From Pseudeuparius sepicola (lineage: Eukaryota > Arthropoda > Insecta > Coleoptera > Anthribidae), in contig OY987298.1 of assembly GCA_963920635.1 (NCBI GenBank), forward strand, positions 53,733,949 through 53,797,948: a stretch of DNA of 64,000 nucleotides, given 5' to 3'. Numbering within the stretch: the stretch's first letter is position 1; each line of letters opens with the position of its first letter. A program made the position numbers and the translations under genes. This document shows positions 1 through 64,000 of this stretch, one piece after another. The notes under the pieces were generated by a model that saw only the letters and a program-made list of their open reading frames with translations, ran no database searches and was not told the origin of the DNA.

Positions 1-587
1 TTATTCATTATTGATAACATTAGTTAAAAGTAATGGATAAGAAATTTGTTTTCTTTTATTATCCTAATAACTAGAGACTTTCCCACGTGATACACTTAGC
101 TTCAGCTGTCACCTGATGATTAATAAAAAGGTTATAAAGAGGGGTGAATGTGAAAGTTAAGGGGTGTTCCATTCTACCAAATAAAATAATTGCCCTAATC
201 TTCCCGTAATACTTACATTGTTATCCATAGAGAAATTAAAATCGATTTTACATGATGGACCAGTAACTTCCATGATTATGTCTTTGGTTCTTATTGGTCT
301 TCATAAAAAACACAGCGCTGAGTGCCCTTTTCTTTATTTGCGTGAATGCATCTCGTTTAAACCGTGGTTACTCTGTTGTCCCTCTTCTCTTAGAGCATAA
401 ACTCACTTTATGGTGAAATTTCGAAATTCGATTAGTGACAAGGGCAAATAAGACGTGTTAAAAATATTAGGTATTAACTAGGGCTCCTGGATAGGGAGAG
501 TTGGGCAATAAAGTCATTAGTGTCATTATTCCCCGATTTTGGGCATTATAGAGATAGCTAGATTCTTTTCTTATCTTTTGCCCCCGT

Positions 588-1926
588 AAAAATTTTAGAT
601 ATCTATAGAAACTGTATGTAAAATTAGAGTTTTTTTTTGTATTTAGGTCATGATTTATGTCAAATTGGAAAAAAATTATGAGAACTCATGGGCGGAGTGT
701 TTTTTAATAGGAAACTGAAACAGTGTATACCTGGTTGCCCTCGATAAGGAAACTTATTAGGCGTAAATATTAAGAACATTATCCAATAGTTTAAGTTTTG
801 AGTTGACACTAAAATAATGACAATGTAATTTCAACTTTAAAATAATTCAAAAGAAAAATGTAAAATAATGCACATTAGTTTTCAAGCATTAGTTGCAGCT
901 GCCCGATTAATAGAAGTAACCAAATACCTGGTATGGCGAAAGTAATATGGTTTAGCGCGCATGCAAGCAAGAAGTGTAAGAGCTCTGGGAATTATTTCAA
1001 ATGACTCCAGTATCACAAGATGTTCTGCAGAATTATTATTACAAAAAACATTAGAGCAAAGAAGACGTCCTATAGAATAAATGGACGATGATAATGATAA
1101 TTAAGTATCTGCATAATATAGTAAGATGTATTTAAAATAAACTCTTCAGCAGGATAACAAATTAATAATGACAACTTATTTTGAAATAAAAATTACATTA
1201 TTAGGTCATTATATACAGTTGCCAAATGCCGCGAGCATTAACTCACCTCCCAACCTTCTGTTAATTCTGGTTCTAAATGTCAAAGTTTAATGATGTTACG
1301 AAGGGCTACTTCATGACGTCATGCATCAAAAACGGAATCGCGTGAATGATAAAAGTAAATACCAGTCATTACTGGTCCATCGTGTAAAGTCAGTTTAAAT
1401 TTGTTTCATGATTGCGAATGACTCCTTGTCATGATCAAAATTTTTAGATTGCCATAGAAACTGTATGACAAATTAGAGGTTTTTGTATTTAGGTTATAAT
1501 TTATGTCAAATTAAAGAAAAATGATGGGAACTCATGGGCGGAGTGTTCTTTTTTTAATAGGAAACAGTGTGTGTCTGGTTGCCCTCTATAAGAAAACTTA
1601 TTTTAGGCGTAAATATGAATACCATTATCAAATAGTTTAAGTTTTGAGTTGACAAAAATAGCAATATGAAAATATGACACCAAAAGAATGACACTGTCAT
1701 TTCAACTTTCAAGTAATTCAAGAGAAAAATGTGAAATATTGCACTTTAGTTATCCAAGCATTAGTTGCAGCAGCCCGATTATTAAAAATAACCAAATACA
1801 TGGTATGGCGAATATGATTTATCGCATTTAGCGTGCAAGAAGTGTAAAAGCTCTGGGAATTATTTCAAATGACTCCAGTATCACAAAATGTTCTGCAGAA
1901 TTATTATTACAGAAAACACTAGAGCA
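588..1926 (+). repeat. Two diverged direct copies of an unknown ~480 bp repeat (588-1060 and 1439-1926)
   Basis: The stretches 588-1060 and 1439-1926 run in parallel with many shared blocks, such as ACTCATGGGCGGAGTG (near 686 and 1531) and GCCCGATTA followed by the same AATTATTTCAAATGACTCCAG segment. They differ by scattered substitutions and small indels, so the duplication is not recent. No open reading frame with recognisable protein similarity runs through either copy. I cannot name the family. The first 590 bases of the window and the 380 bases between the copies hold nothing I can identify. Confidence 0.7.
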
Positions 1927-2136
1927 ACTATTTGTTAGCAAAAATTACAGTTGAATTGTGACCTTCATTATACTTTTCACTTTTTCATAATTAAACTGTG
2001 GATTTTGTGAACAAATACGATTTAGTAACAGTAATAATAATAATTAAATGAAGAGGAGAGCTTTTCAAATAACCTGCCATTTATTTAGTATATTCCTTAC
2101 CTCCCAGATGGCGCGCCTGTATCACGGACCAACAAT

Positions 2137-2458
2137 GACTACGTTTATCTCGACGCGTTCGATCCGATTGAGAGTGGTTTGAATTCACTGGAGCCGACTC
2201 AAATGGACGGCGTAAACACTACAGATTGAACTTCAATCATATTTAAAATTTCAAGTCAAGCCGCTATTTCCAAACAGAAGTTGGCCAGAATGTGCCCCAA
2301 CCTACTGTGGAATAAGTATAATAAGTTAATGTCCCTAGAGAGGATTGAAAACCGTAGGATTCAATGCTGATGATGTAAACGTAGAATTATAAAAGATTTG
2401 ACATAACTCAATCGGATCCATTTCAATCCGATCGAGTTGTCACGAGATAAACGTAGTC
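2137..2458. mobile_element. Short foldback element (MITE-like) with ~35 bp inverted ends
   Basis: The left end GACTACGTTTATCTCG (2137) is matched inverted at the right end CGAGATAAACGTAGTC (ending 2458), with further imperfect pairing inward around GATCCGATTGAG. There is no coding capacity. This is what is expected of a non-autonomous inverted-repeat transposon. No clear target-site duplication was seen and the superfamily is not assigned. Confidence 0.6.
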
Positions 2459-2709
2459 TTTAATACATATAGATATTCCTGTGGTTATAAGTTTGTCCCA
2501 TGGAATCTATCCCAAATTATTTTTCACCCACAAAATTGATGTGAATTTTGAAAAATTATTTTTTCGGCATTATTGTCCTAACTCTCCCAATCTAGGAACT
2601 CTACCTTAACCTTGATATTCTGTGACTCTAACCTAACTTCAAACACAGAAACTATAACTATAGCCTTTTTCTGTGCTTCAAAGAACAGAGCCTAATGTAA
2701 ATTTCCATA

Positions 2710-4299
2710 CAGTGTGAGCCATTCTGATGTTAGACACCCTCATAAAATCTGTAATTTTTATCAGATTTTAGCCGTTTTTTTTTTCTAAAAATATATCGCA
2801 AAAAACTCTATTTTGGCGCAAAGTTTCAGATTTTAATCTCAATTTTCAAGGCCTATGAATTTTTTTTAGTAAAAAAAATACGAAAACCCTTTAGCGATTT
2901 TTTATTTAAAATCTGACAACACAGCGTTAATCAGGACACCCTGAAACCCCCATATACCAAATTTGAACAAAAAAATACACAGGGAAATCCATTCTGCAGG
3001 GTGTCAAAGTTGAGCAAAATAGGAATTTTACAGGCATCTGGCGAGTCAAGTGTGCCATGGAATTACTTCGAAAAAGTTGGATGGTCAACAGGACCACTCA
3101 CAGTGTTGGTGTACAAAGATTCAATACAAAAATATACGGGGTATTTTTCTTTGGACCATCTCAAAATGCTGAATTTTTATGAAACTTTATACTGGTCATG
3201 AGTGCTCTGGAATTATTGAAAAAACATTGACAAACAAAAGTAAGTTATTTCTTTACAAAATACCAACCAACAAATAAAATAGCATATTATACACCTAGGT
3301 TGAGAAGTGAGCCATTATTTACCGAGCATAATATGCGAGGTAAATAATGGCCTTCTCAACCGAAGTGTATATAGAATTTTTTTTATTACTAACATTGAAA
3401 TATTGCCATATTTTAGTCATTTCTCGCTTTTTTCAAATACTTCAAAATATCAAGTAGCCTAGGAGTTCAGTTGTCAAGCTGATAAAACGACACTAATTTT
3501 TAAATGTCGCATAGAAAATGTTTCATTATTTACCTAGGTATTTTTTTATTATCATTATTTACCTAGGTAGAGAAATATTACTTCTCATTAGAGGAATGAG
3601 GTAAATAATGGTGATTTCTCAGGTTAGTAGTAAAAACAATTTAAATTATCGGACCATAGTCAAGAAAATCACTGTCTAAGATTATACATTTCTGTGTGTT
3701 TCCTGTTGTGGCACACCAGCCACCTTAACGCATATGGACTTACTGACTGGTAGGCTTCTGTATTTTTAGACTTAGTTCGTTTATAGAGGCTGAGGCGGTT
3801 TTGATATACCTACTCGATTTAAAGTTCAAAAAAATTCGGTGTTTTCAGATGGCACAGAGAAAGACACTCTGTATATTTTTGAATTAGATCTTTGCGCACC
3901 AACACTTTGAGTGGTCCTGTTGACCATTCAACTGTTTTGAGGGGATTCCATGGCACACTTGAGTTGCCAAATGCCTTTAAAATTCCTATTTTGCTCAACT
4001 TTGACAACCCGCAGGAAAGAACTTCCTGTATATTTTTTAATTCAAATTTGGTATGTGGGGGTTTCAGGGTGTCCTGATTAACGCTGTGTTGTTAGAGTTT
4101 AAATAAAAAAAATTGCAAAAGGTTTTTCGTCTTTTTTTTACTAGAAAAAAATTCATAGTACGCCTTGAAAATTGAGATTAAAATCTGAAACTTTGCGCCA
4201 AAATAAGAGTTTTTGTGATCTATTTTTAGAAAAAAAAAACGACTAAGACAAAAATTACAGATTTTATGAGGGTGTCCAACATCAGAATGGGTCACACTG
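2710..4299. mobile_element. Non-autonomous TA-flanked element with ~500 bp inverted arms
   Basis: The termini are CAGTGTGAGCCATTCTGATG (2710) and its near-perfect inverse ending at 4299. Each is flanked by the dinucleotide TA, as expected for a Tc1/mariner-type target duplication. The two arms (about 2710-3200 and 3819-4299) are inverted copies, which is why near-identical open frames appear on opposite strands at 3001-3201 and 3819-4007. Those frames are arm sequence, not genes. The centre (3290-3630) contains further hairpins built on a CATTATTTACC motif. No transposase is present, so any movement would depend on an enzyme made elsewhere. Confidence 0.8.
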
Positions 4300-5184
4300 T
4301 ATATACAAATTTAGGATTCGTGTGTGTAAAACGTAAATTCTGTTGATTTGGGCCCTGTCCTCCATCACCTATCAATAATATCAATATGGCCGCCGTTTAC
4401 AGAATTCTAGGGACATTAAATATTTACCTGTCACAATCTAGTGTACAATTAAAAACCGTTTTTAGATTATATTATTCAACGAGCAAGTAATGATAGTTTA
4501 TTACTCACGAAGATAAACTGTGCAACATGAGTGGTGTCAAGTGTTTTAATTTATGTGAACAATATTAAATACTAAAATAAATTATTTGCCTTAGAATCGA
4601 ATCTTGGTTACCCATTTACACCAAAATGAGGTATAATAAATTTAAGAATCCTCACAATAAACATATTATTAAATGGCCATAAAAGAGATGCAATCTAATT
4701 TTGACGCCCTCTATTTTGAAGTAGAAGTGTCTGAATGAAAAGATTGCATAACTAAAATACCATTATTTTATGCTAAACGATCTGAACATTAACATATTTT
4801 TGTAAAATATTATGGTTACTTTTGTGGCTGCTGTTACTCATAGGTCGCCCCCAAAAATAAACTGCTGCTTTCTGTGAAAGGGATAATGTATAGGTAGGAG
4901 ACAAAATAAAACACGGTAAAGTATTTCCTGGAATAACTACACTTATTATCAGTACAATAAAATTATTGTTTTTTTCTGCAAGCTTTTTTTTTATTGAAAT
5001 TGTAGTTATTTGACATAAAGAAATGGCACAGGTGGTGATATGCTACTCGAAAGACCTACAGTTTGTAATGATTTATTAATAATTACATTTTTCTAAGGTT
5101 TAAAAGTTAAGTGCATTTGATCCTTCCGATTTTGCCAGTTTAATACTACGAGTATACTTAATAATTTGAAAAAGACAAGCGGCC
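4300..5184. other. Gene-free AT-rich stretch
   Basis: I see no open frame with protein-like composition, no inverted repeats of note and no splice-bounded exon between the end of the foldback element and the repeat block that begins near 5185. Confidence 0.5.
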
Positions 5185-5280
5185 GCGGTGGCTACGTTCG
5201 TAGTGTCGCCGAACTATTTAGACTGCATGTTTTTCGGCCTTCGATCGACCTTGGTTCGAACCGAGGGAGGGAGACGAATA
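5185..5280 (+). repeat. Possible tRNA-like SINE head
   Basis: A GC-richer block contains GGTTCGAACC, which resembles a pol III B box, about 55 bases after a weak A-box-like stretch. A related copy of the B-box segment (TTCGATCGATCTTGGTTC) recurs at 5899-5937 in the same orientation. This could be a tRNA-derived SINE head, but the A box is weak and no tail is defined, so the call is tentative. Confidence 0.25.
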
Positions 5281-5330
5281 AACATTACTTTGGAATTACG
5301 GAATGATCTGTTCAACCAATTGAAGAAGTG

Positions 5331-5795
5331 GGAATTCCAGATATTCTATTTTAGAATAGTATTTTATAATATTATACGCAAGAATGAACATAGAAAACTT
5401 TGTTTAAAGCCCCAAAGCGAACCAATGGTCCAGTATTTAAAGAAGAAACTGAAAAATCTAATGCATTCTATACTTACTTACACTACAACTAGCCATGGAC
5501 TTCTTTTCAAACCAAGAGGTATCGAAATACTCTTGCTTGCTTTCTAGACTCGTTTTTCTTAAGAAAATATAGGAAAACAAGTTATAGGGACGTAACAAAT
5601 GAACATTTGTTTTATTCTGGATATTAAATTCATGGTAACAGACACATTTGCATATTTATATTTTATAAAAGATTCTGCAGCAATTTTGTCTTTGACATTA
5701 AACCATCCTGTCTATTTTATTCTACGAGTGGCGACAGTGGCAATCGCTTGAAACAGCGCTATGCACAGGTCTTTAATATAGTGTTGGTCCGGTGT
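5331..5795 (-). mobile_element. Truncated copy of the family-A inverted-repeat element (same family as 35700-36544)
   Basis: Read on the - strand, this segment matches 35700-36120 and 50183-50520 over several hundred bases. The match includes the terminal motif CAACACTATATTAAAGACC (here inverted, ending near 5795) and the internal block around 5480-5560. Only one terminus is present, so the copy is truncated. The open frame at 5188-5547 runs across this repeat and is not a gene. Confidence 0.6.
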
Positions 5796-5984
5796 GAACA
5801 GATAATTTCCGTTAGAGATAGGCAGAATGCTAAATAATACAAATTTAAATCTCTGGCAATTTCGGAGTATTGATAAATATTTAGTTTGCATTTTCTGCCT
5901 TCGATCGATCTTGGTTCAAATCGAGGTGGAGGCAGACTGCATGCAGTCATAGAAAAACACCCCTGATGGCCAAGAGCGCTGGAC

Positions 5985-6234
5985 AAAATGTTGATTCTCG
6001 GTATTGCTCCTTAATAGCTTTATCTAGGTAATTTACTAATTTTGTCCTACACTCACTAGGTTTACTACGGTTTTCTAGGATTTTCCATAGTACTTGAGCG
6101 AATGCTATCCTAGTTCCATCAGGAAAAGTCAGTCCTAGCCACAAATGGCAATGGAGACAAAATAATAGTAATTGCTCCCTTCCCCGGCATAAGTATTCAG
6201 TTGCTTCTGTGCTACTCCTAGTTTGAAGTATCAT
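5985..6234 (-). repeat. Dispersed repeat, - strand copy, with a protein-like open frame
   Basis: An open frame on the - strand (95 residues with upstream extension, 5947-6234) has protein-like composition. Its DNA matches, inverted, the stretch 7905-8025, sharing a segment reading GACAAAATTAGTAAATTAC and neighbouring codons. A third relative lies on the - strand at about 15735-15790. I do not recognise the protein. The repeat occurs on both sides of the kinase exons. Confidence 0.5.
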
Positions 6235-6240
6235 GAGCTA

Positions 6241-6678
6241 ATAAATATGTGTAATCAATTTTGATTATCTAGTGATATGAACCAATAATAGTTCGCACGC
6301 TTGTGGCGATTGCTTTTATTGGCAGATATTGTTTGGTTTGGTGGGAACATAGTGGGATGACATCATAGGACTCGAATTTTAATCGTTCAATAAGGATCTT
6401 TTATTATTTCAATTTTATGGGACCTATAATAACAACAATTAACTGAAAATTTCAATCAATTGGGATATTATTGGTAAAATAGGAATTTATGTTTCAAGAC
6501 CAGAAAGTAGTGTGTTGGAAGTAGATTCCAGGATGAGCTGCAGGCGAGTCCCAGACGCACAGTTTTGGTTTTAAAAATTTAGGTCAAATTGCACAAACTG
6601 TTCCTGGCATAAAGTTCTGAATAATATATTTTGGCCATTAACTGTATCTTTTTTCTGAAGATTCTTACTGGTTTGTAG
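6241..6678 (+). other. Intron upstream of the kinase P-loop exon
   Basis: This is non-coding sequence that ends in TTTGTAG directly before the in-frame exon start at 6679. The acceptor is in phase 0, so the preceding exon, which should carry the start of the kinase domain, lies upstream. I could not find it in 1-6678, so it is probably outside the window. Confidence 0.55.
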
Positions 6679-7507
<829 letters not shown>

Positions 7508-7680
7508 TAAGTGTTTACTGCGTGAAATTAAATAATAAAAAGTATACGGATGACAATAGGTCTTTTTCACGTGAATTGAAATAACATTTTTTCTATTCAT
7601 AAAAAATATACACATCTTGTAATTTCAGAAACGACTATTGTTCTTGAGAAAATAAATAATTTAAACTTTTTATTACGTAG

Positions 7681-7770
7681 ACTTGTTGCAGCAAAATATA
7701 CTGCAAAATTTGTATCCAATGAGAATATGCCCTTGTTGCTGTGATTTCTCTAGCTGTGTACTAATCAATA
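7681..7770 (+). pseudogene. Possible relic copy of the kinase last exon
   Basis: After an acceptor-like TTACGTAG (ending 7680) the sequence resembles the real last exon at 23791-23860, e.g. AATATGCCCTTGTTGCTG against AGTATACCCTTGCTGGCAG. In the +1 frame it reads QNLYPMRICPCCCDF, comparable to QGVYIRIVYPCWQSD in the real exon. In the frame demanded by the upstream splice phase it stops after about 20 residues. I take it as a decayed duplicate exon or a chance resemblance; the invariant tryptophan is absent. Confidence 0.3.
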
Positions 7771-7904
7771 TTGGCCATGCACAGATATATCTTTTAGATG
7801 GGGAATTGAAAATACAACCCAATAATATACTGGTGTTTTCGCCAACATTCCTAATTGTCAGCTCTCCATTTAAACATTAAAACCAAATATATTTTCTCAA
7901 TCTA

Positions 7905-8025
7905 GCATTCAGAAACAGGGCAACTCCATAATATTTCAGTGTGACGTAGCAATCCCAAGGAGTGCAGGACAAAATTAGTAAATTACACAGATAAAGCTAT
8001 TAAGACAATACACAGATTAACCAGG
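7905..8025 (+). repeat. Dispersed repeat, + strand copy of the 5985-6234 family
   Basis: This segment matches the inverse of about 5985-6130, sharing GACAAAATTAGTAAATTAC and the sequence before and after it. It forms, with that copy, an inverted pair around the kinase exon cluster. Confidence 0.5.
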
Positions 8026-8432
8026 CAGATGCGAAAGTAAGCGGCAAACAGCAATTCAAGGTTGATTTAGAAGACGTATGTTGCCCACACCAATGCATTT
8101 ATAAATTCAGGCTGTGTTGTGAGAAAAATTGGGCGCACCAATAGATTTTACAAATTTGTATGATTTAATGTACCTATTTAATTATTTTACAACAACAAAA
8201 GAGAATATTGGCTACACAATTATTGCTAAACTACAACAATTAAAATAATATATCAGGAATTCAAAACGAAAACGAAGTATTCAAGTACAGGTATCAGCTG
8301 ATCTTACAAGTGGCTTAATATATTTATTTTTCGATTAGTTTTTTTCAGTTTTTGTTGAACTCTTTAGATTGCGATTTGCATATTTTAAGGTATAAAATAT
8401 CCTTTATGTAACAAATAAATTAATTTCGTATA

Positions 8433-8809
8433 CAAGGTGAGTCTGAAATAGCAGATATCCTTTTTTTGGGTAATAGAGATGGTCGTTCTGAACCACTTTG
8501 CTTAATAAATTTTTTTCCTAGCGCCGAGATTTTTCTATAATTCGTCCCCTCAAAATCCCCCTCTATGAAAACACGGCACTGGCGCCCTGCCAACAACCGA
8601 GTAGAAAATGGTAAACCATCAACTAGTATAGTATTTCGAGACCGAGTTTACGCTATTCTATCCGCCGTGTCTTCATAGAGGGAGCATTTTAGGTGGGTAA
8701 ATTAGAAAAAAATTTCGGCGATAGGAAAAAAAATTATTAAGAAAAGTTGTTCAGAATGACCATCTCTCTTACCCAAAAAAAGGATGCCAGTTATTTCAGA
8801 CTCACCCTG
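8433..8809. mobile_element. 377 bp TA-flanked MITE
   Basis: The termini CAAGGTGAGTCTGAAATA (8433) and the inverse of CAGGGTGAGTCTGAAATA (ending 8809) are each flanked by TA. Internal pairing continues through a block about GAGATGGTCGTTCTGAA near 8478 and its inverse near 8750. There is no coding capacity. It is consistent with a Tc1/mariner-mobilised MITE. Confidence 0.8.
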
Positions 8810-8939
8810 TATATCGTACTTTAGGAAAGTGTGCACATGTATGAATGAAAATATTTTGCTCATTTCGTTTAATAAAAATCGAAATTCCTTCGCTACCCAA
8901 AACATCATCAAAAAACGATAAAAATATATTTCATATATA

Positions 8940-11574
8940 CAGGGTGGTTCACTTTTATGTGGTAGGACTTTAACATTAGATAGAAAAGGATAATCTAAAA
9001 TGAAAATTTTATATCAACATATATCGGGGAAAGCTTAGTTTCCGAGATACAGGGCATTGAAGTGTTGGAAAAAATATGAAGTATTTTTTACACTGTCCGA
9101 ACCAGTGGAGATATTTAAACCAAATTTGATGTGTAGTACCACCTTTTTGACTACGATATTTAGTGATAATATGAAGGTCCTGAAATAACCAGTGGTGGAG
9201 TTATGGGTTTTCACTATCACTAAATTTAAAAAGTAATTAGTACGGACCTGTCTCACATCAACGTAAATTTTTTTTTCGTAAAGTTCTTTCAATTCTCTAC
9301 AAAAAGTGTATCTTGACATTTTTTTGTATCTGCCACGGTTGTGTAGTAAATAAATTATTTCGTTTCCATCTCAGCCTTTTTTGCCTAAAAATGTGTTTTC
9401 TAAGATTATTGATAAATATCGCAAATAACAGAAATTAATTATGGAACACTTATCGGATTCGGCTATTTTATTTTTAATTTTATGGAAACAATTTTAAAAA
9501 TAAACTGGCACTTGGTTTGAGGTACATTACTTTATTATCATTTTAACATTTTTATCAAATCTGTATTATTTCTTAATAATTTTTATAATTCTAAATTTGT
9601 AGAATTCTAAATTATACCACGACGAGTAAAACATGATTCTTCCGCCCATAAAATGTTATTTAAAAATTGTCTTATTTCCTTTGACTACAAAATCCATCGG
9701 CAAAATACTAATGTCCTTTCTGCATCGCCGTACTGGTGAAGATAAGTGTGCCATGGAAAAGAAAATCTTATTGACAGTTAATAATACAATAATCTGTCAT
9801 CCAGTAGATGAACGTAGCAGCGCCGCAGTTTGTCTTTGTTAATAATTAAAATGCCGTTCCAATTTACAAATGAAGAGCAGGCTGACATCCATTTCTGCTA
9901 TGGAGTTGCAAATGGGAACTCTGCGGAAGCAGCCAGAGAATACCGGAGGCGATTTCCAAATAGGCGCCATCCGCGTCCCTCGGTGTTTGTTAACATGCAC
10001 CGGCAATTCAGAACTCGCGGTCTGAGAACTAGAATCGTCGAACGAGGAAATGAAAACAATATCCAACAAGTCAGACGCAACAATGAGATTCTTCGTGAAT
10101 TCGATAGGAATCCTACAACAAGTAGCAGAAGAGTGTCAGTGGCCCTACGTGTTTCAAAGTCTGCAATTTTGCGAGCTTTAAAAAGAGATCACAGGCATGC
10201 GTATCATCTACAACCCGTACAAGGTTTAAGGCCCGGCGATGCAGAAAGAAGATTAGTGTTTTGCCCATGGATTTTGGAGTCAATTGAAGGAAATAGACAA
10301 TTTTTAAATAACATTTTATGGACGGACGAGTCGTGTTTTACTCGTCGTGGAGTAGTAAACTTTCATAATCAGCATATTTGGGCACAAGAAAACCCACATG
10401 CAATCCGGCCAAGAAATTTTCAGGTCGAATTTAGTGTCAATGTTTGAATTGGACTGTACAACCATCATCTGTTTGGACTCTTTTTTTGCCACAGCGAGTG
10501 AATGGTGACAATTTTTTGGAGTTTTTAGTAGCTGAGCATAATAATATGTGGGAAGACATTCCTTTAAACTTAAGATTGTTGGCTTGGTTCCAACTTGACG
10601 GCTGTCCTGCACATTTTCACCGAAATGTGAGGAACTGGTTAAATAATAACTTTCCAAATAGGTGGATCGGACGAGGGGGACCGGTCGCTTGGCCACCACG
10701 TTCTCCGGACATAACACCTCTGGACTTCTTCGTATGGGGATTTTTAAAAGAACAAGTCTATGCGACTCCTGTAGAAACAAGGGAACAACTTATTGATCGT
10801 ATCAGAAATGCGTGCGATGAATTGAGAAATGGCAATTTAATCGATGCTGTTCAATTCGTTAGGCGTCGAAGTGAATTATGTGTGCAACAGAATGGATCAC
10901 ATTTTGAACAATTGTTGAATGTTGTACAAATTTAGAATTATAAAAATTATTAAGAAATAATACTAGATTTGATAAAAATGTTAAAAATGTACCTCAAACC
11001 AAGTGCCAGTTTATTTTTAAAATTGTTTCCATAAAATTAAAAATAAAATAGCTGAATCCGATAAGTGTTCCATAATTAATTTCTGTTATTTGCGATATTT
11101 ATCAATAATCTTAGAAAACACATTTTTAGGCAAAAAAGGCTGAGATGGAAACGAAATAATTTATTTACTACACAACCGTGGCAGATACAAAAAAATGTCA
11201 AGATACATTTTTTGTAGAGAATTGAAAGAACTTTACGAAAAAAAAATTTACGTTGATGTGAGACAGGTCCGTACTAATTACTTTTTAAATTTAGTGATAG
11301 TGAAAACCCATAACTCCACAACTGGTTATTTCAGGACCTTCATATTATCACTAAATATCGTAGTCAAAAAGGTGGTACTACACATCAAATTTGGTTTAAA
11401 TATCTCCACTGGTTCGGACAGTGTAAAAAATACTTCATATTTTTTCCAACACTTCAACGCCCTGTATCTCGGAAACTAAGCTTTCCCCGATATATGTTGA
11501 TATAAAATTATCATTTTAGATTATCTTTTTCTATCTAATGTTAAAGTCCTACCACATAAAAGTGAACCACCCTG
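8940..11574 (+). mobile_element. Tc1/mariner-like transposon with ~650 bp terminal inverted repeats
   Basis: The element starts CAGGGTGGTTCACTTTTATG at 8940 and ends with its inverse at 11574, flanked by TA on both sides (8938-8939, 11575-11576). The inverted repeats run to about 9601 on the left and from about 10926 on the right and are nearly identical, so mirrored open frames appear at 9035-9319 and 11195-11479. Those frames are repeat sequence, not genes. The single gene inside (9851-10935) is a broken DUF4817/DDE transposase whose stop codon falls inside the right repeat. Near-identity of the repeats suggests relatively recent activity of the element or of gene conversion between its arms. 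Confidence 0.9.
9851..10935 (+). pseudogene. Tc1/mariner-like transposase (DUF4817 helix-turn-helix plus DDE), broken
   Basis: The chosen start is the ATG at 9851, where the product begins MPFQFTNEEQADIHFCYG. The N-terminal ~60 residues fit the DUF4817 helix-turn-helix seen in insect Tc-like transposases. The DDE core follows: WTDESCF (first Asp), QLDGCPAHF (second Asp) and PPRSPDITPLDFF (third Asp, 36 residues after the second). A TGA at 10445-10447 replaces a position where the family has tryptophan, and a one-base slip in a T-run near 10482-10488 shifts the frame. The second half resumes and ends at 10935. Such enzymes cut and paste the element at TA sites. As it stands the gene cannot make full-length protein, though both breaks are minor and may be sequence-error prone. 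Confidence 0.85.
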
Positions 11575-11782
11575 TATATAATACTTTTCGAGTACCTATT
11601 TAAATACCGACTTATATCATAATAGTATAATAATACTACACCTAACTACCTATAATATTTTCTCAACTTTTACCTAGGTACCTACTTAAAACTCTTGAAA
11701 GGTGCAATACAAATATCTGGTCTCTCTCTGTTATCTATACGTATCATTCTGAATTGCCGACGTTCTCATAATTATTATTTCG

Positions 11783-12109
11783 TCATCTTCAGGGCACTAC
11801 AATAAATAACAGCTAGCATCCCAGAATAACAATTCAACGAAATAAAATATGTCATATATTAGACGCGAGTAGGTTAGGTTAGGTTGTTAGGTTAGGAACA
11901 GACAAAGACACTAAAATCTAAGGGCGATTTCGATTTGGCTGCACTTTTATGACCTGACAGTGACAAAAGTGCACTCAGTGAAAAAGTGCAGGCAAATTAC
12001 AATCGCCATAAATGTAAGTCCTCATGTCAATACATAACATATTATTTTATTTCGTTAAATTGTGAATCTGGGATTCTAGCTGTTATTTATTGTAGTACCC
12101 TGAAGATGA
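11783..12109. mobile_element. Foldback element with ~75 bp inverted ends and TTAGG-like core
   Basis: The left end TCATCTTCAGGGCACTACAA (11783) is matched inverted at the right end, finishing CCCTGAAGATGA (12109). Pairing includes AATAACAGCTAG and the GAAATAAAATA segment. The core contains a few TTAGG units (about 11869-11896), the insect telomere motif, and a small hairpin around AAAAGTGCA. There is no gene. The short TTAGG run is too brief to call an interstitial telomere. Confidence 0.6.
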
Positions 12110-12440
12110 TAAACTAAATTGTCGAAATTCCTGCGATTTGGAAAAGTATCTACCTAGCTTTACTTCACGATACGACCGAAAACTGACTTTCAATGCATCT
12201 AAATCTGAATTTTCATAAAACAATGAATCGAACATAATAGGTTACCTACCTAGGTATTTTCAAATTTTAAATTACTTTTAAAACTTGTATTTTTGACGAA
12301 ATAAAAACAAGTTTTAACAGAAAAAATCTGGTATTTGTTTGAAAAAAGTATTTATATATTTCATATCAAGTATTTAAAAACTTAATACTTTTTGTCAGTA
12401 TTTGTAATTCCAAATACAAATATTAATTTTCTGTAAGTAT

Positions 12441-14829
12441 TTAACCCTTTAAGTCCGGAATTTACTTTTTACAATAAATTTTATTCCAAATACAGAATAT
12501 ACAGTCCCGAATTACATAAAAAAACATAAAATACATTTAAAAAAACTCAAAATATTTAATTAACTCAAAAAATGGTGGTTACACTAAGCAACCAGTAGGA
12601 CTTATTCGCTACTATGATAAATTAAAAAACAATTTCTCTTATCATTCAGGCATAACCCTACACCACATGTTGAACAGCCCCACATAATCCTATGTGCGTC
12701 CTTCTTTGTGCTGCATACTGCACAACGTCTTGATGTACTGTATAGAGGCATATGGGCCACATTTTTAGTTCTTTTTTCTATCGGAACATATTTTTTTTAT
12801 AATGATTTATATTATCATTAGACTTGCGTCCTTTCTTCTTAGGTAAACATCCTGTGCCAATCAATCCTGAAGCAACATTAATTCTAAATTGTTTCAAATC
12901 TGGATCTTTGTTGAAACAAAATGTATGCGTTGACTACTGTTGTGTCCACAAAATGCCAGACTATGCGATGCTACCATTTTTTACTTTTCCTATCTATGGC
13001 GTAACATTTTTTTAATATGTCAGCTTTATCAACTGACCCCATATGTTTATTGTAATCCACAACTAATTTTGGACAATCTATTTCTTGTAATGTGCCATCT
13101 TTATTTCGTCGGTTAGTGGTGACTGCATCTTCGGGATCGTGATAATTCGACAAGAAATGTACGGGCTTCTTATCTTTCCATTTTAGGCACACTAACGTAT
13201 GGTTGGTCATTCGCCAATCATATTGACCCCTGGAAAGTTTCTTGTCGTCTATAAAATCGTCAGGTAAGTATTTCTTCCCCTTCCTTAGAGTTCCGCAACC
13301 ACATATTTTCTCTTGTTTCAGGTCCCATAGTAACGGAACACTAGAAAAGTAATTATCAAAAAATACCCGATGATTTTTGTTTTTCAACTCCTTTTGTTGT
13401 TCTTTGACCACTCGTCCTCCCAAATCTTTTTCAGGCAGATCTCCTATTTTTCCCGTGTATATTTGGAACTCACAAACATAACCAGAATCGTCTGCCCGCA
13501 CCCACACTTTATATCCACATTTAGTGGGTTTTGCCGGCTTATATTGCTTCATGCTTGATCGTCCTTTATATTTTGTCATGCTCTCATCAACGGCTTGAAA
13601 TTCTCCTGGAAGATAGCAATCTTTGTAGATTCTAGAAAGCGTTTCCAAAAGCGGGTCCACTTTATAAAGCTTATTATAATTTGGCTCTCCCTTTTTAGGT
13701 TGCAAGCTGTTATCAGCAAAATGCAGATTACTGAGCAGCCAATAAAATCTATCACGGGGAATAACCTTAGAAATATAAGCATCTCTAATTTCTTCTTGTG
13801 ATGACCAATAGTCTTTTAGGCTAGGAAGTTTTTTTACCCCCATCAGTAAATTTACTCCAAAAAATAGCTTCATTTCCTTGCATGAAGTTGGCTGAAAATT
13901 CCTATTTCCAGTATTAGTACTCTTCGGGGTGGCATATAAATTGGTATGGAATGCTATCGATTCCATCAATTGCTCTGGAAATAAGCACAAAAATATATCT
14001 ACCAGACGTTCGTGTGCATCATCCCTATTTACGCCGCTGGGAGAATCAAAAACAGGTTGTTCTTTTGAAAAATTCTGCTTTGTCCAAGTCACCTGTGAGA
14101 ACGAAATGGTGGTAGTTGGAATTATGCGTAATTTTTCAGCTATGTAAGAAAGTGGTTCATCATCACTATCAATTTCCATGTTTTGTGGTAAAATGCCATT
14201 GGTGTCCTCTTCAAGTTCCAAAAATGTATTTTCATCGCCACGATCATGTGAATAAGATGGTAAATCCTGAATATCCTCATCTTCTGATACATAATCGTCT
14301 GCCAAGGATTCGGTATCAGACGGGATTTCAGATAAAATTGCAAATAATTGGTTGTTATCCATTTGTTCCAATTCTTCAAAATCCCATTTCCGTTTTTCTA
14401 CAATTACACAAAAAATATTGACAACGTTGATATTCCTGGTGGTTACTTTAGGTAACCGTAACCACCATATATTTGAGGTTATAAAACCCAGACCGGTACC
14501 AAAGTTTTTATTTTTTGGGTAAATATACAATCATGCATACATAATATGTTGATACTTACTGGCCATTTCGAATTTCTGAGAATAATTTCACGTTTATCAC
14601 AAAAAAAACGTTTATTATACGTGGAACAATCTTCAACACAAAGTACAATATGCTTTACAGAGAGAACGATGCAAGTGCAGACCGTAAAACATTTTTTTCC
14701 CAATAGATGGCAGCATAGGTATAAAACCAAAGCGGTAGTTGCTCAAAGGCACCAGTAGGATTGAACTAACAAATTTTTTAATCTGTGGTTTCTTGGTCTG
14801 ACCAGTAGGACACAATACCGAGTATTTAA
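12441..14829 (-). mobile_element. piggyBac-like element, decayed
   Basis: A TTAACCCTTT motif at 12441 fits the usual piggyBac terminus (TTAA target followed by CCC). The transposase body lies at 12602-14362 on the - strand. The motif ACCAGTAGGA occurs at 12591 just outside the transposase stop and twice beyond the 5' side (14750 and 14801), so it is probably a subterminal repeat. A TTAA at 14826 may mark the other edge, but no clean CCC-type terminus adjoins it, so the right boundary is uncertain. Confidence 0.6.
12602..14362 (-). pseudogene. piggyBac transposase, broken near the C-terminus
   Basis: The long frame opens at 14530, but the natural start is probably the ATG at 14362 (MDNNQLFAILSEIPSDTES), followed by the acidic N-terminus typical of the family. 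The DDE_Tnp_1_7 core follows with Asp in AVDESMTKYKGRSS, Asp in VFFDNYFSS and Asp in MGSVDKAD. After RKSKKW an in-frame TAG (12971-12973) stands where tryptophan is usual (the next residues read HRIVWHFVDTTVVNAYILF). Two frame changes follow, one near 12880 and one in a T-run near 12793. The final segment is the C-terminal cysteine-rich domain, including RRCAVCSTKKDAHRIMWGC and CSTCGVGLC, ending at a TAA at 12602. The protein would excise and insert at TTAA; this copy is dead as written. Confidence 0.85.
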
Positions 14830-14967
14830 ATACCAAAAAGTAATATTGATTGGAAACTTCCACAGGCAGAATATGATACTAGTTTCTCTTCTGAATGATC
14901 TGTATCAATAACAATACTTTATGACCTAGTATCAATACCAAAAGGTATTTAAATGTCAAATAGTTAT

Positions 14968-15098
14968 TTACATTGCAAGATGCATAAGTCCACTTTTTTG
15001 GCCGAGGAGGTTGTTTAAGGGCCGAGGCAACGCCCGTGTTGCCTCGGTCCATAAAAACCTCCGAGGCGAAAAAAGAGCTTACGCATCGTGCAATGTAT
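14968..15098. repeat. ~130 bp near-perfect hairpin (MITE-like)
   Basis: TTACATTGCAAGATGCATAAG pairs with CTTACGCATCGTGCAATGTA, and the inner GGCCGAGGCAACGCC pairs with the GTTGCCTCGGTCC and CCTCCGAGGC blocks. Almost the whole segment folds on itself. There is no coding capacity. It may be a tiny foldback transposon; if transcribed it would give a long hairpin RNA. Confidence 0.6.
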
Positions 15099-15276
15099 TA
15101 TATTTTTCCTGATTCCGACAAGTTCCTATTAGGTATAATAGGTGATTTTAATTAAACGCTATAGAGTAGATTGTAATTCAAAATAACCATTGCTCAATTA
15201 CTAAAAATTAAAATCAGTAATAAATATAAGAAGTACAATGTCGCGATAATAAAAAAAAAATAAAACAAACTTGAGT

Positions 15277-15356
15277 TTTGTGTGGGAATCGAACCCATGA
15301 CCTTCGGTTTACTATCTGGACGCTTTTAACCCAGCGCTACGACATCCACTGCTGCC
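15277..15356 (-). repeat. tRNA-like SINE head (pol III boxes)
   Basis: On the - strand the segment carries GGGTTCGATTCCC (15284-15296), a near-canonical B box, preceded about 35 bases upstream by TAGCGCTGGGTTA, which fits an A box loosely. The T-arm stem pairs GTGGG with CCCAC, but the anticodon region does not fold as a normal tRNA. It is followed on that strand by an A/T-rich tail. This looks like a tRNA-derived SINE head rather than a working tRNA gene. Confidence 0.5.
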
Positions 15357-15559
15357 TGAATTTGCTATTAGACGCATTATTTGACACTGAAAAATATAAT
15401 ATCCTTATTCTTAATTTTTCTTTGGCATAATTGGTAATTACAAGTGCGCTATTGAGTCCCTTATACGAGCTGCCGCTATTACTTGGATTGACATGATACA
15501 TATTTTTATTGTATCATGTTAGATTGAGTATATTATACCCGTATGATAGACGATAGTCG

Positions 15560-15790
15560 AACGCTCCGCTCTCTGCTTTATACCCAGCATGCACCAGACT
15601 AAGGGAGCCACTTTATCATTGACTGACGTATTAATAAAGACTGCTCACGGCTGTCATGTTTGACAGTTCTCTGGCTCACCATGCGCTTCCCGGAGACAAA
15701 ATACGCTTTAAAAGGCGCTTTAAATCGGCGCGGCCGCTTGCTTTCGCATCTGTCCGTTAATCTGTGACAATACATTGAATCTACATTTTG
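15560..15790. repeat. Dispersed repeat fragments (MITE of 41552-41737 family, and 5985-6234 family)
   Basis: The sequence 15615-15715 matches the short foldback element at 41552-41737, sharing AAAGACTGCTCACGGCTGTCA and the TGGCTCACCATGCGCTTCC block. The adjoining 15735-15790, read on the - strand, resembles 7985-8045 (ACAGATTAAC followed by CAGATGCGAAAG). These are fragments only, with no gene. Confidence 0.45.
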
Positions 15791-16499
15791 CTCTTGGTCT
15801 ACACCTGCAGCAGGCTAGAGCTTTTTGAAGCTCTGCTACTGCAGAAAAATATCATTTATACTAAAGGGCACCAGGATCCAACAAAAATACAAAAAAAAAA
15901 ACTTAAAGAACTAAATATTTTTATTTTGTCATGTGGGCTCAATTCAAGCAATAAAAATTACAATTAATTTGGATATTATTGTATTTTTGCCACTTTGTTC
16001 ACAATGTTGTGCTTTCTCTGCATTTCTTCAAAACTTTATTGTGTTGAGCCAATGGCAGATAGTTACTTGACGATATTGAAAAAAAAAAAAATTCGATCAC
16101 ACTAGTAAAGTGCCCTTACTGTAGGATTCATGACAAAATGATCTTAAGGAAATTTGTACAGAATGAAAAAACATAAAAAAAGTGAAAAATTCAAAATCCT
16201 ATGCCTACTTTAATTTTTTCTTGACAGTACTCATATTTGAACGAATAAAAGATTTTAAAAACAGTAATTAGACAAAATATATCCTAAAAAAAATCGACCA
16301 ACTGAAACGAGTTGATGCGTGCATTTAAAATAGTCCTTGGGCCCATGCCTAATTTTTTTTATTACCTCACCGTTGAGGCTTTGTATTTGTGTTCTTTATG
16401 TCCACTTGGACAACTTCTGACATAAGAAAATTCCCAGTGGCAGGGCATTTTTTTTTACCCTTTTGAACTTTTAAAGTCGTCCGACAATGGGATTTCCCG

Positions 16500-17390
16500 T
16501 TGGGTTACCACTTACACACTCTCAGGCGGACTGTCCGGTTGGCCTGCACAGGCCAAGTCTGTGCAGGCGGACTTAAACAATCTCTTGCATCTACACGATA
16601 CAGGCCAACTGTCAGGATCAGTTTCGTTTCGGCTTTCCAGTAAAAATGTTATTTATGCAAGATATGAATTCTGACGAGTTGTTGTTGATTGCAGCCACTG
16701 TAGTGCTCAATAACATGATAGAGGAAGGAAGAACGCATATTAAGAACAGACGAAGAATATGGGCTAAGGGCGGGTTATTAAAAAGAGGACAGTTTTCTCA
16801 CGTAAATCTTTTGGCAGAACTGAAGATAGAAAAGCAAGATTGGTTTAATTATTGACTACAAATCATGTATCAGTGTAAAGGTTTATTAAAAAAACTATTT
16901 GATTTATTTTTTCATAAACAAGGATTTTCCAGATAAATTTCAATAAACTCCTCCAAAAATATGTCTTTCCTATTATTGCTTTCCATGTTGTTGACTGAAG
17001 AAGCGGCCTCACGCTGTGTCCACATGCTCAGTTCACTCATTTTTCTCCAGCACTATACACCATGAACATGAAAATTAATTTAACCCCCGGTTTTTAAATG
17101 GCCTGTGCAGTGTGCAGTCTATATCTGTGCAGGCCCGGAGAGGCTGCCCGTTAGTGCGTGAGGTTTTTCCGGTGGCCTGCACAGTCCATATCTGTGCAAG
17201 CCGCCGCAGAGGCAGCCTGTAAGTGTGTATTGGCCCTTCAGAAGTCTGTCCGGTTGGGCTGCCATATCTCTGGCGGCCTTGTACAATCCGTCAGCCGTGC
17301 ATACACACACAAAGGTTCGCCTGCACAGACTTGGCCTGTGCAGGCCGGCCGAACAGAGCCCGCCTGAGCATATGTAGGGGCCTTTAGGGG
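16500..17390 (+). mobile_element. PIF/Harbinger-like remnant with GC-rich inverted ends
   Basis: The left end (from about 16503, including CCTGCACAGGCCAAGTCTGT) is inverted at the right end (17316-17388, including ACAGACTTGGCCTGTGCAGG). Variants of the CTGTGCAGGC motif recur inside at about 17100-17200, suggesting a second nested relative. A short frame inside resembles the start of a Harbinger transposase. The bulk of the transposase is absent, so the element is non-autonomous. Confidence 0.6.
16646..16855 (+). pseudogene. N-terminal fragment of a PIF/Harbinger transposase (HARBI1-like)
   Basis: The 69-codon frame contains DELLLIAATVVLNNM followed by a basic stretch and RIWAKGGLLKRGQFSHVNLL, ending KQDWFNY. 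The order (acidic and hydrophobic start, Arg-rich turn, W..xxLLKRG, then xLLxELKxEDxxxF) is that of the N-terminus of HARBI1-type transposases. The catalytic DDE part, which should follow the F of WFNY, is missing: a stop comes immediately. I infer a deletion derivative. Confidence 0.5.
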
Positions 17391-17597
17391 TGTCACAGAT
17401 GTTTTTTTTTCACAGCTGATTTTTTCAGGATCGTTTAATAAAAATATGTAAAATCAAGTTGTAACCTTTTCCGACAACAATTTTCGGGAAGTTCTGTCGT
17501 CGGACGGCCTTAAATGTTTGAAAGGGTCCCAAAGAAAAAACGCCCGGCCACTGAGAATTTTCTTATGTCAGAAATTGTCCAAGTGGACAACATAAAA

Positions 17598-18062
17598 ATT
17601 TGAAGGCGGAGAATTCCTAGAATAGATTTGTAGGAAATCGTAAATATTAATACAGATTTCAGTGGCGTGCTTGGAGAGTAATTGCACAGAAATAAATTAC
17701 GAGTGAGGAATTTTATTAAAAAGTAATTTAAATAATTATTGGCAATAAATAATATATTTAATATCTTACACAACTATTAAGTATAATAATTTACAATTAC
17801 TATTGGTAATATTTGTCAATCTGATGCATAGTCACTAACATCGTCATCGGAGGAGTCACTTTCGGAATTAGTAATAATTAGCTGTTCTGTAATTATGTCT
17901 ATATTAATTTCATTTTGTAAGTAGGTACTTGTCTTCGGTTTTGATAACATAACACAGTATTTTCCAATTGTTGCTATGCTGCTGTGTGAAATGGGCCAGT
18001 GCAGGTGGGTTTTCTGGGTATTATTTACAAACTACTTCCTAGAATTGTCGGCCTTCAAATTT
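17598..18062 (-). mobile_element. Insert with short inverted ends inside the foldback arm; acidic C-terminal-like frame
   Basis: AATTTGAAGGCGGAGAATTCCTAG (split here as ends near 17598) pairs with CCTAGAATTGTCGGCCTTC near 18040-18062. Inside, on the - strand, a frame of about 45 codons (about 17819-17954) ends in an acidic tail ESDSSDDDVSDYASD, which looks like the C-terminus of a transposase or another nuclear protein. I do not recognise the family. Confidence 0.4.
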
Positions 18063-18674
18063 TGTATGAACTATATACAGTCTCAACGGTGAGGTAAAAA
18101 AAAATTTCTAGGCATGGCCCGAGGACTATTTTAAATTCAAACAAAAGCTCGTTTCAGTTGTTCGATTTTTTTTTAGGTTATATTTTGTGTTTATACTACT
18201 GCCTTGAAAATCGTTCAAAAATGTGAGTATTATCAAGAAAAAATCAAAGTAGGCTTGGATTTTGAAATTTTCACTTTTTTTGTTTTTCATTCTGTACAAA
18301 TTTAAATTTCCTTAAAATCATTTTGTCATGATTAAGGGTACTTTACTAGTGTGATCGAATTTGTTTTTTTTTCTTCAATATTTCCAAAGCATATTCATGA
18401 ATTTTTTACTGAGATTAACCACAAATTAGTTTCAAAACAAGCAAGGTTGAACCCCAGAAACTCACATTTTGACTCAAAATTTGTTTGGGGACACATTGTA
18501 GGTACGAGCTATGATAAAATTTGGGTGCAATCAAAAGTTACTGAGCGAAGGAGGCGCTTGCAAGCAGCTTCATAAAAAGAGGCCGGCATCACTAACTAGC
18601 TGACAGTAAGCGCATGCATGTGCTTTGGTGACAGAGAGTGCGCACATGTATATTTGGTTTTAAAAGAATACGAA

Positions 18675-19392
18675 TGTGACACATGTAAACCCCATCTATT
18701 GCTGGAGGGCCGGTCCAAAATATCTCGATAAAGAGGCATTTTTCAGACACCTTTATTGAAAAAGTTTTCTTTTTTATAGAGCTTTGTGTAAAACACATTT
18801 GAGATTCATGACCTAATTTTCGAGATATTTTTGAAAAACCCGAGAACTTCCAAAATGTCTTCGGCTTTTTCATTTCAAGAGTTACCGAAAAAATTTCCTA
18901 ATAAAATTTGTGGGCAAAACTGATCGCTATACTACTTTGTATACTACTTTATTAGAATTTAGAAAAATTCCAGAGTTTAGTGGTTGCTCTTTAAGAACCC
19001 ACCCAAAAAAATGTGCTGATCGGTCATGCGTAGCCCTAAATGCTGTACTTTCCTGTTTTAGATATTTTTTCACACATTATAAATTGATCATTTTTTTTTA
19101 AGTGCTAAGAGAGTACCCACTAAACCATAGCATTTTTCAAAATTCTGATAAAGTAGGCTTAAAGTAATCAGTTTTGCCCACAAATGTCATTGAGAAATTT
19201 TGTCATTTACTTTTGAAAGAAAAAAGTCACAAGCCGAAAAAGTTTCAGCAATTTTCGAGTTTTTCCTGATTCTCGAATATGTTCTTACACAAAGTTAGAC
19301 CACCAAAAAAAACAATTTTTTCTTTTAAATAAATTTCTCCAAAAAATGCATATTTGTCAAGTTAATCTCGAGTGGCCCGCCATCAATATACA
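18675..19392. mobile_element. Foldback element with ~270 bp inverted arms
   Basis: The outer ends read ATTGCTGGAGGGCCGG (about 18700) against CTCGAGTGGCCCGCCATCAAT (ending about 19392). Arms match through the AAAACTGATC/CAGTTTTGCCCACAAA blocks near 18910 and 19160. There is no gene in the spacer. The sequence right after it (CACGGTGAGTCGGAATG, 19391) looks like a lone end of another TA-type element. Boundaries are approximate. Confidence 0.5.
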
Positions 19393-21906
19393 CGGTGAGT
19401 CGGAATGTATAGTAAATATTTTAAAAGGGTGTTCGGCAGGTGGTTTTAAGGGGGGCCTTTCATATAAAATTTTTCGATTTGGGCTTTCCTTGCCAAGTTA
19501 TTCGGGTCTACAAGGTGACCCAAAAGTATTTTTTTTATTTATATCTCAATAACGGCACTACTTAAAAATTTGAAATGTGGTATGTGTTATCTACTTACTG
19601 GAAGACGCCTTAGGGTAGTTTATTCATTTACACCGTGCCCTAAAAAAAGGATAAAAACTAACAACCCCTATTAATTTTTTTGCTCAAACTTTTTTGAGGT
19701 TATCACTATGGAAACTCGACTGAGGGAAGAGCCGGCCCTGCATTCCACTCCCTGAACACTCAAAATATTTTTTAATGGGGAATTTTCAGTTGAACTTATT
19801 TGAACCATTAGTTTCAGCTGATGTTATTACAACCATTTCCAGATGCAGCTTTATAATTAATATAAATTAATAATAAATTAATTAGAAGGAACATTTTCCA
19901 GTACGGTTCATATAATTTCTTCTAATTTGACATTTATCTCACATAAAGTTGTAACTTTCATATATGTGTCATCTGGCAAAATTTGTTCCCAGCATGCCTG
20001 ACTAGTTCAACATTGCAATCGACTAATCAATTTTAAAGTTTTAATCATATTAAGAGGCTACGATACTTATGAAATCCGCCCGAAGTGCCCGGCTCAATTC
20101 AAGACAAACGTCGCTCGATTAGATATGCCTATCCTTTTCCTTTCTCTAGTCCCCACGACTCCCCACTCCAGCCTGCCCCTTCACAGTGCTTCGACTGAGG
20201 CAGGGCGCTACACTGAGAAAAGTCTGTCTCTTTGTAAAAAAAACCTGTTTAATTCAATATGAGATATTATTCCTCAAACTCAAGCAGAAGCTTTTTTGTA
20301 ACTAACAATAATCAATTCAATTACAATTGATATTGAGTTCTAATGAATACTTTAAATGTAATATTTCATTTCAATCAATACCATGTCATGTTCTGGAATT
20401 GATTCTATAATACTTCTTTTCTAAGCAAATTTTTTTCTCAGAACAAAATAACGTTTAATTTGAGGCCTCATGTTGTTGAATTGAATAGGGGTACATTTAA
20501 CTGTCCATTATTATACTGAAATTACAACTACTGTCATTGAATTTTTGCTGGATTTGTAATAATTGTGGGTACTAATATCAATTATAATTATTAGTAAAGA
20601 TCATATTATTGCCTGAATGATGTGTAAAATGCAAATCAAGTTGCTATGCAGCAACTTGTAATTGACAAAAACAGAAATGTTGCAGATGAGATCAATAAAT
20701 TAATAACATTTAATTTTAGTGGATACAATAGTTCTAGTAACCCCCAGTTTATTAATAGCTCTTCTATTGCCATTCACTTGCACAGTGTTCATTATGACTA
20801 CGAACGATATAGAGTGTAGGGTTGATTCAAAACCTTAACTGAGAAATTTGCCATCATTCGTTTTGGTAAATTGCTCAGTCAAGGTCACAGTTTTTTTTAC
20901 TAACGTGTTTGTAATAGGAGATTTAGTTCAGTCGAGTAAAAAGTACTTAATTCAATCTAACTTGTATTTGACATGAATTCTAATATGTAATTCTAATAAT
21001 TTCTTGAATACCATAAAAATTGAAAAACATGATTTACTGATTATATTGATGAATATAAAAGTTTCAATTAAGTTGCTTTGTTCATCCAATGAATTATAAT
21101 GTTTTTTCAGTTGCTTCTGGGGTACTCTTATATAGTTTGGAGTAGTCCGAGGGCGAGAATTATTATTATTTAAATAAAATAAATTTAATTGTTTAAATAA
21201 AACATGAGACATTTTAAAACCGAGGTTATGCTTTCCTTGTAGTATGCCAATTTTAGTATCGAAGTGGCAATACGTCTTCTTAACGGAAATTAAACTATTT
21301 TAAACTTATTGGTTCATCTGCAATTACGACGAAAGTATAGATTATATTGTTGGGACCACATGGATTTGCTTGTATATTTAAAGTAATGTAAAAATGACTA
21401 TATACACGAACTCACTAAAATCACAACAGTCTTTTTTTCTGTGTAGATAATATGAAATAATAAGTGGGGAGCCGGCCGCCGCTGACGGGACACGGACACA
21501 CGAGTCTCGCCGATGCCGACGAAGCGCGAATATATATTTAAAAACGGCGGAAGCCTGTTTGCTTTATTGCAAAAATGATATTTTTTGGGAGTTATTCAGG
21601 GCGTTCACTTTTCGTTTTTACTATTATTTCACAGGTGTTAAAAATCATTTTGATATCAGCAAAGGTGCATACTATGAAGGATTCGTGTATAAAAAACTTC
21701 TGTAATTGCTCAATTATAAAATCTAAATTAACGATTCGATTACCCAATTCTTCTTGAACCACATTAGGGTCAGTTGAACATCTATCAATGCTTGATTGGA
21801 TAATTGTTCTGCATAATAGTGTTGCTACGACTAGGCAAGTGTCTAAAGTCTACTTCTATAAAATGTTCTATATCTATCTATCTAATCTAATTGAAAACTT
21901 TCTACC
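19393..21906. other. Gene-free intronic stretch
   Basis: No gene is recognisable here. There are two GC-richer islands, 20070-20220 and 21470-21560 (containing CCGGCCGCCGCTGACGGG), that differ from the AT-rich surroundings and may be fragments of other repeats. The frame at 20952-21212 on the - strand has low-complexity, AT-driven composition and is not supported as a gene. Confidence 0.4.
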
Positions 21907-22372
21907 CTGTAAGAGTTCATTTTAGAGGGATTGGAAGTGAATAGGCCCTATTATATCACAACTATTATTTGTTTATTTAAAAACAGTAAGCGGTTTCGTT
22001 AATCTATAAAATTACATCATCAAGGACTACAATATAAGATTTAAAAAAGTAAATAAATAAATAAAGGATAATCACTTATAGTCTAAGAGCTTGCAGAAAA
22101 TTTGGAGGAGATACTTAAAAAAAGATAATAATGATGTAAATGTTTTTAATGGTTTCAACTTTGACTTGTGGCTGAATGTATATATTTCAAATATATAATG
22201 GCTAGGTAAGTAAAGGTTCTTTATTTATTTATGCATATACATATACCTACTACCTGCTCTGAGGATGTAGGTAAATTTATAGAGTTACGAAACCGGTCTC
22301 CTTTTTTAAATAAAGTAATAGTTGTGAGATAATAGGAGCTATTAATTTCTAATCCCTTGTAAATGTTCCATT
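21907..22372. mobile_element. Foldback element with ~115 bp inverted ends
   Basis: The left block (GGGATTGGAAGTGAATAGG... through CGGTTTCG, about 21925-22000) is inverted at 22270-22365 (GAAACCGG ... CTAATCCC). The shared internal motif is CACAACTATTA. The spacer is AT-rich with no gene. Confidence 0.55.
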
Positions 22373-22465
22373 CAAAGCCCTATTTTTCCCAGAAAGTTTG
22401 TTTCTCAAACCCTATGCACCTGCCACTACTACTTATACCTAGGTATACCTAAATCCGAATAATAA

Positions 22466-22711
22466 GTGTGCAAAATATGTGTTAGTACCACAGTAGCCCT
22501 GTCTCAAATTCTGGGAATCCTATTAGGTACGGGAATAAAAGCACACAAGCCCACAAATTACTCCTATTGGTTTCACTGTGACAGTTGTGACATCATTATC
22601 AAACATTGTCCTGACTGCCGTTCAGTTTCAGAACCTTCTGACAAATCTGAATTATCGAACCTCCTAGAAAATGTATTAAAATGTCGTAAATTCGACAGAC
22701 TGGAACAATAA
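22466..22711 (+). CDS. Unrecognised small zinc-knuckle-like frame; possible LITAF-domain relic
   Basis: A frame of about 81 codons carries CKIC near its start and HCDSC..HCPDC near residues 48-60. The spacing of about 45 residues between the first CxxC and the final CPxC, with a hydrophobic stretch between, is reminiscent of LITAF-like domains, but the match is weak. There is no ATG in frame and a stop codon lies just upstream, so if real it is an exon or a fragment. The terminal stop overlaps an AATAAA. It sits inside the kinase intron on the same strand, which argues for a relic or chance frame. Confidence 0.25.
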   Translation: MCKICVSTTVALSQILGILLGTGIKAHKPTNYSYWFHCDSCDIIIKHCPDCRSVSEPSDKSELSNLLENVLKCRKFDRLEQ

Positions 22712-23790
22712 AATGTACTATTTTTATTTTGCCCGATTTTCAACTCCAATGACTTTCGAACAATCTTCTAACGGACAAGTTTCTAAAACTGACTGGATGT
22801 CAGATTTATCATCGTTCTCTCTGGAAAGTATATAAATTAGCTTTTATCATGCAGCGATTTGACACAATAATCGTATTACATAGGATATTATTCGTTTTCA
22901 AAAAAGCTTCACATGACCCATTTATTTGACAAAAATATTGCTTTTACCTATCACATTTTTAAGTAAACATCAAGCGCATAATATGGTCTAGAATTTAAAT
23001 TTACTCTTTTTGCACGACCAGGCCATTTTATGCCCTAGGGATTAAACCATTTTACACAAAAGCAAACAGTACTTTGTGAATAATAATTATTTATTTATTA
23101 TTCCTGAAGGAATAATAATAATGAGTATTATATATGTCAGTCGACATACATAATGTCGCGGTAGAAAATATTTTCTTCACCTTCGGGTACTCGGAAAAAT
23201 AAATATTTGCTAATATTCAAAACAAGCGAAACACAAATAAGGGAGACTAATAAAATGAAATACGAAACATCTGATATCGATTGAAAGTTCCCCTGACGTG
23301 GTTCCTGAGCCCGCCCGCCCACTTATCTCCGTACGTCTAATTCCTGCTCGGATGCCCAATTCACGGATCATTTTATTGCCGGGCAATGGGTTCGTAGTTT
23401 TCAAATCATAGCCAAACGAACAAACGTATCGACTTGAAAGCAGTCTTAAAATAATGTTATTGAATGCCTCAATCGTCGTTGTGTCTTTCGAATTATTTTT
23501 GAGCGGCGGAAATACTCGAAATTCTTAACCGAATATAGTCGAATTTCGGGTATGTTTGGCATTTTTTTTTCACAGTGTCGCATTAGTCCTGCACAGTTCG
23601 TGATACACAACGACGATTCTTCATAGTTTTATCTAAGCCACAAAAAAAAATCAAGTGAAAATATTAAGAAATGCAAGTAGGACATGTAAACTACGAAACC
23701 CTTGCAAATGGGGGGTATCGTAGCGCCTTAACCCAAATATTGAAGAACTTGAAACAACTCATTATTTGTATGATTTATTATTCTTTGCAG

Positions 23791-23926
23791 GTTCCCATGC
23801 CCACAGCACTGCCCACAAGGTGTATACATTCGCATAGTATACCCTTGCTGGCAGTCAGATCCCCATGCCAGGCCTTCATTCTTAGAACTGATAGTAGTTA
23901 TCGAGGAGTTATTGACTCAGTACTGA
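23791..23926 (+). CDS. JAK/hopscotch-like tyrosine kinase, last exon
   Basis: The exon follows TTCTTTGCAG and begins with the single base that completes the arginine codon left open at 7506, giving GAR then FPCPQHCPQGVYIRIVYPCW. CPxxVY followed by PCW and the DPHARPSF motif are subdomain XI of tyrosine kinases, including the conserved tryptophan and the invariant Arg of RPSF. It ends TQY-stop at 23926, just past the kinase domain, as in JAKs, where the catalytic domain is C-terminal. Joined with the four upstream exons, the visible coding length is 801 bases (266 residues). The overlapping open frame at 23671-23955 is in another phase and is a shadow. Confidence 0.75.
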
Positions 23927-24159
23927 ATTATATGTATAATATCACAATGTGTTAAGGACATGGTTTTACTTGGCCACTGTGTGTTAAGTTCCTAGATTGT
24001 ACATACCCTATGTGGACAATGTGGGCTGAATTACAAAAGGCACGTGTTTTGATTTGTCGTCACAGGTTTACAATATATTATCTTGTGTATCAGCTGTGAC
24101 AGGCAAGATGATTTCTGATCTGAGACAAGCAGTATTCTGGCCGGTAATAATCCCCTGTC

Positions 24160-24165
24160 AATAAA
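24160..24165 (+). promoter_or_regulatory. Candidate poly(A) signal of the kinase gene
   Basis: AATAAA lies 234 bases after the kinase stop codon. Other AATAAA copies occur further on (e.g. near 24698), so the used site is uncertain. Confidence 0.4.
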
Positions 24166-24924
24166 TTTAGAAGTCTACACATAACCTGTTTGGCATCAAA
24201 TCATGTACAAAGCACTTTTGGTTATCCATGTTATTAGTTTTACCAGCTGACAAAAGTGACACTGATGATAGGCACAAATATGTGATGGAATGGTGGATTC
24301 CATCACATATTTGTGCTGAATTTAAAGACTTGCCCAATAGCTTAACAGCCGAAGGTGCTTTGCCAATGAATTTACTCTGTACAAAAAAATTGTCTCCTCA
24401 ATTTCGCATTTCCTAGACACACGACCGAGTAAAACCACCTTCTCCCTGATTTACATTGTCACTGTTGTTTATGGTTGGTCTGAAACATATAATTGTATAG
24501 TGTCCAGAAAGTGACTCCCAGTTCCCTCCCTAAAATCAGTTTCTTAATTGTAAGTATATGAATGTTTTATGAAATTTTCGAAATGCATTATTATACAAAT
24601 TTGACGAAATAGCTATTTTTTATAATAAAAATGTTAAAGTATACAATTTGAAGTAAATCTATAATAGTGTTGTATTCTAACACTGCTTAAAATACAAATA
24701 AATCTATAAATGTTAATGATATAAAGAAATCATGAAAGTAAACTTTTGACATTCAAGGTTTGAAAACACAGTTAAATTTAAGCTCCAGAAGTTCATAAAT
24801 AAAACAAAAAAAACATTACATGTGATCATTTTGAATCTTATTTATACTAAATTGATAATTATCTTGGACATTACTACTGAAACAATATCGTTAAACTATA
24901 TTCCCTGTGCTGTGTGATTTATTG

Positions 24925-25374
24925 CAGGGGCGTGCGGTCCATGGAAGCAAAGGAAGCAGTGCTTCCCCTAAACCAAGACAATGTAAAATGATAAAATGTA
25001 ATTTTTGAATTTTTAAACAGGTAGCAATTAGTTTAGTTACCTAGGTATATCAAAAACGCTAAAAATTATCTTATATATCATATATCAAACCTATTTTTCA
25101 ACATTAAACTTTGCGGATAAGCTTCAATTAATTACTAACGGAAGGGCAAAACCCGCTATGAAAAATTTAACCACAAAAATTAATGAATGACTTTCACAGA
25201 TGTCGCTGTTGTTTATTGAGAATATAATTCTCCAGAACATGTTAGATCATCGACGTTTTTATGATGACATCATTGACGAATTCGCTAAAAGTGATCGAAG
25301 AATCGAATTACATTACAAATAGGTAAGTTTTTAAACATTGCTTCCCTTACTTAAAATGTCACCGCACGCCCCTG
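24925..25374. mobile_element. hAT-type MITE, 450 bp, 8-bp target duplication ATTTATTG
   Basis: The termini are CAGGGGCGTGCGGT (24925) and its exact inverse ending at 25374. The eight bases before (24917-24924) and after (25375-25382) are identical, ATTTATTG. A CAGGG-type inverted terminus with an 8-bp duplication is the hAT signature. There is no transposase inside. Confidence 0.9.
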
Positions 25375-26289
25375 ATTTATTGAGGCAATTGCCTACCAAA
25401 CTCGTCGCCCCCCACTGGATTTTTATGAAATCTACTTGGATAATGACATCACCTAAGATTTTTTTATTGAACCAGTTTACAAAAGCAACTCCAAATTTCC
25501 TGAAAAAAATGTTGGGGCTTCGACTTGGGGTCAGCCTCTCAGATCAAATATAACTATATGGGTTATTCGATTGTTGAAGAGAGCGCTAACACCTATACCT
25601 TTCTGACACTCTGAGAGACCAGAGGGTTATTTATAATTGTGACAAATAGCCATTGGCAGGGATAAATCAGGTTTAATATATCTATGCATGCCAAGCATTT
25701 TGATTACAGTGGTTTTTAATTCTGCTTTCTAGCTCTAGCATTTTGTTAAACAGCTATTTTTGACATTTATGACCTGCCAGAAATATCACAAACATCAATC
25801 AAAATCAAGAAAGTAAATATATCATAAATCGAAATAAATTAATCCATTTATTTTAGAAATCTTTTTGTTCGTATAATAATACAACAATTTTCACTTTTCA
25901 AAAAATAAAAGCTTTTATGTCTTCACTCAACGCTGTTCAACAACATAAAACACACAGAACTGACAATCACTGACAGAACACCAAGGTTAGAATCAGCTGC
26001 AAGTGACCAAGCACAATATTGTTACACAATTGTGTTATCAGTTAAAAAACCATTCAAGGTGTGCAATCAGCAAGCTGTTTGCAAGTGATTTCTTACACTT
26101 AGTAACCTTAAATAAAATAATAAGCTTTACTTGGTCACAAGTAGTGAAAAAAAATACAAAATAAAATAAGCTATAAAGCTGAAAATGCAGCCAATAACTA
26201 GTTGTCATGATTATAGTGCCCTCTGACTTTAAAACAGATCTAGTTGTGGTGAAATGTTGCATCTAGTTATACTTGATCTGAGCCCTGTA

Positions 26290-26964
26290 CAGGGTGGCTC
26301 ATTATAAATTGACACCCCCTTAACTTGTTAGTTTTCGAGATAAAAAAAAAGTTTTTTTACAAAAGTTTTAGACACTAATACAAAGTTTTTTGTGACGCTA
26401 TTGAACCTTATACAATGTGTTCTAGAAAGCCACAGCAGACATAACTTATGTTTTGTTAAATGGAACATTTTGCATATTTTTGGATTATTAAATTCTACAC
26501 ATTTTTCCGATTCCAACGAAGTATATATGTCATAAGTTTGCTTCAACCGTTCGTTCGGAACTGAGCCTTTTTTATGAGGGATTACTCCTTGGGTCATAGA
26601 GGTTGCCATGGAAGACAAATGCCAAATTATAATAATAATTATTGCCAGTTTATTATAGTATATTCACACTTTGGAAAACAAAGTGTTCCAAAAGTTCCGA
26701 ACGAATGGTTGAAGCAAACTTATGACATATATACTTCGTTGGAATCGGAAAAATGTGTAGAATTTAATAATCCAAAAATATGCAAAATGTTCCATTTAAC
26801 AAAACATAAGTTATGTCTGCTGTGGCTTTCTAGAACACATTGTATAAGGTTCAATAGCGTCACAAAAAACTTTGTATTAGTATCTAAAACTTTTGTAAAA
26901 AAAACTTTTTTTATCTCAAAAACTAACAAGTTAAGGGGGTGTCAATTTATAGTGAGCCACCCTG
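26290..26964. mobile_element. 675 bp TA-flanked foldback MITE
   Basis: CAGGGTGGCTCATTATAAAT (26290) is inverted at the right end, finishing AGTGAGCCACCCTG at 26964, with TA on both sides. Arms of about 270 bp are nearly identical, which creates mirrored open frames at 26328-26618 and 26574-26993. These are not genes. Confidence 0.85.
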
Positions 26965-27412
26965 TACACATCTGTGCACTAAAATGGCCATAAAATCTTA
27001 TTTTTCTTGTAATATTCTATTATAAGCATAATTATCAATCCCAAAATTGTATTATATGTGAACCTAAAAGGTAGCAGTCAGATGTGTGATATACTTATTG
27101 CATCAAATCTCATTCTCAATCAGACATGAAACAAATAAATATGCTGAACTTTTTGTCGTTTATTGTAGGTTTAAAGCTGAATTTAGCAATGTACCTTATA
27201 TTAATATGTTAGTTTGTAATTGAGTACAAAAGGATTATATAGACAAATAATAAAACAGTTGAAGTTCATTTTATTTCCATTGCCTCCATCTTGTTCTTGT
27301 CATCCGCCTCTAAAAAATACTTATCTAAAATTATGATATACAGGGTGATTCAGTCATGATGAAATGACTTCAGTCATCATGAAAAAAATGTACTAACAAA
27401 TCAGTCGGTTTG

Positions 27413-27662
27413 TTTTTAGACGGATGTAGCGGCCAAAATAAAAATTCAGTCATGGCCACAATGCTTTTGTACGCAGTAGCCAACTTCTCGAATATTGAAG
27501 AAATTTCACTGTATTTTGAATCTTCATGAGCAGAATGAGGGGGATTCTGCCCATAGTGCAATATCAACTGCTCTATCACATGCAGGGGATCTTTTCATTC
27601 CGTCACAGTTATACCCCATCATCCATCTAGCACGCCATAAACAACCCTACATATTGCACCCT
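27413..27662 (+). pseudogene. Fragment of a DUF7869-like transposon protein
   Basis: The reading DGCSGQNKNSVMATMLLYAV (from about 27419) continues to a stop near 27526, and after a frame change resumes as QNEGDSAHSAI and then AGDLFIPSQLYPIIHLAR. The ordered motifs D-G-C-x-x-Q-N-x-N and (GHTQ)NEGDSAHS are the ones seen in the larger DUF7869-like gene just downstream (30193-30909), so this is a second, truncated family member. It begins right after a CAGGGTGATTCAG-type transposon end near 27342. The function of the family is not established; the RNase H-like pattern suggests a transposase. Confidence 0.6.
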
Positions 27663-28269
27663 CTTCAACATATATATTTTTTAACTTTTCAATGCCCTTG
27701 AAGAATACCAAAGAAAGTCAAGAGGTGTACAGTCTACAAACTATCCGATAGAGAACGACACTTTCTCAGTTTTATTACCACTTGAAAATTTAGTAGAGGA
27801 TACTCTGACTAGTCCGATGTTAGCTGGGGCTGTGTCTGATTCTCAAAGCAAATCAAATCAAACTAGCAGTGAATTAGCAAGGGAGAGGGAAACAATAGAA
27901 TATGAAAACCAATTTGAAGTAAGCACAGCTGACGACAGTGATTATATACCTGAAGCAGAATCAGATTTAGAGTCAGATAGCGCATCGGAACCAGTAAGAA
28001 GTGACAATGAACAAGGGGAAACAAATGTTACTGAAGCTGCTTCTTTTACAGACAGTTTACCTTTGGTTGAAGTTTCAAACATCCCTTTTGATGGCGATGC
28101 ACATAAAGAAAAAAAAAAGGAAACTAAAAAAACAAGGGTGAATGGAAATCCACCGAAAACAAGAAATATTAAAAGAAATGGCTTGTGGCATATGGGACAA
28201 AATGCTTTGGTAATTGGCAACACCAAACTAGTTTCCAATATCTAATGGAAATTGTGTATGGGTCTTTCG

Positions 28270-28340
28270 GAGGTGTGCAGACCACGACAGGTACCTGTTT
28301 CGGGCTTGTTGGCCCTCATCAGGCAGACGTAGCGCACCTC
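28270..28340 (-). ncRNA. Hammerhead ribozyme motif, unit 1
   Basis: Read on the - strand from 28340: stem I outer strand GAGGTGCGC, internal loop, CTGATGA core, stem II GGGC-CAACAA-GCCC, GAA, stem III ACAGGTACCTGT, then C at the cleavage position and GTGG to start the other side of stem I, closing with GCACACCTC. All invariant core bases are present. Predicted cleavage is between the complements of 28286 and 28285. Stem III is a short palindrome, the form expected to work best as a dimer in tandem transcripts. Confidence 0.85.
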
Positions 28341-28797
28341 AGCCGAAAAGACCCAAACACGTTGGCTTAGTGGAAAAGGAACTAGTATAATGCGGTGAGC
28401 ATTTACCATCCAACGCCATCTAGCTGGTACTGCCAAAACCAAAGCAATGTGAGTGTGTATATATTGACCGGTCGATCGACATATAAAAAGAACTCGGCAA
28501 AGCGGCGCGGCACGGTGGAAAAAACCAGAAGAAGCATACATACGGGGGCCAAGAAACTCGTTTGATTCATCACCGAGTATCTTCTAATATATAGAAATCA
28601 ACAAGGATCGAATCGTGAGTTTCAATCCTCGTGTGCTTACGTCTATAGCCAAACGATGATTAAACAGAATGAATATTTAGTGTCCCCATTATAATTTTAA
28701 AAGAAATGGCTTGTGGCATATGGGACAAAATGCTTTGGTAATTGGCAACACCAAACTAGTTTCCAATATCTAATGGAAATTGTGTATGGGTCTTTCG

Positions 28798-28868
28798 GAG
28801 GTGTGCAGACCACGACAGGTACCTGTTTCGGGCTTGTTGGCCCTTATCAGGCAGACGTAGCGCACCTC
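28798..28868 (-). ncRNA. Hammerhead ribozyme motif, unit 2, with core mutation
   Basis: It is the same layout as unit 1, 528 bases further on, but the core reads CTGATAA instead of CTGATGA because of a single change at 28845. This is the G8 position, whose base takes part in catalysis, so the motif is expected to be inactive or very weak. The stems are otherwise unchanged. The predicted (lost) cleavage site is between the complements of 28814 and 28813. Confidence 0.8.
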
Positions 28869-29433
28869 AGCCGAAAAGACCCAAACACGTTGGCTTAGTG
28901 GAAAAGGTACTAGTATAATGCGGTGAGCATTTACCATCCAACGCCATCTAGCTGGTACTGCCAAAACCAAAGCAATGTGAGTGTGTATATATCAACCGGT
29001 CGATCGACATATAAAAAGAACTTGGCAAAGCGGCGCAGCGCGGTGGAAAAAAACCAGAAGAAGCATACATACGGGGGCCAAGAAACTCGTTTGATTCATC
29101 ACCGAGTATCTTCTAATATATAGAAATCAACAAGGATCGAATCGTGAGTTTCAATCCTCGTGTGCTTACGTCTATAGCCAAACGATGATTAAACAGAATG
29201 AATATTTAGTGTCCCCATTATAATTTTAAAAGAAATGGCTTGTGGCATATGGGACAAAATGCTTTGGTAATTGGCAACACCAAACTAGTATATGTCGATC
29301 GACCGGTCGATATATACACACTCACATTGCTTTGGTTTTGGCAGTACCAGCTAGATGGCGTTGGATGGTAAATGCTCACCGCATTATACTAGTTCCTTTT
29401 CCACTAAGCCAACGTGTTTGGGTCTTTTCGGCT

Positions 29434-29504
29434 GAGGTGCGCTACGTCTGCCTGATGAGGGCCAACAAGCCCGAAACAGGTACCTGTCGTGGTCTGCACA
29501 CCTC
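29434..29504 (+). ncRNA. Hammerhead ribozyme motif, inverted unit
   Basis: On the + strand: GAGGTGCGC (stem I), CTGATGA at 29452-29458, stem II GGGC..GCCC (29459-29472), GAA at 29473-29475, stem III ACAGGTACCTGT (29476-29487), C17 at 29488, and stem I return ending 29504. The core is intact. The inner stem I has four pairs including two G.U, an internal loop, then nine positions with one C.A mismatch. Predicted cleavage is between 29488 and 29489. Confidence 0.85.
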
Positions 29505-30909
29505 CGAAAGACCCATACACAATTTCCATTAGATATTGGAAACTAGTTTGGTGTTGCCAATTACCAAAGCATTTTGTCCCATATGCCACAAGCCATTTCT
29601 TTTAAAATTATAATGGGGACACTAAATATTCATTCTGTTTAAAACAAGAAATTACGCATGGAAGGAAAAGCCTATTTGGGTTATCGTAGAACTCGACAAG
29701 GACAGATTTTTCACGATGTTAAGAAAAATGAACGTAAAATGGGGCCACCTTGTCGTTCTGAAACCTGCAAAAAATCAAAGATCAATGGAGAACGTTTATA
29801 GTCAATACTGTAGAGAAGACACCTGTTAAACGTCACAGAAAAGAAATAATTGAGAATTCCAGACGTCAAGCATCCCTGAATTATTTCCTTGATATAAATG
29901 GTGTTAGAAAACAAGTATGCCGTAATACTTATCTTAACACTTTTGGAATAAAAAAATGGACAGTACGTTATTGGATTGATCATAATCAGAAAACAGAAAC
30001 TATAGCTCCAAATTCTTCAATAACTCATTCACAAACTGCTGATGTAGCGTCACGTAAACGAAGAGAATCAGGACATATAAAAGGCAGCAAATAATCTAGC
30101 ACACGTTTTTACCCAAGACCTTCAAGCCGTTAAGTTAGCTCCTCTTACAAAAATTTTATTACAAAAAAAAGCTGAACGTACACAACTTTACAATGTATAA
30201 TCTTCAAAGCCATGAAGTTGTTTGCCACTGGTTCGATGAAACCGCCACAGATCTTGTAGCATCTTCATTTGCAACACGTATTATTCACACATTATCTAAC
30301 ATTTTGCAAAATAATCGTTTGCCAGTTATCCTTTGGTCAGACGGCTGCAATTATCAAAATCGTAACGTAGTATTATCTAATGCGTTGTTACATTTGAGCA
30401 AAGAGTTAAACGTTGATATAGAGCAGAAATTTCTGACCAAAGGACATACACAGATGGAATGTGATTCTGTGCATAGTGCCATCGAAACAAAACTAAAAAA
30501 CAAGGACATTTATCTACCTGGACAATACTGTACTATTACAAGAGAAGCTAGACGCAAGCCTTTTCCATATGAAAGTCATTTCCTTGATTATACTTTCTTT
30601 AAAGACTATTCAGGCAGAAATTTTGGAAGAACAACGGGCGATCTAACGGTTGTGGATATCAAGGCGATGAAGTACAGTAATGGTGAGATTAGTTTCAAAA
30701 CCAACTTTGATCATGAGTATTGTACTTTACCCAGAAGACAGAAAAAAAATGCTGATAGTTTGTATTCCCTTGCCAGTGCTCCTCCTTTAAACAAAGAAAG
30801 AAGAAACATTTCATATTCGAAATGGAAAAATCTTCAGGAACTGAAGACCGTCTTAACTCAAGATTGTCACTCATTTTATAATGAGATTCCCCATGATGGG
30901 CAATCTTAA

Positions 30910-32540
30910 GCGATGTGCTTTATATTATTAGACTTTCTTATAATATACATTGAAGACTTCATATCTGTTTTTTCTTGAATTAACACTATTAATTAATACC
31001 TAAGTACCTACTTACCTTCTAATTAAACTTACATCTTATGGTGTGTCTCTTATTTCAAATAAACATCACAGAGGACCAATAATAATACCGCCTATAATAC
31101 AGTTGCATTAATTTCTGCCCAACCAATACCGCCTAAGTAGCAAAAAACAAAAAAATATAAATATTAAAGAAAATTGTATTTGGATTATTGATCAGTTGTC
31201 TACTTTGATATTAAAGTCTTAAAATTAGATCAGGCTTTCAATAACTATAGTTACGAAACACTTTTTGTTGCCTCCTGAAAAGTTAACCTTATTGTACTTA
31301 GGGGGTATTGTTTCTTAAACGACGATTTAGATTTAAAGCCATTTAAGCCAAGGGGACACACGCAGATGCGAAATCCCGTGTGTTATTAATACATGCATTC
31401 TCTTTTGGATTCGTTTTTTTAAGATTCTTTTATATTTTTGTTAAACCAAGGTTTTTAACTGTTTTTATTTTTGTTGTCAATTTTTATGTATTTAAATAAC
31501 CACATTATTAAAATAAGATTTTTGTTTGGCATTTAATTATTTAGCAGTTGTAATAAATATAGTTAACCAGTGGTGTAACTCACTTTTACTTTACTTAATT
31601 TTATTTATCAATTTCACAAACTGGTGTATCAACTTTTCTCCTATATTACTCAAAATGTAAAACGTAATATACATTTTACTGACCATCATTAAATAGCACT
31701 TATATGTATATATACTGTGTCCAAAACGGGACTGTAATAGTGTTTAGTTAACATTACAGTGAAAATCATGAAAAACTTTAAAAGCTTCTCCTGAAAAATT
31801 CCCAAAAATGAGTTACGCCACTTCGTGATATTGACGACGAGATGGCACACACATTTTCTCACGTTTTTTTAAATTGCTCCAAAAAATTACTACTCGCAAG
31901 GCAACAGCAGAATCATAACGAAACTGAGTCTACACTGCGATCCGTTGCACGTTTTTGTCATGATTAGTGGCCTCTAACCCCTAATAACCCCAAAAAGTTC
32001 TAAAGTAGTTGCTGTCATGGCTGTCTGTTCGCCTGTCCGCATCTTAAAGTCTCTAGATAATCCCCCTCCGTCTAATAGTGCAACGTAGCAACAGAAGAGA
32101 AAAATCAACCCTGATGACACCAATGTAATGCACCACAATAGATGGCGCTGATTTCGCACTACCTAGAATCTAGGGAATGATAATCCAATTGTGGCATGTC
32201 AGTTGTCACTTTCACAGATCATACTAGGTTAAGGTTTAAGCGGGTTTCATAGTTAAACGTGTTTTTCCAATTACTGTGGAATATCGAAGACAAAGAGGTT
32301 TGCAGTGTGCACGAACTGAAGATTATTCTGTACATATAATCAACAAATAACCCCGGATTATTTATTGGCTGTTCGTGGATCGCTCACAAACAATACATAA
32401 TTAAATTTTAATGGTGACATTTTCAAACAGGTCCTTTAATCTGAACAGTGTTTGGTACGTGTTTGCATGTTGAATTGGCATTGAAAAATCAAAAGATTAA
32501 ATTAAATTAGATCATGCTGTAGGTGTATATCAGACAAACT
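30910..32540. other. Gene-free stretch with a small repeat relic
   Basis: No gene is supported here. A hairpin pairs CAATACCGCCTAAG (about 31127) with CTTAGGGGGTATTG (about 31297). At 31350-31375 the + strand reads KPRGHTQM, the same motif as in the DUF7869-like gene, followed by a stop, so a third tiny remnant of that family may be present. Confidence 0.4.
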
Positions 32541-33039
32541 TAGGGTTGCCAACTCACTGTTTTGGTAAATCGGGATACTGTGGTAAAAAAATCGGGATCA
32601 GGCGAAAAAAATCAGGACACTTTTTTTTCATTTTTTTTTATGTAAAATACTTAGTGTATAACAAGTATTCTCACAGAAATTCATAGTAGATTTTCTATGG
32701 TATTATTTTGTTTTACTACCCGAATGTGCCCGAATAGACTGGTGACTCTCATGTTGTTGCGGCCAATGGCAGGGTTTCTGGTGGGGGTGGGAGTAACCCG
32801 CGACCTGTTGGCTGCGTGAGTGAGTAAGCGAGAACACCCACCAAAGTAAAAGGTGGTAGAGGGGACTTTGGGCTTTGGCGGTTTCCTCTTTCTCAACTTG
32901 ATTTCCCCTTATAGTTCAAATTGTGTGTAATAAAAGTTGCCTGTGGGCACTAGGCACAATAACAAAAACATAAGTCAAGCTTTCATTGTTTGCGAAAATC
33001 CGGGACATCCTGGAAAATTCGGGACGGTTGGCAACCCGA
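32541..33039. mobile_element. hAT-type MITE, ~500 bp, 8-bp target duplication GACAAACT
   Basis: The termini TAGGGTTGCCAAC (32541) and GTTGGCAACCCGA (ending 33039) are inverted, with further shared blocks (ATCGGGA/TCCGGGAC types). The flanks 32533-32540 and 33040-33047 are both GACAAACT. The 8-bp duplication supports hAT. There is no transposase. Confidence 0.8.
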
Positions 33040-33189
33040 GACAAACTATACTTGAATTTGTTTTCCAAATGTTTTGACATTTTGATTAAAGATTTCAAAT
33101 AATAATACGTTGTGCAACTTGCAAATCAGCGCCTCCAGGTCAGCAGCCTCGACGAGCGAGTTTAACAGCTGATCAGGTGAGTGCCGTTA

Positions 33190-33775
33190 ACAAGAGGTTT
33201 TGATACACTACATGTGGGTTCCTATAAAAAATTGAAAGCTAAGTATATGTGAATCCTTGGATGATTTTAAGAATTTTTTTATATGAACATAGGCCTGAAA
33301 CTGCTTTATTTCTGAGTTAAATTGAGACTAAGAGAAAACAACGTATAGGGACAAGAAAATGAATGCATTTTACTTTTTAAATCAAAAACCGTTTGCCGAA
33401 CGCAAAAAAATCAAGAGACCAGTTTTGTAAGAAGATAGAGAGAGGGCAATTATAAAAATAATATTAAAATATTTAAAATATTTTAAAAAAATAGCCTCTA
33501 TATCATTTTTTTATTATTGAAAATATTGCAGGGCATGTTAACAGGGATGCCGCTGATGAAAATTAAAAAACCTTTATCCCAGAAAACAATTTTGAAAAAA
33601 AATAAATACAAAGCGGTTTTAGAGATATCGGGAAAAAACTGTTTTTTGTTAAATTTCAACACCCTATATCTCAGAAATAAAGCGGTTTGCGGACCGACGT
33701 TCATATAAAAAAATTATTAAAATCATCCAAGGATTATCATCCTGTAGGATCAGCATTCAATTATGAAACACCCTG
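33190..33775. mobile_element. Degraded foldback MITE
   Basis: ATCCTTGGATGATTTTAA (about 33252) is inverted near 33730, with pairing continuing through TTTTTTTATATGAAC and the GCTTTATTTCTGAG block. The right end finishes with the CACCCTG terminus (about 33770); the left terminus is decayed. The open frames at 33498-33708 lie in the spacer and right arm and are not genes. A further lone CACCCTG end lies near 33950. Confidence 0.5.
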
Positions 33776-34370
33776 TATATATGCTCCTAACACAATTCCG
33801 TTTTTTCACTTTTGAATCGTCCTGTACCTTATATCGCCGTTTTGGCTTTTCAAAATAAACAAATCTCAAAGAATTTGTGACCAAAAAGGGATTAAAATAA
33901 AAAAAGTTCCCAAGTTAGCTAAAAATTTCTGGAACACCCTGTATAAATTGGTTCCGTGAACAAACAGTAGGTATAGAAAAATATAGGTACCTACATAACT
34001 ATTAGGAAAAAATTTCCCTAATTTTTATCTGTGACTTAATTATTGATTTCCCTTTATTCAATTTTTAATACTTACCTTCAGTTTGCCATTTTAATAAATA
34101 AAATTTATTAAATTTTTTGTCTAAACACACTGTTCCCATTCACACGAAAGTATTGTAAGTAAAAAGCACATCAATAATTATTCTAGCTTTAGCTTTAGCT
34201 ATTTTAATAATATTTTAGGTGAAAGTCTGCAAACATCTAAAATTCTTGTATTCTTCTAAATCACCTAAATCAAGTTAGCCATGGATTTGTTTGTGTCTAT
34301 TGTTTTATAGCAAAGTTTAATCATTCTTGTTCCTAAAGTAATAATTGATTTTTATTTGGATATTTTATAG

Positions 34371-34396
34371 AGTTTCTGATAATTCCCTGGTAAAAA
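34371..34396 (+). other. 5' leader of the coiled-coil gene, probably after a leader intron
   Basis: An acceptor-like ATTTTATAG ends at 34370, 26 bases before the chosen ATG. I infer an intron in the 5' untranslated region. No promoter motif could be identified with confidence upstream. Confidence 0.35.
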
Positions 34397-35208
34397 ATGA
34401 ATATGGAACATGATCAAGAAACTGCTATTTATGTGGAAACTGAAAAAGTGCTGCAAATAATGGTATTGATAGCTTTATAAACATAGATTTAAGTAGTATG
34501 TCTATAACCCTATATCTACTAAATTTATTGATTTTAGAATGCAGCCGAAGAAAATATTGCCGAATCTAAACAAAAACAGAAAGAAGGTGAGGAATATATT
34601 ACTAAATTATCTGATTGTCTGGACTCCTTGACTAGATTTTGCACTGCTAGTAATGCTAACCTTGATGATAACTCCTGCCATAACTCTGCTATTGAAACTA
34701 TTAGTACTGATTGTAGAAATCATTTGCAACAAACTTATAAAGGTATATGTGAAAATATTATAAACGAGAATATTTTAAAGGAGATAGAAGAAACTTTAAA
34801 TACGATGGAGGATAAGAACACTATAATTTCAAAAAAATATTTGAATGAGGCTGAACTCATGGAACAATTAATAGAAGAAAAAAATAAACAAATTAAAAAA
34901 GATAACGAAGAAACAATTATTTTGGAGAAACAACTATTTGTAGAAATTGCGGAAATTGAGGAGCAGTTAGTCAAAGAAAATGAAGAAATAAAAGACTTTC
35001 AACTCAAAATTCAAGATGAACAACTTTCGAAACAACAATTAGAAACGGATATTGAATCCATGCAAAAAGAAATTGAACAAAACGCATTTGTGAAGAAGGA
35101 ACTGGAAGACAAATTGAAGCCAATGTTGGAATCAATTAATGCCATAACTTCTGAAAATGAGGAATTAAAACTAAAGTCCTTGGAACGGATTAATCAGCAT
35201 GAAGAAAG
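34397..35208 (+). CDS. Unidentified coiled-coil protein, exons 1-2
   Basis: Exon 1 is 34397-34462 (ATG start, 22 codons) and exon 2 is 34538-35208, with GT..AG borders; exon 2 ends in phase 2 before GTAAGTAAG. After a short N-terminus (MNMEHDQETAIYVETEKVLQ) the product becomes rich in Glu, Lys, Gln and Leu with heptad-like spacing from about residue 100 to the exon end, so it should form a long coiled coil. A few cysteines occur near residues 45-80. The ATG was chosen because it opens the frame after an in-phase leader and keeps exon phases consistent. I do not recognise the family; motor-, kinetochore- or centrosome-associated coiled-coil proteins have this look but nothing specific shows it. 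Confidence 0.7.
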
Positions 35209-35699
35209 GTAAGTAAGTAAGTGATAACATTATGAAAACAACATGTCTCCAACATTGGATATTAAAATTTTCATATTATAAACCACTACTATGGAACACT
35301 ATTGAAATTTAGCAAGTAATCCAAGAATTTAATCTAACTTTTTTAAAATGAATGGCATTGAGTCAATGCAAGTTAAAGTGGATTTCAATGGGATTTGTTA
35401 ACAGTAGGTGATGATACGCCTGCATCACCATGGGAATGGAAGTATTGTGTTAACAAAAAAAAATAAAAATATATATATATGTTCAATGTCTACCACCTTC
35501 ATATTCAGAAGTTCTTTAGTTTTTGGCTTTTGCATCCCCAAACTATCTGATAATCATAACAACCAGAAATAGAAGGCACCCAAACAAACGAAAGTTATCT
35601 ACACAGTATGCATTATTACCTTACGAAGTAAATGAACATCATTAATAAGTTGGTGTGAATAGCTATCATTGATTTGAAACTTATGAAATGCATAGTCAT

Positions 35700-36544
35700 A
35701 CCTGGACCAACACTATATTAAAGACCTGTGCATAGCGCTGTTTCAAGCGATCACCACTGGCGCCACATGACGAAACAAATTTACACAGTGATTTAATGTT
35801 TAAACACCATTGTTTCAGAATCTTTTATAAAATAAAATATTTATTTGTTTGTTATGTCCCTCTAATTTGACAAGATCACATGACATATTTCCATACATTT
35901 TCTTAAGAAAAGCAAGTCTAAAAATCAAGCAAGAGTATTTGGTACCTTTTGGTTTTAAATGAAGTCCATGGCTAGTTGTGGTGTAAGTATGCATAAAACA
36001 CATTCGATTTTTCAGTTTCATCTTTATATGGAGGACTATTATTGGTTGGCTTTGGAGCTATAAATAAAATGTTCTATTTTCATTCTTGCATAATATGTTA
36101 CAAAATACCTTCCAAAATAATATCTAGAATTTTCGCTTCTTCAGCTGGTTGATTAGATCATCCCATACTTCCAAAATAGTGTTTATTCCTCTGCAATTCA
36201 CCTAATGGTCTGTGCAGTGTGCATACCATTTTCTTCACGTGCATGGAAATTTCATGTTATCACAAACAAATCTACCTATAAAAGCTGTGTTAATAGGATA
36301 AAACTGCCAAATACTGGACGCAAAGACAATTCGTTACCGTAAAAAGAAGGTAAATCGTAATAAAGCTGGATATGTAAAATTTGGGACATTTTAAACGTCA
36401 GAAACTGACATATACCAATAACCACAGAATACCCCCTATAACCTATAAGTCGCCATTCTTTCATCAAGTGGCGCCACCCCACTCCGTAAACAACAATGAA
36501 ATATGACGTCATGCTCGGGTCTTTAATATAGTGTCGGTCCAGGT
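35700..36544. mobile_element. Family-A inverted-repeat element, complete copy
   Basis: The termini ACCTGGACCAACACTATATT (35700) and AATATAGTGTCGGTCCAGGT (ending 36544) are inverted over about 27 bases. CAT-containing flanks on both sides hint at a 3-4 bp target duplication. It is an 845 bp element without a gene. Relatives lie at 5331-5795 (truncated) and 50183-52134 (with an insertion). Confidence 0.7.
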
Positions 36545-38141
36545 CATACATAAGAGTATCAGAACCATTGTTGAAATTTCCGCGAGGTTCACCAAATAGT
36601 TTGCATAAAATTTTATATTAAATCTACTAGCCGTTTACCACCCTGTCACTGACTAATCGATCTTCGACAGTTTTGTGTCCTAAGTTATTTAACCGGCTGC
36701 CCGCCTCTGTAAAAAAAAACAGTAAAAATTTAATGGTTTTGAAATGTAATATTAAAAAATTTTTAATTGATAAGTGTTTTTATACAATCAATGACTACTT
36801 TCTGTGATACATTTTGATTAGTCCTTTTTCTTTTTTTGTGTTGTATTTGTCGTGTTGTAAATACATTAAGTAGACACTATTTTAATAGTATTTAAATGTT
36901 TCTCTGTACATTTAAGTGTGCTGGTTTTTGAGAAACTATTGTTCTTGACTATTGCTATATAATATGTACTTATTATCTTTGCAAAAAGATGTATTCTATT
37001 CTATTCTAAATTAAAATACCTTGTTCCAAAATTAAGTTTTAAAGATGGTGTAATATGATTTTTTGCAGACCGTTTCAACAATGGTGGACTATCAAATATG
37101 CCTTCTTTAATCAGTTTAGAAGTACTAAGTACATTTTATTATACAGTAAAACTTCGTTTTTACATGCAACATTTTTTTACATTGTCCTAATGAAGGACAG
37201 GGCTGATCCTAGCAGGTGTGCAGCGCGTGCACCGCACGTGGGCGGCCAATACCAAGGGCAGCCACAGATAGTTTTGTATTCAAATAAAAATATTTACGAA
37301 TTTACAAAGTTTGTTCATTTACTGTAGGACAACTGTGTTGCTGAATGTTCAGTGGAATTCAGTAAAATATTATTGCCAGTTAGATACGGAAAAATTTATA
37401 ATTACTAAATTTGTTCGTCTGCTCGTGCAGAATAGACAGAATAGAAAATGTTCTATGCACATTTTGCGTATGGCCCTCTTGAAAGAGTTATTCTTGATGG
37501 ATTGAATAAATATCTTGAATGGTGACCATCTTGGATTTATGATGTCATAAAAACCAAACAACGCAACTCAAAGGTTGCCATACTACACCATTACGTAACA
37601 TACAATAAAGATATTCCACATAGTCGCAACTTCCCTTCACAAAAGTTCCCACGGAATACATTATGCTCCTGTACTACTAGGTGCCTAATGTAAAATCCAT
37701 TTTTTCTTTGGATAATTTTTTTAGTAAATGATTTTTTTTATCAAATTTAATTTTTTTTATGAACACCCTGTATGAGCTAGAGTGGCTATACTACCTACAA
37801 TAACCCCATTTGTATAATTTAGAGTATTGATATTTTGTACAAAAGGTTTTGAGCTATGGCCAATTCGATAGCCGGTTCTCAGCGATTTAATTGGTTGAAG
37901 ACAGTTCTAGGATTACTTTTCTGCATTATGAGTCACTACAACTGTTGTTGAACAATAAGCTATTATATTCTGTCATTTAAAAGATTATAATTAGCCATGT
38001 AATAATCACCCAATCGAAATAGTAGTGTCTGTGAGATACCTTCCCTTAGGTGAATCTAAAAATATAATGCAAAATTTTACTCGGCTCTTCAAGATTTCTA
38101 GTGTTCACAAGCAAACGCGGACACACTATATATAGTATGTG

Positions 38142-40322
38142 CAGAGTGAGCGGAACTCGATGTCTAAGCTCTATTATAAGAAAAGGAAAAACAATGGAAA
38201 AAATCTGAAAAGAGGTTCTTAAATGGGATTGAGTAAGGTCCATTTTGAGCCAAATTTGCATATATTTGTGCACATTTAAAAAGAGCTAATTTTGGTGAAG
38301 AAATTTTGTAAAGAAAAAATTGACTATCTTCTTCCGAAAATTATAAGCAAATTTGTCGCATCTGCCAATAATGAAATATTATAGTCTATCCATGTTACAG
38401 TGGCAGTAGATATAAACAAAATCACATGGACTCTTTGCGATCGATTACCGGCCCTGCATTCTGCTCGCCGCGTAAACATTTGAGATTTTACGTCGGCTAG
38501 AGCAATAAGAGAATAGGTCACATCGCGACCACGTGGTTGCTAATGTTTTGATTCACTGCCTCTGTAACTTGGATATAGTATAGATATATTTTTTTCTGTA
38601 CAAAATTTGTTCAGAAATGTTAACTCTTTGTGACTATGCAAAAATATAGGTACACGCGCGGCCCTTGAAATCGTTCCAATACGTGCGGACGCAAAGGCGT
38701 TCAACTGATAATGTTGCAATATTACCCCTCCCCTCTCTCGCGGTTTGAAAGCCAGCAGCGTAAGTGACGGCAAATCTAACATCTTATTACGCGATATTTC
38801 CTTATGTGACATTGCAAGTTACAGCGCAAGAAACAGTAAATTCGGCGCTGTTAGGTTGGCCTTAGATTGCCTGAATAATAGTGGAAAATCTTATAACCCT
38901 GCCCACGGACATTGGTGGCTTTTTTCGCAAGTCATTCGACAACCTCGAATATATAGAGCCGTTCTAAAAATCGAAAATCTCTTAATTGGGTGTAGTAGCT
39001 TCCTCCGGTACGGTAAAGAAATTCCCGATTCACGAAAGAAGCGGGACGGCTGTAGAATAGTGTAGAATCAACGAAACCGACGGAAAATCCTCTGAAATCA
39101 CTATTGGAAATTGCTTGTTTTTTCTCATTTCTCGATTTTTCGGGGGGCCAGGAAGCATCAGAACCTCACCCGAGGACTCCAGGGAAGCTTTAAAAATTGA
39201 AATAAACCAAAGATTTGGTTCGCGGTTAAGATAAAGAAGTGTAATAAACCAATGTAAAAAACCACTACGAGATTCTTCTATAAAGCCGCGTATCCACTGC
39301 GCGAGGCCGCTTCGCGAGGCAGCCTGTGCCGCGCTATATTGCGCGGCAGCCTCACGAGCATGCGCGGCTTCCTCACCTCGAGCCGATTTCTGTCGGTTTT
39401 TGGTCACGATCAAAGCTAGTCGGACGCGCAGTGTGTACATGTTTTTTTTATTTTTCCCTGCCTCGCATGGATCAGATCAGGATAAGTGCCTTGAGTTAAT
39501 CGAACTAATCACGTTGGCTAAATATTCTAATTCCGTTGTTGTCATTCTAGTACATTTTTTTATAGTCTCTTCAACAGATTCATAAGCCATATTATCTATT
39601 ACCATATTGAAGCCGTTTACAGAACATTTGTTTTACCCACCAACGGTGCTTTCGGAGTTCTTTATTTTTCCTCTTTATAATTGTCAACACAATAAAAGAA
39701 AAACTTGCAATAGCTTCAGGAGGAAATACCATTTTATTTCAGAGCAAACGATGGAAACTCTATTGCTGCCTCGCACGTCCTGAGGGCTCACCTTGCCTGG
39801 ACGTCTTGTCTTGCTCCACACAAAATATCACCACATGTGCAAACATCGGTGAGGCTGCCTCGCGAGGCACGTGGATCTCAAAACACCAAGAAACTGTGTA
39901 AAACTTTAAATCCACTTTATTATAATGATAATGCGGCGATTTATTAACCTATTTTCGTTGACGTCAGTCAATTTTTATTTTCTACGGGGAGGAGCGGGTC
40001 GGTACGAGAGTACGAGGGAATGTAGGGGAAGTTGTTGATTTGTGAAGCCGTGGAATTGGCGCAACGTTGCCGCACTTACCCAAAATTCTTGATTTCTTGC
40101 TTATTTCTCAAGCCTAGTGGAACGATTTATGAGGCCGCGCGTGTACATATGTTTCCGGAAAAAAGATTTGATGACGTCGTTACTTCAGTTTTAAAATTTA
40201 AAACATATGCAAAAAATTGCAAAGGGGACCTTACTCAATCCCACTTAATAACCCCATTTCAGATTTTTTTATTGTTTTTCCTTTTCTTATAATAGAGCTG
40301 GCACGGAGTTTCACTCACCCTG
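38142..40322. mobile_element. 2.2 kb foldback element with internal GC-rich insert
   Basis: CAGAGTGAGCGGAACTC (38142) and its inverse ending CACTCACCCTG (40322) share the block CTCTATTATAAGAAAAGG. Inner arm matches include the GACCTTACTCAATCCCA block and a GGCCGCGCGTGTAC block. A distinct GC-rich insert with inverted ends lies at about 39290-39883. The right side is followed by TA; the left flank has mutated. The frames at 38745-39065 and 39030-39440 have no recognisable domains. Confidence 0.6.
39290..39883 (-). mobile_element. GC-rich-ended insert, possible Harbinger- or hAT-like MITE
   Basis: The ends GCGTATCCACTGCGCGAGG (about 39290) and CCTCGCGAGGCACGTGGATC (ending about 39875) are inverted and share GCCTCGCGAGGC motifs. 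Inside, on the - strand at about 39477-39590, a short frame reads MAYESVEETIKKCTRM and then ELEYLANVISSINSRHLS-stop, protein-like but unrecognised. No clear target duplication was found. Confidence 0.4.
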
Positions 40323-41551
40323 TACTTACAAAAGGAACTCTACAGTCTACCCCATGTAGGTTAATCAAGATGATCAATAATTGAAAAGAACCTAAATACT
40401 TTTATCTATCTCCAACGCATTGAGAACCTTTGGAGGCTTAGAGATTGTGAATATATTAGATGTTCGCGCACAACAACTTTGCTCCTGCCGAAGCCAGGTT
40501 CCATCAAAGAAAAAATTATCAAAGAAAAAATGTTCAACTTTTAGTATTTGCATCAATTCATTATTTTTTTTTTTACATAAATAATATGACTATGGGAGGA
40601 GTACACCGTTCTACGGGAGAAGTGGCAGGAGGTCGTAATATATCTTATTGAAATATTATTAAATAAAAGAAAAAGTTTCAGCTTTTAGAATATTCTTCAT
40701 TCAACTCTTTTTTTTAACATAGTTAGTTGGCTGTTGTCAATCGCTCTCCCGCCAACGGGATGGCAGGAGTTCATTTTCTTGGTGAGTTTCATTAATATTA
40801 TAAAATAAAAGATAAACCAAGCTTTAGGAAATGTGACAATGAGAAGTGTTGCCAGCTCATGGACTATATGCATCGTATTATGCTCATTTTTAACTGACTT
40901 CAAAAAAGGAGGAGGTTATCAATTCGGTTGATTTTTATTTTTTTTATGTTTGTTACCTCAGAACTCCGTCATTTATAAACCGATTTGGATAATTATTTTT
41001 TATTTGAAAGGGTATTAGGTCAGGCGATAGGTAGTTCAATAAGGAAATAATTAGTGGAAAGATGGAAATTGCTTTAATCGCTTTATTTGGACCCGATATT
41101 ACTCTCCCAAGTTTTCCCCCTCGAGCGAAGTCGGCGTTAGCCCTTCTGGCCCTAAGGTACCATTTTTCTTCGGTTTTTTGCAAATATCTCCCAAACCATC
41201 AACTTTATCAACCAAATACCTATTATAAAAATAATCTAGAATAAATTTGCTACAAAAAAGTTCTTTGCCATTTGAGTCCTTTTTGATTCTTGCGGAAAAG
41301 TTATGGAAATCATATGCCATATCAAAGTTTTTACATGTTATAAATATTTGTCAGCATTCCAGGTGCACAAGCTGTTAACTTGTTACAAGTATAACAGCTT
41401 TTCAATGTAAACAGCTGTGGCAAAGTACCTACGATTAAGTATTATTAGTGAGTAGTATTGACATAAGATCACTCTTTTCCAAGTGGTGTCCCCAGGAGGC
41501 CTAATCCACTGTTCAAATGTCAAAGTTAGTCGATTTTGTTTTGATGAAGGC

Positions 41552-41737
41552 TGGCAGCGTTGACTGATGTATTTATAAAGACTTCTCACGGCTATAGCTT
41601 CATGTCCTGGAAAACAGATGGTTCTGATGGCTAACAATGTATTCTGCATTGTATTTTATCTCCGGAAAGCGCATGGTGAGCCAAAAATGTGTCAGACGTG
41701 ACAGCCGTGAGCAGTCTTTAATAATATATCAGTCAAC
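41552..41737. mobile_element. ~185 bp foldback MITE
   Basis: AGCGTTGACTGATGTATTTA and its inverse near 41735 enclose a hairpin with TCTCACGGCT paired to AGCCGTGAGCA. It is related to fragments at 15615-15715. Its copy in the second unit is at about 53405-53590. Confidence 0.65.
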
Positions 41738-41768
41738 GCTCGCAGTCTTGATCGTCTTCCTCAATTTC

Positions 41769-42134
41769 TCAGTCATCGCTTTCATCGTCTGCATCGGTAC
41801 ATTTTTTGTCCGACGTCACAGAGCGCTTAAGATTAACATCGATGTCTCTGTCACAATCATCCATATCATCTTCCTCGGCAGCGTTTGTACATGACCGTCC
41901 CATACAATTCATACAGATTCTGGAGCATCGGAGGCCCATTTTCCTGCAACCACACGCTGCGTTGCATCCTTTCGAACATTTGCAGGACACTGTGTTTAGC
42001 AGCGTTTGTGGCGCCGGATCCCTCGCCGCAGGTATGGGAGCCAAACCACATTGAGAATTTTTCCAGCCCCAATCCAGTGGATTTGTATCATCATCACCAA
42101 GTTTGGACTTGATGGTATATTTTTGAGTGCTCAC
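41769..42134 (-). pseudogene. Cys-rich C-terminal domain of a transposon-associated protein, inverted relative to the rest
   Basis: The 121-codon frame reads DWGWKNSQCGLAPIP, then CKCSKGCNAACGCRKMGLRC and MNCMGRSCTN, ending in an acidic tail. This Cys-rich module (CxCxxxC...CGCxxxGLxC...CxxCxGxxCxN) is, from memory, normally the C-terminal end of a long insect transposon-linked protein whose earlier part is the PIN-like domain on the + strand at 42205-42967. Here the two parts face away from each other, so the gene has been rearranged. The function of the module is unknown; metal binding is likely from the cysteines. Confidence 0.55.
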
Positions 42135-42204
42135 GTGCCGCTGATTCGGTGGGAGGTAGGCTTGCGAGATTAAATCGATGTTTGCTTAGAGATTTTGCAA
42201 ACAG

Positions 42205-42967
42205 TTGGAACCACAACTCATTCAGGGTATTTCCCGTGGTTCTGTTGTCATAAAGCCTAGCCACAACCAACTGACCCAGCAGCTCGCAGTACCAAGTACG
42301 CTGAACGTCTTCGGCGATCGCACAACCATCATGCTGCTAATGTTTTTTTATGAGTCCATGACGGCACCTATGCCACAAGCAAAATTTTTGTCTAATGACA
42401 CAAACAAACGAAGATTGATCGACTTGTTACGCGTCAAATTCGAAAGCGAAGGAATCGAAACCGGACAAGCTCCAGAAGATGCCGATGTGCTCATCGTTAC
42501 CACCGCACTCGAGTTATCTCGGCCCGACAATTCGGTCATTACAGTGGCTGAAGATATAGATATCCTGGTCATCTTGGCGGCTCATGTGCCACCCTCCACG
42601 AAAATGTATTTTATGAAACCCGGCAAAGGTTCAACCAAACAACAACTATTTTGCACAACAAGTTTCAATCTCCCGCCGTGTGTGCAAGAAAACATCCTCT
42701 TTTTGCATGCATTTAGCAACCTCTTCGTTTTACAGGCAGGACAAAATGAAATTCGTAACACTGCTGAAGAGTAATGAGGAACTGCAGACAGCTGTTAGGG
42801 TTTTCCGAGACGTGAACGCAAACCCCGATGAAATTGACAAAGCGGGCCAGTTGGTTGTGGCTAGGCTTTATGACAACAAAACCGACCTGTCGCCTGGCCT
42901 ATATACCTACAGAATGGTCCCATTTAAATTCGAAGAAAAAATTCCACCCCTAAGGGTGGAAAAATAG
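42205..42967 (+). pseudogene. PIN-like nuclease domain of a transposon-associated protein, broken
   Basis: The frame 42205-42774 contains AKFLSNDTNKRRLIDLL, QAPEDADVLIVTTAL, then VAEDIDILVILAAHV and MKPGKGSTKQQ. The spaced acidic residues (EDAD, EDID) resemble PIN/FEN-like nuclease active sites. After HAFS the conserved stretch is damaged and the protein continues in another frame at 42714-42900 (RQDKMKFVTLLKSNEELQTA, then DEIDKAGQLVVARLY). Part of the N-terminus is absent and the C-terminal Cys-rich domain is inverted upstream. I know this family only as an uncharacterised protein repeated in insect genomes. The gene cannot be expressed whole here. Confidence 0.5.
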
Positions 42968-43396
42968 GGATGAAATTTCATATTGGACCGATTTCGATGA
43001 TTCTCTTTTTATTAGAAAGGGATTACTTTAGGAGTGGCCCCATTTAAATTAGAAGAAAAAATTCCACCCGTAAGAGTGGAAAATAGGGGATGAAATTTCT
43101 TATTGGACCGATTTCGATGATTCTGGATAAGGTACCCCCTGGAAAAGGGGTACCTTAGGTGTGGTCCCATTTAAATTTAAAGAAAAATTTCCACCCCTAA
43201 GGGTAGATAAATAGGGGATGAAAGTTCATATTGGAACGATTTGGATGATTCTTATTTTATTAGAAAGGGGTTACCTTAGGGGTGGTCACATTTAAGTTTG
43301 AAGAGAAAAATTTTCAATCCTAAGGGTAGACAAATAGGGGATGGAATTTAATATTGGACTGATTTCGATAATTCTTAATAATTCACTAGAAAATCA
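42914..43396 (+). repeat. Minisatellite-like array, four ~120-bp units
   Basis: The phrase CATTTAAATT (or CATTTAAGTT) recurs at 42921, 43041, 43168 and 43289, each followed by an AATTCCACCCCTAAGGGT-like block, a TAGGGGATGAAATTTC-like block and a GACCGATTTCGATGATTC-like block. Units are diverged and vary from 120 to 127 bases. The copy in the second duplication unit is at about 54768-55250. Confidence 0.75.
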
Positions 43397-43799
43397 GAAA
43401 TAAAAAAATTTTAACAAAAAAATTAAAACCGACTTCAAAAATTTGCCCGTATGCACACTTGGAGTCGGTGACAGTAAGTTATAATGTATGTAGGATATGA
43501 TGTATTCATATCTAAATAGATTTTTCTACTCCTATGCTAATAACATACCTATTAGTGACGGTTTAGGTTATAAGTAAGTCCATTATTATGAACACTGATA
43601 CGTAATGACTGATACGTAATGACTGACACGTAATAAAAAAAATTACGTATCTGTTCTTAATTAAAACACAATTAATTATCATGGGTGCCTTGTTAGCATG
43701 GCATCCGCGTCACCATTGCAACTAACCAACATACTAATTGTTGCCTGTCAGATAATCAGAAGTATAGTTTATCTATTATAATAGTTTTTCTTTTGTCGA

Positions 43800-43925
43800 A
43801 GAAAAATTATAATACAAAACTCGAGTTGTAAGCTTATTACATACTCGTGGAATTACAGCACTCGCCGCTGCGCGGCTCTTGCACAACTTTTCACTCATAC
43901 GTAATAAGCTGTTTACAACTCTCGC
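43800..43925. repeat. ~120 bp hairpin
   Basis: GAGTTGTAAGCTTATTACAT (about 43822) pairs with ACGTAATAAGCTGTTTACAACTC (about 43898-43922) around a GC-rich loop (CGCCGCTGCGCGG). Same in unit 2 near 55676-55779. It is a foldback repeat; no gene. Confidence 0.5.
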
Positions 43926-46168
43926 TATGTAATATACTATTAAATTCCTTGCCTTGACTGTCACCAAATCCAAAGATAACTCGATTTAGAAAGAGAAAAA
44001 TATTTCTAAAATTTTAGTTGAAATTAAATGTGCATACGGGCAAATTTGTGAAGTCGGTGTTATTTTTTATTATTTTTAAATTTTTAGTGGAGTGTGCATA
44101 CAGGCAAATTTTTGAAGTCGGTTTTAATTTTTTTTATCAAATGTCGATATTACTAAAATCAACAAAATTTTGACCTGATTAAGTTATATGCATACCATTA
44201 CCCCTGCTTTCCCCTAATGTTCCCTAACTCCTGTTCCTGTGTTCCTGTTTCATATTTTATAGAAAAAGGGGTTTCTATAAAAGTTCTTGATTAAAATGAA
44301 ATGGTAATGAAATATGTATAATTTTTATTTCAAAGGTTTAATTGTATTTCATGTGGGGGTACCATGTTCCTTTTTATTACCTTAAAATATTTCGTCACTT
44401 TATATTATATAATGTTTTACTCTTAGTCAAGTTCAGTTCGGTGAGTGAACTATAAGTAAATAATATGAAAAATTATCTAGAGGGGTGGCACATTTGGTCT
44501 TAGAAAGCAGGCGGCCGACACCCTAGGATCGGCCCTGATGAAGGAATTGGCACTTGTGAAAGCTTGACTTAACAAAAAAAATAGTATTTTTTATTCACCC
44601 ACATTTCACTGCATTTCCAAGAAATATTTTTTCTCTTTAACTTAGTCATTACTAACACCCATCTGTTTAAGATAAAAATGGCTTATATAAGTGGTTCAAT
44701 GGAAATATCTCAGCTACTTTTTAACAGAAAAAATCGGTGGCAGTTGCTATTGACAGCTCTTCCAGGCGACCTTCTTTTGTGATAATGAAAGTTGCTGCTG
44801 TCTACGGCCATCTGAAAAAACCATGGACAAAAATCTAAGTAAAATCAAAATTTTTAAACCACCAAAATAAGTTTAACATACAATTTTTTTGCAAGAACCT
44901 ACGGAATTTATGTATGACATAACTTTTGTTGTATGGATTACCATACAATTTGGACTATTGGGCTCCAAAATTAAATCATATGTAAAAATGTTGTAAAGCA
45001 AAATGTCCCATTCAATTTGATGTGCCACATTTTCCATTTTGTTCTGTATTTACTACAAAAACTTAAGAAAAATTATAATCGTTGTGGTTGATATAAGATC
45101 TAGTTACCTATGGAAATAAATGTGTTATGATATTATTATGACGCGACGTTAGCAATGACATCCCCCACTGGAATTTTTTATATGGAATTAGTAATTCCGA
45201 ATTAACTTAACAAGAAATTTTACTCAACCGTTCCACAAAATGTGCAATTAAAAAATTAGAATACTTGAAGTATGCAGCAGCCGAAATACTAAAGCTGAAA
45301 AGAGGATATGGTGTTGCTTGTTGCGAAAAATAGGTGAAACTACTAGATGTTCCCTAAGCATTTATTGTAATACTTAGTACTATATTTTGTTATTATCATT
45401 TATAATAACTACTTTCACTTTTTGTATTATATAATATAACAATTCTGGATTAGCTATTCGACATTCGAATGTCATAATTGATTATTTATTTCCAGGGGTA
45501 ATTAGATCTTATACCAATCACAAATATTACCAATAATGTTTTTCAAATTTTTATAGTACATACAGAACAAACTGGCAAGTGTGACACATCGAGTTAAATA
45601 AGATATTTCGTTTTATAGAAAACGCGTCATTCGCATTTTTCCAGATAATTTAAGTTTTGATCCCATGAGAGCCCAAATCTAGTCATAATATCTAATATTT
45701 CAAAATTGATATAATACTTGGATTCTCACATTTCTTGCAAACAATTTTTCATATTAAACTTTTTTGTGCACCTCTAGAAATAAAAAGTTAGAGGTTTAAA
45801 AATGTTGAATTTTTTCGATTGTTGGCAATATTTTTGACTTTACAAATTTTATGGTAATCCATACAACAAAACTAATGTCATAGATACATTCTGTAGGTTC
45901 TTGCAAACAAATGTATGTTAAACTTTTTTCCGTAATTAAAAACATTTTAAAAAATTGCAGCAGTTTAAAAATTTTGATTTTTTCCACTTTTTGGCCATAG
46001 TTTTCGCAGGTGGCCATGAACAGCAACTTTCATTATGATGAAAGAAGGCCGCCCGGAAGAGCTTTCGATCGCGCCGGCCACCGATTTTTTCTGTCAAAAA
46101 ATAGCCGAGATATTTTCAGAAAGCCACTTATAAGCCACCTTGTTTATTTATCACTCAAAATATTTTAG

Positions 46169-47474
46169 GATAAAGGCGATTGAAACTGAAATAAACGAGT
46201 TTAATGAGACAGCTGATGAACACAAAGCAAATTTACAAACATTCGCTCAAAAAGAGCTGGATGTAATTCAAGAAATTGAAAGGCTTAAAATAAATCGGCA
46301 GGAAATACTAGAATTAACAGAGGAAATCGAACAAAACACCTTCAAGATGGATGAATCAATTACAGCAGATATTATCATAAAAGAAGAAATTTTATCCGAG
46401 AACATTCTTTTACTTCATCATGAAAATGAAACGACCAAAAACATCGACGCTGTAAGCAGTATCTTTAATTTACTTTTTATTTTATTGTCACAATCATAAC
46501 AGGTTTTAAAATATTTCAATATCATTTGGCACAGTGTTGTAGCCTTAATTAAGTAAAAGATTATATTGCAAAATAGTTAGATAAAAGTCGAATAATGACT
46601 GTCCTCTCACCCGTAATCTTTTACTAAACAATTTAGGTGAAAACTATTTAGATCAGTTTCACCTTATTTAATACAGAGATAACTGCATTAATTTTACAAA
46701 ATTTTATTTATAAAACCTTTTTATAATTATTAATAGTAAACTTGTTTCCAACCAAATTTGTAGGATATCGAAAACTTGAAAAGCAGTGTGGAGGAGGCCG
46801 AGAGAGCTATTGCAGATCTCATTGCTGGATCAAATATTTTTGAAGAATCTCAGTCAAGAATTTCTGAAGAAACTCTACAACATAAACAAGAATATGACCA
46901 CATTCTTATGAAGTTAGAAAAGCTGGCCACAGAAAAAGATTTCCAGCAATATTTAGCAGACATGCAACTGAGACTTTGTGATGTGAATAAATTAGTAACT
47001 GAAGTTTTAGAAAATGAGTCCGAAAATAATAATAATCATATAAAAGAAATTGAAAGGCAACAGAATGAAATCCTACAATTAGAAAACGAGAATAAAGAAA
47101 TTCAAGGGAAAATCAACCAGGAAGTGCTGAATCTTAACAAAGTAAAATTGGATAAAGCCCAAGTTGAAAAGGAACAGGAGAAACTAAAAGCAGAAAAGGG
47201 CCAAATTGAGAATTTATATACGGAAATAAATAAAATTAAAAGCATGGAAGCAAAATTCGTGAAGTTGAAAAACCAAAAGCTCACAAAACAAACTCCTTCG
47301 ATTCCTTCTGATGTCACAGATTTCACTAAGCCAAAAGCCCCAATGAAACCAGTCATTAAAAATAAGCACACATCTGCTCGACACTGGGACAGTGACAGCA
47401 GTGTTGAAGGGGAAGTTAATTGCCTGCAGCATATCAAATCAAAAAGCTCTCAAAAAAATCACAAGTCACATTAA
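46169..47474 (+). CDS. Unidentified coiled-coil protein, exons 3-4
   Basis: Exon 3 is 46169-46451, beginning with the base that completes the arginine codon left by exon 2, and exon 4 is 46764-47474, ending in TAA. With exons 1-2 the protein is 576 residues. Both exons code for Glu/Lys/Gln-rich heptad sequence (e.g. DVIQEIERLKINRQEILEL and EREQEK-type runs). The last ~70 residues leave the coil and become Pro/Lys/Ser-rich (KTPSIP..., DSDSSVEGEV, KSSQKNHKSH), probably disordered. The frames on the opposite strand at 47102-47437 are shadows. The exon pair lies inside the tandem duplication and recurs at 58035-59436. Confidence 0.75.
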
Positions 47475-47656
47475 CAAATCAGTTTTCAAATATGTTTAAG
47501 TATTAGTTAATCAATTTAATCTGTTTAACATAATAGGTATATTTAAATTTCAAGGAAGCCGCCTTTAAATAATAGAAGTTACTTCCCCAAGCCTTCTAGT
47601 TTTAGATCTTTAACAAAATACATATTCAATAATATTGTGTTAGTCAAGCAATTGGA

Positions 47657-47662
47657 AATAAA
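47657..47662 (+). promoter_or_regulatory. Candidate poly(A) signal of the coiled-coil gene (unit 1)
   Basis: AATAAA lies 183 bases after the stop codon. The identical site in unit 2 is at 59619-59624. Confidence 0.5.
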
Positions 47663-47809
47663 TGATTTGTTTTAGGTTTTTTTTGGCTAGTATTCCATAT
47701 TAACCTCACCCTTTCACTCCATTAATATCTTAGATAAAAGATTATTCCAAAAGCAGCAATACTGATTTTAATAAAACTTAATCAGGGGTACTTTCCAATG
47801 TTTTCTTCT

Positions 47810-48150
47810 TATGCTGTGACTCGGAACGTGCTGTTAATTTTGCCACTATAGGCACACATGAATCAGCTGGGTGTGCATTGTATCTTGCTTACGACCAACC
47901 TCCATGTCTGGGAGGATGCTACCCCATTCAAGAAGAAGATATATTTACTGTTATCTTTTCAGTTGGCAGTGCCCATCCGCCTCGGCAAATCTTCCATACT
48001 TTTACACGAAGCAGCAAGAAAAATGAAACAAGATGTGTGAAAGACAACAAATTGTTGAGTAGAAGTTTCACAATTTGGGGCCCTGTCCCGCTTGATTTGA
48101 AAGCAATTTATGTCATATTTTCAGTTTCGAAAAACCAAAGTAGGCCTTGA
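47810..48150 (+). other. Unrecognised protein-like open frame
   Basis: The + strand frame through 47821-48147 reads SERAVNFATIGTHESAGCAL then QPPCLGGCYPIQEEDIFTVI, with several cysteines and a composition less AT-biased than chance frames. There is no ATG at its start and no domain I know. It lies about 350 bases beyond the coiled-coil stop codon and may be a transposon relic. It is duplicated at 59772-60112. Confidence 0.25.
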
Positions 48151-48447
48151 CATGAGGAAAAAATTCATTTTCTGCCTATAAGGTACATTTTTGCTAAGAA
48201 AAGTTGTTCAGAATAAAAAATTATGCCCATGTACAAAGTTTCAGACTAATCAACCTACTTTGATTTTCCCTTTTTTGAAATTTTTTTAAATAAGCAAGAT
48301 ACGGAAAATTTTTATTCTGGCCTAGATTTCTTTTATAACCGGTCATAAATTTTTATTCTGAACATCTTTTCTTAAAGGTACACAGAAAAGGTATTTAACC
48401 AAGGCAGAAAATAATTTTTTTCTTCATGCCAAAGCTTACTTTGACTT
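48133..48447. mobile_element. ~315 bp foldback MITE
   Basis: CAAAGTAGGCCTTGACATGA (48136) is inverted as TCATGCCAAAGCTTACTTTG (ending about 48443). Pairing continues through ATTTTCTGCC/GGCAGAAAAT and TTCTTAAAGGTAC. Same in unit 2 at about 60095-60409. A further GC-richer palindrome (GCCGCTTTCAGC / GCTGAAATTCAGCGGC) lies at 48640-48690. Confidence 0.6.
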
Positions 48448-49134
48448 TTTGTAGCCAAAAATATGAAGACATTACTTTCCTTTGGGGTGACACCCCAAAT
48501 GGTCTTTCACACCTCTTGTTTCTCTTATTCTGTGTATTGATTTAACATTTTTTCTTGAAAAAGTACCTATGTCAGAGGTAACCATGCCCACAAATGAAGT
48601 TTATATTAAGGTTACTAAGCGGAAGCGAGTAAATGCAAGCCGCTTTCAGCTTGCTCTTCTGACAGTTGCGCTGAAATTCAGCGGCTTGCAAGTAGTGTGA
48701 GCACAAATAGTTTCCGATCAGTCGCTTACGCTTGCTGTAAGCGGTCAATTTGCATAAGCGTAATATTATTCCAATATTTATAACTGGTAATATGGTAAAT
48801 ATTTGCCCCAAAAATCCCGAAAACCAGGGGATCCATTTGAAAAACACTTATAAAGATCTTTGTTACATTAAAAAAAAAGCGTTTTTGAGGGTTATTCCCG
48901 GATATGCTGGCATAAACGTCAAATCCATGAACTGTCTAAAGTATCGCGTATGCCTGGAAGTGCAACGTGAAAACGCCGCAGCTATCTATCTATCCTTTCT
49001 TGGCAGACCCAGCAACTCCCGGGATAAGGCCGGCGATGGCCCACGAATCATAAGCCTCGTCTACCTCATTCCCGGAGCCCTGAGCCACTCCTCAACGAAT
49101 CTGCCCTACAGCCATTCGTCTACGACTCAAATTG

Positions 49135-49520
49135 CTAGCCGGGGGGCGATCCCCAGAAGCCAGAAGGTCGGCGGTCTCATTTCCCTCAATGCCCGAATGC
49201 CCAGGCACCCAGGACAGTCACCTTACTCCCTTCGGCCACCAGTTTGAGCAGACTCACCCTACATTCCTCCACCAGAGATGTGGTGTGGTTTGCTCGCAGC
49301 GCTTGAAGAGCTGCTTTGCTGTCGGAGTAGAAGGTCATCTCGCGCCTGCTCACCCGGAGTTTGAGTGATTCCTCCGCCCCCAACATAATAACAAACATAT
49401 CCGCCTGGAACATAGAAGTGTGTTCTCCTAGGGAGGCTGTAAGTTTACAGGCCAGTTCCATGCAGTAGGCGCTGGCCCCAGTTCCCTTCTCCATCTTGGA
49501 CCCATGTGCCTATAGCAACC
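49135..49520 (-). pseudogene. RNase H domain relic of a non-LTR retrotransposon
   Basis: On the - strand HGSKMEKGTGASAYC begins the domain (with His where the first catalytic Asp of TDGSK is expected), then FQADMFVIM, MTFYSDSKAALQAL (SDSKAA carries another catalytic Asp) and, after a frame change near 49205, the WVPGHSGIEGNETAD motif with the last catalytic residues. This order is the RNase H of Jockey/R1/I-type LINEs. Nothing of the reverse transcriptase is upstream, so the copy is 5'-truncated and dead. The larger + strand frames over this region (48750-49247) are shadows. Confidence 0.75.
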
Positions 49521-49962
49521 TATAAAACCACGCAAGAGTAATGTCCGACCAGGGGAATATTTGGCGGCCATTTTGAATCCTACATAAAGCAGATATTTTA
49601 AAATGCGGAATTGTTCAGCATTTGCTATCTCTTTATCATAAGTTCCTTCTATATCTTTATATCCAGTATCCACAAGGCAAGAGTTTTTTTTGTGGAGTGA
49701 TTGATGCTTCTAGCTAATATAGTCAGCCATTCCCAAAGCATGTATTCTTTTGTAATCCCAAAGAAATGAAGATTTCAAAACAATGTAGTGGATAAGCCAA
49801 TTAATTTGTTCTGATTGATCGCCTTCATAAAATTCCGACAAATATGAATTTGATAAAAAAATCATACTTTTACTAACCCATAGAATGTAATCTCACAATC
49901 TGAAGGTAAAAGCTTCTTCGAATTTTTTAGTTCCTCATGAAGCCCATTCATTTTTTGAATCA

Positions 49963-50040
49963 GGGCCATAGCTAGGTGGGGCCAGGGCGGGCAGTGCCCG
50001 CCCCAGAATTTGTTTTGCCCGCTCTCAAAATATCCTCCAA
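49963..50040 (+). mobile_element. Single hAT-like terminus
   Basis: CAGGGCCATAGCTAGGTGGG followed by a GGCGGGCAGTGCCCGCCCC palindrome looks like the end of a hAT-type element. I found no matching inverse terminus nearby, so it is a lone end. Copied at about 61924 in unit 2. Confidence 0.4.
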
Positions 50041-50520
50041 ACATAAAAAATAAAATATATTTTCACATTCTTGAAAATAGATGCTCCTGCCTCTGGAACC
50101 AGTTCATACCAATCGATTTATGGCTAGCGACCTCTCTTTAATAAAGTCTGAACTGAATCGGTTGCGGTGTTTGGCTCCAATACCTGAACCAACACTCTAT
50201 TGAAGACGAAGACCTGTGCATCATGTGTGCATAGTGCATACCTAAGCGCTGTTTCACCACCATTGCTGCAGAATATTTTATAAAATAAAAATGTGCAAAT
50301 GCGTCTGTTACAACGATTTTGATATCTAAAATAAAATGATGATTATGAATCTTAAATTTCACAAGCTAACATGGCATATTTCCTTAGATTTTCTTAAGAA
50401 AAGAGAGTCTAAAGAACAAGCAAGAGTATTTTGGTACCTTTTGGTTTGAAATGAAGTCTATGGCTAGCTGTAGTGTAAGTAAGTATATAACGCATTAGAT
50501 TTTTCAGTTTATTCTTTATA

Positions 50521-51721
50521 CAGGGTGTAACTGAACTGATGGTCAAAAATGAAACCACGTATTCTTGGAGTCAAAATAAGGGCACTTCTTCATATATTTT
50601 TTTTCTCCTACGGGCCATAGTTTTTTTTATACAGAGCGTAGAAGTTTGGAGAAAAATACACATATTTCTTAGTATCTCTAGAAGTATATGAGATATCTTC
50701 TTCATATTTGGCGCGTGACATGAGCAGATGAGTTGTCAAATTTAAGGTTAATATGAAGCTTGTGAGGCCACCAGTTGCGGAGATACAGGGTGTTATTAAA
50801 ATTAATTAATTCAGAAAAATATGAATACCCTGTATAATCGCATTTTTTAAATTTGTTTTGAATGGTAAATTCAATGGTTAACAAAAAGTATCTCTTAGTA
50901 TTTTTTCATATTCTCAGCCGTTTTTTAATTATTTTCAAAGAACGACAATCCTGCAATAAACAAGTCATTTTAAGAATAAATCTAACAATCTGTGGATGTC
51001 AATTAAACTTGGCATTATTTGAATCATTTGGCTGCCAACTTTGCACTTTAGTATCAATATTTTGAAAAATTATATTTTCATTTGAAGAATTGACTGATAT
51101 GCACTTTTGCTATGGACTTGCCAATGGTAATAATAAACATTCGGAAACGCATAGTTGCGTGTATTGAACAATTCGAACATTTAATAATTTAATTTTCTAA
51201 TAGCAATACGTTTCTTTTATTATCGTTTTTGCGTTTGTATTTTGTTAAATAAAGTTTATTTAATTGACATCCACAGATTGCTAGATTTATTCTTAAAGTG
51301 ACTATTGTTCATTGCAGCGTTGCCGTTCTTTAAAAATAATTAAGAAACGGCTGCGAATATGAAAAAATACTAAGAGATACTTTTTGTTAACCATTCTATT
51401 CACCACTCAAAACAAATTTAAAAAATGCGATTATACAGGGTATTCATATTTTTCTGAACTAATTAATTTTACTAACACCCTGTATCTCCGCAACTGGGAG
51501 CCTCAGAAGCTTCATGTCAACCTTAAGTTTGACGGCTCATCTGCTCATGTGACACGCCAAGTTTGAAGAAAACATCTCGTATACTTCTAGAAATACTAAG
51601 AAATATGTGTATTTTTCTCGAACTATGGTCCGTAGGAGAAAAAAATATATGAAGAAGTGCCCGTATTTTGACTCCAAGAATACATGGTTTCATTTTTGAC
51701 CATCAGTTTAGTTACACCCTG
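50521..51721. mobile_element. 1.2 kb TA-flanked MITE carrying a DUF4817 transposase remnant
   Basis: CAGGGTGTAACTGAACTGAT (50521) is inverted, finishing GTTACACCCTG at 51721, with TA on both sides. The arms are about 500 bp and nearly identical, so mirrored frames occur at 50702-50884 and 51384-51566. In the centre (51075-51170, + strand) the frame FEELTDMHFCYGLANGN matches the N-terminus of the transposase at 9851 (NEEQADIHFCYGVANGN), then stops. The MITE is therefore a deletion derivative of a long-inverted-repeat Tc1-like transposon related to 8940-11574. Confidence 0.85.
51075..51170 (+). pseudogene. N-terminal remnant of DUF4817-type transposase
   Basis: About 30 codons reading FSFEELTDMHFCYGLANGNN survive between the inverted arms, followed by a stop. 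Comparison with the transposase start at 9851 shows the same order TDMHFCYG-ANGN. The rest of the gene is deleted. Copied at about 63036-63131. Confidence 0.7.
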
Positions 51722-53621
51722 TATAGTGAACCCATCGCTTTGGGCTTTAAACAATTTTTTTTATTTTCATTCTTCTATATGTTACAAAATACTCTTCCAG
51801 AATATAATATCTAGAATGATATTTCATGCATAATGGTCTATGCATGATTGTCTTCGTGAGCATGTAAATTTCATGTTATCACAAACAAATCTACCTATAA
51901 AAGCTCTGTTAATATGACAAAACTGAGAAATATTGACCGCAAATCGTTATCGTGAAAAGAACGTAAATGGTAATAAAGCTAGATGTTAAAAAGATGGGAC
52001 GTTCTAAATGTCAGAAATTGACATACTTACAACCTCCGAATACCCCACCATAACCTATATAATAAGTCGCCATTTTTGGGTAGCACCACTCCAGTCCGCA
52101 AACAATGAAATATGATCAGGTCTTTAATATAGTGATATTTTTCAATAATAAATTATATTTTCAGTTGAACACTATATCACTTTCATAACTCAATCATAAA
52201 AATGACAGGTTTCAGGTCTCAAGATGATCAATAATTGAAAAGAACCTAAATACTTTTATCTATCTCCAACGCATTGAGAACCTTTGGAGGCTTAGAGATT
52301 GTGAATATATTAGATGTTCGCGCACAACAACTTTGCTCCTGCCGAAGCCAGGTTCCATCAAAGAAAAAATTATCAAAGAAAAAATGTTCAACTTTTAGTA
52401 TTTGCATCAATTCATTATTTTTTTTTTACATAAATAATATGACTATGGGAGGAGTACACCGTTCTACGGGAGAAGTGGCAGGAGGTCGTAATATATCTTA
52501 TTGAAATATTATTAAATAAAAGAAAAAGTTTCAGCTTTTAGAATATTCTTCATTCAACTCTTTTTTTTAACATAGTTAGTTGGCTGTTGTCAATCGCTCT
52601 CCCGCCAACGGGATGGCAGGAGTTCATTTTCTTGGTGAGTTTCATTAATATTATAAAATAAAAGATAAACCAAGCTTTAGGAAATGTGACAATGAGAAGT
52701 GTTGCCAGCTCATGGACTATATGCATCGTATTATGCTCATTTTTAACTGACTTCAAAAAAGGAGGAGGTTATCAATTCGGTTGATTTTTATTTTTTTTAT
52801 GTTTGTTACCTCAGAACTCCGTCATTTATAAACCGATTTGGATAATTATTTTTTATTTGAAAGGGTATTAGGTCAGGCGATAGGTAGTTCAATAAGGAAA
52901 TAATTAGTGGAAAGATGGAAATTGCTTTAATCGCTTTATTTGGACCCGATATTACTCTCCCAAGTTTTCCCCCTCGAGCGAAGTCGGCGTTAGCCCTTCT
53001 GGCCCTAAGGTACCATTTTTCTTCGGTTTTTTGCAAATATCTCCCAAACCATCAACTTTATCAACCAAATACCTATTATAAAACTAATCTAGAATAAATT
53101 TGCTACAAAAAAGTTCTTTGCCATTTGAGTCCTTTTTGATTCTTGCGGAAAAGTTATGGAAATCATATGCCATATCAAAGTTTTTACATGTTATAAATAT
53201 TTGTCAGCATTCCAGGTGCACAAGCTGTTAACTTGTTACAAGTATAACAGCTTTTCAATGTAAACAGCTGTGGCAAAGTACCTACGATTAAGTATTATTA
53301 GTGAGTAGTATTGACATAAGATCACTCTTTTCCAAGTGGTGTCCCCAGGAGGCCTAATCCACTGTTCAAATGTCAAAGTTAGTCGATTTTGTTTTGATGA
53401 AGGCTGGCAGCGTTGACTGATGTATTTATAAAGACTTCTCACGGCTATAGCTTCATGTCCTGGAAAACAGATGGTTCTGATGGCTAACAATGTATTCTGC
53501 ATTGTATTTTATCTCCGGAAAGCGCATGGTGAGCCAAAAATGTGTCAGACGTGACAGCCGTGAGCAGTCTTTAATAATATATCAGTCAACGCTCGCGGTC
53601 TTGATCGTCTTCCTCAATTTC

Positions 53622-53987
53622 TCAGTCATCGCTTTCATCGTCTGCATCGGTACATTTTTTGTCCGACGTCACAGAGCGCTTAAGATTAACATCGATGTCT
53701 CTGTCACAATCATCCATATCATCTTCCTCGGCAGCGTTTGTACATGACCGTCCCATACAATTCATACAGATTCTGGAGCATCGGAGGCCCATTTTCCTGC
53801 AACCACACGCTGCGTTGCATCCTTTCGAACATTTGCAGGACACTGTGTTTAGCAGCGTTTGTGGCGCCGGATCCCTCGCCGCAGGTATGGGAGCCAAACC
53901 ACATTGAGAATTTTTCCAGCCCCAATCCAGTGGATTTGTATCATCATCACCAAGTTTGGACTTGATGGTATATTTTTGAGTGCTCAC
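53622..53987 (-). pseudogene. Cys-rich domain of transposon-associated protein, unit 2 copy
   Basis: It is identical in translation to the unit 1 frame at 41769-42134, including the CGCRKMGLRC segment and the acidic tail. It has the same inverted placement relative to the PIN-like part. Confidence 0.55.
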
Positions 53988-54057
53988 GTGCCGCTGATTC
54001 GGTGGGAGGTAGGCTTGCGAGATTAAATCGATGTTTGCTTAGAGATTTTGCAAACAG

Positions 54058-54821
54058 TTGGAACCACAACTCATTCAGGGTATTTCCCGTGGTTCTGTTG
54101 TCATAAAGCCTAGCCACAACCAACTGACCCAGCAGCTCGCAGTACCAAGTACGCTGAACGTCTTCGGCAATCGCACAACCATCATGCTGCTAATGTTTTT
54201 TTTATGAGTCCATGACGGCACCTATGCCACAAGCAAAATTTTTGTCTAATGACACAAACAAACGAAGATTGATCGACTTGTTACGCGTCAAATTCGAAAG
54301 CGAAGGAATCGAAACCGGACAAGCTCCAGAAGATGCCGATGTGCTCATCGTTACCACCGCACTCGAGTTATCTCGGCCCGACAATTCGGTCATTACAGTG
54401 GCTGAAGATATAGATATCCTGGTCATCTTGGCGGCTCATGTGCCACCCTCCACGAAAATGTATTTTATGAAACCCGGCAAAGGTTCAACCAAACAACAAC
54501 TATTTTGCACAACAAGTTTCAATCTCCCGCCGTGTGTGCAAGAAAACATCCTCTTTTTGCATGCATTTAGCAACCTCTTCGTTTTACAGGCAGGACAAAA
54601 TGAAATTCGTAACACTGCTGAAGAGTAATGAGGAACTGCAGACAGCTGTTAGGGTTTTCCGAGACGTGAACGCAAACCCCGATGAAATTGACAAAGCGGG
54701 CCAGTTGGTTGTGGCTAGGCTTTATGACAACAAAACCGACCTGTCGCCTGGCCTATATACCTACAGAATGGTCCCATTTAAATTCGAAGAAAAAATTCCA
54801 CCCCTAAGGGTGGAAAAATAG
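54058..54821 (+). pseudogene. PIN-like domain of transposon-associated protein, unit 2 copy
   Basis: It has the same sequence as 42205-42967 except that a T-run near 54193-54203 has one more T, so the open frame now starts only at 54212. The core motifs (EDADVLIV, EDIDILVI) are unchanged. Confidence 0.5.
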
Positions 54822-57800
54822 GGATGAAATTTCATATTGGACCGAATTCGATGATTCTCTTTTTATTAGAAAGGGATTACTTTAGGAGTGGCCCCATTTA
54901 AATTAGAAGAAAAAATTCCACCCGTAAGAGTGGAAAATAGGGGATGAAATTTCTTATTGGACCGATTTCGATGATTCTGGATAAGGTACCCCCTGGAAAA
55001 GGGGTACCTTAGGTGTGGTCCCATTTAAATTTAAAGAAAAATTTCCACCCCTAAGGGTAGATAAATAGGGGATGAAAGTTCATATTGGAACGATTTGGAT
55101 GATTCTTATTTTATTAGAAAGGGGTTACCTTAGGGGTGGTCACATTTAAGTTTTAAGAGAAAAATTTTCAATCCTAAGGGTAGACAAATAGGGGATGGAA
55201 TTTAATATTGGACTGATTTCGATAATTCTTAATAATTCACTAGAAAATCAGAAATAAAAAAATTTTAACAAAAAAATTAAAACCGACTTCAAAAATTTGC
55301 CCGTATGCACACTTGGAGTCGGTGACAGTAAGTTATAATGTATGTAGGATATGATGTATTCATATCTAAATAGATTTTTCTACTCCTATGCTAATAACAT
55401 ACCTATTAGTGACGGTTTAGGTTATAAGTAAGTCCATTATTATGAACACTGATACGTAATGACTGATACGTAATGACTGACACGTAATAAAAAAAATTAC
55501 GTATCTGTTCTTAATTAAAACACAATTAATTATCATGGGTGCCTTGTTAGCATGGCATCCGCGTCACCATTGCAACTAACCAACATACTAATTGTTGCCT
55601 GTCAGATAATCAGAAGTATAGTTTATCTATTATAATAGTTTTTCTTTTGTCGAAGAAAAATTATAATACAAAACTCGAGTTGTAAGCTTATTACATACTC
55701 GTGGAATTACAGCACTCGCCGCTGCGCGGCTCTTGCACAACTTTTCACTCATACGTAATAAGCTGTTTACAACTCTCGCTATGTAATATACTATTAAATT
55801 CCTTGCCTTGACTGTCACCAAATCCAAAGATAACTCGATTTAGAAAGAGAAAAATATTTCTAAAATTTTAGTTGAAATTAAATGTGCATACGGGCAAATT
55901 TGTGAAGTCGGTGTTATTTTTTATTATTTTTAAATTTTTAGTGGAGTGTGCATACAGGCAAATTTTTGAAGTCGGTTTTAATTTTTTTTATCAAATGTCG
56001 ATATTACTAAAATCAACAAAATTTTGACCTGATTAAGTTATATGCATACCATTACCCCTGCTTTCCCCTAATGTTCCCTAACTCCTGTTCCTGTGTTCCT
56101 GTTTCATATTTTATAGAAAAAGGGGTTTCTATAAAAGTTCTTGATTAAAATGAAATGGTAATGAAATATGTATAATTTTTATTTCAAAGGTTTAATTGTA
56201 TTTCATGTGGGGGTACCATGTTCCTTTTTATTACCTTAAAATATTTCGTCACTTTATATTATATAATGTTTTACTCTTAGTCAAGTTCAGTTCGGTGAGT
56301 GAACTATAAGTAAATAATATGAAAAATTATCTAGAGGGGTGGCACATTTGGTCTTAGAAAGCAGGCGGCCGACACCCTAGGATCGGCCCTGATGAAGGAA
56401 TTGGCACTTGTGAAAGCTTGACTTAACAAAAAAAATAGTATTTTTTATTCACCCACATTTCACTGCATTTCCAAGAAATATTTTTTCTCTTTAACTTAGT
56501 CATTACTAACACCCATCTGTTTAAGATAAAAATGGCTTATATAAGTGGTTCAATGGAAATATCTCAGCTACTTTTTAACAGAAAAAATCGGTGGCAGTTG
56601 CTATTGACAGCTCTTCCAGGCGACCTTCTTTTGTGATAATGAAAGTTGCTGCTGTCTACGGCCATCTGAAAAAACCATGGACAAAAATCTAAGTAAAATC
56701 AAAATTTTTAAACCACCAAAATAAGTTTAACATACAATTTTTTTGCAAGAACCTACGGAATTTATGTATGACATAACTTTTGTTGTATGGATTACCATAC
56801 AATTTGGACTATTGGGCTCCAAAATTAAATCATATGTAAAAATGTTGTAAAGCAAAATGTCCCATTCAATTTGATGTGCCACATTTTCCATTTTGTTCTG
56901 TATTTACTACAAAAACTTAAGAAAAATTATAATCGTTGTGGTTGATATAAGATCTAGTTACCTATGGAAATAAATGTGTTATGATATTATTATGACGCGA
57001 CGTTAGCAATGACATCCCCCACTGGAATTTTTTATATGGAATTAGTAATTCCGAATTAACTTAACAAGAAATTTTACTCAACCGTTCCACAAAATGTGCA
57101 ATTAAAAAATTAGAATACTTGAAGTATGCAGCAGCCGAAATACTAAAGCTGAAAAGATGATATGTTGAAGAATGTGGTGTTGCTTGTTGCGAAAAATAGG
57201 TGAAACTACTAGATGTTCCCTAAGCATTTATTGTAATACTTAGTACTATATTTTGTTATTATCATTTATAATAACTACTTTCACTTTTTGTATTATATAA
57301 TGTAACAATTCTGGATTAGCTATTCGACATTCGAATGTCATAATTGATTATTTATTTCCAGGGGTAATTAGATCTTATACCAATCACAAATATTACCAAT
57401 AATGTTTTTCAAATTTTTATAGTACATACAGAACAAACTGGCAAGTGTGACACATCGAGTTAAATAAGATATTTCGTTTTATAGAAAACGCGTCATTCGC
57501 ATTTTTCCAGATAATTTAAGTTTTGATCCCATGAGAGCCCAAATCTAGTCATAATATCTAATATTTCAAAATTGATATAATACTTGGATTCTCACATTTC
57601 TTGCAAACAATTTTTCATATTAAACTTTTTTGTGCACCTCTAGAAATAAAAAGTTAGAGGTTTAAAAATGTTGAATTTTTTCGATTGTTGGCAATATTTT
57701 TGACTTTACAAATTTTATGGTAATCCATACAACAAAACTAATGTCATAGATACATTCTGTAGGTTCTTGCAAACAAATGTATGTTAAACTTTTTTCCGTA

Positions 57801-58034
57801 ATTAAAAACATTTTAAAAAATTGCAGCAGTTTAAAAATTTTGATTTTTTCCACTTTTTGGCCATAGTTTTCGCAGGTGGCCATGAACAGCAACTTTCATT
57901 ATGATGAAAGAAGGCCGCCCGGAAGAGCTTTCGATCGCGCCGGCCACCGATTTTTTCTGTCAAAAAATAGCCGAGATATTTTCAGAAAGCCACTTATAAG
58001 CCACCTTGTTTATTTATCACTCAAAATATTTTAG

Positions 58035-59436
58035 GATAAAGGCGATTGAAACTGAAATAAACGAGTTTAATGAGACAGCTGATGAACACAAAGCAAATTT
58101 ACAAACATTCGCTCAAAAAGAGCTGGATGTAATTCAAGAAATTGAAAGGCTTAAAATAAATCGGCAGGAAATACTAGAATTAACAGAGGAAATCGAACAA
58201 AACACCTTCAAGATGGATGAATCAATTACAGCAGATATTATCATAAAAGAAGAAATTTTATCCGAGAACATTCTTTTACTTCATCATGAAAATGAAACGA
58301 CCAAAAACATCGACGCTGTAAGCAGTATCTTTAATTTACTTTTTATTTTATTGTCACAATCATAACAGGTTTTAAAATATTTCAATATCATTTGGCACAG
58401 TGTTGTAGCCTTAATTAAGTAAAAGATTATATTGCAAAATAGTTAGATAACCCTTCCAATTTTACAGTCTGTTGCCATTTATTGGATAAACAAATAATTG
58501 GTGTTACACTCAGTCGCAATGCCGTTGAATATATTTTTTGAATTGAAAGTCGAATAATGACTGTCCTCTCACCCGTAATCTTTTACTAAACAATTTAGGT
58601 GAAAACTATTTAGATCAGTTTCACCTTATTTAATACAGAGATAACTGCATTAATTTTACAAAATTTTATTTATAAAACCTTTTTATAATTATTAATAGTA
58701 AACTTGTTTCCAACCAAATTTGTAGGATATCGAAAACTTGAAAAGCAGTGTGGAGGAGGCCGAGAGAGCTATTGCAGATCTCATTGCTGGATCAAATATT
58801 TTTGAAGAATCTCAGTCAAGAATTTCTGAAGAAACTCTACAACATAAACAAGAATATGACCACATTCTTATGAAGTTAGAAAAGCTGGCCACAGAAAAAG
58901 ATTTCCAGCAATATTTAGCAGACATGCAACTGAGACTTTGTGATGTGAATAAATTAGTAACTGAAGTTTTAGAAAATGAGTCCGAAAATAATAATAATCA
59001 TATAAAAGAAATTGAAAGGCAACAGAATGAAATCCTACAATTAGAAAACGAGAATAAAGAAATTCAAGGGAAAATCAACCAGGAAGTGCTGAATCTTAAC
59101 AAAGTAAAATTGGATAAAGCCCAAGTTGAAAAGGAACAGGAGAAACTAAAAGCAGAAAAGGGCCAAATTGAGAATTTATATACGGAAATAAATAAAATTA
59201 AAAGCATGGAAGCAAAATTCGTGAAGTTGAAAAACCAAAAGCTCACAAAACAAACTCCTTCGATTCCTTCTGATGTCACAGATTTCACTAAGCCAAAAGC
59301 CCCAATGAAACCAGTCATTAAAAATAAGCACACATCTGCTCGACACTGGGACAGTGACAGCAGTGTTGAAGGGGAAGTTAATTGCCTGCAGCATATCAAA
59401 TCAAAAAGCTCTCAAAAAAATCACAAGTCACATTAA
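58035..59436 (+). pseudogene. Duplicated exons 3-4 of the coiled-coil gene, without exons 1-2
   Basis: Exon 3 copy is 58035-58317 and exon 4 copy is 58726-59436. Both keep intact splice borders and an unbroken frame with the same translation as unit 1. The intron between them is 96 bases longer. Exons 1-2 are outside the duplicated unit, so this copy lacks the start codon and N-terminus. It could be spliced as alternative 3' exons of the upstream gene if transcription reads through. If the duplication is an assembly artefact, these are simply the other allele. Confidence 0.7.
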
Positions 59437-59618
59437 CAAATCAGTTTTCAAATATGTTTAAGTATTAGTTAATCAATTTAATCTGTTTAACATAATAGGT
59501 ATATTTAAATTTCAAGGAAGCCGCCTTTAAATAATAGAAGTTACTTCCCCAAGCCTTCTAGTTTTAGATCTTTAACAAAATACATATTCAATAATATTGT
59601 GTTAGTCAAGCAATTGGA

Positions 59619-59624
59619 AATAAA
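59619..59624 (+). promoter_or_regulatory. Candidate poly(A) signal (unit 2)
   Basis: This AATAAA has the same spacing from the exon 4 copy as in unit 1. Confidence 0.45.
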
Positions 59625-61095
59625 TGATTTGTTTTAGGTTTTTTTTGGCTAGTATTCCATATTAACCTCACCCTTTCACTCCATTAATATCTTAGATAAA
59701 AGATTATTCCAAAAGCAGCAATACTGATTTTAATAAAACTTAATCAGGGGTACTTTCCAATGTTTTCTTCTTATGCTGTGACTCGGAACGTGCTGTTAAT
59801 TTTGCCACTATAGGCACACATGAATCAGCTGGGTGTGCATTGTATCTTGCTTACGACCAACCTCCATGTCTGGGAGGATGCTACCCCATTCAAGAAGAAG
59901 ATATATTTACTGTTATCTTTTCAGTTGGCAGTGCCCATCCGCCTCGGCAAATCTTCCATACTTTTACACGAAGCAGCAAGAAAAATGAAACAAGATGTGT
60001 GAAAGACAACAAATTGTTGAGTAGAAGTTTCACAATTTGGGGCCCTGTCCCGCTTGATTTGAAAGCAATTTATGTCATATTTTCAGTTTCGAAAAACCAA
60101 AGTAGGCCTTGACATGAGGAAAAAATTCATTTTCTGCCTATAAGGTACATTTTTGCTAAGAAAAGTTGTTCAGAATAAAAAATTATGCCCATGTACAAAG
60201 TTTCAGACTAATCAACCTACTTTGATTTTCCCTTTTTTGAAATTTTTTTAAATAAGCAAGATACGGAAAATTTTTATTCTGGCCTAGATTTCTTTTATAA
60301 CCGGTCATAAATTTTTATTCTGAACATCTTTTCTTAAAGGTACACAGAAAAGGTATTTAACCAAGGCAGAAAATAATTTTTTTCTTCATGCCAAAGCTTA
60401 CTTTGACTTTTTGTAGCCAAAAATATGAAGACATTACTTTCCTTTGGGGTGACACCCCAAATGGTCTTTCACACCTCTTGTTTCTCTTATTCTGTGTATT
60501 GATTTAACATTTTTTCTTGAAAAAGTACCTATGTCAGAGGTAACCATGCCCACAAATGAAGTTTATATTAAGGTTACTAAGCGGAAGCGAGTAAATGCAA
60601 GCCGCTTTCAGCTTGCTCTTCTGACAGTTGCGCTGAAATTCAGCGGCTTGCAAGTAGTGTGAGCACAAATAGTTTCCGATCAGTCGCTTACGCTTGCTGT
60701 AAGCGGTCAATTTGCATAAGCGTAATATTATTCCAATATTTATAACTGGTAATATGGTAAATATTTGCCCCAAAAATCCCGAAAACCAGGGGATCCATTT
60801 GAAAAACACTTATAAAGATCTTTGTTACATTAAAAAAAAGCGTTTTTGAGGGTTATTCCCGGATATGCTGGCATAAACGTCAAATCCATGAACTGTCTAA
60901 AGTATCGCGTATGCCTGGAAGTGCAACGTGAAAACGCCGCAGCTATCTATCTATCCTTTCTTGGCAGACCCAGCAACTCCCGGGATAAGGCCGGCGATGG
61001 CCCACGAATCATAAGCCTCGTCTACCTCATTCCCGGAGCCCTGAGCCACTCCTCAACGAATCTGCCCTACAGCCATTCGTCTACGACTCAAATTG

Positions 61096-61481
61096 CTAGC
61101 CGGGGGGCGATCCCCAGAAGCCAGAAGGTCGGCGGTCTCATTTCCCTCAATGCCCGAATGCCCAGGCACCCAGGACAGTCACCTTACTCCCTTCGGCCAC
61201 CAGTTTGAGCAGACTCACCCTACATTCCTCCACCAGAGATGTGGTGTGGTTTGCTCGCAGCGCTTGAAGAGCTGCTTTGCTGTCGGAGTAGAAGGTCATC
61301 TCGCGCCTGCTCACCCGGAGTTTGAGTGATTCCTCCGCCCCCAACATAATAACAAACATATCCGCCTGGAACATAGAAGTGTGTTCTCCTAGGGAGGCTG
61401 TAAGTTTACAGGCCAGTTCCATGCAGTAGGCGCTGGCCCCAGTTCCCTTCTCCATCTTGGACCCATGTGCCTATAGCAACC
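61096..61481 (-). pseudogene. LINE RNase H relic, unit 2 copy
   Basis: It repeats 49135-49520, including the SDSKAALQAL segment and the frame change before WVPGHSGIEGNE. Confidence 0.7.
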
Positions 61482-62481
61482 TATAAAACCACGCAAGAGT
61501 AATGTCCGACCAGGGGAATATTTGGCGGCCATTTTGAATCCTACATAAAGCAGATATTTTAAAATGCGGAATTGTTCAGCATTTGCTATCTCTTTATCAT
61601 AAGTTCCTTCTATATCTTTATATCCAGTATCCACAAGGCAAGAGTTTTTTTTGTGGAGTGATTGATGCTTCTAGCTAATATAGTCAGCCATTCCCAAAGC
61701 ATGTATTCTTTTGTAATCCCAAAGAAATGAAGATTTCAAAACAATGTAGTGGATAAGCCAATTAATTTGTTCTGATTGATCGCCTTCATAAAATTCCGAC
61801 AAATATGAATTTGATAAAAAAATCATACTTTTACTAACCCATAGAATGTAATCTCACAATCTGAAGGTAAAAGCTTCTTCGAATTTTTTAGTTCCTCATG
61901 AAGCCCATTCATTTTTTGAATCAGGGCCATAGCTAGGTGGGGCCAGGGCGGGCAGTGCCCGCCCCAGAATTTGTTTTGCCCGCTCTCAAAATATCCTCCA
62001 AACATAAAAAATAAAATATATTTTCACATTCTTGAAAATAGATGCTCCTGCCTCTGGAACCAGTTCATACCAATCGATTTATGGCTAGCGACCTCTCTTT
62101 AATAAAGTCTGAACTGAATCGGTTGCGGTGTTTGGCTCCAATACCTGAACCAACACTCTATTGAAGACGAAGACCTGTGCATCATGTGTGCATAGTGCAT
62201 ACCTAAGCGCTGTTTCACCACCATTGCTGCAGAATATTTTATAAAATAAAAATGTGCAAATGCGTCTGTTACAACGATTTTGATATCTAAAATAAAATGA
62301 TGATTATGAATCTTAAATTTCACAAGCTAACATGGCATATTTCCTTAGATTTTCTTAAGAAAAGAGAGTCTAAAGAACAAGCAAGAGTATTTTGGTACCT
62401 TTTGGTTTGAAATGAAGTCTATGGCTAGCTGTAGTGTAAGTAAGTATATAACGCATTAGATTTTTCAGTTTATTCTTTATA

Positions 62482-63682
62482 CAGGGTGTAACTGAACTGA
62501 TGGTCAAAAATGAAACCACGTATTCTTGGAGTCAAAATAAGGGCACTTCTTCATATATTTTTTTTCTCCTACGGGCCATAGTTTTTTTTATACAGAGCGT
62601 AGAAGTTTGGAGAAAAATACACATATTTCTTAGTATCTCTAGAAGTATATGAGATATCTTCTTCATATTTGGCGCGTGACATGAGCAGATGAGTTGTCAA
62701 ATTTAAGGTTAATATGAAGCTTGTGAGGCCACCAGTTGCGGAGATACAGGGTGTTATTAAAATTAATTAATTCAGAAAAATATGAATACCCTGTATAATC
62801 GCATTTTTTAAATTTGTTTTGAATGGTAAATTCAATGGTTAACAAAAAGTATCTCTTAGTATTTTTTCATATTCTCAGCCGTTTTTTAATTATTTTCAAA
62901 GAACGACAATCCTGCAATAAACAAGTCATTTTAAGAATAAATCTAACAATCTGTGGATGTCAATTAAACTTGGCATTATTTGAATCATTTGGCTGCCAAC
63001 TTTGCACTTTAGTATCAATATTTTGAAAAATTATATTTTCATTTGAAGAATTGACTGATATGCACTTTTGCTATGGACTTGCCAATGGCAATAATAAACA
63101 TTCGGAAACGCATAGTTGCGTGTATTGAACAATTCGAACATTTAATAATTTAATTTTCTAATAGCAATACGTTTCTTTTATTATCGTTTTTGCGTTTGTA
63201 TTTTGTTAAATAAAGTTTATTTAATTGACATCCACAGATTGCTAGATTTATTCTTAAAGTGACTATTGTTCATTGCAGCGTTGCCGTTCTTTAAAAATAA
63301 TTAAGAAACGGCTGCGAATATGAAAAAATACTAAGAGATACTTTTTGTTAACCATTCTATTCACCACTCAAAACAAATTTAAAAAATGCGATTATACAGG
63401 GTATTCATATTTTTCTGAACTAATTAATTTTACTAACACCCTGTATCTCCGCAACTGGGAGCCTCAGAAGCTTCATGTCAACCTTAAGTTTGACGGCTCA
63501 TCTGCTCATGTGACACGCCAAGTTTGAAGAAAACATCTCGTATACTTCTAGAAATACTAAGAAATATGTGTATTTTTCTCGAACTATGGTCCGTAGGAGA
63601 AAAAAATATATGAAGAAGTGCCCGTATTTTGACTCCAAGAATACATGGTTTCATTTTTGACCATCAGTTTAGTTACACCCTG
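62482..63682. mobile_element. TA-flanked MITE with DUF4817 remnant, unit 2 copy
   Basis: It repeats 50521-51721 with the same CAGGGTGTAACTG termini and mirrored arms. One substitution in the transposase remnant (GGCAATAAT for GGTAATAAT) is silent. Confidence 0.85.
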
Positions 63683-64000
63683 TATAGTGAACCCATCGCT
63701 TTGGGCTTTAAACAATTTTTTCTATTTTCATTCTTCTATATGTTACAAAATACTCTTCCAGAATATAATATCTAGAATGATATTTCATGCATAATGGTCT
63801 ATGCATGATTGTCTTCGTGAGCATGTAAATTTCATGTTATCACAAACAAATCTACCTATAAAAGCTCTGTTAATATGACAAAACTGAGAAATATTGACCG
63901 CAAATCGTTATCGTGAAAAGAACGTAAATGGTAATAAAGCTAGATGTTAAAAAGATGGGACGTTCTAAATGTCAGAAATTGACATACTTACAACCTCCGA

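Follow-up and report, generated by a model that had tools for sequence, protein, structure and literature searches.

The 64-kb stretch of DNA analysed here (64,000 nucleotides, referred to as the window) contains a 1474-nt repetitive element with hammerhead-like segments, which raises the question of what kind of mobile element this is and which enzyme inserts it. A preliminary description of the window had proposed a non-autonomous element with hammerheads, of the kind represented by Penelope-like elements and retrozymes. This proposal is supported, and was strengthened by copies found elsewhere in the genome: the element is likely a non-coding retrozyme, about 528 nt in unit length, that carries a type I hammerhead and depends on a Penelope-like element (PLE) in the same genome for mobilisation in trans.

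All parts of the arrangement first described are present, a direct dimer of a unit of about 528 bp and an inverted partial copy. The two units of the dimer (28169-28696, 528 bp, and 28697-29225, 529 bp) are identical in 521 of 529 columns, and are followed by a 64-bp piece of a third unit and then by the inverted partial copy at about 29289-29642. One hammerhead-like segment is present in each unit of the dimer and in the inverted copy, on the minus strand in the dimer and on the plus strand only in the inverted copy. A unit boundary is indeed crossed by the inverted copy, as had been noticed; the crossing corresponds to a 35-nt tail, which lies between two putative start sites, A and B, and which most of the insertions examined have at one end. 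The features of the element are listed below, with cut sites deduced from the hammerhead layout and scores for the Rfam family Hammerhead_HH9 (HH9).

28156-28167, no strand: left target-site duplication AAAACAAGAAAT, 12/12 identical to the right one
28168-29288, minus strand: A-site arm, outer end 28169, comprising units 1 and 2 in full and 64 nt of a third unit
28169-28696, minus strand: unit 1, 528 bp
28263-28341, minus strand: hammerhead of unit 1, core intact, predicted cut 28286/28285, HH9 29.7 bits
28697-29225, minus strand: unit 2, 529 bp
28791-28869, minus strand: unit 2 hammerhead, probably inactive, with G8 replaced by A at 28845 (core CTGATAA), HH9 26.8 bits
29289-29640, plus strand: inverted arm begun at site B, outer end 29640
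29433-29511, plus strand: inverted-arm hammerhead with an intact core, predicted cut 29488/29489, HH9 29.7 bits
29571-29640, plus strand: start module, with ATTTTGTCCCAT at 29571-29582, site A after 29605, GGGGACACTAAA, and site B after 29640; common to the autonomous Penelope element, with similar spacing
29606-29640, plus strand: tail of 35 nt between start sites A and B
29641-29652, no strand: right target-site duplication AAAACAAGAAAT, 12/12 identical to the left one

Within the start module (29571-29640), TGTCCC can pair with GGGGACA. The element has no long open frame, the longest stop-free stretch being 113 codons, and its G+C content is low (43%). Five of the seven substitutions between the two units of the window fall at CpG; CpG decay was rejected as a general pattern, since CpG accounts for 20 of the 291 single-unit changes across loci. 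The insertion had been placed at a TTAA site, which is wrong: the element is flanked by the 12-bp duplications, and TTAA is its own terminus at start site A. The sequence said to be interrupted, described as a transposon gene, is transposon-like at best, with a right-hand ORF that matches DUF7869.

The genome search for the 528-bp unit suggested in the preliminary description was carried out with the 1474-nt element as query against the assembly of 769,049,646 bases in 16 contigs, and found at least 305 matching pieces, dispersed across the genome. The copy in the window is one member of a genome-dispersed family. A total of 39 loci were mapped, comprising the window copy and 38 loci fetched from the best-scoring matches, a non-random sample; unit positions are numbered from the predicted hammerhead cut, and the end classes A and B were assigned by eye from alignments. 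The usual layout, found at 29 of the 39 loci, consists of a left arm on the minus strand and a right arm on the plus strand, with the 3' side of the RNA outward at both ends; ten loci (L011, L016, L018, L023, L026, L030, L031, L035, L038 and L042) are one-armed or unclear.

The outer ends of the arms fall at two sites, A at about unit position 117 (range 114-127) and B at about 152 (range 148-164), B being 35 nt further 3'. In 28 two-armed insertions each outer end falls at A or B; 27 of these combine one A with one B, one (L033) has A at both ends and none has B at both, an excess of the A+B combination with a two-sided binomial p of 2e-7. L020, with an aligned end at 94, was counted as B after an internal deletion was noticed; without it, 26 of 27 insertions are A+B. 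The left arm of another two-armed insertion with a 12-bp duplication, L013 (2494-5133), starts at unit position 59, which is neither A nor B. Duplications in the 27 A+B insertions are 12 bp long in 13 cases, 13 bp in seven and 14 bp in two, with single cases of 7, 10, 11, 15 and 17 bp. Their A+T content is 88%, compared with 71% in the 20-bp flanks (26 of the 27 insertions). The base preceding the cDNA is T in 21 of 26 cases on the A side and in 13 of 26 on the B side, counts that are partly confounded by chance matches to the element.

The Rfam covariance check of the hammerheads gave a divided result. Hammerhead_HH9 was the sole family at E <= 1 in the 64-kb window, exactly at the three predicted places (E-values of 0.0023, 0.0023 and 0.02 for 64 kb, at 29.7, 29.7 and 26.8 bits), but none of the three reaches the curated HH9 cut-off of 52 bits, and the search of the window at the gathering threshold gave no matches. 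The layout comprises CTGATGA, stem II (4 bp, loop of 6 nt), GAAA, stem III (4 bp, loop GUAC) and C17, and stem I can be extended through flanking complementarity. A type I hammerhead in the element is well supported, though it scores under the Rfam cut-off. Three full hammerheads had been claimed; those of unit 1 and the inverted copy have intact cores, but the middle copy is broken, having CTGATAA. Mutation of G8 to C eliminated cleavage in the hammerhead of a lizard PLE (PMC11167929), and the change of G8 to A in the middle hammerhead of the window should abolish cleavage.

Of the 156 units at the 39 mapped loci, 139 retain all 13 of the core positions tested, and every locus has at least one such unit. 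The most frequent break of the core is C3 to G, found in eight units, and G8 to A occurs in one unit of the 156, that of the window. A model of 34 base pairs, drawn from the same sequences, was applied to the majority sequence of each of the 39 loci; 1308 of the 1326 cells are paired, compared with 354-658 in slid controls. Covariation within the hammerhead was sought at the 39 loci, and no two-sided compensatory change was found; the 36 changes at paired sites consist of 18 that preserve pairing through G-U and 18 that break it. A competing fold is favoured by about 10 kcal/mol over the native hammerhead in a simple energy model, the corresponding figure for the HH9 consensus being about 1 under a different set of constraints. 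Activity of the hammerhead is uncertain, because its native fold lies about 10 kcal/mol above the full ensemble in this model. Scans of IMG/VR with exact patterns for the hammerhead and the unit returned no matches, and neither did exact-pattern scans of GTDB contigs.

Judged by its hammerhead, lack of an ORF, base composition and duplications, the element is a metazoan retrozyme whose unit is longer than reported. Metazoan non-LTR retrozymes likewise consist of short tandem repeats that lack coding capacity and contain a type I hammerhead with helix III, have a G+C content below 45% and duplications of more than 4 bp, and coexist with PLEs (PMC7229834). They differ in unit size, a reported range being about 170-400 nt (PMC7229834) as against 528-529 nt here, which agrees with the original remark that the unit is unusually long. 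The two-armed inverted insertions with fixed A/B ends are a further difference, being unmentioned in the sections of that paper available to us. Metazoan retrozymes are expressed as linear and circular RNA, and a circular or unit-length RNA would fit the copies of the present element. The plant LTR retrozymes are also non-autonomous hammerhead repeats, but have a type III hammerhead, LTRs with PBS and PPT, 4-bp duplications and a size of 600-800 nt (PMC4918200, as described in PMC7229834 and PMC7761336).

The insertions themselves resemble those of PLEs, which share the tandem and inverted arrangement, the short target-site duplication, and two start sites bounding a tail of 30-40 bp (35 nt here) that is carried at one inverted end (PMC3846280, PMC11167929). 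AT-rich insertion sites, with duplications mostly of 12-13 bp, are another point of likeness. In contrast to PLEs, the element has no ORF, reverse transcriptase (RT) or endonuclease and has a longer hammerhead, and its sequence sharing with the one PLE copy compared consists of the start module. The element thus behaves as a PLE insertion but is not a PLE, because it encodes no enzyme. PLEs (or LINEs) are put forward as no more than candidate movers of animal retrozymes, a hypothesis, in PMC7229834, PMC7761336 and PMC11722881, and within the open-licence literature searched, in the portions accessible, mobilisation of retrozymes by PLEs appears only in that form. The Penelope insertion marks on the copies examined point to the enzyme that may move elements of this kind.

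An autonomous PLE with RT and GIY-YIG domains exists in the same genome as the retrozyme. A genome search for GIY-YIG gave at least 132 matches, and among the matches listed, neighbours on opposite strands less than 10 kb apart are ordered minus then plus in 14 of 14 cases, outward as in the retrozyme. In one PLE type, whose copies repeat in tandem about every 3136 bp, an open frame of 819 aa contains RVT_1 and GIY-YIG domains; a minimal hammerhead-like motif, judged by eye, lies upstream of this ORF. A stretch of this type (L047, G000:C1:34988300-34993300), searched against Rfam, gave no family at E <= 1. Its tandem copies have no mismatches in the first 1566 positions compared, followed by a length difference of 1 nt, and are therefore probably young.

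Five inverted pairs were judged from the GIY-YIG matches to be of this PLE type, and their outer ends were read in 161-nt pieces. One end falls at a site A' and the other at a site B' in all five, and the pairs are flanked by shared words of 12-17 bp. The piece from L055 holds about five element bases and was read by eye, because the aligner had misplaced it.

A short module, TTTTGTCC[C/T]AT ... GGACAC.AAA, is common to the retrozyme and the PLE, and its spacing relative to the two start sites is similar in both. Counted from the beginning of ATTTTGTCC[C/T]AT, site A lies at 35 nt in the retrozyme, compared with about 30-37 nt in the PLE, and site B at 70 nt, compared with about 65-71 nt, with GGACAC.AAA between A and B; the PLE spacings are given as ranges because of chance matches between element and target. 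Windows of the two elements anchored at the start sites align with a score of 24, reached in 2 of 5000 shuffles, in a comparison made post hoc. The highest scores among the 3136 PLE windows come no more than 2 nt from the anchored position; for the best of the 528 unit windows the offset is at most 4 nt. The pattern TTTTGTCCYATN{25,37}GGACACNAAA occurs 681 times in the genome (312 + 369) and its reversed control 0 times; the matches listed, all on contig C1, are of the retrozyme or the PLE type. Pairing of TGTCC with GGACA is possible in both elements, and the helix is present in the predicted fold of the retrozyme and absent from that of the PLE, so that a common hairpin is a proposal only. 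Likeness beyond the start module was sought between the 528-nt unit and one PLE copy, and the longest exact match was 12 nt, with a BLAST E-value of 0.65. The helper assignment rests on one PLE type, and other PLE families exist in the genome.

The proposed integration of the retrozyme, read as a satellite of Penelope, is target-primed reverse transcription from both nicked strands, with one start site per strand. Multimeric transcripts would be cut by the hammerhead to 528-nt RNAs, which would then be closed into circles. The PLE protein would recognise the short module present on both RNAs, and its endonuclease would make staggered cuts in both strands of AT-rich DNA, leading to the duplications of mostly 12-13 bp. 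Reverse transcription would then be primed from the 3' ends of both DNA strands, at A for one and at B for the other, as in the observed pairing, and the cDNAs would extend variably, often over more than one unit, and be joined where they stop, giving the inverted tandem arms seen in the genome. We infer both the identity of the helper and the circularity of the template from sequence.

A lizard PLE studied in vitro cuts and extends both target strands with a preference for AT-rich DNA, and its reverse transcription begins inside the RNA, at two adjacent sites bounding the genomic tail (PMC11167929). The two strands showed no difference in start site in that study (PMC11167929), and the lizard PLE thus does not explain the A+B pairing rule. 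A protein dimer holding one RNA could give this pairing, and a dimer of the PLE protein has been predicted (PMC11167929). In rotifer PLEs a 31-bp tail is "optionally present" on one inverted end (PMC3846280), and as far as the accessible open-licence literature goes, the new regularity that each insertion pairs one A and one B appears only as such an optional tail. The nearly strict pairing offers a concrete rule for joining two Penelope cDNAs to one target, unreported in the available part of PMC11167929. There is about an even chance that one RNA circle is copied simultaneously, from two neighbouring starts, onto both cut strands by a Penelope dimer, that obligate A+B is the general mode of Penelope integration, and that animal retrozymes are satellites captured via a start module of about 70 nt. 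Since the retrozyme bears both the PLE start module and the insertion signature (27 insertions), a direct test of what moves it would need one protein and one RNA.

The nature of the template is reflected in the arms. In 24 simple-armed A+B insertions the longer arm is that of A in 12 and that of B in 12; 31 of the 48 arms exceed one unit, and the longest reaches 6204 bp (L021). No preferred position of the inner ends was found (50 ends, KS p 0.20), and the enrichment at unit positions 475-528 (9 of 50, p 0.095) is not significant. Inner ends at the hammerhead cut (unit position 1) were rejected as a BLAST edge artefact of the permuted query, the position being exact only in L046. Non-consensus alleles were surveyed in the 28 two-armed insertions wherever both arms cover the site, and 49 of them are fixed in all units of both arms, compared with six fixed in all units of one arm only. 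Forty-six of the 49 recur at other loci and therefore mark subfamilies, not single molecules, and three are private to a locus (L022, L032 and L045). As alleles fixed within an arm are mostly shared by both arms, the arms of an insertion were most likely copied from the same source sequence, and their common template would probably be one RNA circle, which is the simplest account. Another 183 alleles are each confined to one unit, and a further 17 have a mixed distribution among several units; 76 of the 183 recur at other loci, above what independent new mutations would readily yield. Unit variants in the tandem arms of L021 (2279-8482) and L044 (3576-6537) follow periods of 3 and 2, respectively, and L011 has 20 variants common to several, not all, of its units; either multi-unit templates or later unequal exchange would fit these patterns.

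A linear multimer from a tandem array could take the place of the circle with the other steps unchanged, an alternative that is possible if doubtful. Divergence is 1.0% among units within an arm, 0.9% between the arms of a locus and 2.4% between loci, values by which the source arrays are fairly homogeneous themselves, so that homogeneity of units alone is no proof of a circle. Hammerhead mutants of the lizard PLE still insert in vitro (PMC11167929), and the multi-unit variants of L021, L044 and L011 could reflect a multi-unit template. Multimers should, however, be cleaved by the hammerhead present in every unit, and both the free position of the inner ends and the excess of single-unit over mixed alleles (183 against 17) argue against a linear template. 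Less probable still, and on balance unlikely, is that the unit is a shrunken Penelope element, i.e. its repeat minus the ORF, and not an independently arisen retrozyme. An origin of retrozymes by PLE reduction has been proposed (PMC11722881), and the start module, the insertion signature and hammerhead-like motifs are found in both elements, but there is no further similarity to the one PLE copy compared, and helix III is 4 bp here whereas PLE hammerheads are described as having none (PMC7761336).

It is highly improbable that the inverted arms arose by self-priming on an antisense template, a route suggested for rotifer PLEs (PMC3846280), or through foldback or recombination of the DNA at a later stage, given that both ends adjoin the same duplicated target, with 27 of 28 insertions having them at A and B, and that the inner junctions vary freely. 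Least of all can the element be ordinary satellite DNA spread by unequal exchange, with an incidental hammerhead: its units are tandem and the long arrays L011 and L021 look re-expanded, but the dispersed copies have duplications, mostly of 12-13 bp, which refute this as the main explanation, and the hammerhead core is intact in most units. Mobilisation of a retrozyme by a PLE thus is the preferred reading.

Several other repetitive features were observed in the window. An inverted repeat of 277 bp (26286-26562 and 26693-26968, 97% alike, with a spacer of 130 bp), of a foldback or MITE-like type, is located about 1.2 kb to the left of the hammerhead element. Inverted repeats of about 670 bp (8934-9604 and 10922-11580, 97%) enclose two ORFs, one of them with DUF4817, in a unit resembling a DNA transposon. 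A piggyBac transposase ORF (DDE_Tnp_1_7) lies on the minus strand at 12974-14530, its best match being a protein of Callosobruchus chinensis with 68% identity over 92%, from which a beetle is the probable host. The right-hand part of the window is occupied by a tandem duplication of about 11.8 kb (40365-52039 and 52219-64000), whose copies, including the repeated ORFs, are 99.7-99.9% identical.
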